64,000 nucleotides of DNA, from the NCBI RefSeq assembly GCF_000172155.1, contig NZ_ABIZ01000001.1, positions 3,691,105 to 3,755,104 on the forward strand, given 5' to 3'. The position numbers and the translations under genes were made by a program. Below are positions 1 through 64,000 of the stretch, piece by piece; position 1 is the stretch's first letter, and every line of letters begins with the position of its first letter. The notes below the pieces were generated by a model. It made no database searches, had not been told where the DNA came from, and was given only the letters and a program-made list of their open reading frames with translations. This DNA is from Verrucomicrobium spinosum DSM 4136 = JCM 18804. GTDB lineage: Bacteria; Verrucomicrobiota; Verrucomicrobiia; Verrucomicrobiales; Verrucomicrobiaceae.

Positions 1-2
1 CC

Positions 3-497
3 GGGGTGGACAAGGGGACCATCGTAACCTTCAAAGTGGAGAGTGGGGGCAAGGCAGACTTTCGGCGCTCCATTTACCTCCAGGTGCGTCGTACCCGCCC
101 GGTCACAGTGCTGGAGACCTTTGATGCACCCGTCATGGTGCCAAACTGTGAAATGCGCAGCCAGACCACCGTGGCCCCGCAATCGCTCTTGCTGATGAAC
201 GACACGTTCGTCCTGGAGAACTCGCGGCGTCTGGCGGATCGCCTTGCTGCAGAAGTCCCTGGTGACGCTGCCGGCCAGGTGCAGCGGGCCTGGCATCTGC
301 TCTATGGGGAGGCTGCTCCTGATGCAGCGGTGGCCGAAGCATTGGCCTATTTGAAAGAGCAAACGCAGGCGCTGACGCAGTATCACCACGACATCCAGCA
401 CGCCAAGGATGCTCCCAAGCCAAATCCGCCCCAGGAAGCCTTGGCAAGCCTTTGTCAGGTGCTCCTGAGTTCGAACCGTTTTCTTTACATCGAATGA
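3..497 (+). CDS. DUF1553 (PSD1) domain protein, C-terminal fragment
   Basis: The reading frame is open to the left edge of the window, so only the last ~164 residues are present. They carry the closing part of a DUF1553 domain: an RRSIYLQVRR stretch, a TFDAPVM segment and the TVAPQSLLLMND segment that ends these proteins in Planctomycetota and Verrucomicrobiota. In the family this region follows an N-terminal c-type cytochrome (PSCyt1) and DUF1549, which would lie outside the window. The biochemical role of the family is not established. The stop codon overlaps the ATG of the next gene (ATGA at 494-497), so the two are translationally coupled, the usual DUF1553-DUF1501 pairing. Confidence 0.88.
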   Translation, partial: GVDKGTIVTFKVESGGKADFRRSIYLQVRRTRPVTVLETFDAPVMVPNCEMRSQTTVAPQSLLLMNDTFVLENSRRLADRLAAEVPGDAAGQVQRAWHLLYGEAAPDAAVAEALAYLKEQTQALTQYHHDIQHAKDAPKPNPPQEALASLCQVLLSSNRFLYIE

Positions 498-1942
498 ACC
501 ACCCTCAGCTATGCTCCCGCCGCCATTTCATGCACGCGGGGGGATTTGGTCTCGGCAGCATCGCGCTGGCATCCTTGCTCAAGCAAGATGGCTTGCTGGC
601 TGCTCCAGTAAAGCCGGCCACCTTTGGCGAGGTCACCTACGACCTGCTGCCCAAGCAGCCGCCGCACGAAGCAAAGGCCAAGGCGATGATCTCGCTCTTC
701 ATGATGGGCGGACCGTCGCAGATGGATCTGTTCGATCCCAAGCCGATGCTGACGAAGTACGACGGCCAGAAGTTTCCAGGAGAGATCAAATACGACAACC
801 TCGCCCAGGCATCTTCAAAGGTGCTCGGATCGCCCTGGAAATTTCAGAAGCACGGGCAGTGCGGCATGGAGCTGAGTGAGCTGCTGCCGCATCTCAGCAA
901 GGTGGTGGATGACATCACGCTCATTCGTTCCATGACCTCAGGAGTCAATAACCACGCCCAGGCTTTGTATGCAATGAATGCCGGGCGCACGACCGCGGGC
1001 AGACCGGCGCTGGGTTCCTGGCTGACTTATGGTCTGGGCAGCGAGACTCAGGATCTGCCTGCCTACATGGTGCTGGCCCATCCAGGAGGGCTGCCCACTT
1101 TCCAGGGCGAGCACTACACCAATGGGTGGCTGCCTGCCCTGTTTCAAGGAACCGTGATCCGCCCCACCGAGCCACGGATTCTGAACCTCGATCCGCCCGC
1201 TTCCCTGGCCGGACGTCCACAGGAGCGGCAGTTGCGATTGCTTAAGGCCTTCAACCAAGACCACCTCAGCGCACATCCGGGTGAGCTGGATCTGCAAGCC
1301 CGCATCGCCAGCTATGAGCTCGCCGCCAACATGCAGACGGCAGCCCGCGAAGCTCTGGACATTTCCAATGAGCCCGCTTCGATCAAAAAGCTGTATGGGG
1401 TGGACAACCCAGTGACTCGTGACTACGGCACCCGCTGCCTCATTGCCCGCCGTCTGGTGGAGCGGGGGGTGCGCTACGTGCAGGTGTTGAATTCCGGGCA
1501 GTCGTGGGACCAGCACAGCTCGCTGCTCTCGACCCTGCCCAAGAATTGCGCTGCATGCGACCAGCCCAGTGCTGCGTTGTTGATGGATCTCGAACAACGT
1601 GGACTCCTGGACACCACTGTGGTGCACTGGGGCGGGGAAATGGGTCGTCTGCCGGTGTTGCAAAATGACGCCGGCCGGGAGAAATGGGGTCGCGATCACA
1701 ACACCTACGGTTTTAGCATGTGGGCCGCCGGAGGCGGGTTGAAGCGCGGCTACGTCCATGGGGAGACCGATGAGTGGAGCCACAAGGCTGTGGTGGATGA
1801 AGTTCACCACTACGACTGGCACGCCACCCTGATGCACCTCTTCGGCCTGGATCACAACAAGCTCACCTACCAGCGGAACGGCGTCGCGGCGTCATTGACC
1901 GATGGGCAGGGAGCAAAGGTGGTGAGGGAGTTGCTGGCGTGA
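494..1942 (+). CDS. DUF1501 family protein, Tat-exported
   Basis: The 482-residue protein begins [17 protein letters not shown], a twin-arginine signal followed by a hydrophobic stretch ([13 protein letters not shown]), so export in folded form is likely. The body is DUF1501, a family distantly related to sulfatases and alkaline phosphatases: [16 protein letters not shown] near the N-terminus, [17 protein letters not shown], the HWGGEMGR segment in place of the common SSEFGRTP, and the [17 protein letters not shown] motif. The ATG at 494 is preferred over an upstream GTG in the same frame because it gives the Tat signal and overlaps the stop of the DUF1553 gene. Paired DUF1501 and DUF1553 proteins probably act together at the cell envelope; the substrate is unknown. 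Confidence 0.9.
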
Positions 1943-1947
1943 TGAGC

Positions 1948-2070
1948 CAGTGGGCAGTGGGCAGTGGGCAGTGGGCAGTGGGCAGTGGGCAGTGGGCAGT
2001 GGGCAGTGGGCAGTGGGCAGTGGGCAGTGGGCAGCGGGCAGCGGGCAGTGGGCAGTGGGCAGTGGGCAGT
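1948..2070. repeat. Heptanucleotide tandem repeat (CAGTGGG)n
   Basis: About 17.6 copies of the 7-bp unit CAGTGGG start 5 bp after the stop codon of the DUF1501 gene. All units are identical except two adjacent ones that read CAGCGGG. Because 7 is not a multiple of 3, every frame through the array is open and encodes a seven-residue repeat, which creates spurious ORFs on both strands. A homogeneous array like this is expected to change length by slippage. Confidence 0.97.
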
Positions 2071-2232
2071 TCGGGGGATTGTGGAGTAGGCTTTAGCCGA
2101 ATGCCATCAGGGAAAACGCATCGTCTTGCTGTTTTGCCTTGGCGCGCCTCGGAGCCGCGATGGTGCAACCGCCACGACTGTAACTGGTGAGCGCCTTTCA
2201 GAAGGGCCGAAGGTCCGGGTTCATACCAGCCT

Positions 2233-2245
2233 GGGGCAACGCCCC
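2233..2245. repeat. Left target-site duplication of the IS
   Basis: The 13 bp GGGGCAACGCCCC directly adjoins the left inverted repeat and is repeated exactly at 3596-3608. The target itself is an almost perfect palindrome (GGGGC, central AAC, GCCCC). Confidence 0.92.
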
Positions 2246-3595
2246 ATAAGCGCTAACTTAACATAGACATGGTAGGATTTTTTGGCTAGCGTGCGGCATG
2301 CCCTCCTTGCCCGATGAGAACTGGGATTACCTTTTGAGTCTGCTTCCGGAGAATTGGGAGTCATTGGCCAAGACGACCGGGGCCGTCCAGCGCCTGCGTG
2401 GCGCGGAGTCTTTGAGCAGTCTGTTGCGTGTTTTACTGCTGCATGCAGGTCACGGCTGTTCTTTGCGCACCGCTTCTGTGGTAGGCAAGGCAGCAGGCTG
2501 GATCAGCATGTCTGATGTGGCCCTGCACAAGAGGTTTGCTCTGTGCGAGGGGTGGCTGCAGCAGCTTTGCGCAGGGCTTTTTGCCCAAAGTCGGTTGCAA
2601 CTGCCGGCGGCTTACCGCGGCTTGAAGCTGCGCTTGGTGGATGGCACGACCATCAAGGAGCCCGGCGCCACGGGCAGTCAATGGCGCGTCCACTACAGCT
2701 TGCGAGTGCCTGATTGGCATTGTGACTTTTTCCGTCTCAATCCAGTCAGGGGCTCTGGCAATGGCGAATCGCTCAAGCATTTTGAAGTTGCCCCTGGAGA
2801 CTGCTTCTTGGCAGACCGCGGCTTTAGCCACCTGTTGGGGATCGAGCATGTCTATCGGGGCGGGGCGCATGTGATCATGCGGCTTAACGAACAAAACACC
2901 CCATTGGAAGATGAGCAGGGACGTCCAGTTGTCCTGCTGCCCTGGCTCCGCAAGCTCAAGCAGCCGGGAGTGGCGGCGGGCCTGGATCTTTGGGTGCGCC
3001 CACGTAAGGAGGACTCCTTGGAAAAGCGTGTGCCAGTGCGTCTGTGCGCCGTGCGCAAAAGCGTGGAAGCTGCCGCTTTGGCACAACGCAAAGTGCAGCG
3101 ACGCGCTCAACAAGATCAGACCAAACTGCGCGCAGCCACCTTGGAGCACACGGCTTGGATCGTGGTGCTGACCACCGTGCCAAGGGACACGCTGAGCGAT
3201 GTAGAGGTGCTTCAATGGTATCGGGTGCGCTGGCAAATTGAACTGGCTTTCAAGAGGCTCAAATCACTGGGAGATGTCGGACACCTGCCCAAAAGTGATG
3301 AGCGATCCAGTCGAGCGTGGGTCTACGCCAAACTGCTCATTGCTTTACTCAGTGAAAAGATGCAGCGCCACGCGGCGGCCCTTTCCCCCTGGGGAGGACG
3401 TTGGCTGGAGAATGAAACGCCCCCGCAGCCACTGGCGGGAGACTGAGTGGCTCATTGAGTTGATCCAGGCGGCTACTTGGCCGCCGCTGCGAATCGCTGA
3501 CTGTCTGAGTTCCTGGAATCAGATCGCTCAAGACCTCGCCGAACGAAAGCGAAAAAAAATGCCGCGTGTTCAAAGCCTCTTAAGTTAGCGCTTAT
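2246..3595 (+). mobile_element. IS4-family-like insertion sequence, 1350 bp, complete ends
   Basis: The ends are perfect 16-bp inverted repeats: ATAAGCGCTAACTTAA at 2246-2261 and its reverse complement at 3580-3595. They are flanked by an identical 13-bp direct repeat, GGGGCAACGCCCC, at 2233-2245 and 3596-3608, which is a target-site duplication. A duplication of this length fits the IS4 family. Joining the flanks restores the hairpin CCTGGGGC-AAC-GCCCCAGG, so the element inserted into a REP-like palindrome. It carries one transposase reading frame, which is interrupted near its 3' end. Confidence 0.95.
2298..3446 (+). pseudogene. IS4-type DDE transposase, probably frameshifted at its C-terminus
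   Basis: The 382-residue frame has the RNase H-like DDE core of IS4 transposases: first Asp in LVDGTTIKEPG (~residues 115-125), second Asp in FLADRGFS (~175), and the YRVRWQIELAFKRLKSL signature (Y-x2-R-x3-E-x6-K type, ~310-326) carrying the catalytic Glu. After LSPWG (~3390) the frame runs into an atypical tail and stops at 3446. The next frame stays open to 3588 and reads RSHWRETEWLIELIQ...RKRKKMPRVQSLLS, which looks like the normal IS4 C-terminus. One extra base between about 3380 and 3425, perhaps in a run of five Cs, would explain this. Programmed frameshifting is possible, but a disabling mutation is simpler. Confidence 0.85.
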
Positions 3596-3608
3596 GGGGC
3601 AACGCCCC
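3596..3608. repeat. Right target-site duplication of the IS
   Basis: This is the exact copy of the 13-bp sequence at 2233-2245, directly adjoining the right inverted repeat of the element. Confidence 0.92.
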
Positions 3609-3633
3609 AGGGATAGATGGCCAAACTACCCAT

Positions 3634-3707
3634 GAGGGCTGTAGGCCCGGTGTCATCAAGTCTGCCTATGACGAGCATCCCTGAATGACGTCGGGCCTAC
3701 AGCCCTC
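3634..3707. repeat. Hairpin with 16-bp perfect stem
   Basis: GAGGGCTGTAGGCCCG at 3634-3649 is the exact reverse complement of 3692-3707, with a 42-nt loop. It belongs to the REP-like sequences next to the IS. No coding frame is convincing here. Confidence 0.85.
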
Positions 3708-3878
3708 AAGATCTAAAACGAGCGCCTGCCTTGGGCGTTGCCCAAGGCTGCAATGATGCCGGACCTTCGGCCCTCAATACTTTCACAAAAGAGAGATGCT
3801 CGACCTCTCCACTTTTCCCTGATGGCATTGGGCTTTAGCCTGCGGGAGTTTGAAGTTTGACATGGCGCGTTATCTCAT

Positions 3879-4133
3879 GAACCCGGAGGGTTCGCCACGA
3901 ATAGAGCCATGGGTGAAGCGAGCGTGGCGAGTGCAACCCATGGATAGGGACCTGACGAAATCTACCGCGGAGCGGTAGGCCCATGGCGGCCAAACGACCT
4001 ACTGGTCGCATCACGTGATTTACGTCTGGGGTCCGCAACACGATGGGCCTACCGCTCCGCGGTAGCCATTCCACGGGTAGCCCTCGCTACGCTCGGTCGA
4101 CCCGTGGCTACGCATGGGGAACCCTCCGGGTTC
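3879..4133. repeat. ~255-bp imperfect palindrome (MITE- or REP-cluster-like)
   Basis: The two arms mirror each other. GAACCCGGAGGGTTC at 3879-3893 pairs with its inverse at 4119-4133. The hairpin module 3907-3943 (CCATGGGT...ACCCATGG) pairs with a diverged inverse copy at 4071-4107 (CCACGGGT...ACCCGTGG). The 22 bp at 3963-3984 is an exact reverse complement of 4043-4064. The centre, 3985-4042, is 58 bp. A further copy of the 15-bp end lies at 4175-4189. There is no ORF typical of a transposase, so it would be a non-autonomous element or a head-to-head REP cluster. Confidence 0.85.
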
Positions 4134-4262
4134 GGAACTGCGTGGGCGCGCAGGCCTGGGGCATATTGACGCATGAACCCTCCGGGTTCTCATGAAGAGC
4201 GTGTGCGTGTCATATCCAGGAGCGATGAAATACCGCAACGGGTGAATCGAGACGGCACTCAC

Positions 4263-4296
4263 AAAAAAGCCACCGCAGATCGCTGCGGTGGCTTTT
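4263..4296 (-). terminator. Rho-independent terminator of the hydrolase gene
   Basis: The stem GCCACCGCAG/CTGCGGTGGC (4269-4278 with 4283-4292) has a 4-nt loop. On the minus strand it is followed by a run of six Ts. It lies about 30 bp after the stop of the minus-strand hydrolase gene. Confidence 0.88.
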
Positions 4297-4324
4297 GACA
4301 TCGTCCAACTCAACAAATCAGGCG

Positions 4325-5128
4325 CTAGTGCTTCAGCAACCAGTCCGTCGTGCGAGGGTTGAAGTCGTTCATGCACTCCCAGTGAAAGGCGTGACCGGCA
4401 TTGTCATAAAGGTGAAGATCTGCACCAGGAATGTTGGCGGCGACTTCCTCGCTCATCCACCGGGGGGTGAAGACGTCGTCTTTGCCGCCGATGACGAGGG
4501 CGGGGCATTTTACATTCTTCAGGTCATTCAGCGTATTGTGGCTCATGGCGGCGGCGGCCTGGGCTTCCATGGCATGCACGGGCTGGGGGGCGGCGTTGAT
4601 GGCGGCATCCCGCAGGCCTTGCTGCATGTTGTTCCAGCAGTCATCGTTGTCGAACCACGGCTTGGTGAAAATCAACATCTGCACATAGTGCATGAAGTCT
4701 TCCGGGCGGAAGTTGGCTTTGCACTTCATCATGTGTTCCCAGGTGTAGAGCCCAAATCGGTCCTGACGGGCCCAGGTACACATGAGGATGAGGCTCTGCA
4801 CCTTCTCAGGGTGGCGTAGGGCCAGCTTCTGGGCGATGACACTGCCCAGGGAGCAGCCCACGACACGGGCTTTCTTGATGCCCAAGGCGTCCATGAGGCC
4901 GGCATAGTCATCCGCCATCATGTCTGTGGTGTACGGTCCGGCGGGCTTGTCTGTCATGCCTACGCCGCGGTTGTCACCCAGAATGCAGCGGAAATGCTCC
5001 TGCCAGACATTGGCATGGGCCTCCCAAACGCCGCCAGGGGCGGTGACGCCCATGATGCAGATGAGCGGTTCTCCGGTGCCGCGCTCTTCGTAGTACATGT
5101 TGATGCCATTGGTCTGGACGTGGGGCAT
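4325..5128 (-). CDS. Alpha/beta hydrolase
   Basis: The 267-residue protein has the alpha/beta-hydrolase fold layout: an oxyanion-loop region ICIMGVTAPGGVW (~24-36), DNRGVGMTD (~52-60), the nucleophile elbow GCSLGS with Ser at about 92, the acid in GGKDDVFTP (~214) and the catalytic His in NAGHAFHW (~243). There is no signal peptide, so it is probably cytoplasmic. The motif set resembles haloperoxidase, esterase or 3-oxoadipate-enol-lactonase-like enzymes; the substrate cannot be deduced. It is monocistronic, bounded downstream by its own terminator and the repeat nest. Confidence 0.9.
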   Translation of the reverse strand: MPHVQTNGINMYYEERGTGEPLICIMGVTAPGGVWEAHANVWQEHFRCILGDNRGVGMTDKPAGPYTTDMMADDYAGLMDALGIKKARVVGCSLGSVIAQKLALRHPEKVQSLILMCTWARQDRFGLYTWEHMMKCKANFRPEDFMHYVQMLIFTKPWFDNDDCWNNMQQGLRDAAINAAPQPVHAMEAQAAAAMSHNTLNDLKNVKCPALVIGGKDDVFTPRWMSEEVAANIPGADLHLYDNAGHAFHWECMNDFNPRTTDWLLKH

Positions 5129-5349
5129 GGGTGAGAAAAAGGTAGTGAGATGGTTGTTTCTTGAAGCGTGGCCCAGGGTCGCGTTGGCTCCCTGGCGAGC
5201 CTCAAGAGCTAGCGGAGGGGGGGGGAGATGCCAAGCGCAAAATAATGCCCGGAGCTCCGCATTTCACCGGTGGCAAGATCGACCCAGCGATGGGAGGTGA
5301 CGAATCTGTTGCGTGCTTCCGGGCATGATTTTTGCGATAATACCGCTGC

Positions 5350-5520
5350 ATGAAAACCAAAGATGCACACAAGCCGGCGTCGGCGGCGCGGCGGCCGATG
5401 GCTCCCTTGGCCATATGGATTTTTGAGGCACTCGCCATCGTTCTCCTCACCTTGGTGATGACGGTGATCAACGAGTTCCGCCATCATCCGGCCGCCACTC
5501 CTGTGGCCAACGAGACCTAA
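5350..5520 (+). CDS. Possible small single-span membrane protein
   Basis: A 56-residue frame begins MKTKDAHKPASAARR and contains one strongly hydrophobic segment (MAPLAIWIFEALAIVLLTLVM, about residues 17-37) followed by a polar tail. The positive residues before the span suggest a cytoplasmic N-terminus. An internal ATG at codon 17 is an alternative start. No clear Shine-Dalgarno sequence precedes either. It lies divergently from the hydrolase gene. The family is not recognised, and the call rests on the membrane-protein-like composition. Confidence 0.45.
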   Translation: MKTKDAHKPASAARRPMAPLAIWIFEALAIVLLTLVMTVINEFRHHPAATPVANET

Positions 5521-5711
5521 GCGCACGCTCCGGGCTCTAAAAAACGCAAAAGCCGCTCCCTGCTCCACACATTGGCCCTCCTTTGAAAGTTGGCCAGAGT
5601 GGAAGGGGGAAGCGGCTCTGCTGCAAACAGTTGACTTGGCCCGGGTGCCGTGTCGTCGGAGCGCGAAGAGTCGATCCCGACGAAAAGCTTAAACCCCGAG
5701 GTTGGTCTGTC

Positions 5712-5882
5712 TCAAGGGCTGGTCCGGAGGCGGAACAAGGAGGCAACCCGCAGACCAAACTGGATCACAGTGCTGGCCGCATCAAAGGGCCGCGCCACCA
5801 AATCCAGGCTGCGAGCGACGCCATACCATGGGCTCGTGACTTGCTTTTCGGGAAGTGGACGGAAGGCGTCTGGGGTGATCAT
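5712..5882 (-). CDS. Possible small protein, 56 aa
   Basis: The minus-strand frame starts MITPDAFRPLPEKQVTSPWY and ends with a basic, amphipathic stretch (FDAASTVIQFGLRVASLFRLR). About 70 percent of its codons end in G or C, like real genes in the window, and it fills an otherwise empty interval of ~500 bp upstream-opposed to ppk2. No ribosome-binding site or family is recognised. The rest of 5521-6010 holds no convincing gene; imperfect AGCCGCT/AGCGGCT inverted sequence spans 5550-5615. Confidence 0.35.
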   Translation of the reverse strand: MITPDAFRPLPEKQVTSPWYGVARSLDLVARPFDAASTVIQFGLRVASLFRLRTSP

Positions 5883-6012
5883 GGACGATTTGTCGGGTGT
5901 TGGGGTGAATAGGGAAAAGACTGAGAGGTAGTTTGCAGCCGAAAATATACCAGATGACTAAAGAAATAATAAAAAAACATCGAAAAATAACCTTGCCGTC
6001 TAAAACAAAAGG

Positions 6013-6032
6013 TGTACGCCGGGCTGGCGTCC
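6013..6032 (-). terminator. Possible terminator of ppk2
   Basis: A short 5-bp stem ACGCC/GGCGT (6016-6020 with 6026-6030), followed on the minus strand by a T-rich CCTTTTGTTTTAG. It sits directly after the ppk2 stop codon. The stem is short, so efficiency is uncertain. Confidence 0.5.
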
Positions 6033-6033
6033 C

Positions 6034-7035
6034 CTAGTAAACCTGAGGTACGATGATGTCGTCCGGCACAGGGTTGCGGTGATAGTCCTTGTGCCGCTTC
6101 CGCACTGGAAGCGCGACCGGTTGTTTGTCCACTTCTTCATACGGCACCTGCTGGAGCAGATGGTGAATGCAGTTGAGCCGCGCTTTTTTCTTGTCCACCG
6201 CAGGGACGACCCACCAGGGGGTCTCAGGGAGGCTGGTTCGTTCCAGCATGATCTCCTTTGCCTTGGTGTACTCCTCCCAGCGGCTGCGAGATTCAAGATC
6301 CATGGGGCTGAGTTTCCACTGTTTGAGCGGGTCGTGGATGCGGCAGGTGAACCGGAATTCCTGTTCCTCGTCCGTGATCGAGAACCAGTACTTGAGGACT
6401 TGGGTGCCAGACCGGATCAGCATTTTTTCAAATTCAGGCACGGACCGGAAGAACTCTTCGTATTCCTCATCGGTACAAAAGCCCATGACTCGCTCCACCC
6501 CAGCCCGGTTGTACCAACTGCGGTCGAAGAGCACAATCTCCCCGCCAGCAGGGAGGTGTGCAGCATAACGCTGAAAGTACCACTGCGTCCGCTCACGCTC
6601 GGTGGGGGCAGGTAGAGCCGCGACCCGGCAGACACGTGGATTCAGTCGCTGGGTGATGCGCTTGATGACGCCGCCCTTGCCAGCTGCATCCCGACCTTCG
6701 AAGATGACCACCAGCTTGTGCTTGGTGCGCATGACCCACTCCTGGAGTTTGACCAGCTCCCCCTGGAGCCGGAGCAGCTCGCGGAAATAGAGTTTCCGGA
6801 ACTCCATAGCCTCGGTGGACACGGCTGGGTCATTGGGATCAAACCCCGCGAGGTCATCCAGCTCCATCTCCAGCTCCTCGTCGAAGCTGTCGATCGCTTC
6901 TTCATGCAGACGGGCAAAGATCTCGTTGTTGACGCGCAGCGGGGACTCGCCGTTTGAGCCGCCGGTTTTGCTCTTGGTGGCCGATTTCTTGGAGACCTTG
7001 GAGACAGGGGAAGGGGACTTCTTGGGAGAGGGCAT
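6034..7035 (-). CDS. ppk2: Polyphosphate kinase 2 family protein
   Basis: PPK2 enzymes transfer phosphate between polyphosphate and nucleoside di- or monophosphates. The 333-residue protein has a basic, low-complexity N-terminus (~1-30), then the P-loop kinase core: Walker A FEGRDAAGKGG (~115-125), the lid-type segment with NPRVCRVAALPAPTERE (~133-149) and Walker B VLFDRSWYNR (~169-178). The motifs DEEQEFRFTCRIHDPLKQWKLS and PWWVVPAVDKKKARLN are typical of the family. One-domain length argues for a class I-type enzyme that makes GTP or ATP from polyphosphate, but class cannot be settled by eye. It is encoded alone. Confidence 0.93.
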   Translation of the reverse strand: MPSPKKSPSPVSKVSKKSATKSKTGGSNGESPLRVNNEIFARLHEEAIDSFDEELEMELDDLAGFDPNDPAVSTEAMEFRKLYFRELLRLQGELVKLQEWVMRTKHKLVVIFEGRDAAGKGGVIKRITQRLNPRVCRVAALPAPTERERTQWYFQRYAAHLPAGGEIVLFDRSWYNRAGVERVMGFCTDEEYEEFFRSVPEFEKMLIRSGTQVLKYWFSITDEEQEFRFTCRIHDPLKQWKLSPMDLESRSRWEEYTKAKEIMLERTSLPETPWWVVPAVDKKKARLNCIHHLLQQVPYEEVDKQPVALPVRKRHKDYHRNPVPDDIIVPQVY

Positions 7036-7165
7036 GGTGGATGCAGGCCCTTTACGCCAGCATCCCCAGCCTCAAAAGAGACCTAACGTGACAAATAGTT
7101 CAGGCAAATCTTCTGGAGAAGTCAAAAGACTGAGCACGCCCGATGCTGCCAAGGTGCGGCTTTGC

Positions 7166-7516
7166 CTACAGCACTTGCTGGGTGAGTGGCTCGTTATTGG
7201 GTCCCAACAGCAGGCGCTTGGGGGTGATCGGCTTGTCGTCCAGCCCGAAGGCCATGATGGTCACCCGGTGACCGGCGGTGATGAGGTGGGCGGCAGCTCC
7301 ATTGACGACGATCTGGCCGGAACCTTCCTTGCCCTCAATGACATAGGTCTCAAGGCGCGCCCCGTTTGTCACTGAGGTGACCAGCACTTTCTCGCCCACC
7401 CAGATGTCCACGGCCCTCATGAGATCGGGCGGAATCGAGATGCTCCCTTCGTATTCGACGTTGGAATCCGTAATGGCGGCGCGGTGCAGTTTGGACTTGA
7501 GCTGAATGCGTAACAC
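7166..7516 (-). CDS. panD: Aspartate 1-decarboxylase proenzyme
   Basis: PanD converts L-aspartate to beta-alanine for pantothenate and coenzyme A synthesis. The 116-residue protein matches the family in length and motifs: [17 protein letters not shown] near the N-terminus, with the Gly-Ser pair (~24-25) where the proenzyme cleaves itself to form the pyruvoyl cofactor, then ISIPPDLM, the [12 protein letters not shown] segment and NGAAAHL. All residues expected for self-processing are visible. It is transcribed divergently from htpG. No other pantothenate gene is in the window. Confidence 0.96.
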
Positions 7517-7631
7517 AAGAGCAAAGTGCTTCCCGCGGCCAACCCGTCAAGCGGTTTGCCCTCCGTTTTGACAACGTCGGAAGCGTGTCTATGATCCAGG
7601 CCCCAGATTCGCAATTTTCCATCAAAATATC

Positions 7632-9473
7632 ATGAGCAAGGCTCCCACCCACGAGTTCCAGGCCGAAGTCAAGCAGCTGCTGGACATCGTCATCCACTCC
7701 CTCTATACCGACCACGAAATCTTCGCCCGTGAGCTGGTTTCGAATGCATCTGACTCCATGGAGAAGATGCGGCTCCTCCAACTGACCGAGAAGGAGATTT
7801 TCGACGAGACCCTGCCTCTGGAAATCAACATCAGCACCGATGAGACCGCAGGCACCCTGACCATCTCCGACTATGGCATCGGGATGACCCGTGAAGAACT
7901 GGTGGAGAACCTAGGCACCATCGCCCACTCTGGCTCCAAGGCCTTTGTGGAGGCCATGAAGCAGAGTGGCAAAGAAGGCGGCAACGTTATTGGCCAGTTC
8001 GGCGTGGGCTTCTACTCCGCGTTCATGGTGGCGAGCGAGGTGAAGGTTTACACCCACTCCTGGCGCAATGACGGGGAGCACCTGGTCTGGACGAGCGACG
8101 GCGTCACTGGCTACACCATCGAGGATGCGCCAGGTCAACGCCGCGGATGCAAGCTGGTCCTCCAGCTCAAGGAGGACAAGAAGGACTTCGCCAAACCGGC
8201 GCGCATCAAGCAGATCCTCACCAAGTACTCGAACTTCGTGGGCTTCCCCATTCATCTGAACGGGGAGCGCATCAACACCGTGGAGGCCCTCTGGCTGAAG
8301 AACAAAAACGAGGTGACGACCGAGCAGTACGCCGAGTTCTACAAGTTTGCCTCTCACTCCTTCGACGAGCCCCGCTACACCTTCCATTTCAACGCGGATG
8401 CCCCGTTGAACATCAACGCGCTTCTGTTCGCTCCTACGAACAACACGGAGCAGTACGGCATGGGCCAGATGGAGCCCGGCGTGGCGCTCTATTGCCGCAA
8501 GGTGCTCATCGACCACCGCCCGAAGAAGTTTCTCCCGGAATGGATGCGCTTCGTCCGCGGCGTCGTGGACAGCGAGGACCTCCCGCTCAACATTTCCCGT
8601 GAGACCATGCAGGACAGTGCGCTGTTCCGCAAACTTGGCCAGACGGTGCAAGGCCGACTCATGAAGTTTCTCGAACGGGAGGCAGACGGGGATGCCAAGA
8701 AGTATCAGGATTTTTACAAGGACTTCAGCCGCTTCTTCAAGGAGGGCGTAGCCACGGACTTCGAGAACAAGGGCACCATTGCCAAGCTGCTCCGCTTCGA
8801 AACCTCGCTTACCGGTGAGGGCGAAGTGGTCGGACTTCAGGAGTACGTGAAGCGCATGAAGGAGGAGCAGAAGGCCATCTACTACCAGATCGCCCCAAGC
8901 CGCGCCGCGATTGAGAACGGACCGTATCTGGAGGCGTTCAAGGCCAAGGGCTTTGAGGTGATCTACCTCTTCGAATCCATCGACGACTACGTGGTCAATG
9001 CCCTCGGCGAATTCGATGGCAAGCCCCTCCAGGCGGTGAATTCCAGCCAGGTGGACCTGGGTGATTCCCAAACGGAAGGCGAAACGCTCAGTGCTGAAGA
9101 TGGCGACAAGCTGGCCTCGTGGATCAAGGACAACCTGGGCAACCGTGTCAAAGAGGTGCGCACGGGCAAGCGTCTCGTGAGCAGCCCGGCAATGGCCGTG
9201 CTGCCAGATGGCGAGATGAGCCCTCAGCTACGCCAGATGATGCGTGCCATGAAGAAGGATGATGAACTGGATGCCGCCGAGGTCATTCTGGAGCTCAATC
9301 CCTCTCATGCCATTGTCCGCAAACTGGCAGGTGCGACGAGCAGCAATCCGGAACTGGCCGGCCTCCTGGCCAATCAGATTCTGGACAACGCCTTGCTTTC
9401 GGCCGGTCTTCTGGACGATCCCCAGGCCATGATTGGCCGCATGCATAGCATCATGGAGAAAGCACTGGGTTAA
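7632..9473 (+). CDS. htpG: Molecular chaperone HtpG (Hsp90)
   Basis: This 613-residue protein is a full-length bacterial Hsp90, an ATP-driven cytosolic chaperone dimer. The GHKL ATPase domain shows RELVSNASDSMEKMR (ATP/Mg binding Asn-Ala-Ser-Asp), ISDYGIGMT, GTIAHSGSKAF and GQFGVGFYSAFMV. The middle domain carries the LPLNISRET catalytic-loop segment, and the C-terminal dimerisation domain follows. As in other bacterial forms there is no charged linker and no MEEVD tail. It is monocistronic and ends at a strong terminator (9509-9547). Confidence 0.97.
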   Translation: MSKAPTHEFQAEVKQLLDIVIHSLYTDHEIFARELVSNASDSMEKMRLLQLTEKEIFDETLPLEINISTDETAGTLTISDYGIGMTREELVENLGTIAHSGSKAFVEAMKQSGKEGGNVIGQFGVGFYSAFMVASEVKVYTHSWRNDGEHLVWTSDGVTGYTIEDAPGQRRGCKLVLQLKEDKKDFAKPARIKQILTKYSNFVGFPIHLNGERINTVEALWLKNKNEVTTEQYAEFYKFASHSFDEPRYTFHFNADAPLNINALLFAPTNNTEQYGMGQMEPGVALYCRKVLIDHRPKKFLPEWMRFVRGVVDSEDLPLNISRETMQDSALFRKLGQTVQGRLMKFLEREADGDAKKYQDFYKDFSRFFKEGVATDFENKGTIAKLLRFETSLTGEGEVVGLQEYVKRMKEEQKAIYYQIAPSRAAIENGPYLEAFKAKGFEVIYLFESIDDYVVNALGEFDGKPLQAVNSSQVDLGDSQTEGETLSAEDGDKLASWIKDNLGNRVKEVRTGKRLVSSPAMAVLPDGEMSPQLRQMMRAMKKDDELDAAEVILELNPSHAIVRKLAGATSSNPELAGLLANQILDNALLSAGLLDDPQAMIGRMHSIMEKALG

Positions 9474-9508
9474 CCGCCAGTTCCCCTCTTTTCCAACTCA
9501 GCTTCTCC

Positions 9509-9547
9509 AGGCGCAGCGATCATCCCGGTCGCCGCGCCTTTTGTTTG
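9509..9547 (+). terminator. Rho-independent terminator of htpG
   Basis: Stem AGGCGC/GCGCCT (9509-9514 with 9534-9539) extended by GCGA/TCGC inside, followed by TTTTGTTT. It lies about 35 bp after the htpG stop. The 9548-9786 interval beyond it is AT-rich for the window and holds no gene. Confidence 0.8.
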
Positions 9548-9786
9548 GCCTTCACAATCAGGGGATAATAGAAAACTTTTCGCCGCATAGGGGGCGAAAT
9601 AGGATTGAGAGGTTAGTAGAGTCGCACTGAAAACACTTACCATACCCACCATATGGGGAAAATGGGGTGTTAGCTCGATGATAAGGAAACACCTTATGGT
9701 GGTTGTAAATCTTTACTTGAATCCCTCTTTGTTCGTGTGGAAATAATATCTATGTTGCGAGATTAGAACCACTTGCAACCTGCGAC

Positions 9787-10125
9787 ATGTATCTGCCAAA
9801 ATTCAAATCCGCCGAAACTGTCAAACGCTACACGTTCAAGGGGCACACGGCAGTGTTCCTCCGGAACCTCGTCGCGGTCGGGACGGTCGAGTATCGATTT
9901 GCGCTGATGGTGTACGCGGATGGGGAGGGGGAGGCTTGCTATTGCGTGGCCTCTGAGGTCAACGGCATGGCGCGGGAGCTCGGAGGCGGCTCCCATTTTC
10001 TCGGCGTCTTTGAAGAAGACAGCCACGTTAATTATGGGTCTTCAGACCAATGGGCGGATGAAGAAAAGTTCCTCCATCGCGCACTTGGATTGGCCAGTGG
10101 GAAATTTGGCTCGCCCTTGAGCTAG
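9787..10125 (+). CDS. Hypothetical protein, 112 aa
   Basis: The soluble-looking protein starts MYLPKFKSAETVKRYTFKG and contains a YRFALMVYADGEGEACYCVASEVN stretch with alternating hydrophobic residues that suggest beta strands, then an acidic helical C-terminus (DQWADEEKFLHRALGLA). No signal peptide, membrane span or recognised domain is visible. It is preceded by the most AT-rich intergenic stretch in this part of the window. It converges with the gene at 10162-10395. Confidence 0.75.
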   Translation: MYLPKFKSAETVKRYTFKGHTAVFLRNLVAVGTVEYRFALMVYADGEGEACYCVASEVNGMARELGGGSHFLGVFEEDSHVNYGSSDQWADEEKFLHRALGLASGKFGSPLS

Positions 10126-10161
10126 AGGGTGAAGAGGAGAGCCTGATTCGTAGGCTGTAGC

Positions 10162-10395
10162 CTACTTCTTTTCTTTGCGTTTCTCGCGTTCTTTGCGCCA
10201 TTCGTCCCGGTGTTCCCCGACCCACTCGGTCAGTGCACGGTCGAAGCCGATGTCCTCGCCAGCCTTTTGGCTTTCGATCCACTTGTGTTTGAGGATCTCA
10301 TCCCGTTCTTCGAGAAAGTACTCGTAGTACTTGGAAGCGGATTTGGAACTGACGGCCGGGGCGGTGGCCCCGGCAGGAATCTGGCGACTGCTCAT
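10162..10395 (-). CDS. Small charged hypothetical protein, 77 aa
   Basis: The frame starts at ATG (MSSRQIPAGATAPAV); a TTG eight codons upstream is the alternative. The conserved-looking core is KYYEYFLEERDEILKHKWIESQKAGEDIGFDRALTEWVGEHRDEWRK, followed by a run of Lys, Arg and Glu. I recall similar short HKW-IES-K-G-DIGF-AL-W proteins in many bacteria, but no function is known to me. It may be cotranscribed with argS, which ends upstream of nothing else on this strand; it lies downstream of argS by about 100 bp. Confidence 0.75.
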   Translation of the reverse strand: MSSRQIPAGATAPAVSSKSASKYYEYFLEERDEILKHKWIESQKAGEDIGFDRALTEWVGEHRDEWRKEREKRKEKK

Positions 10396-10491
10396 GGCTA
10401 AAAGGGGTGAGGAAGGCAAAGATCAGCGAAATAGATACGCGATACGCGGCAAGGGAGCGGGTGCGAAACCACTCCCGGAGTTGATTGGACT

Positions 10492-12258
10492 CTACATGCG
10501 GTCAGTTGTTTCAATACCGAGCAATCCAAGGCCAGATTTCAGAACTCGGGAGGTAGTGTCCGCCAGTACGAGGCGAGTGTTCCGCGTCACGCCTTCTGAG
10601 CGGAGTACAGGGCAAGCTTCGTAAAAGGTGTGATAGTATCCCGCCAGTTCATAGAGATACTGGGCCAGCAGGTTGGGCCGAAAATCCTCCAGGACATCGT
10701 GCACGGCCTCGCCGAACTGGGCGAGTTTCAACGCGAGCTGACGCTCTGCGTCCTCTGTGAAGGACACTTCGGGCGCAAGTTTCACCTCGCCGTCCAGCTT
10801 GCGGAAAATGGCACGTGTCCGCACGTAAGCATTGAGCAGGTATGGGGCGGTGTTGCCCTGGAAAGAGAGCATCTTTTCCCAGGCAAACTTGTAGTCGGTC
10901 ATGCGGTGCTGGCTCAGCTCCGCGTACTTCACGGCGGCAATGCCGATGACGGAGGCGATCTTGGCCTTGTCGTCATCGCTGAACTCACGCTCTTCCACCA
11001 CGGCACGGGCGCGCTCGATTGCCTCGTCGATGACTTCGAGCAGGCCGACGCTCTCGCCGGAGCGGGTCTTGAACATTTTGCCATCGGGGCCCAAGATGCT
11101 GCCGAAGGCGATGTGTACCATGCGGGTGGAGTGACCGCGACGATGGGCAGCCTCAAAGACCTGCCGGAAGTGAAGCTGCTGGGGGGCACCGACCACGTAC
11201 CAGATTTCGTCCGCCTTCCACTCGATCACTCGATGGTCGATGGTGGCGAGGTCGGTCGTGGCATAGAGGAAGCCACCGTCACTCTTGCGCACGATGCACG
11301 GGGCGGGCGTCCACTGACCGTCGCGATTGATCAGGAAGGGGTCTTCTTCGGGCTTCTTCACGCCGTCGGAGAAGACGCAAGCGGCACCTTCGCTGATGCG
11401 CGCCTGGCCCTTGGTCAGCATGTCTTCCACCAGGGGAGCGAGGGCATCGTTGTAGTAGCTCTCACCCAGGTAGTGGTCGAACTGGATGCCCAGACGACCG
11501 TAGATGTCATGAAGCTGGTCGAGCGTGAGTTTCACGCATTCCTTCCAGATGGCGAGGTTTTCGGCGTCGCCTTGTTGAAGCTTCACCAACTCCGTCTTGC
11601 AGGTTTCGAGCACGCTCTCGTCTGCCTTGGTGGCGGCATTGATTTCGCGATAGACTCGCACGAGTTCATGGATGGGATCCTCCTTCAACGCGTCTTGATT
11701 GAGGCGGGTCTTCCAGCCATGAATGATCATGCCAAACTGGGTGCCCCAGTCGCCGACATGGTTGTCGGTGACGACGTTGTGGCCCGCCAGCCGGGCAATG
11801 CGAGTAAGGCTGTCGCCAATGAAGGTGCTGCGGATGTGGCCCACGTGCATGGGCTTGGCCACGTTTGGCGCGGAGAAGTCCACCACGATGGTCTTGGCTG
11901 CATCCACGGCCGGGACGCCGAGGCGTTCGTCAGTGATGAGGCTGGAGAGCGCACCTTGCAGTGCCTCCTTGGTGAGGCGGAAGTTCAGGAATCCCGGGCC
12001 GGCGATCTCGGGCTTCTCACAGAGACCGGTCACGTCCATCGCTTCGACGAGCTGGGTGGCCATCGCACGGGGATTGATCTTCTGCTCCTTGGTGGAGAGA
12101 AGCTTGGCTGCCGTCATCGCGGCGTTGCTCTGGTAGTCGCCGAAGCGCGAGTCGCTTGCGTTGGTCACTTCAATGACCAAGCCATCCGGCGGACTGATTC
12201 CGGCGGTGACGAAGGCGGCGAGGAGGCGTTCGGTGAGGAGCTGGCGATAGGTGGGCAT
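10492..12258 (-). CDS. argS: Arginyl-tRNA synthetase
   Basis: ArgS charges tRNA-Arg with arginine. The 588-residue class I synthetase has the N-terminal Add-1-type domain (~1-110), the HIGH-equivalent HVGH within PMHVGHIRSTFIGD (~117-130), DNHVGDWGTQFG, and a KMSK-region equivalent KMFKTRSGES (~390) with the Lys shifted, as is common in ArgS. The anticodon-binding helical domain ends in AGYYHTFYEACPVL. The ATG at 12258 (MPTYRQLL) is chosen over the longer frame because the upstream residues do not resemble the family. The next gene upstream (the NAD fusion) ends 75 bp before it on the same strand. Confidence 0.96.
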   Translation of the reverse strand: MPTYRQLLTERLLAAFVTAGISPPDGLVIEVTNASDSRFGDYQSNAAMTAAKLLSTKEQKINPRAMATQLVEAMDVTGLCEKPEIAGPGFLNFRLTKEALQGALSSLITDERLGVPAVDAAKTIVVDFSAPNVAKPMHVGHIRSTFIGDSLTRIARLAGHNVVTDNHVGDWGTQFGMIIHGWKTRLNQDALKEDPIHELVRVYREINAATKADESVLETCKTELVKLQQGDAENLAIWKECVKLTLDQLHDIYGRLGIQFDHYLGESYYNDALAPLVEDMLTKGQARISEGAACVFSDGVKKPEEDPFLINRDGQWTPAPCIVRKSDGGFLYATTDLATIDHRVIEWKADEIWYVVGAPQQLHFRQVFEAAHRRGHSTRMVHIAFGSILGPDGKMFKTRSGESVGLLEVIDEAIERARAVVEEREFSDDDKAKIASVIGIAAVKYAELSQHRMTDYKFAWEKMLSFQGNTAPYLLNAYVRTRAIFRKLDGEVKLAPEVSFTEDAERQLALKLAQFGEAVHDVLEDFRPNLLAQYLYELAGYYHTFYEACPVLRSEGVTRNTRLVLADTTSRVLKSGLGLLGIETTDRM

Positions 12259-12332
12259 GGAAGATCCCGGACAAACGGGGTCCGCAATAGAGCACACCCT
12301 GCGGATTGTGCATCCTCTAACCCTTCGCACTC

Positions 12333-13715
12333 TCAGTTGCTGAACTGAATCCCAGCGATTTTTTCTGCCATGTCCCGGTTGGCCAGGAAGACCAGTTCCG
12401 CCGTGGCAGCCCGGCTCAGGCGAGCGCGCAGGCTGACGATGGGCCCTTGCGTGATGCCATCCACATACGCAGTGATAGGGCGCTTGATGGGGTCGAGATT
12501 GCGGAACTCCACGTCAGTATCCATGGAGAGCAGGGCGCTTTTCCAATGGGCGGGCTCCATGACATTGGAGCCTACCAAGAGCCAGGCGGGAGTGTCGGCC
12601 AACAAGGGGGCCGCCCCCATGGCGCGAGCGTAGGCTGTGCTCCCCGCAGCGGTGGAGACGAGCGCACCGTCGGCCACCAGCTTGGGCAGGCGGGTCACAC
12701 CATTTACCTGCACCTCCATCCAGGCGCTCTGGCTGGTGGTTCGCTCCACCCAGGCGTCGTTGAAGGCATAGTCCGTGATGCGTTGTCCATCGACGGTCTC
12801 CATTTCCATGAAGATGAGCGGCAGTTGTCGAAAAATCACGTCCTTGGGGGGGAAGGTGCGCTCCTCAAAGACCTGATCCGGGGCATTGAGCAGGAAACCA
12901 AGGTGGCCCGCATTGATGCCGAAAAAGGGCAGACGCCGACGCCAGTGTTCTCGAATGGTGCGTAGCATGGCCCCATCTCCTCCCAGGGTCACAATGAATC
13001 CCGGATTTCTGAGGTCTTCATGGGGACGGAGTTCGGGTTCCCACTCCTGGCATTTGGGATTGGAGGGATCTGCGAGCAACAGGCAGCGGAGGTCCTCCAG
13101 TGTGCCGCGGGACCACGTGGCGGGATTGGTGCCCCGGTAGAGTCCGTAGCGCTCGATGTACCGAAGGGCTGGGGAGGTGAGCAGGTGAGCCACGCTCTCG
13201 CCATGCAGCAAGAGGTCGCGAATCTCCGTGCTGGAGTCGTCCAGTTGGATGGGGAAGATCTCCGCGTTCGGAGGCAGGTCGCCTTGGTTGAGGGCGTGGC
13301 CAGGGCGCGTCAGGACAGCGAAGCGACCCCTCTGCCACAGTTCCGGCCCCCGCTCCCACCCAGTGTGGATGAGCGATTGGCCAAGCGATCCGCCAGTGAG
13401 CCAGTCGGCACCCACCACATGCCAAATTTCGCCCTCTGAGGCATACCTCGATTCAAGAGCAGCGTTCCGGGTGAAGGTGTCCTGCTCCAGGTCAAAAAGA
13501 TCGACCACGACTTTTTCCAGATCACCGAACGTGAGATCGCAAAGCGCGGCGCGAAAGACGGACGGGACGCTGCCCACCTCCGGCTTGTCCGGTCGGGGAC
13601 CGCAGGGGACCACTTTGACTTCATCAAACTTCTCTGAAAGCAGAGCAGCGATGCGACGATGATGCAAGCCAGGTGGATTAAAGCTGCCTCCAAAGAGGGC
13701 AATGCGGCGGGGCAT
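12333..13715 (-). CDS. nadD-nadK: Fused nicotinate/NMN adenylyltransferase - NAD kinase
   Basis: One 460-residue frame joins two consecutive NAD-biosynthesis enzymes. Residues ~1-190 are a nucleotidyltransferase: GGSFNPPGLHH corresponds to the GxFxPx(H/T)xxH motif, with Gly in the His/Thr position and the last His kept, and DDSSTEIRDLL is the ISSTxxR motif. Residues ~225-460 are an NAD kinase: LGGDGAMLRTIREH (~242), GINAGHLGFL, FNDAW in place of the usual NE pair, and DGALVSTAAGSTAYA. The product would make dinucleotide from mononucleotide and then NADP. The ATG at 13715 (MPRRIALFGG) fits the family start. Fusion is seen directly; channeling is inference. Confidence 0.92.
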   Translation of the reverse strand: MPRRIALFGGSFNPPGLHHRRIAALLSEKFDEVKVVPCGPRPDKPEVGSVPSVFRAALCDLTFGDLEKVVVDLFDLEQDTFTRNAALESRYASEGEIWHVVGADWLTGGSLGQSLIHTGWERGPELWQRGRFAVLTRPGHALNQGDLPPNAEIFPIQLDDSSTEIRDLLLHGESVAHLLTSPALRYIERYGLYRGTNPATWSRGTLEDLRCLLLADPSNPKCQEWEPELRPHEDLRNPGFIVTLGGDGAMLRTIREHWRRRLPFFGINAGHLGFLLNAPDQVFEERTFPPKDVIFRQLPLIFMEMETVDGQRITDYAFNDAWVERTTSQSAWMEVQVNGVTRLPKLVADGALVSTAAGSTAYARAMGAAPLLADTPAWLLVGSNVMEPAHWKSALLSMDTDVEFRNLDPIKRPITAYVDGITQGPIVSLRARLSRAATAELVFLANRDMAEKIAGIQFSN

Positions 13716-13879
13716 GGCGGCAAGATGGGTTGAAGTGTGGCAAAGGCCAAGCACAAAACGCTTGGGACTTGGGAGCCGGGTAAGTGCTGTGCTATTTGCC
13801 AGCTTAGGCAGCGTTGCAGTCTTGCGTCTGATCGCGGCGAAGGCTAGTTTCAGTAGCCTGCAAAAAATAAATCGTCATC

Positions 13880-15220
13880 ATGCCCCTGGCCCGTCTGGAT
13901 TGCCCCCACTGTGAGAGTCCCGTGGAAGTGAACGTCACCACCGTGACGCGCTCCAGGGAGTGTCCGTCATGCGGGCGGATGATCATGCTGCAGTTTACCA
14001 CCAAGACCTCCCGGGTGAAGCACAAGGCGCTGCTCACCAATCTCATGGAGATGGGCGAGGGGGGGAGTGTCGCCGTGATGGCGAAAGCTTCGTCCCGACC
14101 AGTCGTCGCTGCCCAGCCTGCCTCCAGCATCGCTGTGGCTGCCCCTGTCAAAGCCGTGGTGCCGCCGCCTGCCAGACCCGTAGCAGTGCCTGCGATGGCG
14201 GTTGCGGTCACGCCTGCGCCTAAGCCCGCGACAGCTCAGGTGCTGGTGCCTGCTGCCGATCTCCCGCCAGTCATGCCGCGGCCGCTCGAGGGAGATTTGC
14301 GGAACCGGCTGGAACATGATCCGGAGGTGAAATCCAGTGCCCGCTCCCTCATCTGGGGACTAGGAATCGTGCTTTTCCTCCTGGCCATCGCTGTGCTGGG
14401 TAAGACGCAAAACTGGTGGGATGAAGTAGCACGTGGATGGGAAGTATTTCATGCCACTTACATGAAGGAGCAGTTGATCCCCAGTGCCCCAGCCTCCTCC
14501 GGGAGCGGAGCGGAACGCAAGGACGGATCGGATTCGGGTGCGCCAGTGAAAGCGTCATCCTGGAACCGTGAGCAGGAAGAAGCCATGACGACGCTGAAGT
14601 CCTTCCTGGCCGCCAAGGATCTTGATGAGCGCAAAAAGTTCATGCGGGATGCCTCCGTGTTGGAGAAAAGTCTGAAGGACTATTACTCTCGGCAGTCTGA
14701 TGGTCCTGTGCCCTTCTCCCGGGTGGAGCTTGTAGAAGCTGAGCCGCAGGGACCTCACACTTATCTGTTTGCCGTCGTGGATGCTGAGGGGAACCGCCGC
14801 AATGCCATGACGCTGCGACCCGAGCCCGGGGCTCCTTATGTGGTGGACTGGGGCAGCTTTGTTCTCTACAGCGAGATGGACTGGGCGAAGTTCATGGCGG
14901 AAAAGCCCACAAGACCGGTGTACTTCCGGCTACAGGTGGTCCCAGCAGAGCACTATAACTACAATTTCCCAGACTCGCAGCGCATGCTCTGCCTTAAGCT
15001 GGTGAATCCAGCGCAGAAAGGGGCTCCAGAGCTCTATGGCTATTGTGTGCGCACCTCGACTGTTGGGAGGACGTTGGAGTACCTTACCAAGAAGAATTTT
15101 GGTGAAGCGACTGCGATGATTGTGAAGCTCCGTTATCCTTCCCCGGAGGAGAGTGACAGCGTCAACCAAGTGTGGATCGATGAGGTGGTGACGGAGGGAT
15201 GGATCGCCAGAGGCTACTAG
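13880..15220 (+). CDS. Zinc-ribbon membrane protein, function unknown
   Basis: The 446-residue protein starts with a CPHC...CPSCG zinc ribbon (Cys 8, 11, 28, 31), typical of the short ribbons at the start of many Verrucomicrobiota membrane proteins. An Ala/Pro/Val-rich linker (~70-135) leads to a single membrane span (SLIWGLGIVLFLLAIAVLG, ~154-172). The C-terminal ~270 residues form a soluble domain with no family I recognise. The topology suggests a cytoplasmic ribbon and an exported C-terminal domain, a single-span arrangement also seen in regulators. It stands alone between the NAD fusion gene and the cytochrome cluster. Confidence 0.85.
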   Translation: MPLARLDCPHCESPVEVNVTTVTRSRECPSCGRMIMLQFTTKTSRVKHKALLTNLMEMGEGGSVAVMAKASSRPVVAAQPASSIAVAAPVKAVVPPPARPVAVPAMAVAVTPAPKPATAQVLVPAADLPPVMPRPLEGDLRNRLEHDPEVKSSARSLIWGLGIVLFLLAIAVLGKTQNWWDEVARGWEVFHATYMKEQLIPSAPASSGSGAERKDGSDSGAPVKASSWNREQEEAMTTLKSFLAAKDLDERKKFMRDASVLEKSLKDYYSRQSDGPVPFSRVELVEAEPQGPHTYLFAVVDAEGNRRNAMTLRPEPGAPYVVDWGSFVLYSEMDWAKFMAEKPTRPVYFRLQVVPAEHYNYNFPDSQRMLCLKLVNPAQKGAPELYGYCVRTSTVGRTLEYLTKKNFGEATAMIVKLRYPSPEESDSVNQVWIDEVVTEGWIARGY

Positions 15221-15473
15221 TCCTGACTGTGGGTGTCTTATTTAGAGGAGGTTGTGCGACATCCCTTGCGAGGGCGTGCTCTGTTCACGTGCTGGGATAA
15301 GCCCGAGAGATTGAACACGTCGTGGTGATCGATTTGGACAAATATTATTCAGCAATTTTTCGCCCTCTGTAAGAATCCGTCACAGGCACCGTATTTTGCA
15401 GCAGTGGTGATCGTGGCACCCGCCGTCACTACCTTCAGCAACCACACCCGTCCTTCATCCTCTTCTCGTCGCC

Positions 15474-16823
15474 ATGAAAATGCATTCTCTTTGCCAGGGC
15501 AACCACCTCGACCTGAGAGTGGGACAAAGCCGTCGCGAATTTCTCTATGCAGGTCTCGCAGGTGGTCTGGGGCTGAGCCTGCCGAATCTTCTCAAGCTGG
15601 AGGCCGGGTTGACCATTGCCGACGTGCCCAAGGTGGAAGCCAAGGCAGACGCGGTGATTCACATCTATCTCCCGGGGGGGATTGCCCACCAGGAAAGCTG
15701 GGATCCGAAGCCCTTCGCCTCCGCTGACTACCGGGGCCCGCTGACCCCAGTGAAGACGAAACTCCCCGGAGTGTACTTTGGCGAACACTTTGCCAAGACG
15801 GCTGCCATTGCGGACAAGTTGACGATCATCCGCTCCATGACGCACGGTGAAGCCGCACATGAGCGTGGTACCCACAACATGTTCACGGGGTATCGGCCCA
15901 GCCCAGCCATCAAGTTCCCGAGCTTCGGCAGCGTCGTTTCTCATGAGCTTGGGGTGAAGAACAATCTTCCTCCTTATGTCTGCGTGCCCCAGGCTTTCGG
16001 TGGTGTGGCAGGTGGTGAATCCATGGGCACTGGCTACCTGAGCACTGCCTACGGACCGTTCAGCCTTGGCAGCGATCCCGCCCAGAGCAATTTTGCCGTG
16101 CGTGACCTTGCTCTGCCGAAAGATGTGACTGAGCAGCGCTTCAATCGTCGTCGTGGTCTTCTTGATGCGGTGGATGCTCACTTTAGCTCGCTCGAGAAGT
16201 CGGATGCGCTCACCGCCATGGACAGCTTTTACCAGGCCGCCTATGGCTTGGTGAGCTCCCAGAAAGCTCGTGAGGCCTTTGACCTCAATGCCGAGACCGC
16301 CAAGCTCCGGGATGAGTATGGGCGCAACCAGGCTGGCCAACGCCTTCTGCTCGCCCGCCGTCTCGTGGAGTCGGGTGTGCGCCTTGTGACGGTGACCTAT
16401 GGTGGTTGGGATCACCACAGCGACATCAAGAACGGCTTCAAGAACAACGCGCCGAATTTTGACGTCGCCTACGCCCGTCTGATTCAGGACTTGGATGAGC
16501 GCGGCATGCTGGATCGTACGTTGGTGATGGTTAGCTCCGAATTCGGCCGCACGCCGAAGATCAACAGCACCAACGGTCGTGACCACTATCCACGCGTCTT
16601 CAGTGTCGCCCTGGCGGGTGGCGGTGTGAAGCGCGGCATGGTGTACGGCTCCTCGGATGCCCTCGGTGGTGAGCCTGATTCCGATCCGGTTTCCCCGGAA
16701 AGCCTGGCAAAGACGATGTACCGGCTGATTGGCATCAATGCCGACAAGCGGCTCATGGCCGAAGGCAGCCGTCCCATCGACATTGTGAACGGTGGCGAGG
16801 TGATCGAAGGCATTCTCGCCTAA
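15474..16823 (+). CDS. DUF1501 family protein
   Basis: The 449-residue protein has a twin-arginine-like start (GQSRREFLYAGLAGGLGLSL, ~17-36) and the full DUF1501 pattern: HIYLPGGIAHQESWDPKP, IIRSMTHGEAAHERGTHNMFTGY, YGGWDHHSDIKNG, VSSEFGRTPKIN and GRDHYPRVFSVALAGGGVKRG. These are metal-ligand-like motifs shared with the sulfatase/phosphatase superfamily. It is the first gene of a same-strand cluster with a PPC-domain protein and two c-type cytochrome proteins. About 250 bp upstream (15221-15473) contain no gene and may hold the promoter. Confidence 0.93.
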   Translation: MKMHSLCQGNHLDLRVGQSRREFLYAGLAGGLGLSLPNLLKLEAGLTIADVPKVEAKADAVIHIYLPGGIAHQESWDPKPFASADYRGPLTPVKTKLPGVYFGEHFAKTAAIADKLTIIRSMTHGEAAHERGTHNMFTGYRPSPAIKFPSFGSVVSHELGVKNNLPPYVCVPQAFGGVAGGESMGTGYLSTAYGPFSLGSDPAQSNFAVRDLALPKDVTEQRFNRRRGLLDAVDAHFSSLEKSDALTAMDSFYQAAYGLVSSQKAREAFDLNAETAKLRDEYGRNQAGQRLLLARRLVESGVRLVTVTYGGWDHHSDIKNGFKNNAPNFDVAYARLIQDLDERGMLDRTLVMVSSEFGRTPKINSTNGRDHYPRVFSVALAGGGVKRGMVYGSSDALGGEPDSDPVSPESLAKTMYRLIGINADKRLMAEGSRPIDIVNGGEVIEGILA

Positions 16824-16853
16824 TAGAACTCACCGCCAGAAATGTGGTAAGCG

Positions 16854-16883
16854 AAGGCGGTGAAGTGTCTGCTTCACCGCCTT
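16854..16883 (+). terminator. Strong intergenic hairpin in the cytochrome cluster
   Basis: AAGGCGGTGAAG at 16854-16865 pairs perfectly with 16872-16883 across a 6-nt loop. It lies 30 bp after the DUF1501 stop and 70 bp before the PPC gene. No T-run follows, so it may be a weak terminator, a processing site or an mRNA-stabilising stem that adjusts expression within the cluster. Confidence 0.6.
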
Positions 16884-16952
16884 CCTGATATCCGAGCCCA
16901 CGCCACCCCGAAGCGGGCAGGCGTAAAGATTTCTTTGAGACCGATGTTGACC

Positions 16953-19388
16953 ATGAAAAACTCTCTTCGCCTTGTGGGGGTGGCACTGGTGCTAGCCACC
17001 TCAGCCCCGGCCGTGGTGGCCGCTCTGCCCACATTCACCGGCACTTCTCCCACGGGAGTGCAGCGTGGGGTGGAGACGACCCTGACCATCCGGGGGAGCC
17101 GACTGGCAGACTTTGACGGTCTCATCTTCTATTCACCGGGCTTCGCTCTCAAGTCCGTGGGGAAAGTGGAGAATGGCTCGGTCGAGACCGTCATCACGGT
17201 GGCTCCCGATGTGCCATTGGGCAATCATTTCGTCCGTGTGCGGACTCGTTCTGGCGTGTCCTTTATGCGACAAATCATGGTGGGTCCGTTCGCCAGCGTA
17301 CAGGAGAAGGAGCCCAACAATGAGTTCGAAGCGCCGCAGGATATTGCCCTGAACCAGACGGTGGAAGGTGTGGCCAACACGGAAGATGTGGACTACTACC
17401 GCATCGCGGCCAAAAAGGGTCAGCGCATCAGCCTGGAGATAGAGGCCATGCGTCTTGGGTACATCACCTTTGACCCCTTCATTGCGCTGGTGAACAGTGA
17501 CCGCTTCGAGGTGGCGGTCTCGGATGATACCGTATTGCATCGCCAGGATGGGCACCTCACCTTTGTTGCTCCCGAAGACGGGAACTACACCATCCAGGTC
17601 CGTGAATCTTCCTACCGTGGCAATGGGGATTCCCGCTATCGGTTGCACGTGGGCAGCTTCCGTCGTCCTGAGGTTTGCTATCCCTCGGGTGGCAAGGCGG
17701 GCAGCACGCAAAAGGTGAAATTCATCGAAGCGAACGGCGATGTCACGGAGGAGGATGTCACTCTGCCTGCGGAGTCGTCAGACAAGCACATGGTTTACCT
17801 CAAGGATGACCCGGCACCCTCCGGCAACATCATGCGTGTCAGCCCTTTTGACAGCTACTTGGAAGTGGAGCCCAATGACAAGGAGGCCAACCGCACCAAC
17901 CTTGAGGCCCCATGTGCCTTGAACGGGATCATTGAGAAGCCTGGAGATGAGGATCGTTTCTGGGTGAACTTGAAGAAGGGGATGAAGGTGGACTTCTTCG
18001 CCTACGCCCAGTCGCTTGGATCCCCCCTGGATCCGGTCCTGGTGCTGACGAATGAGAAAGGAAACCAGATCGGCGCGGCAGATGATGGTGGCACGAAGCG
18101 CCGTCTGGACTGCAAACTCTCCGTGACGGCTCCTGCGGACGGTGCCTATTGCGTGATCATTCGCGATCACCTGCAGCGTGGTGGTCCGACGTATGTGTAC
18201 CGGGTGGAAGCTGTGGCCTCCGTGCCGCTGGTGACGTTCGCTTCGCCAAACTTCGGGGTGAATGACAGCCACAAGCGCCAGTTCATCGCAGTGCCGCGCG
18301 GCAATCGCTATGCCACCATGGTGAATGTGACCCGCAACAATGCCTCGGGCGACATGACGTTTGAAGCTCCGAACCTCCCTCCAGGGGTCAAGCTGGTGTC
18401 CACGAACATGCCGGGCAATCAGACCAGCATCCCGTTGCTCTTTGAGGCAACGGCAGACGCCCCGCTCGGTGGCGCGGCGGTGCCCGTCACCCTCAAGCCA
18501 ACGGATCCCGCCCAGAAGGTGGAGGGTAGAATGGCCCAAGAGTTTGATATGGTGCGAAGTGGCAACACGATTTACTACACGGAGCAGGTGGACCAGCTTC
18601 CGGTGGCCGTGGTGGAAGAGGTGCCCTATACCCTCGATCTGATCAAGCCGACAACGCCCCTCGTGCCCAATGGGCTCCTGTCTTTAAAGGTGGTGGCCAA
18701 GCGCAAAGAAGGATTCAAGGCAGCCATTCGGGTGCTTATGCTGTGGCGTCCCAACGGGATCAACTCGCAGGGCGAGATCGACATTCCGGAGGGCCAGGAC
18801 GAAGGGACATTCACGCTGGACTCCACGGGGAACGTTTCTCCGGGCACTTACAACCTGACCGTGCTGGGTGAGGCTGAAGGTGGCAATGGGACCATCTATG
18901 CAGCCTCACCGTTCTGCGAAGTGACCGTGGTCCCGGCCTATTTGTCCGGCAGCATGCAACTCACCGCGGTGGAGCAGGGGAAAGAGGGCGAGTTCCTTTG
19001 CAAGCTGGAGCATGCGCTGCCGTTTGACGGGGAAGCTTCAGCGAAGATTTATGGCATCCCGGATTCCGTGGAGGTCGAGACCTTGAAGTTCAACAAGGAC
19101 GCGAAGGAGCTGACGTTCAAGATCAAGACGACAGACAAATCCCCGGTGGGCAAGCATGCCAACCTCTTTTGCCAGGTGGACGTGCCGGTGCAGGGGGGGG
19201 TGGCAGTGCATCGCATCGCGGGTGGGACGACTCTCCGTGTGGATGCGCCCCGAAAAGCTCCGGCGGCTCCAGCCCAACCGGCCGCCCAAGTGGCTGCGGC
19301 CAAACCCGCCACCCCGGCTGCAACTGACGCGCCGAAGAAACAGCTTAGCCGTCTGGAACAGCTCCGCCAGGAGGCTGCTGCCAAGTAG
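16953..19388 (+). CDS. Exported PPC-domain protein with IPT/TIG-like N-terminus
   Basis: The 811-residue protein has a signal peptide (MKNSLRLVGVALVLATSAPAVVA). An IPT/TIG-like Ig domain follows (~25-110, FTGTSPTGVQRGVETTLTIRG), then two bacterial pre-peptidase C-terminal (PPC) domains, each opened by an acidic EPN motif (EKEPNNEFEAPQDI ~119, EVEPNDKEANRTN ~304) with VDYYRIAAKKGQRISLEIEA and DEDRFWVNLKKGMKV strands. The remainder is beta-rich, and an Ala/Pro-rich tail ends SRLEQLRQEAAAK. No protease domain is present, so it is probably a binding or scaffold protein of the envelope. Position between the DUF1501 and cytochrome genes is a recurrent arrangement in these phyla. Confidence 0.88.
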   Translation: MKNSLRLVGVALVLATSAPAVVAALPTFTGTSPTGVQRGVETTLTIRGSRLADFDGLIFYSPGFALKSVGKVENGSVETVITVAPDVPLGNHFVRVRTRSGVSFMRQIMVGPFASVQEKEPNNEFEAPQDIALNQTVEGVANTEDVDYYRIAAKKGQRISLEIEAMRLGYITFDPFIALVNSDRFEVAVSDDTVLHRQDGHLTFVAPEDGNYTIQVRESSYRGNGDSRYRLHVGSFRRPEVCYPSGGKAGSTQKVKFIEANGDVTEEDVTLPAESSDKHMVYLKDDPAPSGNIMRVSPFDSYLEVEPNDKEANRTNLEAPCALNGIIEKPGDEDRFWVNLKKGMKVDFFAYAQSLGSPLDPVLVLTNEKGNQIGAADDGGTKRRLDCKLSVTAPADGAYCVIIRDHLQRGGPTYVYRVEAVASVPLVTFASPNFGVNDSHKRQFIAVPRGNRYATMVNVTRNNASGDMTFEAPNLPPGVKLVSTNMPGNQTSIPLLFEATADAPLGGAAVPVTLKPTDPAQKVEGRMAQEFDMVRSGNTIYYTEQVDQLPVAVVEEVPYTLDLIKPTTPLVPNGLLSLKVVAKRKEGFKAAIRVLMLWRPNGINSQGEIDIPEGQDEGTFTLDSTGNVSPGTYNLTVLGEAEGGNGTIYAASPFCEVTVVPAYLSGSMQLTAVEQGKEGEFLCKLEHALPFDGEASAKIYGIPDSVEVETLKFNKDAKELTFKIKTTDKSPVGKHANLFCQVDVPVQGGVAVHRIAGGTTLRVDAPRKAPAAPAQPAAQVAAAKPATPAATDAPKKQLSRLEQLRQEAAAK

Positions 19389-19468
19389 CCCGGTTCTCAC
19401 CGCGCCCCCTATTCCAGTCCATTTCGCAACGACTCACACTCAAGATCCCCAGGACAGTGTATCCCACC

Positions 19469-22288
19469 ATGAAGACTTCATCTCTCACCTCCAAAGCCCT
19501 TCTGGGCATCGGATTGTGTTTCGCGACGGGACTCGTCCGGGCGGAGCAGTCCGGACCGGTGGATTTCGTGCGGGACATCCAGCCGCTGCTTGAATCCAAG
19601 TGCGTTGAGTGTCACAACCCCTCCAAGGCCAAGGGCAAGCTGCTCATGGACTCGGGAGAGGGCCTGCTGAAGGGTGGCGAGGGCGGGGCTGCCGTGGTGC
19701 CTGGCGCACCGGAGAAAAGCTCCATCTACAGCCGCGTGGTGCTGCCTCATGATCACGATGATATCATGCCGCCGAAGGGCGACCCGCTCACCGCAGAGCA
19801 GGCAGATGTGGTGAAGCGCTGGATCGCAGATGGGGCCAAGTGGCCTCAGGGGCTGGTGATCAAGCACAAGACTGAGGAAGAGCTGAAGGCCCTTGCGCGG
19901 TTAAAGGAAAAACTCAACAAGCTGGAAAGCATTGAGATTCTGCCCGGGGCATTGACGCTCGAGACTCAGCGCGACAGCCAGCGTGTGCTCGTGTTCGCAC
20001 GGTTCAATGACGGCACCACCAAGGATGTCACGGAGCTTGCCGAGCTCAAGGTCGCCAACGCTCAGGTGGCCTCGATTAACGGCGTGCATCTCAAGCCAGG
20101 TCAGGATGGGGCTACGGAGCTTTCTGCCTCGTTTAGCGGCAAGACGGCCACTGCGGCGGTGAAGGTGGCCAGTGCTACCAAGGACCGTGAAATCTCCTTC
20201 CGCCTTGATGTGATGCCCGTCTTCCTGAAGGCGGGTTGCAATACGGGCGGCTGCCATGGCTCCGCACGCGGCAAGGACGGCTTCCGACTGTCCCTCTTTG
20301 GCTTTGACCCGGCTGGCGACTATGACCGCGTCACACGTGAAATGAGCGGACGTCGCATCAATCTGGCCATTCCGGAAGACAGCACCTTGATTGAAAAAGC
20401 GCTGGGGGAAGTGCCGCACTCCGGCAACGCCTGCTTTGACAAAGACAGCCACCTGAACAAGACGCTGATCGAATGGATCAGCAAAGGCGTGCCGAACGAT
20501 CCTCCGGACGTGGCGCATGTCACTGGCATTGAGATTTATCCCAAACAGGCGGTCCTTGAAGGGAAGGGGGAGAAGCAGCAGGTCTCTGTGCGTGCCACTT
20601 ACTCCGACGGCACCGATCGCGATGTGACCAATCTTGTGGTCTTCATGTCCAACAATGATCCGAGTGCGAGCGTGGACAAAGAGGGGCGCGTGACCTCCCA
20701 TGATCGTGGTGAGGCGTTCATCCTTGCCCGCTTCGACGTGTACTCTGTGGTGTCCCAGTTCATCGTCATTCCGGAAGGATTGAAGTATGAACGGCCGAAG
20801 CTGGTGGAAGCCAACTACATTGACACCCTCGTCAATGAGAAGTTGCACAAGCTGCGCATCCTCCCTTCCGGCATCTGTTCGGACCAGGAGTTCCTGCGCC
20901 GGGTCTCCCTGGATGTGGTGGGCGTTCTGCCCAGTGCCCAGGAAGTGAGAGAGTTCGTGGCGGATGCCAATCCCAAGAAGCGTGAGGCTCTGGTGGACAA
21001 GCTGCTCCAGCGGAAGGAGTTCACCGAAATGTGGGTGATGAAGTGGTCTGAACTGATGCAGATCCGTAGCACGGAGAACAACCAGGGAGCGTACTACAAG
21101 AACGTCCTGCTGTACTACAACTGGCTTGCGGACCGCATTGGCAAGAACGTGCCGATGAATGAGATCGTGGCAGAGTTGATCGCCTCCCAGGGGGGCACCA
21201 TCAACAATCCGCCAACAAACTACTTCCAGATCGAGCGCGAGACACTGAAGGTGACGGAGAATGTGGCGCAGGTGTTTATGGGCATGCGTATTCAGTGTGC
21301 CCAGTGTCATAATCATCCGTTCGACCGCTGGACGATGAACGACTACTACGGGTTCATGGCCTTCTTCACCCAGATCGGGCGCAAGCAGACGGATGATCCG
21401 CGGGAGACAATCGTATTTAACAGCAAGGGTGGGGAGTCCCGCCACCCGCTGACCAAGGCGGCCATGAAGCCCAAGTTCTTGGGTGGCGACGAGCCCACCC
21501 TACAGCCTGGTGAAGACCGCCGTGCGGTGCTGGCCAAGTGGCTGGCCTCACCGGAGAATCCCTTCTTCGCCCGTAACTTGGCGAATATCACTTGGGCACA
21601 CTTCTTTGGCGTGGGGATCATCGATCCCGTGGACGACGTCCGCATCAGCAACCCTGCTTCCAACCCCGAGTTGCTGGATTCGCTGGGCAAAAAGCTCACG
21701 GAATACAATTACGACTTCAAGCGTCTGGTTCGTGACATCTGCAACTCCATGACCTATCAGCGGGCCACCCAGGTCAATGAGAGCAATGAGAGTGACAAGC
21801 GCAACTTTGCCCACGCTCTGGTGCGACGCATGCGTGCCGAGGTCTTGGCAGACGCCGTCTCCTCTGTGACCAATACTCCCACGAAGTATCAAGGTTTGCC
21901 CCTTGGTGCCCGTGCCGTGCAGATTGCCGATGGTTCAGTGTCGAACTACTTCCTCACCACCTTTGGTCGTGCCAGCCGTGAGACGGTGTGCTCTTGCGAG
22001 GTGAAGATGGACCCGACGCTGTCGCAGGCGCTGCACTTCATGAATGGCGATGCCGCCCATGAAAACATCAAACGCGGCAAGGTCGTTGCAACACTGGTCA
22101 ACGAGAAGAAGCCAGATCAAGAGATCATCCAAGAGCTCTATCTGCGCACCTTTGGTCGTGAGCCTTTGCCCAAAGAGTCAGAAGTCGTACTCAAGCAGAT
22201 TGCTGAATCCGGCGAGCCCCGTCAGGTGGTGCTGGAAGACCTCTTCTGGGCGCTGCTCAACTCCAAGGAGTTTTACTTCAATCATTAG
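19469..22288 (+). CDS. c-type cytochrome PSCyt1 / Ig-like / DUF1549 / DUF1553 protein
   Basis: The 939-residue protein has a signal peptide (to ~A25), a PSCyt1 haem domain with CVECH (45-49) and the distal IMPPKG segment, then a second cytochrome-like region with CNTGGCHG (~256), an Ig-like BIG2-type domain (~345-430), DUF1549 starting at YIDTLVNEKLHKLRI (~448) and containing CAQCHNHPFD (~610), and DUF1553 (~670-935, LAKWLASPENPFFARN). The CxxCH motifs imply covalent haem in the periplasm. An ATG four codons after the first possible start is chosen for its signal peptide. Redox function is a family-based inference. Confidence 0.93.
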   Translation: MKTSSLTSKALLGIGLCFATGLVRAEQSGPVDFVRDIQPLLESKCVECHNPSKAKGKLLMDSGEGLLKGGEGGAAVVPGAPEKSSIYSRVVLPHDHDDIMPPKGDPLTAEQADVVKRWIADGAKWPQGLVIKHKTEEELKALARLKEKLNKLESIEILPGALTLETQRDSQRVLVFARFNDGTTKDVTELAELKVANAQVASINGVHLKPGQDGATELSASFSGKTATAAVKVASATKDREISFRLDVMPVFLKAGCNTGGCHGSARGKDGFRLSLFGFDPAGDYDRVTREMSGRRINLAIPEDSTLIEKALGEVPHSGNACFDKDSHLNKTLIEWISKGVPNDPPDVAHVTGIEIYPKQAVLEGKGEKQQVSVRATYSDGTDRDVTNLVVFMSNNDPSASVDKEGRVTSHDRGEAFILARFDVYSVVSQFIVIPEGLKYERPKLVEANYIDTLVNEKLHKLRILPSGICSDQEFLRRVSLDVVGVLPSAQEVREFVADANPKKREALVDKLLQRKEFTEMWVMKWSELMQIRSTENNQGAYYKNVLLYYNWLADRIGKNVPMNEIVAELIASQGGTINNPPTNYFQIERETLKVTENVAQVFMGMRIQCAQCHNHPFDRWTMNDYYGFMAFFTQIGRKQTDDPRETIVFNSKGGESRHPLTKAAMKPKFLGGDEPTLQPGEDRRAVLAKWLASPENPFFARNLANITWAHFFGVGIIDPVDDVRISNPASNPELLDSLGKKLTEYNYDFKRLVRDICNSMTYQRATQVNESNESDKRNFAHALVRRMRAEVLADAVSSVTNTPTKYQGLPLGARAVQIADGSVSNYFLTTFGRASRETVCSCEVKMDPTLSQALHFMNGDAAHENIKRGKVVATLVNEKKPDQEIIQELYLRTFGREPLPKESEVVLKQIAESGEPRQVVLEDLFWALLNSKEFYFNH

Positions 22289-22467
22289 TCGGCCTCGGTC
22301 GCCCCGCCTTGGTCTTCTTTCGGTCACCCTTCAACGGGGAGGCCGGGAAGGAGGTGGGGCATATGTGCCACAGCCGTGCGTGACTCAGTAGAAAGAGAGG
22401 GGGCAGATAGCTCCGCCGCCCTTTCTCCGTATTCATTTAGATCCTGTCAGATCGTCCATCCGAAGCC

Positions 22468-25400
22468 ATGACTCATCATCATCGTACTCTTTTCCTCCTC
22501 CCGTTTGCCACCGCCTGCGGACTGGCGACCCAGGCTGCTGCCCAGGAGAAGGTCACCTACAATGACCACGTGCGTCCGCTTCTGGAGAACAAGTGTTTCT
22601 CCTGCCACAACCCGGACAAGAAGAAAGGGGACCTGGATCTCACGAGCTTTGCTGCGACGATGACGGGTGGGGGCGGTGGCCCTGTGGTGAACCCGGGCGA
22701 TGCTGAGGGTAGCAAGCTGGTCAGCACGACCAAGAAAACGGCAGAACCGTTCATGCCGCCAGAAGGTGCTCCCCTGAGTGCCGCAGAAATTGAAGTGCTC
22801 AGCAAGTGGGTCAATGGCGGGGTCTTGGAGACCGCATCCAGCATTGCCAAAAAGGGCGCGCCCAAGAGCAACCTTTCCATGGTGGTGGCCAAGGCAGGCA
22901 AACCGGAAGGCCCCCTGCCCATGCCGGAAAACGTGCTGCTGGAGCCGGTGGCCACGGCACCGCGGACGACCGCGATCACCGCGATGGCGGCCAATCCCTG
23001 GTCGCCCCTTGTGGCCATCAGCGGCCTGAAACAGGCTCTGGTGTATGATACCAACACGCAAGTGCTCGCTGGTGTGTATCCCTACCCGGAAGGTTACATC
23101 CGCTCCCTGAAGTTTAGCCAGAACGGTGCGCTCCTCATTGCCGGCGGCGGGCGTGGGGGCAAGATGGGCAACGCGGTCGTGTGGGATGTGAAGACGGGCA
23201 AACGCGTGGCCGAAGCGGGCAAGGAATTTGATGCCGTGATGAGCGCGGACATCAGCGCCAATCAATCGATGATCGCGATCGGCAGCCCGTCAAAGAAGGT
23301 GAAAGTCTTCAATACCTCAACGGGTGAAGAACTCTATGTAAACAAGAAGCACACCGAATGGGTGCTTGCGGTGGGCTTCAGCCCGGATGGCATTCTCCTG
23401 GCCAGCGGTGATCGCAATGGCAATGTCATGGTGACAGAGGCGGCGACGGGGGGAGAGTTCTACCAGCTGGACGGGCACAAGGCAGCCTGTACCGGGGTCG
23501 CCTGGCGGACAGACTCCAACGTGCTCGCCTCCAGCGGAGAGGACGGCAAGATCAACACCTATGAGATGGAGAACGGCAAGCTCGTGAAGAGCTGGGACGC
23601 CCACGCGGGCGGGGTGCTGGCTGTGGCTTTCTCCCCGGATGGCTCCATAGTTTCCTCGGGCCGCGATGGCCTGATCAAGGTCTGGGACATCAACGGGACC
23701 AGAAAAGGGGAGTCGAAGAAGCAGGCTGACATCGTGACCGAAGTCGCAGGCTTGTTCGACAGCAAAACCGTTGTCTCAGGTGACTGGAAGGGCGACGTGC
23801 GCCTGTGGAGTGCGGACAAGTTCGAAGAAAAAGGTGTGCTTTCCAGCAATCCTCCGCCCATCGCGCAGCGCATCGTGGAGAGTGAGCGTTACGCCACCGA
23901 ACTGGTGGCCAAGGTGCCCGCAGCGGAAGGTGCCGTGAAGCGGGCCGAGGAGGCCGTGAAGGCGAAGGAGGCCCAGATTGCCGGGCTTCGTAAACAGGTG
24001 GAGGACACGGGTGCCCTGCGCAACCAGCTTGATGGTGAGATCAAAAACTACCCCAACACGCTGGCAAGTCTGGAGAAAGCGGTGAAGGAGGCGCAGGCCA
24101 AACGGCAGGCCCAAGCAGACCTGATCAAAAAGCACGAGCAACTAGTGTCCCAGAAAAAAGAGCTGGAAGGACAGCTGGCCAAGCTCAATGAGGACAAGGC
24201 AAAGCTCACGGCACCCGAGCAGGCGCCCCAGGTGGCGGAGCTCGACAAGAAGATCACCGAGGCAACTGGAAAGCTTGACGGCGTGAAGAAAGAAACCGCC
24301 GCGGGTCCTCAGCCTCTGGCGGACTTCGACAAGGCGGTCAAGGCGGCGCAAGATCAAGTCGCAGCCCTGAATAATGGCAAACCTGCCAAACTGAAAGCCT
24401 TCGAGGACGCAAAGAAAGCCCTCGAAACGCTGCCCAAATCCATTGCTGAAGCTGAGAAGCAATTGGGGGAATCGCGGGCGGCAGTTGGTGGCGTGCAGGA
24501 AAAACTTAAAGCCTTGCGCGATCAGTTGGCGGTGTATCAGAAGCTGCCTTCCATGCTGAGGGCCGCTCAGTTTAACGTGAACGTGCTTGCTGAACGCGAA
24601 AAGCTTGAGAAGATGGAGGCCGACTTTGTCGGCTACCAGGAGGCACTCAAGGAGAGCGAGGCTGCCAAGGTCGCGGCTGCGGAACGGATCCAGTTGAGCA
24701 AGAAGTCGATTGCTGAAGCGACTGCGGCCTTGCCAGGTGTGGAAGCGGTCCTCGCCAAGGTCAGTGGTGAGCTGCCCGGCGCGGAGAAGATTGTGGAGCC
24801 TGCCAAAGCCCAGGAAGCCCAGTTGCTGGGCCAGGTCGAAGAGCAGAAAAAAGCTCAGGGGATGACGGAAGCCGAGCTCAAAGCTTTGGAACAGGAAAAG
24901 GCCAACCGGGTGGCTGCCGCTCAGAAGGCGGTGACTGATATCAACAATCAGATCGCGGTACTGGCCAAACAAAGAACGGAAGTCAATGCCAAGCTGGATG
25001 CTCCAGGCAAAGCAGCCCAAGCCAAGAAGGAGGCCCTGGCAAAGGTGGACGGTGAACTGAGTGCGGCGAAGACGGCGCTTGAGGCAGCGACAAAGGCCGA
25101 GGCCAAGCGCGCTGCTGAGGTCAAAGAAAAGGAAGCTGCCTTGGTGAAAATAAATGAGCGGATCGCTGCAGCCGACAAGGCTGTGCAATTGGCCAAGGTT
25201 GCGAAGGAGGAATCCGGAAAGGCTTTGAGCGCAGCACAAGCTGCTCTGGCAGCCGCGGAGAAAGCCCTGGCTGATGCTCCTGCTGAACAAAAGGCAGGCG
25301 CTCAGAAGCCTTTGGACGACGCCAAAACCGCCGCAGGAGCTGCCCAGAAAAAGGCGGCAGAGGCTTCCACCCAGCTCGCGACGGCAGAGCAGGTCCAGCA

Positions 25401-26019
25401 GGCTGTGAAGGGAGAAGCTGCCACCGCAGCTGGTCCGATCGATGCCATCAAGAAGCTCCTGGCCGAGAGCCAGGGGGCTGTGAAACAATCCAAGGCTCAG
25501 GTGGAGAAGCTCGAAAAAGCTGTTACGCAAGCCAAAGGCGAATTCGAAGCTGCGGAGAAAATCGCTGCACCCTTCCGCAACCAGCAGCAGAACTTGAACA
25601 ACCTGATTGCTGCCCAGCAGAAGACTCTGGCGGAAAAGCAGGCCGTGCCCGGTGAGGCCGACAAGGAACTGGCTGCGAAGTCACAACCTGTGCAAGCGGC
25701 GCTGGCCCAAATCAAATCGACGCTGGATCCCCTGGAAAAGCAGCTTGCAGATGTACGCGCCCGCATTGCTGAGCACATGAAGATTGTGGAGGCCAAGCGT
25801 CTGGAAGTGTCCAAAGCGAATATCGAAGTGGACGGCACCAAAAAGCGTCAGGCTGACGGCCAGAAGACCATTGAGAACTCCATCAAGGAAATCGCCGACA
25901 AGGAAAAAGCTGTGGTGGAGATCAAAGCGGAGCTGGCCAAGCTGGACCCTCAGCTGCCCCCTCAGCGTGAAAAGGTGAAGCAGATGACGGAACAGTACCT
26001 CGCCATGCTGCCGAAGTAG
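22468..26019 (+). CDS. c-type cytochrome - WD40 propeller - long coiled-coil protein
   Basis: This 1183-residue protein has a signal peptide (~1-25), a PSCyt1-type haem domain (CFSCH at 43-47, MPPEG near 94), a WD40 propeller (~140-470) with repeats such as GFSPDGILLASGDRNGNV, AFSPDGSIVSSGRDGLIKVWD and GDWKGDVRLWS, and then ~700 residues of Ala/Lys/Glu/Gln-rich heptad sequence to the end. The coiled coil is long enough to span tens of nanometres. It follows the DUF1549/DUF1553 gene on the same strand with 180 bp between. Haem binding and periplasmic location follow from motifs. The combination suggests a structural scaffold holding a cytochrome and a protein-interaction platform; that part is inference. 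Confidence 0.92.
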   Translation: MTHHHRTLFLLPFATACGLATQAAAQEKVTYNDHVRPLLENKCFSCHNPDKKKGDLDLTSFAATMTGGGGGPVVNPGDAEGSKLVSTTKKTAEPFMPPEGAPLSAAEIEVLSKWVNGGVLETASSIAKKGAPKSNLSMVVAKAGKPEGPLPMPENVLLEPVATAPRTTAITAMAANPWSPLVAISGLKQALVYDTNTQVLAGVYPYPEGYIRSLKFSQNGALLIAGGGRGGKMGNAVVWDVKTGKRVAEAGKEFDAVMSADISANQSMIAIGSPSKKVKVFNTSTGEELYVNKKHTEWVLAVGFSPDGILLASGDRNGNVMVTEAATGGEFYQLDGHKAACTGVAWRTDSNVLASSGEDGKINTYEMENGKLVKSWDAHAGGVLAVAFSPDGSIVSSGRDGLIKVWDINGTRKGESKKQADIVTEVAGLFDSKTVVSGDWKGDVRLWSADKFEEKGVLSSNPPPIAQRIVESERYATELVAKVPAAEGAVKRAEEAVKAKEAQIAGLRKQVEDTGALRNQLDGEIKNYPNTLASLEKAVKEAQAKRQAQADLIKKHEQLVSQKKELEGQLAKLNEDKAKLTAPEQAPQVAELDKKITEATGKLDGVKKETAAGPQPLADFDKAVKAAQDQVAALNNGKPAKLKAFEDAKKALETLPKSIAEAEKQLGESRAAVGGVQEKLKALRDQLAVYQKLPSMLRAAQFNVNVLAEREKLEKMEADFVGYQEALKESEAAKVAAAERIQLSKKSIAEATAALPGVEAVLAKVSGELPGAEKIVEPAKAQEAQLLGQVEEQKKAQGMTEAELKALEQEKANRVAAAQKAVTDINNQIAVLAKQRTEVNAKLDAPGKAAQAKKEALAKVDGELSAAKTALEAATKAEAKRAAEVKEKEAALVKINERIAAADKAVQLAKVAKEESGKALSAAQAALAAAEKALADAPAEQKAGAQKPLDDAKTAAGAAQKKAAEASTQLATAEQVQQAVKGEAATAAGPIDAIKKLLAESQGAVKQSKAQVEKLEKAVTQAKGEFEAAEKIAAPFRNQQQNLNNLIAAQQKTLAEKQAVPGEADKELAAKSQPVQAALAQIKSTLDPLEKQLADVRARIAEHMKIVEAKRLEVSKANIEVDGTKKRQADGQKTIENSIKEIADKEKAVVEIKAELAKLDPQLPPQREKVKQMTEQYLAMLPK

Positions 26020-26058
26020 CCGGAGCGGGCCTCACGGCGTGACTTTCACAATCTGCGT

Positions 26059-26095
26059 CGGACTATTCTTACAGCGTTGCTGCGAGAGTAGTCCG
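26059..26095. repeat. REP-like hairpin
   Basis: CGGACTATTCT (26059-26069) pairs with AGAGTAGTCCG (26085-26095), 10 of 11 positions, with a 15-nt loop. A second imperfect palindrome around 26246-26272 is centred on GAGCGTGACGCTC. The interval 26020-26529 has no convincing gene and consists of such repeats next to the IS. Confidence 0.65.
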
Positions 26096-26529
26096 GCTGC
26101 GGACTTCGGACTAGGAGAGGAGAAGTGGGCTCAAGAATTGGCGGTTTGATCGATTATCTCACTGGGGCGAAGTGTTCATTTCGAAGGGCTTGAGCGGGAG
26201 CTCAGCGGGCGTTTGACCGGGGGAGCGCAGCTGCGCCGACCCACGGCCGGAGTAGGAGCGTGACGCTCTACTCAGGTGACGTGCACCTCCCCCGAATTTG
26301 GGTGCCCATCCTGAATTGGCGTGAGCCCGGCAGGGATTCCTCGTATAGTGCCATTTTTCCCGAGCACGACGGCTCGTGGAGAAGCCCGTCTTGGCGGGAC
26401 TTCAGACAATCAGTATCCCCTTCACAGTCATCCCATAGCCCTGCAAAAGCAGCGCCAGAGGCTTGAGTTGGTGATGTTTTGAAGTGCCTTTTGCGAAAGT
26501 GATTTCTCAAACGGGGCGGTCCTGCTCCG

Positions 26530-27783
26530 TTATGCGACGCCTGCTGTCCCATAGACGGGGGGCTCCAGCCCAGGCAGATACACGCTTTGCGGGCTGGCTC
26601 GCATCTTCCATGGACCGCCTGCTGTCCCATAGAACGCCAGCAATCTGAGCAGATCCACCCGGCTCCAAGTCACCCCTCGGATCATCGTGAAGAGGCGGGT
26701 GAAGCTGTGCGGCCAGCCCGATACTTGTGCCAGGAACCGCAGCAGCACATAGAGCAACAGGGCCGCCCAGAGCTGCCAGCGGATCGCGTTTTTGCTATGT
26801 CCCAAAAAATCACAGATGCAGAGCGTTTGCTTGATCTGCTTGAAGAACACTTCAATGCCCCAGCGGCTCTGGTAGAGTTCTCCTACCGTGCTGGCGGCCC
26901 ATTCTGTCTGGTTGGTGATAAAGGCCATGCGCACTTCCTTGCCGTCAAGCTCCACGAGCATCTCCACCCGGCGCAGCGGGCCGGGATGTTGCGAAAGGCT
27001 CCTGGCTCCTTTGAGCACAATGAGGTCATCGCGCAGCACCTTGCCTTGCGGCCGTGCCTGGAGCTTGCGCGTCACCCGGTAGCTCATGTTGTCCTTGGCA
27101 CGGGTGACCCAGAAGATGCCCCGCCCGGTCAACTCCCAGAGGTGGGCAAAGTTGATGTAAGCCTTGTCAAACAAGGCAATTTCCCCGTCTTTGAGGCTGG
27201 CACAAAGCGCGCGGGAGCGCGAGTCATCATGATGAGAGGCTTCTTCGATGATGGCAAAGGCTGGCAGGAAGGTTTGCAGGTTGAGACGCAAATGGAGCTT
27301 GGCCGCCGCCTTGCGCTGCCGGTGCTTGGCCCAACTCATACAGTTGGCCACCAGGGCGATGGTGCTGGAGTCGATGGCGTAGATGGCCCGTCTAAACCGC
27401 CGGGGCAGTCCTTCATAGCGCAGGCCAAACCCGGGGTGCCGATGCTGGAGATGATCCAACATCTTCCAAAAGAGGGTCTCCATCAGGTCGCTGTCCCGAT
27501 TCTTATTGGCATGGGACAGGGTGTTGCGGGCTGGCGGTGTCGCTCCGCGGATGGCAGCGAGGGCCCCGGCATGATGCCTCAAGCTGTCGCACACATCGTT
27601 GAGACTGATGGAGTGTGTCAGTTGCGCGTAGAGCAGGCTGACCACGTGACTCCAGGAACTGAAGGTGCGCGGCTGGCTGCCGTGGTGGTGTTGAGCGCAG
27701 AGGTTCGCGACCAAGTGCCCGGGAATGAGCTTGCAAAGCTGCCCCAGAACGCTTCCAATGACTTTGGCTGGTTTGAATTTCAT
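26530..27783 (-). CDS. IS4-family DDE transposase
   Basis: The 417-residue protein has an N-terminal helical DNA-binding region of the DUF4372 kind (TFSSWSHVVSLLYAQLTHSISLNDV) and the DDE core: first Asp in IYAIDSSTIAL (~134), second Asp in ALFDKAYINF (~203), and the Glu in YQSRWGIEVFFKQIKQTL (~318). The reading frame is intact. The C-terminus contains a repeated motif, FYGTAGG and VYGTAG, 26 residues apart, matching the 78-bp DNA repeat; relatives usually end near the AYLPGF-type sequence, so the last ~12 residues look like an extension. It is unlike the transposase at 2298 in sequence and ends. Confidence 0.93.
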   Translation of the reverse strand: MKFKPAKVIGSVLGQLCKLIPGHLVANLCAQHHHGSQPRTFSSWSHVVSLLYAQLTHSISLNDVCDSLRHHAGALAAIRGATPPARNTLSHANKNRDSDLMETLFWKMLDHLQHRHPGFGLRYEGLPRRFRRAIYAIDSSTIALVANCMSWAKHRQRKAAAKLHLRLNLQTFLPAFAIIEEASHHDDSRSRALCASLKDGEIALFDKAYINFAHLWELTGRGIFWVTRAKDNMSYRVTRKLQARPQGKVLRDDLIVLKGARSLSQHPGPLRRVEMLVELDGKEVRMAFITNQTEWAASTVGELYQSRWGIEVFFKQIKQTLCICDFLGHSKNAIRWQLWAALLLYVLLRFLAQVSGWPHSFTRLFTMIRGVTWSRVDLLRLLAFYGTAGGPWKMRASPQSVYLPGLEPPVYGTAGVA

Positions 27784-27846
27784 CTCAGGCCTACCCTGTG
27801 TGGGGTAGGCCGCCAGTCACCTTTTTGTTTCGCTGTGGGACGGCTG
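26541..27846 (-). mobile_element. IS4-family insertion sequence, boundaries tentative
   Basis: A DDE transposase gene fills the element. Candidate ends are CTGCTGTCCCATAG (26541-26554) and, reading inward on the other strand, CAGCCGTCCCACAG (27846-27833), which agree at 11 of 14 positions. An 18-bp direct repeat, CGCCTGCTGTCCCATAGA, occurs at 26538-26555 and 26616-26633, 78 bp apart, so the left end is partly duplicated. No target-site duplication was found, so the exact limits are uncertain. The right end lies only about 12 bp before the ATG of the thioredoxin gene. Confidence 0.6.
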
Positions 27847-27858
27847 TGTATCCCCTTT

Positions 27859-28683
27859 ATGAAATCCAAATTTGTACTCGTGCTTGCCGCTCTGGCCGGG
27901 CTCACCCTGGCTCCCTGTATGATGGGGGCGACCATCAAGGAAGAAATGGTCAAGATCGTCGGTCAGGTGCAGCAGAAGGCTGCCGCAGGCAAGTCCACCG
28001 CTGAGGACCTCAAACCAGAGATCGAAGCCTTTGATGCACTGCTGGCGCAGCACAAGGATGAAAAGACAGACGAAGTGGCCAACGTGGCCATGATGAAGGC
28101 GATGCTCTATGCGCAGATCATCGAAGACGAGATCACAGCCATCAAATTGTTGGGGCAGGTGAAAGCTGACTACCCCGAAACCAAACCGGGTCAACAGGTG
28201 GACAAAGTGCTTGCGGCGATCGAGCGGGGCAAAGCCGCGAAGGAGATTAGCAAGAAGCTCGTTGAAGGCGCTGAGTTTCCGACCTTCGAAGTGAAAGACC
28301 TGGAGGGTAAGCCGTTGTCCGTGGCTGGTCTGAAGGGCAAGGTCGTCCTGATTGACTTCTGGGCCACCTGGTGTGGGCCGTGCGTGCACGAAATGCCGAA
28401 CGTGATCAAGGCCTATGAAAAGTTCCACGACCAGGGCCTGGAGATCATTGGCGTGAGTCTCGATCAAGACCGCGCCGCGCTTGATGCTTTCTTGAAGGAG
28501 CACAAGATGACATGGCCCCAATACTTCGATGGCAAGGGCTGGGGGAACGAGGTCTCCGGGAAATACGGCATTCAGGGTATTCCGGCCACCTTCTTGCTGA
28601 ATCGTGAAGGGAAGATCGCGGGTAAAGACCTCCGCGGCGAAGAACTGTCGGCAGCGATTGAAAAGGAGATTGCCAAGAAGTAA
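27859..28683 (+). CDS. TlpA-like thioredoxin-fold protein, exported
   Basis: The 274-residue protein has a signal peptide (MKSKFVLVLAALAGLTLAPCMMGA), an alpha-helical N-terminal region (~25-135) and a thioredoxin-like domain with the active-site WCGPC (Cys 172 and 175), FWATWCGPC context and the cis-Pro segment GIQGIPATF. TlpA/ResA-like proteins reduce disulfides outside the cytoplasm, for example apocytochrome CxxCH cysteines. That role would fit the neighbouring cytochrome genes, but many such proteins do other work. The same frame is open far upstream, but that part is antisense to the transposase; the ATG at 27859 starts the signal peptide. An IS element has probably replaced its native upstream region. 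Confidence 0.9.
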   Translation: MKSKFVLVLAALAGLTLAPCMMGATIKEEMVKIVGQVQQKAAAGKSTAEDLKPEIEAFDALLAQHKDEKTDEVANVAMMKAMLYAQIIEDEITAIKLLGQVKADYPETKPGQQVDKVLAAIERGKAAKEISKKLVEGAEFPTFEVKDLEGKPLSVAGLKGKVVLIDFWATWCGPCVHEMPNVIKAYEKFHDQGLEIIGVSLDQDRAALDAFLKEHKMTWPQYFDGKGWGNEVSGKYGIQGIPATFLLNREGKIAGKDLRGEELSAAIEKEIAKK

Positions 28684-28710
28684 CACCTGGTCGCAGAGCA
28701 GGTGAATGTC

Positions 28711-28742
28711 AGCTGAGATCGGGCACCCGGTCTCAGCTTTTT
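28711..28742 (+). terminator. Rho-independent terminator of the thioredoxin gene
   Basis: AGCTGAGATCGGG (28711-28723) pairs with CCCGGTCTCAGCT (28726-28738) with one G-U-type mismatch, followed by five Ts. It lies about 28 bp after the stop. From here to 29035 no gene is convincing; an ACTCCGAAGGAGTT palindrome lies at 28808-28821. Confidence 0.88.
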
Positions 28743-29035
28743 CATTCAAGACGATGGTGCTCCAGGAGTCCGGTTCGGTTGCTCTTCAAAGACTTTGTGG
28801 CGGATCTACTCCGAAGGAGTTGCAGCAGTCTGGTGGGTCGCGGACCTTCATTGGATTCCTCGAACCTGGTGAGGTGAGCAGGGCGGTAGCAGGGAGGGTT
28901 GTCCTTGCTTCTGCGGTACATCTCATCCCGGCACGTGCGCAGCAGGCAGGCGAAGGCGGCGCTTTACGCACGCACTCCACAGCGACTTCGTCGCCAGGCT
29001 TTGGGCGTCTTTTGGAACTTGGCTGATGGCCCGGT

Positions 29036-29893
29036 TCAGGCAAAGAAAGGCCGCTTGATCTTGGCCACGAAGAAGCCGACAAAGACGCCGAAGCTAATGG
29101 CGGAGACGAGGGCAAACTCAGGGGAGGCCGGGTTCGGTGGGGCGTCGAAGAACGTGTAGGCGGCCATGGCGACTGGAGACCAAAGCCAAGTCAGCAGACT
29201 GCCTGCGGGAGTCACTGCGGCCCCGGCGAAGGTGATCATCCCGTCCACGATGTGCACCCCGGCCATGAGCAAGCATCCCAAGAGGTTCAACGCAGTGCCA
29301 ATCATGCATGCACCGAGGGAGAAAGTCCCGGGATTGGCCCGCTGGAGCTCCTGCTCCTCCTGAAGTTCATCGGTGGTGTCGATCAACGGATGGCCGGACA
29401 GGAAAGTGGGATAAGGTCTCCAAAAATCTTTGCCGTTTACCGCGGCGATCCAGTCGTCGTTTTCGCGGTGTTCACAAAGTCCCACCGCAGCAAATTCGTC
29501 GATGTCATCAGCGCGCTTGGACACACCCATGAGCTGAAGGGCGTGGGAGATCGGGCCGCGGAAGGCGACCGTAGGTGGCATGATGCAACCTCCATTCTGA
29601 TAGACCGTGGCGCCTTGTTCACCGAAGCCGCCGATATACGTCGTCTCGATCCAGGCGACGGTTCCGTGTTGCGAGAGCTCGCTGAGCGTATCCTTGATTC
29701 CAGAGCACAGGTAGATCAACTCGTCATCGTGGACACAGGGATCGGGAAAGAGGTCATCAAGGTGCTCGTCACTCAGCGGGAGAAAGACCAGATCATGCTT
29801 CGCAAGTGGTGTGGGACGGTGCAAGTCATGCCTGGCGGCGTAATCCGTGACGAGGTCGGCTGGTCCGATGATCCCGAAAATAGAGTGTCCCAT
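29036..29893 (-). CDS. Hypothetical protein with C-terminal membrane spans
   Basis: Starting at the ATG at 29893 (MGHSIFGIIGPADLV), the product is 285 residues. The first ~190 residues form a soluble domain with acidic stretches (SDEHLDDLFPDPCVHDDELIYLC) and a GYxG-like TTYIGGFGEQGATVYQNGG segment. The last ~95 residues contain about three hydrophobic spans (FSLGACMIGTALNLLGCLLMAGV, ITFAGAAVTPAGSLLTWLWS, FALVSAISFGVFVGFFVA). An upstream start would add 57 unlikely residues. No family is recognised. It is flanked by decayed DNA on both sides. Confidence 0.7.
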   Translation of the reverse strand: MGHSIFGIIGPADLVTDYAARHDLHRPTPLAKHDLVFLPLSDEHLDDLFPDPCVHDDELIYLCSGIKDTLSELSQHGTVAWIETTYIGGFGEQGATVYQNGGCIMPPTVAFRGPISHALQLMGVSKRADDIDEFAAVGLCEHRENDDWIAAVNGKDFWRPYPTFLSGHPLIDTTDELQEEQELQRANPGTFSLGACMIGTALNLLGCLLMAGVHIVDGMITFAGAAVTPAGSLLTWLWSPVAMAAYTFFDAPPNPASPEFALVSAISFGVFVGFFVAKIKRPFFA

Positions 29894-30338
29894 AAGATGA
29901 AAAGGGGAGGTTCTACTGCCTGTTGGTTTGTGCCAAAGGACGGATACCATCAAAGACTCGCAAAAATGGAGCGTCCTGCCAAGTGAAATTCGAACACAGT
30001 TCTTCAGGCGGACGCCTAAGCTTGGCGGGTTGATGATTTTTCGTCGGCGAGATGCTTGGCCCATTCATTTACTTGAGACCAGGACGCAATTACAATGCCA
30101 GCCCTAGATGGCATTGTCCATCGCCTTGCTTGCCAGTGGCGGGCTGGAGCGGCCGCTTGGGATTGATGGACTTCTTATGGATGGGGCGCGCATTGAAGGC
30201 GGCGTACACGCTGGTGAGCGGGCAGGGTTGTCGATGGAGCCTGATATCCGGTTGTCGACGGAGACACCTCCCGACATTTGCGCCATGTGGTTGCAAATTA
30301 CAGGTTACGTGGGTAGGGTGTGCTCGTCTCGTCCATGA

Positions 30339-30914
30339 ACTCAAAATTACAAGCCGTTCCTGGAAAATCCGGAAAAGGAGATGTCACAGGGCTACCTGAA
30401 GCCGATCGTCCACACAAATGAACGCGGGCCGCGTGTGGAGTTTGACATCCCGATGAGCTGAAAACAGGGAAAGATGGCAAACCCTGAAATGATGGTGTTT
30501 CGCAGCAACTACGGCTACGGGGACCTCTGGATGACTGTCAGTGTTCTCCTCTCAATTAAATCCTTTGTTGATCCCATACCCATGGGGGAAGAGGAGGCGT
30601 ACCGGCGCTTCACCGAGGACTTCCTTCGTGCGGACTACAAGAAGTTTGGCTTGGGCATCGAGCTGACCTCTTTCACCAAGACCAAACTTAACGGAAGACC
30701 GATTGCAGTGTTTACGCGCCGACAGCCGTACGAACAATCCGGCATGAAATCAATCCGCGCAGGACAGGCGATCCGTGTATTCACGGGCAACTACAAGATC
30801 AACTTTCAAATCAACACCCTGGATCCGGATGGCGAGCTCAATGCGGAGGATCGTATCAAGGAGTTCGAACCTTTGTTCAAGCTGATAGGCTCCTCACTAA
30901 GGATAGGGAAGTGA
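30339..30914 (+). pseudogene. Broken gene: truncated, with in-frame nonsense codon
   Basis: From 30474 a 146-residue frame (MANPEMMVFRSNYGYGD...) is open. Immediately upstream in the same frame, 30339-30458 reads ...FLENPEKEMSQGYLKP...GPRVEFDIPMS, then TGA at 30459-30461, then KQGK and the Met. A single TGG-to-TGA change would turn FDIPMSWKQGK, a plausible continuous protein, into two pieces. The frame is blocked again at 30336, so the 5' end is lost or shifted. The later part (FTKTKLNGRPIAVFTRR, FKLIGSSLRIGK) resembles small exported proteins that carry a FDIP-SW motif near the start, but no family is certain. The downstream piece could still be translated. Confidence 0.55.
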
Positions 30915-30991
30915 GGGGGGGCAAGGGAGTATTGGCACAAAGCTACGATTGTCCTCTGTCTCCTCAAAATGCCTGTTAAAGGCGCCGGATC

Positions 30992-31022
30992 AAAAAAAGG
31001 TGCGCCCTATTTTGGGCGCACC
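30992..31022 (-). terminator. Rho-independent terminator of the sugar isomerase gene
   Basis: GGTGCGCCC (30999-31007) pairs with GGGCGCACC (31014-31022). On the minus strand the stem is followed by seven Ts. It lies about 50 bp after the stop of the minus-strand gene. Confidence 0.88.
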
Positions 31023-31070
31023 CTCGTCTTGGGTGGGAGATTGCCAATCGGAAGGAATTATCCCTGAGCC

Positions 31071-32063
31071 TTACTTCTCAGCAAACTGGGCGTCGAAGAT
31101 GATCTTCGAGGTCGGGAAGTCCAGGGCCTTGACGAAGGCGGCGGACTCGGTGGCACCGAACTCGCGGTCCATGCCGCCGTCTTCCCACTCGACGCTGAGC
31201 GGGCCAGCATAGTCGATGTCGTTGAGGGCGCGGATGATCTTCTCGAAGTTGATGTCGCCACGACCCACGGACTTGAAGTCCCAGTAGCGGTTGGGGCGGT
31301 GGAAGTCCACATGACCGCCGAAGACGCCGGTGTCGTTGCTCAGATCCCAGGCCACGTCCTTCATGTGGGCGTGGAAGATGCGGTCGCTGAACTTGTAGAT
31401 GAACTTCACATAGTCCACCCCCTGGTAGCCGAAGTGGGAGGGGTCATAGTTGAAGCCGAAAGCAGGGTGGTAGTTCACGGCCTGAAGGGCACGCTCTGCG
31501 CTCGCGATATCGAAGGCGATTTCGGTGGGGTGCACTTCAAGAGCGAACTTGATGCCCAGCTTCTGGAACTCGTCCAGGATGGGGGTGAAGCGCTTGGCGA
31601 AGTCCTTGTAGCCGTTTTCGATCTGGCTGGGGAGGTTAGGCGGGAAGCTGTAAACCAGGTGCCAGATGCTGCTGCCAGTGAAGCCGTTGACCACGCTGAC
31701 GCCGAAGCGCTTGGCAGCGTGTGCCGTCTTGATCAACTCCTCTGCGGCCCGCTGGCGCACACCTTCGGGATCGCCGTCACCGTAGATGTAGTCGGGGAGG
31801 ATCTGCTTGTGACGTTCGTCGATGTTGTCACAGACAGCCTGACCCACGAGGTGGGCGGAGATGGCAAAGCACTTGAGGCCAGCCTTCTCAATGAGAGCGC
31901 GTTTGGCATCGCAGTAAGCCTGGTCCGCCTTGGCGACTTCGAAGTGGTCACCCCAGCAACCAAGTTCCACGCCATCGTAGCCAAAGGTCTTGACCTTGCC
32001 GAGCAGAGTTTCCAGAGGGATGTCGGCCCACTGGCCGGTGAAGAGAGTGACGGGTCTGGCCAT
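31071..32063 (-). CDS. Sugar phosphate isomerase/epimerase family protein
   Basis: The 330-residue protein is a xylose-isomerase-like TIM barrel (AP endonuclease 2 superfamily). Visible features are [13 protein letters not shown] near strand 2, [28 protein letters not shown] with a metal-ligand Glu, [16 protein letters not shown] with Asp and His, [12 protein letters not shown] with His, and LSVEWED with the last Glu. These give the usual Glu-Asp-His-Glu metal site. There is no signal peptide. Together with the Gfo/Idh/MocA gene at 37270 it probably serves inositol- or sugar-derived compound breakdown; the exact substrate is unknown. Confidence 0.92.
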
Positions 32064-32243
32064 AATCAGTGTCTTGTAAAGAAGCGTTCAGATTTGGTAC
32101 TTTCGAGCCAGCGATGCTGTCATGGGGCTGCGAGATTGGCAAAGGGAAAACGGCCGCGACAAGTGGGAAATCACCCCGGAAACGGCGGACGAGTGCCAAA
32201 AGCTGGCAGTCGAACGATAAAACTCCAGGAGGGCCGGTAGGGG

Positions 32244-33695
32244 CTACGCCAGGATCGGTGTGACCACCTTGCCTGCGACATCCGTGAGCCGGAAGTCACG
32301 GCCTTGAAAGCGGAAGGTGAAGCGCTCATGATCGATCCCCAGCAGGTGCAGCATGGTGGCGTGCAGGTCGTGGACGTGTACGGGATCCTTGACCACGCCG
32401 AAGCCCAGTTCATCCGTTTCACCGTAGCTCACACCGGGTTTGACCCCGCCGCCAGCGAGCCAGGAACTGAAGCAATCCCGGTGATGCTCGCGCCCGTATT
32501 CCATCTGGGACCCGGTGCCACGGAGGCGGCCTTGAGAATAGCAGGTGCGACCGAATTCCGAGGTGAAGACCACGAGCGTGTCATCCAGCATGCCTTGATT
32601 CTTCAAATCCTGCAGGAGCCCTGCGGCAGGCTGGTCCACCCGGCTCGAAAGGCCTTTGAAGTCCCGCAGGATGTTGCCATGCATGTCCCAGCCGGGCTGG
32701 TAGAGCTGAATGTAGCGCACCCCGCGTTGGGCCAGACGACGGGCGAGGAGGCAGTTGGCCGCGAACGTTCCCGGAGTGGAGACCTCAGGCCCGTATAGCC
32801 CCTTCACGGCGTCCGTTTCCTGGCTTAAGTCCGTCACCTCGGGTACGGAGGTCTGCATGCGAAAGGCCATTTCATACTGTTCCAGGCGCGCCTGAAGCGC
32901 AGCCTCGGGTGCATCGCTTTGGGCCTGAAGTTCCTGCAAGGCTCGTATGGCGCGGCGATTGTTGGCCTCCGTGATGCCCGCAGGATTGCTCAGGAAAAGC
33001 ACGGGATCCTTGGCGGCCCGGAGCTGCACGCCCTGGTTCTGAGTGGGGAGGAAACCACTGTCCCAGAGCCGGGTGGAGAGTGGCTGGTCCACCGCTCCCT
33101 TGGTAATGAGCACCACAAACGAAGGTAGATTGTCATTCAGGCTGCCCAGGCCATAGCTGAGCCAGGCACCCATGCTGGGGCGCCCTGGGAGCTGGGCTCC
33201 CGTGCTCATGAAGGTCATGGCCGGATCATGATTGACCGCGTCCGAGTGCATGGACTTGATGAAGCACATGTCATCCGCCATCTTGGCCAGATGGGGGAAG
33301 GCGTCGCTGAGCCAGGCTCCGGATTTGCCGTGCTGCTGGAAGGGGATCCAGGAGCCAACAAGAGGGAACTTGGCCTGGTTGCCCGACATGCCCAGCAGAA
33401 CGGAGCGCCCTTTCTTGAAGGAGTCCGGCAGTTCCTGCCCAACGCGCTCATTCAGAAGCGGCTTGTGGTCAAAGGTCTCCAGATGGGTCATGCCCCCGCT
33501 CATGAAGAGACAGATCACCCGCTTTGCCCGAGGAGCGAAGTGCGGCAGACCGGGGCTGCCAGAGCGTACTGCGCCAAGGGGGCGTACGGAACCTGTTTCC
33601 TCCGCCAGAAGATCTGCAAAAGCCATTCCGCCCATGCCCAAGGCCGTGCGCGCCAGCATCTGACGGCGGTTAAGGGAACGGGGGGAGGAAGTCAT
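32244..33695 (-). CDS. DUF1501 family protein, Tat-exported
   Basis: The 483-residue protein starts with a Tat signal (SLNRRQMLARTALGMGGMAF, ~7-26) and carries DUF1501 motifs: ICLFMSGGMTHLETFDHKP, FIKSMHSDAVNHDPAM, LYQPGWDMHGN, VVFTSEFGRTCYSQG and GREHHRDCFSSWLAGGGVKPG, ending with the HDLHATMLHLLGIDHERFTFRFQGRDFRLT segment. Its start codon lies 33 bp after the stop of the upstream DUF1553 gene, so the two are surely in one operon. The third such pair in the window. Confidence 0.93.
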   Translation of the reverse strand: MTSSPRSLNRRQMLARTALGMGGMAFADLLAEETGSVRPLGAVRSGSPGLPHFAPRAKRVICLFMSGGMTHLETFDHKPLLNERVGQELPDSFKKGRSVLLGMSGNQAKFPLVGSWIPFQQHGKSGAWLSDAFPHLAKMADDMCFIKSMHSDAVNHDPAMTFMSTGAQLPGRPSMGAWLSYGLGSLNDNLPSFVVLITKGAVDQPLSTRLWDSGFLPTQNQGVQLRAAKDPVLFLSNPAGITEANNRRAIRALQELQAQSDAPEAALQARLEQYEMAFRMQTSVPEVTDLSQETDAVKGLYGPEVSTPGTFAANCLLARRLAQRGVRYIQLYQPGWDMHGNILRDFKGLSSRVDQPAAGLLQDLKNQGMLDDTLVVFTSEFGRTCYSQGRLRGTGSQMEYGREHHRDCFSSWLAGGGVKPGVSYGETDELGFGVVKDPVHVHDLHATMLHLLGIDHERFTFRFQGRDFRLTDVAGKVVTPILA

Positions 33696-33728
33696 GTTTG
33701 GGGGAAAGAAGGTTGGGGGTGGGGCGGG

Positions 33729-36700
33729 TCATTCCTTCAACAAAGCCTCCTCGCTGCCGAGCAAAACGCGGACCACCATGGTCGTGGCGGCCACTTCTAC
33801 GGAGGGCAGGCTCGCATCCGCCGGATGCTCGCCATTTTTTGTGCGCAGCGCTTCAACGTCCTGCGGAGTCTGGCTGTAGTGGAGGTGCTCCTCCTCCAGC
33901 AGCTTGAGAAGAACGGCGGTCTCTCCGGGTCGAGGGCTGCGACTAGAGGTGAGCCGGAAGGCCTCGGTGACCCGGGCGGTCCGATCCTGCGGATGGGCTC
34001 TGACTAGGCGTTCCGCCAACGTGCGAGCAGCTTCCACAAATTCCGGTGCATTGAGCATTGCCAGGGACTGCATGGGGGTGCTGGTCGTGTCCCGCCGGGT
34101 GAGGCAGAACTCACGACTGGGCGCGTCGAAGATCGTCATGGTGGGAGGCGGCAGGGTGCGCTTCCAGAAGGTATAGAGACTGCGTCTCCACAAGGCCTCG
34201 CCATGATCCTGCTTGTAGTGGATCTGGACGCCGGAATCCTCGTAGAGATTGTCCGGCAGATAGGGGCGTACGGGAGGCCCGCCCATGGTTGGAACAAGCA
34301 AGCCGCTGATGGCGAGTGCGTTGTCCCGGATCATCTCCGCGGCGAGCCGGTGGCGGGGGCCGCGGGCCAGCAGACGATTGTCCGGGTCATCTTGCAGCAA
34401 CTGAGGATCAAGGGGCGTGGAGGACTGCCGGTAGGCGGAGGAGAGCACGAGCATGCGACACAGCCGTTTTACGTTCCAGCCATGGTCCATGAAGTCGGTC
34501 GCCAGCCAGTCCAGCAATTCCGGGTGGGTGGGCAGTTCGCCCTGGATGCCAAAGTCCTCAGAGGTCCCGACAATGCCGCGCCCGAAGAACACCTGCCAGA
34601 TGCGGTTGACTGCTACGCGGGCGGTGAGCGGGTTTCGTCTGTCCACATACCAGCGGGCGAGGCCCAGACGGTTGCGGGGAAACTCTGCGGGCAACGGCAG
34701 AATACTCGCGGGGGTTTCTGGAAATACCTGATCTCCGGGCTGGTCGAACTGTCCTCTCGCCAGCACATAAGTAGGACGGCGCGGCTCCATCTCACGCATG
34801 ACCATGATCTCTCTGGCCTGATTCACCAGATTGTCCTGGGCGGTGCGCAGCTCGTGTAGTTTCTTCAGCGCCGCCTGGCCCTGCGGGTCCTGATCTCTCA
34901 GCCAGGCTTCATACCCGGCGTCAGGTGAGGGGGTGGCATCCGGGGCCCGGCCCACAAATGGATGCGTCAGGCCATACCAGATGCCAGCCAGGAAGCCGCG
35001 CTCTTCCTGCTTCTTGGGCGGCTGGGGAGGTAGGGCCAACAGGGCGGCTTCCTTGGGGGACAGCGTCTTGTCGAAGATCTTGAAATCGTCGAACGTGGCG
35101 TTCTTGATGATCTTGTCGTTGGGGCGATAGCCGATCGTGAGGGCGACATCTTCTTCATCGATATTGTCCTGGAGCCGGACGGCATCGTAGTCGCCCCATT
35201 CGGGACGGTACAGGATATCTCGATACAAGTGATCTGACATCACCTCCGCCTCGACCGCTTTGCCATTGATGTACAGTCGCAGCCCAGCCGAGCGGCTGGA
35301 GCCGTCATAGCTGGCAACGACATGCGTCCATGCCTTCAGCGGGATGGCCACCTTGGATCGAATCCGGATGGAGTTGCCGGGCGCGTAGTGACTCAGCGAG
35401 AACTCGGGGTGGAGATCATTAAGGAGCAGCTCGTAGCCGCGGCTGGCGGCATCCAGGCCACTGCGGGTGCGATGGATCACCACCGCACGGTTCTGCGACT
35501 CTTCCGGACGGATCCAGATGGCAATCGAAAAAGGGTCCGACCGCCGGAACACGCCGACATGAGGAAACCTGGCACCATTGTCATCCTCGAACCTCAGGCC
35601 GAGTCCGCGGACCCCTTCGCTGGGTTCGATGGATTGACGCGCCACGCCGGTGTTCTTGTCCGGGTGCAGGGTGTCGGAGAAGATCTTCCGCTGGCCGCGT
35701 TTCCTATCGCCCACGCTTTCGAACTCGTAGTGTGCCACCGGGGCTGCTGGGGGTGGAGGGCCGTGGTCCTCCACCCACTCGCGGTAGCGTTCACGACTGT
35801 TGCCCTGAAGGTTGTCCCACGCAGTTTCTGCCTGCTTGATCTCCTGTAGCATTTGCAGATTGCGCTCCTCGTCCGATGGACTCATGAGCAGCAATCCTGG
35901 AGCGGGGATGCCCGCGGTCTGCCGGGGGAAAAGACCGAGCTCAGAGATATTATTGAAAAAGGCTGCCATCTGATAGTACTCCCGCTGAGTGAGGGGATCG
36001 TACTTGTGGTCGTGACAGCGGGCGCACTCCAGGGTCAGCCCCAGGATCGCAGTCGAGTTGGTCTTGATCCGGTCCGCTACGTGTTCCTGGCGAAACTCTT
36101 CCTCGTTGCTTCCCGCCTCGTTCGATTGCGGCACCAGCCGGTTGAAAGCGGTGGCCAGTACCTCTGTCGTCCGGGGGCGGACGGACAGTTGATCGCCGGC
36201 GGTTTGCTGGACGATAAACTCGTCATACGGCAGGTTGTCATTGAAGGCCTGGATGACCCAGTCCCGGTACGGCCAGACGATGCTTTCAGCATCCTCGTGG
36301 CGTCCATACGAATCCGCGTAGCGGGCAGCATCCAGCCAGTCGGAAGCCATCCTTTCCCCATACCGTTGACTGGCCAGGAGGCGGTCCACCACGGCCTCAT
36401 AGGCCTGCGGTGACGTGTCAGCCAGGAAAGCGTCCAATTCCACGAGGGAAGGCGGCAGGCCGGTGAGGTCGAAAGTGACTCTCCGCAGCCAGCGCTCCCG
36501 CGAGGCGGGGAGGGCGGGCTCGTGACCTTTGACCCTGAGGTGATTCAGGACAAAGGCATCCACCGGGCTGGTAAGGGGAAAGGTCTCCAGAATCTTTGCG
36601 TCTGCCGCCTTCGGCTGGGGAACGGCGTGAGACTTGGGCGGGGTAAAGGACCAGTGCCGCTCGTAAACGGCCCCTTCCGTGATCCATTGCTTCAGCACTT

Positions 36701-37046
36701 CCCGCTGGGGACCGTCAATGGTCTTGTGGGAGTCCGGCGGCGGCATCACCTCATCCTCATCACTGGAAAAGAGGCGCTCAATCAGCGAGCTCGCCTCTGG
36801 CTTGCCGGGGACGATTGCCCCGTCTTTGAGAGCGTCTGCACGCACATCGAGACGAAGGTCTCCCTTTCGCTGCTTTTCATCTGGGCCGTGGCACTGGTAG
36901 CAACTGCCCGCAAGGATGGGCTGCACCTGAAAATTAAAGCTGATGGGACTGCCGCTTGCGGCTTGAACGCAGCCTCCTGTCAAGATCACGGCGAGCCCGA
37001 ACCACCTCGCCAGGGCGGGTGTGGGTGGAGGCAAAAGATTGGGCAT
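33729..37046 (-). CDS. PSCyt1 cytochrome / DUF1549 / LamG / DUF1553 protein
   Basis: The 1105-residue exported protein has a signal peptide (~1-30), a PSCyt1 haem domain ([11 protein letters not shown] from residue 49, VMPPPDSHK distal segment), DUF1549 (~145-355, ending with the second haem-type motif [11 protein letters not shown]), a LamG/concanavalin-like insert (~440-640, with AIWIRPEE and [10 protein letters not shown]) and DUF1553 (~790-1090, [24 protein letters not shown]). The LamG insert suggests carbohydrate binding. The ATG at 37046 is preferred over a GTG seven codons upstream because it begins the signal peptide. Operon with the DUF1501 gene downstream. Confidence 0.93.
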
Positions 37047-37203
37047 GACAGAGGTCCGGCGGCGCACCCGCCATGTTTGTTTGAGGAGTGTGGGGAGGCA
37101 AATGAAGGGGTGCTCATGGACCCCTGGTTTTGCCAGCCATGCGGGGGAAGGATAGGGCAGATGAGGCCTTTCGCAACCTCAGGCCGCTGAACCGGAAAAC
37201 AGA

Positions 37204-37233
37204 GAAGGCACCGTCTGGAGAGACGGTGCCTTC
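37204..37233 (-). terminator. Terminator-like hairpin after the Gfo/Idh/MocA gene
   Basis: GAAGGCACCGTCT (37204-37216) pairs perfectly with 37221-37233 across a 4-nt loop, 13 bp of stem. On the minus strand only a short T-rich stretch (TCTCTGTTTTCC) follows. It sits between the Gfo/Idh/MocA stop and the cytochrome gene, so the two may be separate transcription units. Confidence 0.75.
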
Positions 37234-37269
37234 AAGGAGGTGCAGATGCCGTAATAACTCGCCGGGGAA

Positions 37270-38427
37270 CTAGGCGTTAACCGAGGTCCAAGCTGCGTTG
37301 TTCTGGGAAGAGTTGACCACCGCCTCGATGAACGCCATGCCACGCACGCCGTCTTCGATTTTCGGGTAGTCGAGCACCAAGGAATCCGGCGTGTTGCCTT
37401 CCAGCTCCGCGCGGATATGGGCGGCGAAGTTGCGGTAAATGTTGGCAAAGGCCTCAAGGTAACCTTCCGGGTGGGCGGGCGGTGTGCGGCCAGCGGCCAG
37501 GGCGGCTTTGCCGAGGTAGCCGTTGGCGGTGCGATAGACCTGCATCGGCTGGTCGATCCACTTCACCAGGAGTGTGTTCGGCTCGTTCTGGTGCCATTCC
37601 AGGCCGCCTTTTTCACCATACACGCGGATGTTGAGGTTGTTCTCTTCGCCCACGCTGATCTGGGAGGCGTGCAGCACGCCCTTGGCCCCGTTGTCGAAGC
37701 GGAGCAGCACGTTGCCATCGTCATCGAGGGCGCGGCCCTCCACGAAGCTGGTGATGTCTGCGGCGAGTTCCTTGATCTGCAGTCCGGTGATGTACTCGGC
37801 GAGGTTCTCGGCGTGGGTGCCAATGTCCCCGATACAGCCTGCCGCACCGGAGCGCTTGGGATCGGTGCGCCATTCGGCCTGTTTTTGGCCAGAGGCTTCA
37901 ATGCGCGTGGCCAGCCACCCCTGCGGGTACTCGACCACCACCTTGCGAATCTTGCCAAGCTTCCCGTCGTGAACCATCTCGCGGGCCTGCTTCACCATGG
38001 GGTAGCCCGTGTAGTTGTGGGTCAGGCCGTAGAGGCGGCCGGACTTCTTGACGATGTCTGCCAGAGCCTTGGCCTCTGCCAGAGAGAGGGTGGCGGGCTT
38101 GTCGGAAAGCACGTGGAAGCCAGCTTCCAGCGCCGCCTTCGCCGGGGGGAAGTGCATGTGATTTGGCGTCACGATGGAGATGAAGTCCATGCGTTCGCCC
38201 TCTGGAAGGGCGGCCTCCTTCTGGATCATCTCCTCGAAGCTGCCGTAGCAGCGATCAGCGGGGAGAAAGAAGTCGCTGCCCGAATCTTTGGACTTTTGGG
38301 GGTCGGAGGAGAAAGCGCCGCAGACCAGCTCAATCTGGCCGTCGATGTTGGCTGCGATGCGGTGAACGCCGCCGATGAAGGCGCCGCGACCGCCACCGAC
38401 CATGCCGTAACGAATTTTTCTGCTCAT
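37270..38427 (-). CDS. Gfo/Idh/MocA family oxidoreductase
   Basis: The 385-residue NAD(P)-dependent dehydrogenase has the N-terminal Rossmann motif YGMVGGGRGAFIGGVHR (~7-23), the IVTPNHMHFPPA segment, the catalytic-site HVLSDKPATLSLAEAKAL (Asp-Lys-Pro instead of the common Glu-Lys-Pro), and CIGDIGTHAENLAEY, carrying the conserved Asp and His of the active site. The C-terminal domain has YGEKGGLEWHQNEPN. Start ATG at 38427 gives MSRKIRYGMVGGG. The family oxidises or epimerises sugars, inositols and their derivatives. No signal peptide is seen, so it works in the cytoplasm. Confidence 0.94.
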   Translation of the reverse strand: MSRKIRYGMVGGGRGAFIGGVHRIAANIDGQIELVCGAFSSDPQKSKDSGSDFFLPADRCYGSFEEMIQKEAALPEGERMDFISIVTPNHMHFPPAKAALEAGFHVLSDKPATLSLAEAKALADIVKKSGRLYGLTHNYTGYPMVKQAREMVHDGKLGKIRKVVVEYPQGWLATRIEASGQKQAEWRTDPKRSGAAGCIGDIGTHAENLAEYITGLQIKELAADITSFVEGRALDDDGNVLLRFDNGAKGVLHASQISVGEENNLNIRVYGEKGGLEWHQNEPNTLLVKWIDQPMQVYRTANGYLGKAALAAGRTPPAHPEGYLEAFANIYRNFAAHIRAELEGNTPDSLVLDYPKIEDGVRGMAFIEAVVNSSQNNAAWTSVNA

Positions 38428-38586
38428 GGATGGGTAAATAGTGTGTGAGGTGAGAGAAGGAACAGGGAAGAGGGGCAAGGGATTAGGGTCAAGCAAAAAG
38501 GCGAGATCTCGCGGGGTTTGGGCGGCTTCTGCCAGAGGGGGCTACTTTTGCCTTTTCCCTGAAAGCTTATCCCTGTATTTGAAGCC

Positions 38587-39357
38587 ATGCTCTCCCTCCG
38601 AGGCCTGACCAAGCGCTATGGCGTTCAAACAGCGGTGGATCATCTGTCGCTCGAAGTTCCGGCGGGTCAGATCGTCGGTCTTCTAGGGCCAAACGGGGCG
38701 GGAAAGACCACGACGCTGCGGATGGTGACCGGTTTGCTCAAGCCGGATGACGGCACGGCGCTGATCGCCGGGCGGGACATCACGCTGGAGCCTGTGGAGG
38801 CAAAGCGGGTGCTGGGGTTCGTGCCCGATTCGGGTGCGGTGTACGAGTCACTCACCGGCATGGAGTATCTCCTGATGGTGGCTTCTCTTTACGGGATCGA
38901 GGAAAGCGCCGCTGTGGAGCGGGTGGCACGATTTATCGAGTTCTTTGAGCTCGGGATGGATACGTTGGAGAATAAACTGCTGGGTGCCTACTCCAAGGGC
39001 ATGCGCAGGAAGGTGGTGATCACCGCTGCACTGTTGCATCAACCCAAGGTGGTGTTCCTGGATGAACCGCTGGACGGGCTGGATGCCAATGCCGCAGTGG
39101 GATTCAAGGCGCTGCTGGAGACCCTGGCCCGCGAGGGCAAAACGATTGTGTACAGCTCGCACATCCTGGATGTGGTGCAGCGCGTGTGCCACCGGGTGGC
39201 CATCATTCACCAAGGGAGGTTGCTGGTGGATGGCTCGCCGGAGAACCTGATCCGGGAGCATGCCGCGGCCAGCCTGGAGCAGCTCTTCACTCGCCTGACG
39301 GGCGCGCACGATCACGAACAGCGTGCTGAATCGTTTGCCCGGTCCCTGCGTTCATGA
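38587..39357 (+). CDS. ABC transporter ATP-binding protein
   Basis: The 256-residue ATPase has Walker A GPNGAGKTT (~35-43), a Q-loop region, a signature-motif equivalent YSKGMRRK in place of LSGGQ (~140), Walker B KVVFLDEPLDGLD (~155-167) and the H-loop in YSSHILD (~195). A YSKGMRR-type signature is common in export ABC systems of the multidrug/antibiotic-exporter class. The stop overlaps the permease start (ATGA at 39354-39357), so the two form one exporter. It is divergent from the Gfo/Idh/MocA gene. Confidence 0.95.
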   Translation: MLSLRGLTKRYGVQTAVDHLSLEVPAGQIVGLLGPNGAGKTTTLRMVTGLLKPDDGTALIAGRDITLEPVEAKRVLGFVPDSGAVYESLTGMEYLLMVASLYGIEESAAVERVARFIEFFELGMDTLENKLLGAYSKGMRRKVVITAALLHQPKVVFLDEPLDGLDANAAVGFKALLETLAREGKTIVYSSHILDVVQRVCHRVAIIHQGRLLVDGSPENLIREHAAASLEQLFTRLTGAHDHEQRAESFARSLRS

Positions 39358-40982
39358 AAACCTCTGCGAGCCAGAGCAACGGAAAGGTCTTGCGACGCCT
39401 CTTTTGGACCCTGTTCTTCCGGGGGCGTGCCACCTCCCGGAAGCGGGGCGAGGAAGGCACCGTGAACCGGCATAGCATGCTGGGAACGCTGGGGTTCTAT
39501 CTGCTGGTGGGATTCGCCCCCTGTCTGGCCATCAGGGAGGTGGATGTCCTGACATTTTCCGTGATGCTGCATGGGGCCACCCTCTTCCTCGTGGTGATGC
39601 ATCTGGTGGCCACTGCAGGGAGCGTGCTGTTCAACCGGGAGGAGTCAGAGATTCTTTTGCACCGCCCCGTGACGGCGGAGGAACTGCTCCATGCCAAAAC
39701 CAGTGTGCTGTGTGGGGTGACGGCCATCATGGCGCTGGCCTTGAATCTCCCCGGCATGGTGGCCGGATTGTGGCTGCGGGATGCCCATTGGTGGTTTCCT
39801 CTGGCCCATCTAGTCTCGCTGGGCGGGATGATCGGTTTTTGCGCCGGGGCTCTGGTGGTGGTGTATCAGGTGTGTTTGCGGTGGTTTGGCAGGGACCGGC
39901 TGGACAACATCATGACCACGTTTCAGACGCTCCTCACTGTGGTCTTGGTGATGGGGAGCCAGTCTTTCCGCCTCCTGGGGGAGGTGAATCTGGAAGAAAT
40001 GCGTCGCGCATGGTGGTTGCTGTTCCTGCCGCCCACGTGGTTTGGGGCGATGGATGCCGTGCTCGCGGCACATCAGTCCGAGCTGTGGATGATGATGGCT
40101 GCTGGAGTGGGCGTGCTGGCGACGCTGCTGGTGGGGTGGCTCGGCATGCACCGGCTCGCTGCGAGCTATGGGGAGGGACTGGCTCTGCTCAATGAGCAGG
40201 GGGCACCTGAAATGAAGTCAACAGGCAAGGCGTGGTGGATCCGTCGGATGGTCGGCACACTTCCACTCCGGCGCTGGCTGGCCCACCCAGTGGAGCGTAG
40301 CAGCTTCATCCTCACGGCAGCTTATATGTTTCGTGATCGGGAGACGAAGCTGCGTTTATACCCTGGCATCGCCCAGGTTTTGGCGTTGCCCCTGGTGTTT
40401 CTGCTTGCTGGGCGGGCAGGTCGCGGGGGCGGGGTGGACGTGGCCCTGGCGGGAATCTACATGGGTTGGTTGCCGCTGATGGCCATGCAGATGCTGGCGT
40501 ATAGCGAAAACTGGCGGGCAGCGGAGCTGTTCCAGTCTTCGCCGGAAGGGCGCTGGCAACCCTTGTTTCATGGAGCGAGGAAAGCGGTCCTGGTCCTGCT
40601 GGCCATGCCATTGATTGCTCTGCTCTTGATGGTCGTGCTCGCCACCCATGGAATCAGCAAGTGGCTGTTTCTTCTATTGCCCAACATGGTGATGCTGCCC
40701 GTGTGGTCCCTTGTTCCGGGTTTGGTGAATGAGTGGCGTCCGTTTGCGACCCCGTATGATGCCCGGGATCAAGCCCGATGGGGGTGCCTGACGATGATGG
40801 TGGTGATGGGAGTTTCCTCTGCTGTGGCCATGGCCGGGTGGGGGACGATGAAGGTGGGGGTGTTTCCCCTGGCACTGGTGGGGCAGGTGGTCGTGGTTGG
40901 GTTGATCTATCTGGTTCTCGTCCGCAAAATTGATGGCTTGAGCAAAAAAAGGAGCAACCAACATGAGCCTGACATCCGTTGA
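39354..40982 (+). CDS. ABC exporter permease protein
   Basis: The 542-residue protein contains roughly ten or more hydrophobic spans, for example MLGTLGFYLLVGFAPCLAI, MLHGATLFLVVMHLVATAG, LVVMGSQSFRLLG, MMMAAGVGVLATLLVGWLG and FLLLPNMVMLPVWSLVPG. An FNREESEILLHRPVTAEELLHAKT loop after the second or third span resembles the coupling region of putative ABC exporters. The substrate is unknown. It is translated with the ATPase. The chemosensory operon begins 46 bp further on with no visible terminator, so read-through transcription is possible. Confidence 0.9.
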   Translation: MKTSASQSNGKVLRRLFWTLFFRGRATSRKRGEEGTVNRHSMLGTLGFYLLVGFAPCLAIREVDVLTFSVMLHGATLFLVVMHLVATAGSVLFNREESEILLHRPVTAEELLHAKTSVLCGVTAIMALALNLPGMVAGLWLRDAHWWFPLAHLVSLGGMIGFCAGALVVVYQVCLRWFGRDRLDNIMTTFQTLLTVVLVMGSQSFRLLGEVNLEEMRRAWWLLFLPPTWFGAMDAVLAAHQSELWMMMAAGVGVLATLLVGWLGMHRLAASYGEGLALLNEQGAPEMKSTGKAWWIRRMVGTLPLRRWLAHPVERSSFILTAAYMFRDRETKLRLYPGIAQVLALPLVFLLAGRAGRGGGVDVALAGIYMGWLPLMAMQMLAYSENWRAAELFQSSPEGRWQPLFHGARKAVLVLLAMPLIALLLMVVLATHGISKWLFLLLPNMVMLPVWSLVPGLVNEWRPFATPYDARDQARWGCLTMMVVMGVSSAVAMAGWGTMKVGVFPLALVGQVVVVGLIYLVLVRKIDGLSKKRSNQHEPDIR

Positions 40983-41028
40983 AGGGCGTGTTGATGAGCG
41001 TCACCCCGTCTATTTTTGATTTGCGCAC

Positions 41029-41544
41029 ATGCCCTCCGCTTTGACATTTTCCCTCTGTGGCGTCTTGCTGGGGATCGATGTTCGTCACGTGCGGGAGGTG
41101 CTGCCCTGCGTGCGCCTGGTGCATCCTCCAGAGACGCCACCTGCGCTTCGCGGGTTCCTCAATCTGCGTGGTGAAATGGTGCCCGTCCTTCGACTCGAGA
41201 GTGTGCTGCAACTCGCATTGCGGAACGCGGACTGGGATCCAGAGGAGCAGCTACAGTCACGCATCGTCGTGGGCCGCCTGGGTGAATTGAGCGTGGCCTG
41301 GCTGGCAGACGAAGGGGTGGAACTCTTGCGCTACGAGGCCGCTCAGACCGTGCGGCTTCCGGCGGATCATGTGCTTAACAACTGTGCAGACCGGGTCGTG
41401 GCCCGCCCGGCTCCGGCGATGTCGATCGTGCTGCTCAGCCCGTCCAAGGTGCTGCTGGAAGGTGAAAATCTCCGTCTGCGGCAGTTGACGACTCGTGAAA
41501 AGCTTCGTCAGAACGCTTTTGAATTGGCAGAGCAGGAGGCATGA
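41029..41544 (+). CDS. cheW: CheW-like adaptor 1 of the Wsp-type chemosensory operon
   Basis: The 171-residue protein is a single CheW domain: FSLCGVLLGIDVRHVREVLP, ALRGFLNLRGEMVPVLRLESVL and VGRLGELSVAWLADEGVELL. CheW proteins couple a chemoreceptor to the CheA kinase at the inner membrane. It is the first gene of a seven-gene operon, and its stop overlaps the cheR start by 4 bp. In Pseudomonas Wsp operons two CheW paralogues (WspB, WspD) flank the CheR gene in the same way. Confidence 0.92.
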   Translation: MPSALTFSLCGVLLGIDVRHVREVLPCVRLVHPPETPPALRGFLNLRGEMVPVLRLESVLQLALRNADWDPEEQLQSRIVVGRLGELSVAWLADEGVELLRYEAAQTVRLPADHVLNNCADRVVARPAPAMSIVLLSPSKVLLEGENLRLRQLTTREKLRQNAFELAEQEA

Positions 41545-43007
41545 GCGCGGCGGAACCCATGGCGGATCCCGGGGTGTCTGGCCTGCTCAGCGATCCGGAG
41601 TTTCAAAAATTGAAGGAGTGGATCATCTCCACCACCGGCTTGTCATACTATGCCGACAAGGATCGCGACCTCGCGACTGCCGTCGGACGCTGCCAGGAAC
41701 TGGGTGGCAGGCCAGCTCGGGAGGTTCTTGAGGTTTTGAACCGCCGGGGAGGTCCGGCATTGGACCGTTTGGTAGAAGAGTTGACCATTGGAGAGACCTT
41801 CTTCTTCCGGCACCTGGAGATGTTCCATGCCTTGCGAGATCACGTGCTGCCAGACCTCATCCAGAGGCGCGCTGCCCTCAGATCCATCCGCATCTGGAGT
41901 GCGGGCTGCTCTGTAGGCGCGGAACCCTACTCCCTGTCCATCCTGCTGCATGATTTGCTGGGGGATGCCGCGCGGAACTGGTCATTCAAGATTGTGGCGA
42001 CGGACATCAATCGGCGATTCCTCGCTCTTGCCCGTGCCGGTGTCTATGACACGTGGGCGCTTAGAGGCATGGACCCAGCATTGCTCCAACGCACCTTCCA
42101 CCGGGTGGGGGCCCGCTGGCGGATCAATGACCTGTATCGTGAGGCAGTGACCTTTCGGCATCACAATCTGGTTCAAGACAAATTTCCGTCCATCGAGCAT
42201 GAGCTGAGCGGCCTGGACCTGATCATTTGCCGGAACGTCATCATCTATTTTGACACGGCGACCAACCGGCGGCTTGCGGACCAGTTTTACCGCAGTCTGG
42301 TGCCGGGTGGCTGGCTGGCGGTGGGGCATGCGGAGCCTCATACGGAGATCTTCCGCGCCTTCCAGACCATCAATGCGCCCGGGGCGGTGCTGTACCAGCG
42401 GGCCGCAGATGGGAAAGGGGGCGGGATTTTTTCTCCGAATGCGGTGCCCGGCACAGCCCGCACTTCCGCCAAACTATCTCCTCCTGCGGATGCGCAGGTG
42501 CAGGCAATGCCAAAGAAGGCGGAAGTTCCGAATTGGCTTCCCGCTGCTGCCCAGTCCAGACCAGCCGCTCCAGAGCCCGTCCTGCAACCGAAGCCAGTGT
42601 TGGAAGGACTGCCGGAGATTCAGGAAATATCCAAGGCGGCGGACTCTGGTGACCTGGTAGCCGCCAGAAAACTTGCAGAGGGCCTCGCGGCTGCGCAGCC
42701 CCTTCATGAGGGGGCGCACTTCCAGTTGGGACTGGTGTTGTTTCAACTGGGAGAATGGGTAAAGGCGCGGCAAGCTCTGAAACGGAGTCTGTACCTGCGC
42801 CGCGATCTGGCTGTCGCCCACTACTATCTGGGACTGGTTCAGCTTGGTTTGGGAGAGTTCGCAGGCCGGAGTTTCCAGAATGCGCGCCGGTTGATCTCCC
42901 GCCAGGATGGGGTGACGGTGCTCCCCTGGGGAGATGGATTGACCGCTGGAGAATTGCGTGCCCTGTTGCAACCTTACCATGGAGGCACCTCGACACATGA
43001 AGCCTGA
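41541..43007 (+). CDS. cheR: CheR methyltransferase with TPR domain
   Basis: CheR methylates glutamates on the chemoreceptor using S-adenosylmethionine. The 488-residue protein has the helical N-terminal domain with GETFFFRHLEMF (~79-90), the SAM site IRIWSAGCSVGAEPYSLSILL (~115-135), ATDINRRFLALAR and the LIICRNVIIYFD segment. After a Pro/Ala-rich linker (~295-350), a tetratricopeptide region (~360-455, FQLGLVLFQLGEWVKARQALKRSL) follows, as in WspC. The C-terminal 11 bp overlap the next cheW gene. Confidence 0.95.
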   Translation: MSAAEPMADPGVSGLLSDPEFQKLKEWIISTTGLSYYADKDRDLATAVGRCQELGGRPAREVLEVLNRRGGPALDRLVEELTIGETFFFRHLEMFHALRDHVLPDLIQRRAALRSIRIWSAGCSVGAEPYSLSILLHDLLGDAARNWSFKIVATDINRRFLALARAGVYDTWALRGMDPALLQRTFHRVGARWRINDLYREAVTFRHHNLVQDKFPSIEHELSGLDLIICRNVIIYFDTATNRRLADQFYRSLVPGGWLAVGHAEPHTEIFRAFQTINAPGAVLYQRAADGKGGGIFSPNAVPGTARTSAKLSPPADAQVQAMPKKAEVPNWLPAAAQSRPAAPEPVLQPKPVLEGLPEIQEISKAADSGDLVAARKLAEGLAAAQPLHEGAHFQLGLVLFQLGEWVKARQALKRSLYLRRDLAVAHYYLGLVQLGLGEFAGRSFQNARRLISRQDGVTVLPWGDGLTAGELRALLQPYHGGTSTHEA

Positions 43008-43572
43008 GACAGAACGAATCAACTGGGAGCTGGTAAGGCAGCGCATGAAAGAGGCAGAGGCCACCCTGCAGCGGGCGTTTGAGCCAGGGACGGAGGAGCG
43101 GGAGGCCGTTTTGCTGCGCCGTGCTGCCGCCCTGGCGGAAAAAAAGGAAACGGGGAGGTCAAACCAGGAGGGCACCCAGCAAGTGCTTCTCTTGCGCGTG
43201 GGGGATTCAGTGATTGGCCTGGACGCGTCCCAAGTCTCCCAGATCATCAGTTTCCAACATTGGGCTGCTGTGCCGGACGCTCATGACGCGCTGTTAGGTG
43301 TCGTAAACGTGCGGAGTGAACTGGTCAGTCTCTGCAACCCATATCCGTATCTCAAGACGAGTGGGGGTGATGTCTCCGGGTTTGCCCGCGGAGCGGTGCT
43401 CCGCCATCCTTCACTGCGCCTGGCTCTGGGCTGTCACGAAGTGCTCGGGTTTGTCCATCTGGCACCGGAAGAAGTAAAAGAAAACAATGTATTCGAGGCC
43501 GCAGGAAGGCTGGGGGTCCTCTTGGACGCGAATGTTGTTCTTGAACCCTTTTACAGTCTTGTTCCCGCCTAA
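42997..43572 (+). CDS. cheW: CheW-like adaptor 2 of the Wsp-type chemosensory operon
   Basis: The 191-residue protein has a charged helical extension (~1-55) before its CheW domain: LLLRVGDSVIGLDASQVSQIISF, VPDAHDALLGVVNVRSELVSL and LALGCHEVLGFVHL. The extended N-terminus resembles WspD more than WspB. The ATG at 42997 (MKPETERIN) overlaps the cheR stop by 11 bp. Confidence 0.9.
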   Translation: MKPETERINWELVRQRMKEAEATLQRAFEPGTEEREAVLLRRAAALAEKKETGRSNQEGTQQVLLLRVGDSVIGLDASQVSQIISFQHWAAVPDAHDALLGVVNVRSELVSLCNPYPYLKTSGGDVSGFARGAVLRHPSLRLALGCHEVLGFVHLAPEEVKENNVFEAAGRLGVLLDANVVLEPFYSLVPA

Positions 43573-43605
43573 GACGTTTTAAGTTTACCATCTATACCCT
43601 TGTCC

Positions 43606-45228
43606 ATGAATTCCTCTCCCAACGTCTGGCGTGATCTCAAGGTCGGCACCAAACTCACTCTCATTCCGCTGTTTTTCCTCGGAGCCCTGGCAACGATCCT
43701 CTATTTCACTGTCAGTACGCTGGACAGTCAGCAGGACAAATTTCTCGTACTTGAGCTGGTAGGGCGTCAGCGGACCTTGCAACAGCAGCATTTTTCCACG
43801 GCCCTGTTGCTAATGGAGAAGCGTACGACCCGGGAGAAGCTGGACTATGTGCGGAAGGTTTGGGTGGGCACACAGGAAGGGTTGCTCAATGGTGGGGAGG
43901 TGATTGAGCGCCTGAACCGGCCGGAGATGGTGGAGGTGCCCCCCGCCCCAGAGGGCGCTGTACGTGACAATCTGCTGAAGCAGGCCCAGCTCATCACGGT
44001 CTCCATCGATGACACGGACCGTCTCGTGGCCATGGAAAAGACCGCGCCTGACTTCGCTCCGCTGCTGACCAGTCTGCTGCAACGAGAGGCTGAGATTCAG
44101 GACCTCGGCATCGTCATTAACAAAGGGTACACGCAACTGTTGCAGGAACAGTCGCGGGAGCTGGTCTCCAAGGAGGTGCTCATCACGGTGATCGTAGGCG
44201 CACTGGGTTTCCTGATAAGCTGGCTGGTGGCGAGGAGCATTACCGGGCCACTACAGCGGTTGGTGAATCTGGCAGACAACGTTTCCCGTGGCAATTTACG
44301 CACGGAGAAAGCGGCGATCGCAAGCCGCAATGAACTGGGCCAGTTGGGAGACGCCTTCGACAACATGGTGATCAACCTTAAAGATCTGAGTGGCCAGATC
44401 CTGGGAGTCACGGGGAACATCAACTCCGCTGCGGCGGAAATCCTGGCCTCCACTCAACAGCAGGCTTCCAGTACCAAGGAGCAGGCGGCGACGGTGCAAG
44501 AAGTCTCGGCCACAATGCAGGAAATCACGCAGTCCGGTGCAGAGATTGCGGACAAGGCCAAGCAGGTGGCCGCCAGTGCGGAGGCCACCTCTGCCGCCAG
44601 CCAGTCTGGCGTGGGGGCGGTGCAGGCAACCACAAAGCTCATGGAGGGCATCCGTCAGCAAGTGGAGGACGTGGCGGTGAAAATCGTGGGGCTTAGCGAG
44701 CGGACTCAGGCGATTGGTGACATCATCAGCACCGTCAACGAGATCTCTGACCAGTCCAACCTTCTGGCGCTCAACGCCAGCATCGAGGCGGCCAGCGCCG
44801 GGGAGCATGGCACCCGGTTTGCCGTGGTGGCAGGCGAAATGCGCAACCTCGCCCAGCGAGCCAAGGAAAGCACGGTGCAGGTGGGGGGGATTCTTGGAGA
44901 AATCCAACGGGGCATCAACAGCACGGTGATGCTCACGGAGGAGGCGGTGAAGCGCTCTGATTCCGGAAGGCAGCAGGCCCAGGTGACAGAGCAGACCATT
45001 CATCAAATGACGCAGACGACAGTGGAAAGTGTGCACGCGTTCCAGCAAATCATAGGGGCCACCAGTCAGCAGCAGATAGGCTTTGACCAGGTGACGCAGG
45101 GGATGCGCGATATCAGGCAGGCGGCTGAGCAGACCGCCATTGGGACCGCCCAGCTTGAGAAGGCGCTGGGCAATCTCAACGAACTCAGCATCCAGCTCCG
45201 CATGGCGGTTGGCAAGTATCAGCTATAA
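43606..45228 (+). CDS. Methyl-accepting chemoreceptor with PilJ-like sensor domain
   Basis: The 540-residue receptor has TM1 (~18-36, LIPLFFLGALATILYF), a periplasmic domain of ~160 residues whose start ELVGRQRTLQQQH matches the GRQR motif of the type IV pili chemoreceptor (PilJ) N-terminal domain, TM2 (~188-207, VLITVIVGALGFLISWLVA), a HAMP domain (SITGPLQRLVNLADNVSRGNLR) and the cytoplasmic signalling region. The hairpin tip reads ISDQSNLLALNASIEAASAGEHGTRFAVVAGEMRNLA. Start ATG at 43606; a TTG two codons upstream is possible. It is the receptor input (WspA position) of the operon, although placed fourth. Confidence 0.94.
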   Translation: MNSSPNVWRDLKVGTKLTLIPLFFLGALATILYFTVSTLDSQQDKFLVLELVGRQRTLQQQHFSTALLLMEKRTTREKLDYVRKVWVGTQEGLLNGGEVIERLNRPEMVEVPPAPEGAVRDNLLKQAQLITVSIDDTDRLVAMEKTAPDFAPLLTSLLQREAEIQDLGIVINKGYTQLLQEQSRELVSKEVLITVIVGALGFLISWLVARSITGPLQRLVNLADNVSRGNLRTEKAAIASRNELGQLGDAFDNMVINLKDLSGQILGVTGNINSAAAEILASTQQQASSTKEQAATVQEVSATMQEITQSGAEIADKAKQVAASAEATSAASQSGVGAVQATTKLMEGIRQQVEDVAVKIVGLSERTQAIGDIISTVNEISDQSNLLALNASIEAASAGEHGTRFAVVAGEMRNLAQRAKESTVQVGGILGEIQRGINSTVMLTEEAVKRSDSGRQQAQVTEQTIHQMTQTTVESVHAFQQIIGATSQQQIGFDQVTQGMRDIRQAAEQTAIGTAQLEKALGNLNELSIQLRMAVGKYQL

Positions 45229-45274
45229 TTGCTGCTCTCCCCCTTCATTCGGTTCCGAATTTTGAAGCTCCTTC

Positions 45275-47413
45275 GTGTCGTCCTCTTCTGACATCCAACA
45301 GCGTGTGCTCGCGGCGTTCCGTTTGGAATATCGTGAGCAGGTCGCCGTGCTCCGCTCGCTGGTGGAGGCCTGGCCCTTGGCGGAGGGGCCCTTGTTCGAT
45401 GAGGCATTCCGCATGGCCCATAGCATGAAGGGTGGGGCGCGGGTCTGTGATCTTCTGGATGTAGAACATCTGGCGCATGATCTTGAAAGCCTGCTTTCTG
45501 AAGTGGCCAAAAGGCACGTTCCGGCGGATGACGCCGCGAAAGAACGGATGATCCAGATTATTGATGAGGTGGATGACCTCATGATTCTGGAATGCAGCGG
45601 GGCAACCGGCCTGGGCACCGATGCGAGCATGACGCCGACAGAGTCTTTCGTGAACCAGGAGCCTGAAGTGGCGTCCCATTCCGAGCTTGAGCCCGGAGAC
45701 CGCCTGCCTGTTGCCAAAAAGGCGGTGCCGACGGGCGGGGGCGGGCACGACAGCTTGAGGATCCATGCAGGTCATCTGGACAGGCTGTTGCAATCCAGTG
45801 GACAACTCGTGGCAGAGGCCTCAAGGCAGGAGGCCTTGGGCCGTGAACTGGAAGAGTTGTTTGAGCAAACCGAGGCGCTGCGGCGATCCAGTGACCGCAA
45901 TACGGCGGGTCCGGCAGAACTGCACGCTGGCCTGGTGGCGCTGAGCAAGCAGCTCCAGCGTGTGCGATTGCAGCAGCAGCAGGCGGGATGGTCTCTGCGT
46001 ACATTGGGCGAGCGCCAGTTGGAAGAAGTGCGTCACATTGGGATGGTCCCCATCAACACCGTCTTTGAGGGATTTCCCAAGATGATGCGTGATCTGGCGG
46101 CCGAGACCGGGAAGAAAGTGGATTTCACAATCAACGGTGGCGAACTGCAAGCAGATCGTGCCGTGCTGCAATCTCTAAAGGATCCCGTGATGCACGCTCT
46201 TCGGAACGCGATGGCGCATGGGATCGAGTCGCCCTCCAGACGTCGAGCGACGGGGAAAGATGAGACTGGAGCGGTCCGGTTGGACATTGAGGTAATCGGA
46301 CAGGTGCTGAGGCTTTCGGTCTCGGATGATGGCCAGGGGGTGGATCTTTCTTCAGTGCGTGCGCAGGCGCTGCGTAATCGTCTGGTGACTCCAGAGGTGG
46401 CCGAAAACTTGGAGGACTTCCAGTGGCTGGACATTCTTTTTGAGCCACGTTTTTCCACGACGGCGGAGGTCACCCGTGTCTCGGGGCGGGGAGTTGGCCT
46501 GTCCGTGGTGAAAGACCGCGCCACCCAGTTGCAGGGCTCTGCACGCATGCTGCAAAACCCGGGAGGGGGCTGTCAGTTGATCGTGGAAGTGCCTGTAAGT
46601 GTGTCCACCCATCGCCTCCTGCTGGTGCGTACGGCGGGGCGGACCTTTGCGCTGGGCATGCGTGGGCTGGATTCGCTGCATCGGGTGACGAATGTGCACA
46701 CCGTGGAAGGACGCTCCGTGATCATGCATGAAGGACGGCCCGTCCCCCTGGTGACGCTGGGGCCTGCGTGCGGGTTGCCGCCGAGTCTGGTTCGTCATGA
46801 GGACGGTCACTTGCTCGTGGCGGTTTTGAAAGGGGATCGACCCCTGGCTCTCAATGTGGAGGAGTTCGTGGGTGAGACCAGTGCCCTCATCAAGGCCCTG
46901 CCGCATCCGGCTTCGTTGTCGCCGCACTTCTCAGGTGCCATTTTTCTGGAAGGGGGCGAAGTGGCTCTGGTCATCAATCTTCCGGGTTTGATGCAACGTT
47001 TCCTTGGAGCCACTTTGCGCGAAGAGAAGCCTGCGGCGACGGTCAGAAAAAAGCCGGTCGTCCTGGTGGTGGACGACTCCTTCACTGCCCGTACGCTTCA
47101 GAAATCCATCCTGGAAGCTGCCGGCTACGCAGTACGGGTGGCTGTGAATGGAAAAGCCGCCTATGACATGCTCAGGGCGGATCCGGTGGATGCGGTGGTG
47201 TCCGACGTTCAGATGCCTGAGATGGACGGTTTCCAACTGCTGTCTGCGATGAAGAATCACTCCCGCCTCGCTGATCTGCCCGTCGTGCTGGTCACTTCCC
47301 TGAACAGCCGTGAGGATCAGGAGCGCGGTCTGGCCCTGGGTGCCGATGCTTATATCGTGAAGGAGCGCTTCGACCACCGCGAATTGCTTGATACCATACG
47401 ACAGCTGGTCTGA
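45275..47413 (+). CDS. cheA: CheA-type histidine kinase fused to a receiver domain
   Basis: The 712-residue protein contains an HPt domain with phosphorylatable His 49 (MAHSMKGGA), a Ser/Glu-rich linker, a dimerisation region (~155-240), the HATPase domain (N-box HALRNAMAHGIESP, VSDDGQGVD, RFSTTAEVTRVSGRGVGLSVV), a CheW-like domain (~440-580) and a C-terminal receiver with Asp 644 (VVSDVQMPEMDG) and VVLVTSLNS. This CheA-REC layout matches WspE and FrzE. The start is a GTG at 45275. Phosphoryl groups would pass from His 49 to the attached receiver, to CheB and to the hybrid protein downstream; the partners are inferred from position. Confidence 0.95.
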   Translation: MSSSSDIQQRVLAAFRLEYREQVAVLRSLVEAWPLAEGPLFDEAFRMAHSMKGGARVCDLLDVEHLAHDLESLLSEVAKRHVPADDAAKERMIQIIDEVDDLMILECSGATGLGTDASMTPTESFVNQEPEVASHSELEPGDRLPVAKKAVPTGGGGHDSLRIHAGHLDRLLQSSGQLVAEASRQEALGRELEELFEQTEALRRSSDRNTAGPAELHAGLVALSKQLQRVRLQQQQAGWSLRTLGERQLEEVRHIGMVPINTVFEGFPKMMRDLAAETGKKVDFTINGGELQADRAVLQSLKDPVMHALRNAMAHGIESPSRRRATGKDETGAVRLDIEVIGQVLRLSVSDDGQGVDLSSVRAQALRNRLVTPEVAENLEDFQWLDILFEPRFSTTAEVTRVSGRGVGLSVVKDRATQLQGSARMLQNPGGGCQLIVEVPVSVSTHRLLLVRTAGRTFALGMRGLDSLHRVTNVHTVEGRSVIMHEGRPVPLVTLGPACGLPPSLVRHEDGHLLVAVLKGDRPLALNVEEFVGETSALIKALPHPASLSPHFSGAIFLEGGEVALVINLPGLMQRFLGATLREEKPAATVRKKPVVLVVDDSFTARTLQKSILEAAGYAVRVAVNGKAAYDMLRADPVDAVVSDVQMPEMDGFQLLSAMKNHSRLADLPVVLVTSLNSREDQERGLALGADAYIVKERFDHRELLDTIRQLV

Positions 47414-47459
47414 ACCGGCTTTGACCACCTGTCTCCCAACATCCCAACCTCTCCCTGCA

Positions 47460-48542
47460 TTGACGAAAAAGACCACAGTGATGATTGTCGAGGACTCTCC
47501 GGTGATCAGCATGTTCCTGGAGCACATCATCAGTCAGGATCCCCGGCTCCAGGTGGTCGCATCGGTCAGGAGTGGAGAGGAGGCCCTCGCGGTGCTGGAT
47601 CGCGTGAATCCGGACGTGATCTCACTGGACATCCGCCTGCCGGGAATGAATGGCCTGGAGGTGACCCGCCGCATCATGTCGGAGCACCCGACACCCATCG
47701 TGGTTGTTTCCTCAAGTGTGGAAGATGAAGAGCTCAACATCTCCATGAATGCGTTGCGGATTGGGGCGCTTTCCGTCGTGCAAAAGCCGGTGGGCATGAG
47801 CCATCACGACTACGCCGACCTGGCTGCGACGCTGTGCACGAAGCTTTTCATCATGAGCCAGGTGCGCGTGATCCGGCAGCGGTATCGAGTCACCTGGCCA
47901 GGGATGCCCGTGCCCTCCCCGGCGACGATGGTTCCTCTGCCGAAAGCGGGGCGCTGGCGGCCGACTGTGATTGGCATGGTGGCCTCCACGGGAGGCCCGA
48001 GTGCGCTGGTCCGGGTTCTCGGGGATCTTTCTCCTGCGGTCAAACAACCGATCGTGGTGGTGCAACACATCACTCCGGGTTTTGTGCGCGGGTTTGTAAA
48101 CTGGCTGAATGATGTGCTGCCTGACCGGGTGGTGATCGAAGGAATGGCCCAGATGCCGCTGGAAGAAGGCATGGTCTATGTGGCTCCTGCGGACCGGCAT
48201 GCGGTGTGTGTGCCAGGCATGCGCCTCGGGCTGCTGGACACACCCGCTGTCTGTGCGCAGAAGCCTTCCGGGACGGTCTTGTTTCGATCCATGAGCCAGG
48301 TCCATGGTGCAAAGGCGCTTGGTGTGCTGCTCACGGGGATGGGGGAGGACGGCGCGGTGGGGTTAAAGGAAATGTGTGACTCCGGTGGGCTTACCTTTGC
48401 GGAGCATGAGTCCAGCGCCGTGGTGTACGGCATGCCGGGTGCGGCGGTGCGCCTGGGGGCGGCCCGCGAAGTATTGCCGGTTTCGGAAATCGGACCACGG
48501 CTCAATGTGGTCTGTCAGAGCGGGGAGGTTTCCCATGCCTGA
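47460..48542 (+). CDS. cheB: CheB protein-glutamate methylesterase
   Basis: CheB removes receptor methyl groups. The ~360-residue protein has an N-terminal receiver (VMIVEDSPVISMF, Asp 57 in SLDIRLPGMNG, SSSVEDE, Lys in VVQKP) and a methylesterase domain with the catalytic triad Ser 176 (MVASTGGPS), His 203 (VVQHITPGFV) and Asp 297 (LLTGMGEDGAVG). The start is uncertain: a TTG at 47460 gives MTKKTTVMIVED, an ATG at 47481 would cut into the first strand, and an in-frame TTG at 47388 would overlap cheA. The stop overlaps the next start by 8 bp. Confidence 0.95.
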   Translation: MTKKTTVMIVEDSPVISMFLEHIISQDPRLQVVASVRSGEEALAVLDRVNPDVISLDIRLPGMNGLEVTRRIMSEHPTPIVVVSSSVEDEELNISMNALRIGALSVVQKPVGMSHHDYADLAATLCTKLFIMSQVRVIRQRYRVTWPGMPVPSPATMVPLPKAGRWRPTVIGMVASTGGPSALVRVLGDLSPAVKQPIVVVQHITPGFVRGFVNWLNDVLPDRVVIEGMAQMPLEEGMVYVAPADRHAVCVPGMRLGLLDTPAVCAQKPSGTVLFRSMSQVHGAKALGVLLTGMGEDGAVGLKEMCDSGGLTFAEHESSAVVYGMPGAAVRLGAAREVLPVSEIGPRLNVVCQSGEVSHA

Positions 48543-50625
48543 GCATCGCAGCCATATCGTCCTGGTGGAGGATTCTGCCAGCCAGGCACTCAAACTGATT
48601 TCCCTGCTGGAAGCTGAAGGCTGGTTGGTGACCTGGGTTTCCACCGCGGAGGAGGCCTTTATTACGCTGCGCGACAAGCGGCCAGATCTGGTGCTGCTGG
48701 ACTACTATCTGCCCGGCATGCGGGGGGATGAGGTCTGCCGTCGCATCAGAATGCATGTGGACAGCCGCAGTCTTCCGATCGTGATCCTCACAGCCCAGGA
48801 GGACAAGGAACTGCAAGGGTTGGACAGCGGCGCTGATGATTTCATTCTCAAGTCAGGCAATCCGGAGTATCTGCTGCTAAGGGTCCGGACGCTTCTGCAA
48901 AAGGCACGCCCTGAGGGGCGCATCTTTGCCGGGGGTGACACCGGCTTCCGGACGGCCCGCTTGCTGGCCATCGATGACAGCCCCACCTTCCTGGAACATC
49001 TGAGGGGTGAGCTGGAGCGGGAGGGATACAAGGTGGACACTGCACTGGATCCCCTGACCAGCCTGGACTTGGTGAGGAAGAACAAGTACGACGGCGTCAT
49101 CATCGATCTCCTCATGCCCAAGATGGATGGGTTCGAGGTCTGTCGCAGAATCAATGAGCTGCGCCACCAGTTGGAGGTGCCGCTCATTACGATCGTGCTG
49201 ACCGGAGCGGAGTCCCGGGACAACCTCTTTCGTGCCCTGGAGGCAGGGGCTGACGACTTTGTGGGCAAGTCAGGCGACTACGCAATCCTCAAGGGGCGGA
49301 TACGGGCTCTGCTAAGACGGAAGTTTTATGAGGAGGAAAACTCACGCATCCTTCATGAATTCCGTGCCCGGGAACTGGAGGCGGCGCGGGAACGCGTGGC
49401 CAAGGAGGCCGCAGAAGCCCGGGCGGCCCTTGTTGAAGAACTACAGCAACGGGAGGAGGAGCTGCGCAGTTCCAGGGAAGAACTGAAGAGAGCCAACGAG
49501 GCGAAGGACCAGTTTCTGGCGGTGTTGAGCCACGAGCTGCGCACACCGCTCAGCCCGGTGCTGGCAGTCGTGGCAGAGTGGTGTGACCGCCCCCAGGTGC
49601 CTGAGGAACTGCGACGTGACCTTCAGATGGTGAAGCGTAATATAGACCTGGAGGCGAGGCTGATCGACGATCTTCTGGACCTGACCCGGATCATTAAAGG
49701 CAAGATGGAGATGCGGGATGATGAGGTGGATCTGCGCGAACTGTTGAGCCACGCCGTGGAGATATGCCGTGAGTCTCGCACGGGACTGGACCGCATTGTC
49801 ACTCATGATACTGCTGCACAGACCCGGGTGCGAGGGGATGCCATGCGTCTCACTCAGGTGTTGTGGAATCTTCTGCGCAATGCCGTGAAGTTCACTCCAG
49901 AGGACGGCACGGTTCGTGTGAGTCTGAAGTCCGTAGCATCCGGGACCGCTGGAGGTGATGCTGTTGTGATCGAGGTGGCAGACAATGGCATCGGCATCGC
50001 TGCGGAAGACATTGGCAGAATTTTCGACGCCTTTGATCAGGGTAATCGGACGGTGACCCGGCAGTTTGGTGGTCTGGGGCTGGGGCTGGCCATCAGCAAG
50101 GCCATCGTTGAGTTGCATCACGGCACTCTCACGGCGGCAAGTGCAGGCCGGGATATGGGGGCGACCTTCACCCTTACGCTTCCCCTGTTTAAAGGGCATG
50201 CCGTCTCCGATCTGGTGCTGCCCGCCTGCCAGCCTTCATCAGCACCCGTTGCAACTTCTGCGAAGCCCGCTGGATTGCGCATTTTGCTTGTCGAGGATCA
50301 TGAGGACACGCGGGAAGTCATGCGACAGCTCTTGCAGCGGCGTGGGCATGTGGTTCTTGTGGCTCGCAGTGTGGCCACGGCACTGGCGGTATTGGAAGAT
50401 GGTGAGCCTGTGGATCTGCTGATCAGCGATTTGGGACTCCCCGATGGGAGTGGGTTGGACCTCATGAAATCCATCCGGGCCCGGCTGCCGCTCCGTGCAA
50501 TTGCCCTAAGCGGTTACGGGATGGAGGATGATCACCGCCGGTCTCGTGAGGCGGGGTTTCAGGAACACCTGGTCAAGCCAGTGAATTTTTCCGATCTGCT
50601 GAAGGCGATCGACCGGCTGCGATAA
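48535..50625 (+). CDS. REC-REC-histidine kinase-REC hybrid protein, operon output
   Basis: The 696-residue protein has two receiver domains in series (Asp 56 in LLDYYLPG; Asp 191 in IIDLLMPKMDG), an Ala/Glu/Arg-rich coiled coil (~265-320), a HisKA domain with His 333 (LAVLSHELRTPLSP), a HATPase domain (WNLLRNAVKFTPEDG, VADNGIGI, FGGLGLGLAISKAI) and a C-terminal receiver (Asp 632 in ISDLGLPDG). There is no GGDEF or DNA-binding domain and no membrane span. A GGAGG ribosome-binding site lies 7 bp before the ATG at 48535, which settles the start. It takes the place of WspR in Wsp operons, so CheA may feed a second phosphorelay through it. Confidence 0.93.
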   Translation: MPEHRSHIVLVEDSASQALKLISLLEAEGWLVTWVSTAEEAFITLRDKRPDLVLLDYYLPGMRGDEVCRRIRMHVDSRSLPIVILTAQEDKELQGLDSGADDFILKSGNPEYLLLRVRTLLQKARPEGRIFAGGDTGFRTARLLAIDDSPTFLEHLRGELEREGYKVDTALDPLTSLDLVRKNKYDGVIIDLLMPKMDGFEVCRRINELRHQLEVPLITIVLTGAESRDNLFRALEAGADDFVGKSGDYAILKGRIRALLRRKFYEEENSRILHEFRARELEAARERVAKEAAEARAALVEELQQREEELRSSREELKRANEAKDQFLAVLSHELRTPLSPVLAVVAEWCDRPQVPEELRRDLQMVKRNIDLEARLIDDLLDLTRIIKGKMEMRDDEVDLRELLSHAVEICRESRTGLDRIVTHDTAAQTRVRGDAMRLTQVLWNLLRNAVKFTPEDGTVRVSLKSVASGTAGGDAVVIEVADNGIGIAAEDIGRIFDAFDQGNRTVTRQFGGLGLGLAISKAIVELHHGTLTAASAGRDMGATFTLTLPLFKGHAVSDLVLPACQPSSAPVATSAKPAGLRILLVEDHEDTREVMRQLLQRRGHVVLVARSVATALAVLEDGEPVDLLISDLGLPDGSGLDLMKSIRARLPLRAIALSGYGMEDDHRRSREAGFQEHLVKPVNFSDLLKAIDRLR

Positions 50626-50654
50626 CAGGTGAGGCGCAGCCAGATAAAATAAAA

Positions 50655-50679
50655 AGCGGCCGGGGATGGCCCGGCCGCT
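50655..50679 (-). terminator. Terminator between the che operon and the peroxiredoxin gene
   Basis: AGCGGCCGGG (50655-50664) pairs perfectly with CCCGGCCGCT (50670-50679). On the minus strand five Ts follow, serving the peroxiredoxin gene; on the plus strand it lies 30 bp after the hybrid kinase stop, so it may act in both directions. Confidence 0.85.
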
Positions 50680-50714
50680 GAATGAAAAAACGATGCTACG
50701 ATCCGCAGTCGGGA

Positions 50715-51194
50715 TCAAGAGAGGGAGGCGAGGGCGGCCTTCACTGCTTCAAAGTTGGGCAGCTCTTTTGGGGAAGGCGTCTGCTCCGAGTACTGGATCA
50801 CTCCATCTTTGTCGATGACGAAGGCGGAGCGTGCAGAGGTGTCGCCGATGCCAGCCAGTCCCGGGAAAAGAACGTCGTATGCCTTGGTGGTTTCCTTGTT
50901 GAGGTCGCTCACCAGCGTGATGCTGATTTTCTCCTTCTGGGCCCAGGCTTCTTGGGCAAAGGGGCTGTCCACGCTCACGGCGATGACGTCGGCATTGAGA
51001 TCACCATAGCTGCCGAGGCCCGCAGTGATGTCACACAATTCCTGGGTGCAGACGCCGGTGAATGCGAGAGGGAAGAAGAGCAGCACGGTGTTCTTGCTGC
51101 CAAAATTGGCGCTCAAAGTTACATCTTTGAGACCATCGGCGGTCTTGCTCTTGAGCGTGAAATCCGGGGCGAGGGTACCGACTGCGAGAGGCAT
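50715..51194 (-). CDS. Peroxiredoxin
   Basis: The 159-residue thioredoxin-fold peroxidase reduces hydrogen peroxide or organic peroxides. The peroxidatic Cys lies in FFPLAFTGVCTQELC (~49), the PxxxTxxC pattern of the family, with a second Cys five residues later. APDFTLKSKTADGLKDVTLS and AVSVDSPFAQEAWA are also typical; the Arg in SARSAFVID completes the site. The length and motifs suit the AhpE or bacterioferritin-comigratory type. No signal peptide, so cytoplasmic. Confidence 0.93.
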   Translation of the reverse strand: MPLAVGTLAPDFTLKSKTADGLKDVTLSANFGSKNTVLLFFPLAFTGVCTQELCDITAGLGSYGDLNADVIAVSVDSPFAQEAWAQKEKISITLVSDLNKETTKAYDVLFPGLAGIGDTSARSAFVIDKDGVIQYSEQTPSPKELPNFEAVKAALASLS

Positions 51195-51366
51195 GAGAAG
51201 AGGGAGAGTTGGGATTCAGGTTTACGGTCATGACGCCGGGCGTCCGACTTGGCCGATTGTAGGCGGTCCGGTGACGGGGTCAACAAATCAACTCGTCAGC
51301 TCGCACCTTGACTTGATTCCGAAGCGTCACGAGGGGAACGTCGTACGTTTCCTTCTTGAACTGTCT

Positions 51367-51987
51367 ATGTCCGAAGCTGCGCTCAATCCTTTCCAAAGCA
51401 TCACTGATCACATCCGGCACCGTCGTTCCGTCAAACCAGCGGACATGGATCCCGGTCGGCCGGTGGGGCGGGGGCTCTTGGAGGCATTGATGGAGAATGC
51501 GAACCAGGCACCCACGCATGGGATGACGGAGCCCTGGAGGTTTCATGTCATACAGGGAGCCGCCCGCGCTGATCTCGCCACGTGCATGCAGGCTGTTTAC
51601 CGGGAGATCATGCCCGCTTTGGAGTTTCGGGAGGACAAATACCGGAAAATAACGGAGAGCACCCAACTTGCGCCTGTCATCATCGCTATCGTCATGGCCC
51701 GTCGAGGGGGGGCTAAAATACCGGAGCTGGAGGAAATTGAGGCTGTCGCCTGTGCGGTGCAGAATCTGCATCTGAGTGCCAGTGCTGCGGGTCTGGCGGG
51801 CTATTGGTCCACCCCGGCCTTAGTGTATGAGCGGCAATTTGCCGACTGGTTGCAGTTGGGACCTGATGACCGTTGCTTGGGCCTGTTCTATCTGGGCTGG
51901 CCCAAGCCGGGGTTTGTGTGGCCGGAAGGTCGTCGCAGTCCTGTGCAAGGCAAGATCACCTGGCATGGAGAGGCCACCGTAGAATGA
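51367..51987 (+). CDS. Nitroreductase family protein
   Basis: The 206-residue flavoprotein shows the nitroreductase pattern: HIRHRRSVKPADM near the N-terminus (phosphate of FMN), MENANQAPTHGMTEPWRFHVIQG, and EAVACAVQNLHLSASAAGLAGYWST in the second half, ending with FYLGWP. Enzymes of this group use NAD(P)H to reduce nitro compounds, quinones or other substrates; the natural substrate is not evident. The ATG at 51367 is chosen because the longer frame would run across the promoter of the divergent peroxiredoxin gene. The stop overlaps the next start (ATGA at 51984-51987). Confidence 0.92.
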   Translation: MSEAALNPFQSITDHIRHRRSVKPADMDPGRPVGRGLLEALMENANQAPTHGMTEPWRFHVIQGAARADLATCMQAVYREIMPALEFREDKYRKITESTQLAPVIIAIVMARRGGAKIPELEEIEAVACAVQNLHLSASAAGLAGYWSTPALVYERQFADWLQLGPDDRCLGLFYLGWPKPGFVWPEGRRSPVQGKITWHGEATVE

Positions 51988-52517
51988 GCTGGTGGCATGA
52001 TATGGTGAATTGGTTTCAGGGCCTGGAGATTGGGCACTGGATGGTGTGGTGCCTCACCGTGGTGCTGATGCTGGTCGGCATTCTGGGTACGGTGGTGCCC
52101 ATGTTACCCGGCCCAGTGCTCCTCTTTGTCGCCGGTGGACTGCACACGCTGCTGATGCCGGAGCACGGGATGAGTCTCTGGGGCCTGGGCATCATGGCGC
52201 TATTGCTAGCGGGCACGTTTGCCGTGGATTTTCTCAGCGGAGCAGTTGGCTCCAAATGGTTTGGAGGCAGCCGCTGGGGATTCTGGGGCGTCTTGGTCGG
52301 CGGGATCGCAGGCCTGTTTTTTGGGCCATTGGGATTGATCTTTGGCCCTCTCATCGGTGGCTTTGCCTTTGAGGTTTTCTTTGCAAAAAAGAAATTCAAC
52401 CCCGCCATGAAGGCGACATGGGGCACGGTGGTGGGGACTACCATGGGTATGGTGCTCAAGCTGGGGCTGAGCATCGCCATGGTGGTGTGCTTCCTGGTGG
52501 ACGTGTTCTGGTGGTGA
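51984..52517 (+). CDS. DUF456 family membrane protein
   Basis: The 177-residue protein has about four to five membrane spans and the DUF456 pattern: LMLVGILGTVVPMLPGPVLLFVAGGLH, TFAVDFLSGAVGSKWFGGSRWGFWG, and a Gly-rich GGIAGLFFGPLGLIFGPLIGGFAFE segment. The function of the family is unknown. Translational coupling to the nitroreductase gene (4-bp overlap) suggests cotranscription but no shared role is obvious. Confidence 0.9.
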   Translation: MSWWHDMVNWFQGLEIGHWMVWCLTVVLMLVGILGTVVPMLPGPVLLFVAGGLHTLLMPEHGMSLWGLGIMALLLAGTFAVDFLSGAVGSKWFGGSRWGFWGVLVGGIAGLFFGPLGLIFGPLIGGFAFEVFFAKKKFNPAMKATWGTVVGTTMGMVLKLGLSIAMVVCFLVDVFWW

Positions 52518-52577
52518 CAACTGGCATGGGAATGCCAGTCGCCAGACTCATGAACCCCAGAGGGGGGCGAGCGCCAC

Positions 52578-54026
52578 TTACCGGGGCTTCTTCAAGTGCC
52601 AGGAAGTGGACTGCTCATAGGCATGGGCAGCGCGGAGTAGGGTGACCTCGTCCAGTGCCCGGCCGACCATCTGGAGCCCTACGGGCAACGCGGTGCCGCC
52701 ATCTTCCACGAACCCGCACGGTACGCTGATGCCGGGGAGTCCGGCAAGGTTGGCAGGGATGGTGAAGAGGTCTGCCAGGTAGATGGAGAGCGGATCATCG
52801 CTGTGGGCACCGAGCTTGAATGGAAGCTCGGGAGTGGTGGGGGAGAGAACGATGTCCACCTTCTTGAACGCCTCGTCGAAGTCCTTGCGAATAAGGGTGC
52901 GGGCCTTCTGAGCCTTCACGTAGTACGCATCGTAATACCCCGAACTCAGCACATAGGTGCCGAGCAAGATGCGTCGCTTCACCTCGGGGCCAAAGCCCTC
53001 AGCACGTGTCGTGAGATAATGATCCAGTACGTCTGTAGTGTTCTCTGCACGGTGGCCGTAGCGAACACCGTCGAAACGCGAGAGGTTCGTGGAGGCCTCG
53101 GCTGGTGCGATGACATAATAAGTGGCAATCCCCACGTCCGTGTGAGGGAGGCTGATTTCTTCCACGATGCCGCCCAAGCCTTGAATATGAGTGATGGCGG
53201 TCTCGACCGCGCTGCGGATGCGGGCGTCCACTCCATCGACGAGGTATTCCTTGGGAAGGCCAAAGCGCAATCCTTTGATGTCCTGCCCCAGACCGGTGGT
53301 AAAGTCGGGCACGGTCGCGTCAAGCGAGGTGCTGTCACGCCCGTCTTTGCCACAGAGATGATTGAGGACCAGGGCGGCGTCTTCGACGGTCTTGGTGATG
53401 GGGCCAATCTGGTCGAGCGATGAGGCAAAGGCCACGAGACCGTAGCGGGATACGCGGCCGTAGGTGGGCTTCAGCCCCACGCATCCGCAGAACGCCGAGG
53501 GTTGTCGGATGGAGCCGCCTGTGTCTGAGCCCAGGGCAGCGATGGCAATGTCGCCACCCACCGCGGACGCGGATCCGCCGCTGGACCCGCCGGGCACGCG
53601 TTCTGTGTCCCACGGGTTCCGGCTTGCGAAGAAGGCGGAGTTCTCGGTGGAGGAGCCCATGGCGAACTCGTCCATGTTCAGCCTGCCCAAGGTCAGAGCA
53701 CCCGCTGCATGCAGCTGGTTCACGCAGGTGGCGTTGTACGGTGAGGTGTAGTTTTCAGCAAGGAACTTGGAGGCGCAGGTGCAGGGTGCCCCTTTGACAT
53801 TGATGTTGTCCTTGATCCCGATGGGGATGCCTCCCAGTGGCTTGCTGATGTCCGCATTCGCCGCGTCCGCCAAGGCACGCTCGGCATCCACAGAGAGGTA
53901 AGCCTTGAGCGTAGGATCCTGTTTCTCAATAGAGGCCAGCACATCCTTGACGATGTCCGTAGGGGTGATCTCCTTGCTGAGAAGTTGCTTGCGGAGGGAG
54001 GCGATGGATTGAGCGGCGAGGGACAC
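52578..54026 (-). CDS. gatA: Aspartyl/glutamyl-tRNA amidotransferase subunit A
   Basis: GatA releases ammonia from glutamine or asparagine for the amidation of Glu-tRNA(Gln) or Asp-tRNA(Asn). The 482-residue amidase-signature protein has the catalytic Ser-cis-Ser-Lys triad: Lys in GIPIGIKDNINVKG (~77), Ser in SDTGGSIRQPSAFCG (~170 region) and the GGSSGGSASAVGG loop just before it. Full length for the family. It lies 57 bp downstream of gatC on the same strand; gatB is not in the window. Confidence 0.96.
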   Translation of the reverse strand: MSLAAQSIASLRKQLLSKEITPTDIVKDVLASIEKQDPTLKAYLSVDAERALADAANADISKPLGGIPIGIKDNINVKGAPCTCASKFLAENYTSPYNATCVNQLHAAGALTLGRLNMDEFAMGSSTENSAFFASRNPWDTERVPGGSSGGSASAVGGDIAIAALGSDTGGSIRQPSAFCGCVGLKPTYGRVSRYGLVAFASSLDQIGPITKTVEDAALVLNHLCGKDGRDSTSLDATVPDFTTGLGQDIKGLRFGLPKEYLVDGVDARIRSAVETAITHIQGLGGIVEEISLPHTDVGIATYYVIAPAEASTNLSRFDGVRYGHRAENTTDVLDHYLTTRAEGFGPEVKRRILLGTYVLSSGYYDAYYVKAQKARTLIRKDFDEAFKKVDIVLSPTTPELPFKLGAHSDDPLSIYLADLFTIPANLAGLPGISVPCGFVEDGGTALPVGLQMVGRALDEVTLLRAAHAYEQSTSWHLKKPR

Positions 54027-54083
54027 GGGAGAAAAACGAAAGGCAGGGTGCGAGGTGGCAGGGGCGAATAGGGTTGTCGCGGG

Positions 54084-54368
54084 CTATTCCACGACCCGGG
54101 AGATCAGGAACTGCCCGGCGGTTTTTCGGGGGGCGTTGGCCAGAGCCTCAGCACGGTCCAGCCCTTCCACGGGCACATCTTCACGCCAGACGTCATAGAT
54201 CGGCGTGGCGTGTGCGGTCAATTCGACACCCGACAGGTCATGGCCTTCCAGAGTCTCCATATAGTCCAGCACCTTGGCGAGCTGCGCCTCGTACTTTACC
54301 GCCTCTTGGTCGGTCAGCTTGAGACGGGCGAGCTTTGCGGTGTGTTGAATGTCGATGTGATGGGCCAT
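54084..54368 (-). CDS. gatC: Aspartyl/glutamyl-tRNA amidotransferase subunit C
   Basis: GatC is the small linker subunit that stabilises GatA on GatB. The 94-residue protein has the family pattern: HIDIQHTAKLARLKLTDQE at the N-terminus, LAKVLDYMETLEGHDLSGVELTAHATPIYDVWREDVPV, and the end ALANAPRKTAGQFLISRVVE. First gene of a gatCA unit. Confidence 0.95.
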   Translation of the reverse strand: MAHHIDIQHTAKLARLKLTDQEAVKYEAQLAKVLDYMETLEGHDLSGVELTAHATPIYDVWREDVPVEGLDRAEALANAPRKTAGQFLISRVVE

Positions 54369-54463
54369 GCCCCCCTAATGGAAAGGCGGAGGCGGCAAAG
54401 TCAAGCCTCTGGGATATGTGGGAAGGAAAATGGGCGGAGGCTCTGGAGGCCATGGCCGGGCAC

Positions 54464-54497
54464 AAAAAAAGCGGGGCCGCATGACGCGAGCCCCGCA
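54464..54497 (-). terminator. Rho-independent terminator after the 54521 gene
   Basis: GCGGGGC (54471-54477) pairs with GCCCCGC (54490-54496). On the minus strand seven Ts follow. It ends the transcription unit of the two coiled-coil proteins and separates it from gatCA. Confidence 0.85.
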
Positions 54498-54520
54498 AAA
54501 GGATCAAGAGGCTGGGGGGA

Positions 54521-54904
54521 CTAGAAGCCGCCCTGGGTGCGCATCCACCACTGGTAGAGCCACGCACAGGCTCCGATCAGGATGATCGCCGTAACGGCGA
54601 ACTCCGCCCACTGCACCATCGTCTTGCGGTTGCGGGCGCGGGTCTGCGCCAGCGTGAGCCGACGTTCGCCTTGGGCAAATCCACGGCGGGCGGCAGGCTC
54701 AGGAGGCAGGGTGTCCCGGTACTTGATGCGGCGCTCCTGGGCCTGACGGGAGGCTGACACAATGTCCATTTCCACCCGGAGGATCCGGGTCTGCAGGTCA
54801 TCGGTCTTTTCCTTGAGGGTGCGGGTGCTGGCGGCCTTGTCCTGCTTCGTCAGAGACTTGGCAGTCTTGGCGGAGGGCTTGCGTACACGTACGTTGCTGG
54901 ACAT
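54521..54904 (-). CDS. Tail-anchored coiled-coil protein, 127 aa
   Basis: The protein is basic at its N-terminus (MSSNVRVRKPSAKTAKSLTK), then has a charged helical stretch likely to form a coiled coil (TLKEKTDDLQTRILRVEMDIVSASRQAQERRIKY, ~28-62), and ends in a single membrane span (VQWAEFAVTAIILIGACAWLYQWW, ~98-121). No family is recognised. It lies 17 bp after the next gene upstream on the same strand, which has the same topology, so the two probably act together at the membrane. Confidence 0.8.
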   Translation of the reverse strand: MSSNVRVRKPSAKTAKSLTKQDKAASTRTLKEKTDDLQTRILRVEMDIVSASRQAQERRIKYRDTLPPEPAARRGFAQGERRLTLAQTRARNRKTMVQWAEFAVTAIILIGACAWLYQWWMRTQGGF

Positions 54905-54921
54905 GGGAGTGCGGCTTGGGG

Positions 54922-55617
54922 TTAGAGGAACAACTTAGCCAGCAGCATGAGCAGGGCTATGCCTGCAAGAAGCGGGAGGGTGAAGGCGAATCCGGCGCGA
55001 AGCCAGCTCTGGAAATCCTGCGGGAGTGCCCCGCCGCCCAGTTGTGAGTTGACGAGGAACGAGGCCTGGCTGCCCTCAGGCAGCACGGTGGCCAGACGAC
55101 GGCTCGCCTTGCCAAATTCGTTCTCGGCATCTTCAACCGCACCAATGGCGCGATCGAGCTCTTCGTTGAGGTCGCAACGCTTCCAGGTCTCGGGGCGGAT
55201 GGTGCGGAGGGCTTCGAGGTGGTGCTCAAAGGACTCACGTGCCACCGAGATCTCCTCGATGATTTTTTGCGCGTTGTAGAGCTCGCGCTCAAGGCGGGCA
55301 AGGTTCCGGGAAACTTTTTCGGTGATTTCACGCCGGCCCGTGGTGAAGCGTTCTTCCTTGAGACGCTGGGCCTCCAGTTCCTGCGCTTCGCGCTGGGTGC
55401 GATCAAGCTCCTGGCGGAGCTTCAGCAGAGATTCCTGCTTGCTCTTGAGCTCACTGAACGGGTCATCGCTGACGGAGGAGGTGGGAGCGCTGTGGCTCAC
55501 CATCTGGCTGTGGCCATTCGGCTTGGCAGCGTAGTCACTGAAGTCATCCGACTCCTCGAAGCGAAGCACCGGTGCTTCCCTGTCATAGTACATCGAACTT
55601 GTAGCGGCTTTAGGCAT
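54922..55617 (-). CDS. Tail-anchored coiled-coil protein, 231 aa
   Basis: After a low-complexity N-terminus (~1-55), residues ~55-140 are strongly heptad-like (SELKSKQESLLKLRQELDRTQREAQ...LERELYNAQKIIEEISVARESFEHHLEAL). A second helical part with TIRPETWKRCDLNEELDRAIGAVEDAENEFG follows, and the protein ends with a membrane span (AGFAFTLPLLAGIALLMLLAKLFL, ~208-231). No family is recognised. The arrangement places nearly the whole protein in the cytoplasm anchored by its tail. It sits 31 bp downstream of the permease at 55649, suggesting an operon. Confidence 0.82.
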   Translation of the reverse strand: MPKAATSSMYYDREAPVLRFEESDDFSDYAAKPNGHSQMVSHSAPTSSVSDDPFSELKSKQESLLKLRQELDRTQREAQELEAQRLKEERFTTGRREITEKVSRNLARLERELYNAQKIIEEISVARESFEHHLEALRTIRPETWKRCDLNEELDRAIGAVEDAENEFGKASRRLATVLPEGSQASFLVNSQLGGGALPQDFQSWLRAGFAFTLPLLAGIALLMLLAKLFL

Positions 55618-55648
55618 GACAGACGAGTTTGGTTTACCCGTCTAAGTA

Positions 55649-57373
55649 TTACAGCTCTCCTAAGTTTGCGAGGGTTTTCGTGCGGCGAAGGGCGAAATAG
55701 TATGGAATTCCACCAATAAGTACTGTTAATATGAACAGTGCTCCAATGGCCGATGCTTCTAATCCATAAATATTTTCCAGAGGCATGGGAGAAGCCGCCC
55801 TGCGACTGATCACAGTGGGGACTATGAGCACCGTCATGGCGATGGCAATGTAGAAGAAGCTGGCCACCAGACAAAGGGTGCCGCCGAAGCTGGACACGAT
55901 CTTGGCAGAGTTCGTCTCCCTTAGATTAGGCAGCAGGGTGCCCAGAGAGAGGGCAAGGGCATTGAGACCGACGGTCATGAGGACGATGGCGGATACAAAG
56001 AACACGGCGCGATGCAGAGGCAGCTTCAAGCTGAAGCATGACACTACCACCAGCAGGGTGGTGAGCGGTGTGGAAGCGGCGAGATTGAGCCACAGCTTTT
56101 GCTGGATCACGCGGGTGAGAGGAAAAGGGGCAAGGCCCAGTATCCAAAGACGCTGCCCCTCCAGGCTGAACTGGGGGAAGACAAAACGCGTCGTGAGGGT
56201 GGACATGGCGAGGCAGCACACCGTGAGGTTGAGGTGGCTGATGATGGCGCTCCAGGTGGGGTCCTTGTAATTGTAGCCCAGGTTGCGCAGGTTCGAGGTA
56301 TAAAGCAAGAGCAGGCCGAAGATGAGCGTGCACTGGCCCCACTGCATGGGTTCGCGGAGAAACGTAAGGGCATCCTTGCCCACCAGGGCCAGGGTGCTGC
56401 GGCGGAAGGGGGTCACTCTGCGCAGCAGGAACTCGGGCCGGGTGTTGTGGTTGGCAAACACCGCCTGACCGTTGGCGATGTTGCGCAGCTCCGAGTGCTG
56501 AAGTGCGCGGTTCCAGGAGGGGTAAAAGTAACGGTTGGCGACCAGGGCGGTGAGGATCCATGCGGCCATGGCATTGCTCAGCAACAACAGGGTGAAGAAC
56601 ATTGCCCGGCCCGGGAGCTCGCGTCCAGAGGCGATCACCACCTCGGCCACCCATGAGCTTGGGAGGAGAGGATGGGTGCAGATTTGCGTGTGCCCGAGGA
56701 TCTGTCGCACGTTGGTGGCCACGTCGCTGGAGACAAACTGCCCCGTCTGGCTGTCGCGAATCTGCCAGATGATGTAAACCACCATGCCCAAGACCAGAGT
56801 GCCTCCCACCTTCAGCCACCAAGGGCGGTAAAACTTGACCACCATGAGCAGAAACCAGGTGCTGACATTGGAGGCGAGGGCGATGAGGCACACGACGGCT
56901 GCCAGACTGGAGATGTAAAAGAACGGGCCGGCTTCAAAAATCCTGCCAAACCCTGCCAAAATGGGAGCGCTCAACAGAATGAGGCCCCAGCTGGAAATGA
57001 GCAGACCCTCAATGGTCTTCCAGATCACGATGCTGCCATGAGGCATGGGCAGGCTCAGGTGCCAGCCCGTCTCCTGGCGGCGGAAAAGACTGATCCCTGT
57101 GATGGCCGCGTTGGACATGACCAGCATCAGGAAAAAGAAGAAAAACAGCAGGTAGAGCATTCGTTCGGTAAGGAGCGGCCCCAGTAGGGGGAGGGCATGA
57201 ACAAAGCTGAGGCCCCGGTTCACCAGCAGGTAGGCTGCTGTCATGTACAGCAACATGAAGGCTGAAATGGTGAGCGTCATGAGTCGCTTCTCGCCTAAAT
57301 CTTCTCTCAGGCGGTGTCTCAGGGCTGAGAGATGGGCACGGGCTTGGGCAAGGATCGCCTTGGCGTGGGTCAT
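55649..57373 (-). CDS. Putative ABC-exporter-type permease
   Basis: The 574-residue protein has a cytoplasmic N-terminus (~1-30) and about ten or more membrane spans (LTISAFMLLYMTAAYLLV, MLYLLFFFFFLMLVMSNAAI, LLISSWGLILLSAPILAGF, LAAVVCLIALASNVSTWFLLMVV and others). An LFRRQETGWHLSLPMPHGSIVIWKT loop after the second or third span corresponds to the FNREESEILLHRPV loop of the permease at 39354, so both look like the same putative exporter class. No ATPase gene is adjacent here. The substrate is unknown. Confidence 0.85.
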   Translation of the reverse strand: MTHAKAILAQARAHLSALRHRLREDLGEKRLMTLTISAFMLLYMTAAYLLVNRGLSFVHALPLLGPLLTERMLYLLFFFFFLMLVMSNAAITGISLFRRQETGWHLSLPMPHGSIVIWKTIEGLLISSWGLILLSAPILAGFGRIFEAGPFFYISSLAAVVCLIALASNVSTWFLLMVVKFYRPWWLKVGGTLVLGMVVYIIWQIRDSQTGQFVSSDVATNVRQILGHTQICTHPLLPSSWVAEVVIASGRELPGRAMFFTLLLLSNAMAAWILTALVANRYFYPSWNRALQHSELRNIANGQAVFANHNTRPEFLLRRVTPFRRSTLALVGKDALTFLREPMQWGQCTLIFGLLLLYTSNLRNLGYNYKDPTWSAIISHLNLTVCCLAMSTLTTRFVFPQFSLEGQRLWILGLAPFPLTRVIQQKLWLNLAASTPLTTLLVVVSCFSLKLPLHRAVFFVSAIVLMTVGLNALALSLGTLLPNLRETNSAKIVSSFGGTLCLVASFFYIAIAMTVLIVPTVISRRAASPMPLENIYGLEASAIGALFILTVLIGGIPYYFALRRTKTLANLGEL

Positions 57374-57555
57374 TTGTCAGTATTGTCAGCTGTCGCCCCC
57401 CGCGGGATCAAGTAAAAGTCCCGGTAGCAGTGCGCCCAAATGGCATTTTTCGGCCATGGACCGGATTTTCTTGATTTGAGCGGATCTTTTAGCCAAAAAT
57501 GAGCGCTTCGACCTCATGCGGGTCTGAATCGCACTCTTCATTCAATACGAAAATT

Positions 57556-59298
57556 ATGTTGCATAGTCTTATTAGCCTCAAGATGGCCGCGATGGTGGCG
57601 GCCCTCGGACTCAATACCGCAGAGTGGTCGAACCCCTCGCCTGAAATGACGGCCCAAGTACAAAAGCTTGCCGACGCCATGGGCAACATCTCCTCGGGGG
57701 ATACCTCCCAGGTGGGGACGGCGGTCAACGAGACGATCAAGAAGATCAAAGATCTCGCCGACACCAAGGGCGACAAGGATGCCCAGTTCGCGGTGGGACT
57801 TTTCCTTCAACAGAGCAATCAGCAGGGGGCGCTGGACCAGGCACTTGAGTACTACAAGAAGGCCGCAGCCCAGAACCAGCTTCAGGCCATGAACAACCTT
57901 GGCTTCATTCTTGCCGCTTCCGGCAAAGAAGAGAAGGTCACGAAGGAAGGCGTGGACTGGATCCAGAAATCCGCTGACAAGGGCTTGAATGCTGCCCGTC
58001 GCAACATGGCCCAGATCCACCTTCGTGGTCTTGCAGGCTACAAAGTGGATCCCAAGGCCGCTGAGGCACTGCTTGAAGTGGCCAGCAAGGACAAAGACAG
58101 TCAGGCCAAGTTTGAACTGGCCCAGTTTTACCTCGGCGCAGGTGGCAAAGAGAATCAGAATGACGACAAGGCCTGGGCGCTTTTGAACGAGGCGGCTGAC
58201 CTTGGCAACCCGGGAGCGCTGGCCAGCCTTGGCTCAGTTCTTTTGGATGGCAAGAAGGTTGGCGAGAAAACCATTGCCGCAGATCCTGCCAAAGCCGTGG
58301 CCAAATTCGAGGAACTGGCCAAGCAGAACAACGCCACTGGCCTCCGGATCATGGGTGAGCTGCATGAGAGCGGTCTTGCTGGCGTGACGAAAGACTTCGA
58401 GAAAGCTCTCGACTTCTATCGCCGTGCTGCCCAGGGCAATGACTCAATCGCTCAAGTTCGTCTTGCTGGCTTCTACGACAAGGGTGTGGACCTCGACAAG
58501 AGCGACAAAAAGATCGACGTCGCCCCGAACGCGGCTGCCGCTCTTGAGTTGTACCGACTGGCTGCCCAGAGCAATGTGCCTCTGGCCATCTACAATGTGG
58601 GCACCTTCTATGAAGAAGGTCGTACCGTGGACAAGGACCCGACCAAGGCATTCGCCTACTTCCTGCAATCTGCTGTGAACGGTCTGGCTTATGGGATGCA
58701 GAAAGCGGGTGCCTACTACCTGAATGGCAGTGGCACGCTGAAGGATCCCGTCGCCGCTGCGGGCTGGTTCGCCCGCGCCGCTGCCGCTGGTCTTCCGGAA
58801 GGCCTCCTCAGCTACGGTCTCGTGAGCGAGCAAGGTCTGGTGATCGACAGCGACAAAGGGTCTCCTTATCAGGCCGCTGCCGCCTCCTACCTTGCGGCTG
58901 CAGATTCTCCTGCCGCCAGTGAGGCCGTTCGACTCGAAGCATTTGTCCGTCTCGGAAGCCTTCACTACCGCGGCCTCATGGTTCCCGTTGGTGACACTGC
59001 CAAGCCTGACTTTGAATCTGCTTATGTGTTCTTCAAGCAGGCCCAGGAGATCGATCCCAAGAACGAAGTGGTGAAGGGTGCTTTGGATGCAGTGACGAAG
59101 GGCAACAAGGCCCTCACTCAAGACAAGATCCAGAAGGCTGAGGCCACCATCGCCCGTATGAAGACGGATCGTGAAGCTCGCAAGGCTAAGGCTGCTGCTG
59201 ATGCCAAGGCTACTCCTGCGGTGACGCCGCCCGCCGCAGCGCCGGCTGCTGCCCCGGCACCCGCCGCTGGTGCGCCTCGCAAGCCCGCTACTCGCTAA
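57556..59298 (+). CDS. Sel1-repeat protein, probably exported
   Basis: The 580-residue protein begins with a hydrophobic stretch (MLHSLISLKMAAMVAALGLNTA) that looks like a signal peptide; an in-frame start 19 codons upstream is possible. The body is a series of Sel1/TPR-like helical repeats of ~36 residues, such as ALEYYKKAAAQNQLQAMNNLGFILA, ALDFYRRAAQGNDSIAQVRLAGFYDKG, ALELYRLAAQSNVPLAIYNVGTFYEEGR and AAGWFARAAAAGLPEGLLSYGLVSEQG. It ends in an Ala/Pro-rich tail. Such solenoids bind partner proteins. No neighbour suggests the partner. Confidence 0.88.
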   Translation: MLHSLISLKMAAMVAALGLNTAEWSNPSPEMTAQVQKLADAMGNISSGDTSQVGTAVNETIKKIKDLADTKGDKDAQFAVGLFLQQSNQQGALDQALEYYKKAAAQNQLQAMNNLGFILAASGKEEKVTKEGVDWIQKSADKGLNAARRNMAQIHLRGLAGYKVDPKAAEALLEVASKDKDSQAKFELAQFYLGAGGKENQNDDKAWALLNEAADLGNPGALASLGSVLLDGKKVGEKTIAADPAKAVAKFEELAKQNNATGLRIMGELHESGLAGVTKDFEKALDFYRRAAQGNDSIAQVRLAGFYDKGVDLDKSDKKIDVAPNAAAALELYRLAAQSNVPLAIYNVGTFYEEGRTVDKDPTKAFAYFLQSAVNGLAYGMQKAGAYYLNGSGTLKDPVAAAGWFARAAAAGLPEGLLSYGLVSEQGLVIDSDKGSPYQAAAASYLAAADSPAASEAVRLEAFVRLGSLHYRGLMVPVGDTAKPDFESAYVFFKQAQEIDPKNEVVKGALDAVTKGNKALTQDKIQKAEATIARMKTDREARKAKAAADAKATPAVTPPAAAPAAAPAPAAGAPRKPATR

Positions 59299-59340
59299 TT
59301 GGCGGGTCAGGGGAATTTGGTTCCTGATTCACTCCTTAAG

Positions 59341-59370
59341 AACCCGCACTGGCAACGGTGCGGGTTTTTT
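59341..59370 (+). terminator. Rho-independent terminator of the Sel1 gene
   Basis: AACCCGCAC (59341-59349) pairs with GTGCGGGTT (59358-59366), followed by TTTT and then GTG. It lies about 40 bp after the stop. From 59371 to 59699 nothing convincing is encoded. Confidence 0.9.
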
Positions 59371-59699
59371 GTGGGGATCCATGGGCGAGCGTGGTTTGGC
59401 TGCCCGGGTGATGGGAAGAAGGGCCGGCCGGGCCTCGGCTCGGTTCTTCAACACTCGGTGGCGTGTCTTCCGAATCATTTGGCCGATGGCACTGGATGTG
59501 GAAAAGTGAGCAAGGGGAAAAGGCGCTGACTGAAGTCAAATCTGCCTCAGAGGAGTGCTGTGAAGAGTTGGGCGTAGTTTATGAAGCCTTCCTCGTGAAT
59601 ACCCTTTTGATCGAGGAGCCAACCGGGGGTGGGGTTTCCTAAACCGGGTTCACAGAAACTAACTGTGCGCCTTTTTGGCTACAGCGTTTTGCGGGGAGT

Positions 59700-59727
59700 C
59701 CACCAAACCAATCTTGAGGTTTGGTGG
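59700..59727 (-). other. Perfect hairpin overlapping the tRNA 3' end
   Basis: On the minus strand the last six tRNA bases (CCACCA) continue as AACC, and this 10-base sequence pairs exactly with GGTTTGGTGG eight bases later (59700-59709 with 59718-59727). No T-run follows, so it is not a standard terminator. It could guide 3' processing or transiently mask the CCA end. Confidence 0.7.
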
Positions 59728-59797
59728 AGCATAGCGGATTCGAACCGCTGACCTTCTCAATGCCATTGAGACGCTCTACCAACTGAGCTAATGCCCC
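59722..59797 (-). tRNA. tRNA-Ala (anticodon GGC)
   Basis: The 76-nt gene on the minus strand folds as a standard cloverleaf: acceptor GGGGCAT/ATGCTCC with one G-U pair, D arm GCTC-AGTTGGTAG-AGC, anticodon stem TCTCA/TGAGA with loop ATGGCAT giving anticodon GGC, and T arm AGCGG-TTCGAAT-CCGCT. The CCA end is encoded. A discriminator A fits alanine, although the usual G3-U70 position must be read with the G-U pair seen in the acceptor. Confidence 0.96.
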
Positions 59798-59815
59798 GTG
59801 CTGCGGGAGGAAGAG

Positions 59816-59843
59816 ATAGTACCACGATCTCAAAAACAGACAA
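59816..59843 (-). promoter_or_regulatory. Sigma-70-type promoter of the tRNA
   Basis: On the minus strand TTGTCT (59843-59838) and TACTAT (59821-59816) are separated by 16 bp. The predicted start of transcription lies about 10-12 bp before the mature tRNA 5' end at 59797. Confidence 0.55.
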
Positions 59844-60027
59844 GTGTTTTCTGTAGTTTTTTGTGATGTTTTTTTGGGTGGAGAGGAAGTTCCGGGCAGG
59901 TGCCCCTAATCAGGTGGAGGCTGCCGTTTCCGTGGAAAAATGAAAACCGGTGGCAAATGCCACCGGTCGAACTTCCGCCTCGATGATGCGGAAACCAGGA
60001 TGCCTGGAGTCGATGTCAGAATGAAGC

Positions 60028-60639
60028 TTAAGCGGCTTCGCGACACAGGTTGGAACGGCCCAGTTTCCGCACCGCCAGTTCAATCCGTGTCTTCACAGTA
60101 CCCAAGGGCAAAGACAGCCGGGCGGCGATTTCACGCTGGCTCAGTCCGCTAAAGAAAGTGAGCTGCACCGCGACTCCTTGTTCCTTGGGAAGGTCGGCGA
60201 TGAGATGATCGAACAGTTCCGTCAGTTCGTTGTGGCGCACTTCGCGATCCACGGTGGAATCTTCTGCGTGCTCCACTTCCGGCTTGATGGACTCCTCGTA
60301 CCGGTTGGTGGCTTTCTGGTAGGAGGTGAGCTGGCGTACACGGTCCAGCGCACGGCGGCGGGCGATGGTGATGAGCCAGCCCAGCAGTTGGCCTTTCTTG
60401 GCGGAGAAGGTGGCGGACTGCTTCCAAACCTGAATGAAAACATCCTGGAGGACATCGTCCACGTCAGCATCCACGCCTACTACGCGACCGATCACGCCGC
60501 GGAGAACGGGGCGGTGACGCTGATAGAGGATTTCCAGCGCCTTCTGATTTTGCTCGTCGGTGATCAACGCCATCAGCGATTCATCGTCAAGAAGTGCGAG
60601 TTGGGTGGAGGAGGTTGTGGGGAACGGGATGGTTTTCAT
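60028..60639 (-). CDS. ECF-type RNA polymerase sigma factor
   Basis: The ~203-residue protein has sigma region 2 (EILYQRHRPVLRGVIGRVVG, DVDDVLQDVFIQVWKQSATFS, GWLITIARRRALDRVRQ) and region 4 with a helix-turn-helix (LSQREIAARLSLPLGTVKTRI). It resembles the SigK/RpoE-like ECF group. The ATG at 60639 (MKTIPFPTT) is preferred; an upstream in-frame start at 60723 would add 28 unlikely residues. No anti-sigma gene is adjacent: downstream lies tRNA-Ala, upstream a divergent interval, so control must act from elsewhere. 60724-61109 contains no gene I can support. Confidence 0.93.
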   Translation of the reverse strand: MKTIPFPTTSSTQLALLDDESLMALITDEQNQKALEILYQRHRPVLRGVIGRVVGVDADVDDVLQDVFIQVWKQSATFSAKKGQLLGWLITIARRRALDRVRQLTSYQKATNRYEESIKPEVEHAEDSTVDREVRHNELTELFDHLIADLPKEQGVAVQLTFFSGLSQREIAARLSLPLGTVKTRIELAVRKLGRSNLCREAA

Positions 60640-61109
60640 GGGAGAAGTGGGGCGGGGGCTTTGGCTGGTGGTTCGCAATCGGAGTTGCGACACCCCTTCC
60701 TTATGCATGTCGCGTGCCATCACCGTTTGTTGCGTTGTAACTTGCTGGTTATCAACGGTTTTATGTGGGGCTGGATCCTGGAGGGCGAGGGCCGGGAGTC
60801 CGTTTTTCGCTCAGGATGCACGAAGTCTCATGCGTTTTGCACGCCGATACGGCCGAAAGGTGCACGCAACACGACCCCGTCGCCCTCGATGATGTTTTTC
60901 TAGACAAATGGATGCCGATGCTTACTCTAAGGCCAGATGTCTTTGACAGTGCACAGCCTTAATCTTCTTCCCGGTCTCCTTCGACTCGGGTTGGCGACCC
61001 ACTGATCTTTCCCTCCCGCCACCCATGAAGGTGGCCTCGCACATCGGTTTCTGTTGGCCTCCTGCTTGTCAGGGCCCCGTTTCTCTTCATCTATTCTTTT
61101 CTCATTTCC

Positions 61110-62768
61110 ATGTTTGTCCCTGCTTCTCAAAAGTACAGTCCCTTTCCCGCCATCGATCTGCCCGGCAGACAGTGGCCTTCGCGAGTCATGACTCATGCAC
61201 CCCGCTGGTGCAGTGTGGATCTGCGCGATGGCAACCAGGCCCTGGCGGCACCCATGAACGTCTCCCAGAAACTGGAGATGTTCGATGCCCTCGTGAGGTG
61301 TGGTTTCAAGGAGATCGAAGTGGGTTTCCCCTCCGCCTCCAACACGGAGTTTGCCTTCAATCGCCGACTGATTGAAGACGGTCGGATTCCGGACGACGTG
61401 ACCGTCCAGGTGCTGGTGCAGGCGCGTGAGGATCTGATTGAAAAGACGGTCCAGTCTTTGATCGGGGCGAAGAAGGTCATCATTCACCTGTATAACTCCA
61501 CTTCGCCGGCGCAGCGCCGCTATGTCTTTGGCATGGAGAAGGAGGACATCTTGAAAATGGCGGTGCGCGGAGCGCAAATGATCAAGGAGCGCCTGCCCCG
61601 CCTGGAGGGAGCAGATGTCTCGTTGCAGTATTCTCCTGAGAGTTTCAGTGCGACAGAGGTGGAATTCGCCAAGGAGATCTCCGAGGCGGTGATTGATGTG
61701 TGGCAGCCCACGCCGGAGCGTAAGATGATTCTGAACCTGCCGGATACGGTGGAAGTCGCCATGCCCAATGTCTATGCCGACCAGATCGAATGGATCGCCA
61801 CCAACATTCGCAATCGCGAATCTCTGGTCATCAGTCTGCATACCCACAATGACCGTGGCACTGGTACTGCGGCGACCGAGCTGGGATTGCTGGCAGGCGC
61901 GGATCGCGTAGAAGGCACTCTGTTTGGCAATGGTGAGCGGACGGGCAATCTGGATATCGTTCAGGTCGCGATGAACCTCTACATGCATGGCATTGATCCA
62001 GGGCTGGACTTCTCCAACCTGAATGCCCTGCGCGAAGTTTATGAGCGATGCACCGGCATGTCAGTGCCGCCCCGCCATCCGTATTCGGGAGAACTGGTAT
62101 TCACCGCCTTCAGCGGTTCCCATCAAGATGCCATCAAGAAAGGCCTGACCGGTTGGGAGAAGAAGGGCGGCGTCTGGGACGTCCCTTATTTGACCATTGA
62201 TCCGAAGGACATCGGTCGTGAGTATCGCGAGGTGATCCGGGTAAACAGCCAGAGTGGCAAAGGCGGGGTCGCCTACTTGCTGGAGGCTGAGTTCGGCATC
62301 GAGCTGCCAAAAGATTTGCAGCGGGAATTTGGCCCGTTGGCCAACGATGAGGTGGATCGTCTGGGGCGCGAAGTGACCGCGAGCGAACTCAAGACCATGT
62401 TCTGGAACGAGTATATCGAGAGGGAGCAGCCCTACTCTCTGAAACACTTCCATGCGGATGGCACCACGGGTGTATTCCGCTGCCGTGCCAGCGTCTTCCA
62501 GAAGGGGCAGGAGGTGGAGGTTACGGGAGAGGGCAATGGTCCTATCGCAGCGTTTGTGGACGGCCTGGTCAAAAGTGGCGCCCCCGCCTTTGAGATCGCA
62601 ACCTACCGTGAGCAGTCTCTGAGCGAAGGCACTGGTGCCAGTGCGTTGTCTTTCATCCAGATCAAGCTGGCTGGCGGCAAACACGTCTGGGGAGCAGGGG
62701 TGGACACCAATATCGAATTGGCCTCCATCAAAGCAGTGCTCAGCGCGGTGAACCGTGCGATGAAATAA
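61110..62768 (+). CDS. leuA: 2-isopropylmalate synthase
   Basis: LeuA condenses acetyl-CoA with 2-oxoisovalerate in the first step of leucine synthesis. The 552-residue length and the start (MFVPASQKYSPFPAIDLPGRQWPSR) are those of the LeuA type 2 group. The TIM barrel shows WCSVDLRDGNQALAAPM (Arg-Asp of the active site), the EIEVGFPSASNTEF motif, and the metal-site HTHNDRGTGTAA. The C-terminal regulatory domain includes FRCRASVFQKGQEVEVTGEGNGPIAAFVDGL and GTGASALSFIQIKL, so leucine feedback is likely. A ~200-nt upstream region contains no obvious leucine-rich leader peptide. Confidence 0.96.
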   Translation: MFVPASQKYSPFPAIDLPGRQWPSRVMTHAPRWCSVDLRDGNQALAAPMNVSQKLEMFDALVRCGFKEIEVGFPSASNTEFAFNRRLIEDGRIPDDVTVQVLVQAREDLIEKTVQSLIGAKKVIIHLYNSTSPAQRRYVFGMEKEDILKMAVRGAQMIKERLPRLEGADVSLQYSPESFSATEVEFAKEISEAVIDVWQPTPERKMILNLPDTVEVAMPNVYADQIEWIATNIRNRESLVISLHTHNDRGTGTAATELGLLAGADRVEGTLFGNGERTGNLDIVQVAMNLYMHGIDPGLDFSNLNALREVYERCTGMSVPPRHPYSGELVFTAFSGSHQDAIKKGLTGWEKKGGVWDVPYLTIDPKDIGREYREVIRVNSQSGKGGVAYLLEAEFGIELPKDLQREFGPLANDEVDRLGREVTASELKTMFWNEYIEREQPYSLKHFHADGTTGVFRCRASVFQKGQEVEVTGEGNGPIAAFVDGLVKSGAPAFEIATYREQSLSEGTGASALSFIQIKLAGGKHVWGAGVDTNIELASIKAVLSAVNRAMK

Positions 62769-62791
62769 TTCAGGGGTGGTGCTCCCAAATG

Positions 62792-62828
62792 AAAAGCGCC
62801 CGCATCCGGTGAGGATGCGGGCGCTTTT
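62792..62828. terminator. Bidirectional terminator between leuA and the GMC partner gene
   Basis: AAAAGCGCCCGCATCC (62792-62807) is the exact inverse of 62813-62828 with a 5-nt loop. Both sides have T-runs on the appropriate strand, serving leuA and the converging minus-strand gene. Confidence 0.92.
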
Positions 62829-62852
62829 GTTTTCGGTAAAGAGGGTCAAGCT

Positions 62853-63515
62853 TTAGGCCACGTCTTCCAGCCCCAGCATCTTGATGACCTCCTGGGGTAC
62901 GCCAGGGTAGTCGCCGGGAAGGCTGATGTTCCCCACGTAGCCCAATTGTTTCCAAGTGGCGCTGTGGGTGTAGTACCCGCCCAGGGTCAGCTTGCGGAAG
63001 AGACGGAAGAAGCTAACACCGATCTTGTACTGCGGCTTGGCGGTGGTGTGATCGCAGATGTCATCCACGATGGCGGTTTGTTGGGCGGCAGTGAGCTCCA
63101 CGAAGGTCTTTTCAAACCGGCGGAAGCTTTCGGTATTGAGCCAGCCGAGGCCGCCGCGAATCACATCGCAGTCGTCCTTCTTGTCGTCATAGGGGGCGCT
63201 GCACCATTCGTTGATGAAGTCATGCACGCCCACCTCGCTGGCCGCCGGGCCGAGGTTGTCCTTGGGCAGGATGATGTCGGCGAGGACCTTGGTGGTGTTC
63301 AGCTCCTCGGGGGAGAAGAGTTTGGTCCACGGATAGACCGCAGGCTTCATGTAGTCCGGGTCGTAGATCGGACTGCGGGTGGAGATTGCCGGAGGCGAAG
63401 GTTCCGTCTCATTGGGAGCGGCCAGCACGTCTGGGGCTGCGGCAGTACCGGCTGCGGTGCCGGCAAACCACTTCAGGGCGTCGCGGCGGGAAAGGGGGGC
63501 GCGGTTGTCAGACAT
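62853..63515 (-). CDS. Gluconate 2-dehydrogenase subunit 3 family protein, Tat-exported
   Basis: The 220-residue protein starts with a Tat signal (PLSRRDALKWFAGTAAGTAAA, ~8-28). The body shows the family pattern: FSPEELNTTKVLADIILPKDNLGPAASEVGVHDFINEWC, an AQQTAIVDDIC helix, and FFRLFRKLTLGGYYTHSATWKQLGYVGN at the C-terminus. In gluconate 2-dehydrogenase this small subunit accompanies a GMC flavoprotein and helps its export by hitch-hiking. The GMC gene lies directly upstream on the same strand, 73 bp away. Confidence 0.92.
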   Translation of the reverse strand: MSDNRAPLSRRDALKWFAGTAAGTAAAPDVLAAPNETEPSPPAISTRSPIYDPDYMKPAVYPWTKLFSPEELNTTKVLADIILPKDNLGPAASEVGVHDFINEWCSAPYDDKKDDCDVIRGGLGWLNTESFRRFEKTFVELTAAQQTAIVDDICDHTTAKPQYKIGVSFFRLFRKLTLGGYYTHSATWKQLGYVGNISLPGDYPGVPQEVIKMLGLEDVA

Positions 63516-63588
63516 TGGGAGCGAGGAGAAATTGTTTAACCACAGAGGGCACAGAGTTTCACAGAGGGATTATCTTGAAGTCAGTTTC

Positions 63589-64000
63589 CTAGATGTTGCC
63601 GCGCTTCATCTCCTCCATGAGGTACTCACTGCCGCGCCATGCGAGGGCCAGGATGGTGAGCGTTGGATTTTTGTCCGGGTTCGAGGGGAGTACGGACCCG
63701 TCCATGAGGAAGAGGTTCTTCACCTCCCAGGTCTGGCAGTACTGGTTGGCGATGCTGGTGGCTTCGTCCGGTCCCATGCGGGCGGTGCCCACTTCGTGAA
63801 TGATCTCACCAGGGCGCTGGATGGCATCGCGGCCGGATTTGGGCTTGGCGGTGCCGCCCATGAGCTCAATGAGCTCGGCAAAAGTCTGTTGCATGTGTTC
63901 GGCCTGCTTGATCTCGTGATCGCTCCACTTCCAGTGGAAGCGCAGCACCGGGATGCCCCATTGATCCACCACAGATGGATCCAGTTCGCAGTAGCAGTCC
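63589..64000 (-). CDS. GMC family oxidoreductase, C-terminal fragment
   Basis: The frame is open to the right edge of the window. The ~137 residues shown carry the GMC C-terminal domain: VLRFHWKWSDHEIKQAEHMQ, the conserved EIIHEVGTARMG with the active-site His, and NLFLMDGSVLPSNPDKNPTLTILALAWRGSEYL. The family oxidises sugars and alcohols with FAD. With the subunit-3 protein it would form a periplasmic sugar dehydrogenase that passes electrons to a cytochrome; the substrate is unknown. Confidence 0.93.
   Translation of the reverse strand, partial: DCYCELDPSVVDQWGIPVLRFHWKWSDHEIKQAEHMQQTFAELIELMGGTAKPKSGRDAIQRPGEIIHEVGTARMGPDEATSIANQYCQTWEVKNLFLMDGSVLPSNPDKNPTLTILALAWRGSEYLMEEMKRGNI

Follow-up and report, generated by a model that had tools for sequence, protein, structure and literature searches.

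The seven-gene chemosensory operon on the + strand at 41029-50625 of the window (the whole 64,000-nucleotide stretch of Verrucomicrobium spinosum DNA analyzed here), which runs from a CheW gene to a hybrid kinase gene, belongs to a branch of CheA systems whose output gene starts in two tandem receivers and not to the Wsp systems, as shown by a CheA tree and by synteny. We consider it reasonably probable that the operon encodes a non-flagellar array of the ACF kind, in which a CheA with an attached receiver controls a second, soluble histidine kinase that phosphorylates an unlinked response regulator. A kinase in the place of a diguanylate cyclase is not new, as the descriptions of WspH (PMC8552884) and of the CheR-TPR clusters (PMC3447774) make clear, and control of a hybrid kinase by CheA has already been published for CheA3-CheS3 of R. 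centenum (PMC3868531). Our results suggest that this CheA-to-hybrid-kinase plan, known from one purple bacterium, recurs in related form in another phylum, and that a homologous REC-REC unit has been coupled with different kinases (HisKA or HWE) or kept as a separate gene. The operon sits in a genome with no recognized GGDEF enzyme or flagellin, where its output can be tested. Titles and abstract openings in the open-licence literature naming Verrucomicrobia yielded no description of this system.

Anatomy of the operon and its hybrid kinase

The proteins of the seven genes match Pfam models above the curated cut-offs as CheW, CheR, CheW, MCP with HAMP, Hpt-HATPase-CheW-REC, REC-CheB, and three REC domains with HisKA and HATPase. 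The first coupling protein, CheW (41029-41544; Pfam CheW E 1.1e-15), is followed by a CheR methyltransferase with C-terminal TPR repeats (41541-43007; Pfam CheR E 3e-48), the best TPR match of which (TPR_2, E 1.1e-5) falls slightly short of the Pfam cut-offs, and by a second CheW (42997-43572; Pfam CheW E 3.4e-11), whose longest ORF runs from 42958 and whose orthologue in locus L040 begins at the position matching 42997. The MCP receptor (43600-45228; MCPsignal E 2.3e-32, HAMP E 1.7e-12) has two TM-like segments in hydropathy windows. CheA-REC (45275-47413) carries Hpt, HATPase, CheW and REC domains by Pfam, with His49 and Asp644 read as the Hpt and REC residues, and CheB (47388-48542) combines a receiver (E 1.1e-20) with a methylesterase domain (CheB_methylest E 4.2e-47); the true start of CheB is uncertain, with the REC match beginning at about 47478.

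The last gene encodes a hybrid kinase with the layout REC1-REC2-linker-HisKA-HATPase-REC3. Its mechanical ORF (GTG 48376, 749 aa) extends too far 5′, and the start is likely ATG 48535, which would give a protein of 696 aa (48535-50625) and an 8-base overlap with cheB; an equivalent start is possible in all seven hybrid orthologues. Pfam and conservation place the phosphosites at Asp56 (VLLDYYL, 48700-48702) in REC1 (48556-48894, approximate limits), Asp191 (VIIDLLM, 49105-49107) in REC2 (48964-49293) and Asp632 (LISDLGL, 50428-50430) in REC3 (50281-50616, approximate limits). Between REC2 and REC3 lie HisKA (49501-49692; E 1e-12), with the invariant His333 in the motif SHELRTPL at 49531-49533, and HATPase_c (49834-50187; E 1.5e-29), and hydropathy finds zero TM-like segments in the protein. 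The original prediction, made from the letters and their open reading frames, had named these seven genes, a last protein with two receivers, a HisKA/HATPase pair and a third receiver but no GGDEF domain, and the three Asp residues by number. This anatomy is borne out by Pfam matches at those positions, all on the + strand, and by the lack of any Pfam GGDEF match in the protein or the genome; the residue numbers are right when counted from ATG 48535.

A strong 10-bp GC-rich hairpin (50655-50679; z −4.85) lies directly past the hybrid kinase gene, and since its T tract is on the − strand only, it is not a canonical + strand terminator. On the 5′ side, an ABC transporter ATPase and a membrane protein are encoded on the same strand at 38587-40982 of the window, with the stop 46 bases 5′ of the first cheW; this transporter pair is whole in L041, partial in L040 and absent from that place in the other four loci.

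The gene order is conserved within the family

The hybrid kinase was searched for in 57 genomes, 36 of them from the Verrucomicrobiaceae. Full-length matches were present in seven (the window's genome counted), all within its family, and the other 29 family genomes, some of them incomplete, had none. All seven loci with a full-length hybrid, the window and six relatives, share the order CheW, CheR, CheW, MCP, CheA, CheB, REC-REC-HK-REC, so the operon order is more than chance, and His333, Asp56, Asp191 and Asp632 are invariant in 7/7. A comparison of gene order had been proposed with the original prediction, which was to be given up if relatives always carried a GGDEF regulator past this gene. 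Such a regulator is present in none of the six close relatives over the stretches seen (about 1.5 kb in L045), and the prediction survives on this point. Neither a further REC gene near the cluster nor a CheY3-like single receiver within it was seen in the seven loci (L039-L045).

The window's genome (8,220,857 bases) has no match to the GGDEF model across its 8.22 Mb, and none genome-wide to the flagellin N-terminal and Flg_bb_rod models; in 14 control genomes these models matched in 8, 4 and 4, respectively. The lack of flagellin and Flg_bb_rod matches supports the earlier view that the output is probably not swimming. Five of the six close relatives are also without a GGDEF match genome-wide, and the sixth (G008) has both of its matches on other contigs. 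Among the other genomes with tandem-receiver kinases, 5/8 lack GGDEF, and G008, G237 and G175 have it.

The CheA tree places the operon outside the Wsp systems

A profile scan of contigs with the CheA alignment returned two congeners, Verrucomicrobium sp. BvORR034 and BvORR106, plus a single receiver match that was spurious, and the comparison across phyla therefore drew on plasmid records; 13 were hand-picked from the listed rows, and 12 of these are in the CheA tree. The tree has 59 rows, with the long branches L111, L156 and L130 and the near-copies L040 and L041 omitted, and contains no authenticated P. aeruginosa WspE, no WspH locus and no R. centenum CheA. A branch supported at 100/100 splits 26 rows with an MCP gene before cheA from 33 others. 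The window's CheA is one of the 26; Azospirillum, Indioceanicola and Methylobacterium join it in a clade of 11 rows (100/99), and a tandem-receiver gene follows CheB in 11/11 clade rows, its first receiver being decayed in Azospirillum. On the same side but outside the clade are 13 loci of the phylum, two of which have REC-GGDEF after CheB, and two Sinorhizobium records (L191, L192), which have the MCP gene before cheA and no receiver output after CheB. L116, L126 and L121, all with REC-GGDEF, fall in this region of the tree, and GGDEF outputs are therefore not confined to the Wsp side. The 33-row side holds the second complete Che system of the window's genome and the Wsp-order records, among them plasmid records with REC-GGDEF from Cupriavidus, Burkholderia stagnalis, Mesorhizobium, Novosphingobium and a Hyphomicrobiales bacterium.

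The original prediction had called the operon Wsp-type. The shared components stand, with two CheW flanking a TPR-carrying CheR, a CheA with a receiver, and CheB, but the class label fails on gene order and the CheA tree. That gene set is not diagnostic of Wsp, as the non-Wsp branch has it too. In Wsp order the MCP gene comes first and a CheW gene directly precedes cheA, and here the MCP gene adjoins cheA. No counterpart of the REC-GGDEF output WspR was found, and the 100/100 branch separates the window's CheA from the Wsp-order REC-GGDEF systems. We reject Wsp membership of the operon on three grounds: the CheA tree, the order of the genes and the lack of a GGDEF match.

A related possibility is that this is a genuine Wsp system with a hybrid kinase substituted for WspR, like WspH in Burkholderia, and with surface sensing and biofilm as its output. 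WspH is described as the Wsp output there, encoded 5′ of the operon, and 206 such H-systems are counted in PMC8552884; in both cases the terminal output of a chemosensory operon is a hybrid kinase and not a diguanylate cyclase, and the two CheW around CheR-TPR, CheA-REC and CheB all match. We regard this as very unlikely: the Wsp-order rows on the far side of the 100/100 branch include Cupriavidus and Burkholderia stagnalis, the MCP gene is not first in the operon, and the Wsp-order group takes the genome's other complete Che system instead. Furthermore, the hybrid gene is 3′ here and has three REC domains, whereas PMC8552884 describes a 5′ gene with one REC domain. The pairing of Wsp order with the other CheA branch is known from Burkholderia stagnalis and Cupriavidus, both with REC-GGDEF, and WspH is set apart by its description.

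The second Che system of the genome lies at 281-289 kb of G000 (L046, G000:C1:276000-295900, 4858-12934) in the Wsp order MCP, CheW, CheR, CheW, CheA-REC, CheB; its last gene encodes a lone 141-aa receiver, and its CheA groups with the Wsp-order systems. Elsewhere, L047 (G000:C1:6008000-6027900) shows incomplete CheW matches together with part of a CheR at about 9286-10320 on the − strand, this CheR part being 44% identical to the window's CheR over ~100 aa, and may be a decayed third Che cluster.

Alphaproteobacterial relatives appear to share a tandem-receiver module

The order CheW, CheR, CheW, MCP, CheA, CheB, tandem-receiver gene recurs in Azospirillum ramasamyi, Azospirillum sp. B510, TSH58 (where it is read from home-made profiles only), Indioceanicola profundi and Methylobacterium bullatum. 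Indioceanicola has REC-REC-PAS-HWE as its tandem-receiver output and Methylobacterium has REC-REC-HisKA; A. ramasamyi and B510 encode a receiver protein of 255 aa, with HK-REC on a gene of its own directly after it. The two genes adjoin in Azospirillum (L158 12353-14867, L160 12353-14898) and are fused in Verrucomicrobium; the split pair fits a functional link between the REC-REC and HK-REC parts.

A tree of 129 receivers, which omits L156, the near-copies L040 and L041, and middle receivers from L122, L125, L146 and L147, unites the second receivers of 11 proteins, drawn from both Verrucomicrobiota and Alphaproteobacteria, with SH-aLRT 98. For 10 of these proteins the first receivers group as well (86), and the post-kinase receivers make up a further group (93). 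The grouping of second receivers with second and first with first makes REC-REC look like one homologous module, and the distinct groups indicate that REC1, REC2 and REC3 are separate lineages and not recent duplicates. One of the 11 proteins, Niveispirillum L161 (10001-12892, plasmid), is a REC-REC-HisKA-HATPase protein in which further receivers follow and an Hpt is fused; at the front it shares 43% identity over 272 aa with the hybrid of the window, and no cheA was found around it in the fetched stretch. REC1 scores closer to first receivers from GGDEF outputs than it does to either REC2 or REC3, with support of 0 for that fork. We rejected the receiver tree as proof that REC1 is the CheA partner; with this support at the decisive fork it is suggestive only.

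The first receiver is decayed in three Azospirillum loci: a home-made profile matches it in part, Pfam run on two of the three finds the second receiver only, and the two Azospirillum proteins aligned have Glu for Asp in REC1. This decay speaks against REC1 as a universal CheA target. In Indioceanicola REC2 lacks the Asp, a loss also described for R. centenum CheS3 (PMC3868531), and in the window's hybrid the Asp is intact in both front receivers.

One of the closest described systems is the Che3 cluster of R. centenum (PMC2890560), in which CheA3 phosphorylates REC1 of CheS3 and CheY3 is phosphorylated by CheS3, not by CheA3 (PMC3868531). As described there, the R. centenum system shares with this operon a CheA with a C-terminal receiver, two CheW, CheR, CheB and MCP, and a second kinase that opens with two receivers, on which CheA3 acts through REC1. 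The CheS3 architecture, REC-REC-PAS-HWE, is found in Indioceanicola profundi (Azospirillaceae) in the window's gene order. In the relatives seen, an output kinase with two tandem receivers directly follows CheB, and the window's CheA shares its clade with same-order Azospirillaceae CheA (100/99, in a tree without R. centenum). The likeness has limits: by its published description CheS3 is a PAS-HWE kinase that lacks a C-terminal receiver and has Ala191 in a degenerate REC2, which leaves the analogy incomplete, whereas the window's hybrid uses HisKA, carries REC3 and keeps the Asp of both REC1 and REC2. Because it has HisKA and no PAS or HWE domain, we do not file it as a full-length CheS3 orthologue. 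Additionally, CheY3 is described as part of the R. centenum cluster, and no such gene was seen here.

By gene content, with the TPR match slightly below the Pfam cut-off, the operon fits the ACF class, which pairs CheR-TPR with a multidomain response regulator and is not tied to flagella. In PMC3447774, ~40% of the response regulators of CheR-TPR clusters are reported to bear HisKA and HATPase; this is a broad class, in which that account does not single out the tandem-receiver layout. Roughly one CheA protein in three is reported to carry a receiver (PMC10782961).

A proposed route from CheA to a second kinase

The MCP, the two CheW and CheA would form a sensing complex, and CheR-TPR and CheB would adapt it, as is usual for these protein families. 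Following the CheA3-CheS3 precedent, CheA~P, buffered by CheA's own receiver, would phosphorylate the hybrid at REC1 and perhaps also at REC2. The phosphorylated front receivers may then alter the hybrid's autokinase through the conserved REC2-HisKA linker, and HisKA-HATPase would directly phosphorylate an unlinked response regulator, and REC3 would serve as a brake within the molecule or as a phosphate sink. The earlier idea that CheA controls a second kinase thus has a demonstrated parallel in a different pair, that of R. centenum (described in PMC3868531), and by this analogy is probably right.

A search for HPt acceptors, proposed with the original prediction, returned no free protein. Of the four HPt matches in the window's genome, two are in CheA proteins and two in hybrid kinases other than this one, and in 7/7 cluster-carrying family genomes no ORF shorter than 683 aa matched the Pfam Hpt model, which can miss divergent HPt domains. 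Free HPt matches of 112-130 aa are present in G175. As acceptors, nearby response regulators and free HPt proteins were both set aside, with none near the seven loci and none by Pfam in the genomes.

These counts bear on a multistep phosphorelay, HisKA to REC3 to HPt to response regulator, with CheA gating through REC1 and REC2. Hybrid kinases that work in relays have the HisKA-HATPase-REC layout, Asp632 is invariant, fused HPt domains occur in two further hybrid kinases of the genome, and the Niveispirillum protein with the related front ends in an Hpt of its own, although in a fetched stretch without cheA. With a free-standing HPt match in 0/7 cluster genomes, and with this operon's CheA as the sole HPt match in G010, we consider such a relay unlikely. 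In genomes like G010 a closed loop can also be drawn, in which REC3 would pass phosphate to the CheA HPt and so feed the array and CheB adaptation, with CheA gating through REC1/REC2; we consider this variant very unlikely. Direct phosphorylation of an unlinked response regulator by the second kinase is the reading we retain.

The slot after cheB is exchangeable across the phylum

A CheA profile search covered 387 genomes, with at most two candidates per genome scored, and 75 had a match of E 1e-60 or better. We examined 52 loci, 51 drawn from the 52 best CheA places plus that of G003; the CheA match of G065 (E 1.2e-95) was left out as it ended short of the receiver's end. CheB follows CheA in 46/52. 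The same-strand gene after CheB in these 46 loci was REC-REC-HK with or without a further REC in 9, other REC-HK layouts in 8, REC-SpoIIE in 16, REC-GGDEF in 2 (L116, L126), a receiver with no recognized output in 2, CheW in 1 and nothing recognized in 8, the last meaning no match to a home-made profile within 700 bases and not proof of absence. The slot 3′ of cheB is thus exchangeable, and a hybrid kinase is one of several fillings. REC-GGDEF was also found near the cluster in L121 (Pfam) and L130 (motif only). In an earlier CheA tree the nine REC-REC-HK loci form one group (95/84), which includes L111 on a long branch and has L156 (REC-REC-REC-HK) beside it.

The exchange of outputs also weighs on the idea that the hybrid tunes the array by acting on CheA~P as a phosphatase or sink, with CheA's receiver or a distant CheY-like protein as the true output. 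Phosphate could drain through three receivers, and CheA3's own REC is termed a phosphate sink in PMC3868531. Against this, the kinase residues of the hybrid are conserved (His333, and an HATPase domain at E 1.5e-29), and enzymes (GGDEF, SpoIIE) fill the same slot in related clusters, and we find such a role quite unlikely. An output kinase under CheA control remains our preferred account of the hybrid.

The commonest output after CheB among the examined loci of the phylum is a SpoIIE-type phosphatase with a receiver (16/46: L115, L117, L124, L137-L140, L142-L145, L148-L151, L153), identified by Pfam in 8/16 and in the others by a profile built from those 8. This arrangement suggests that CheA controls a phosphatase in the REC-SpoIIE clusters.
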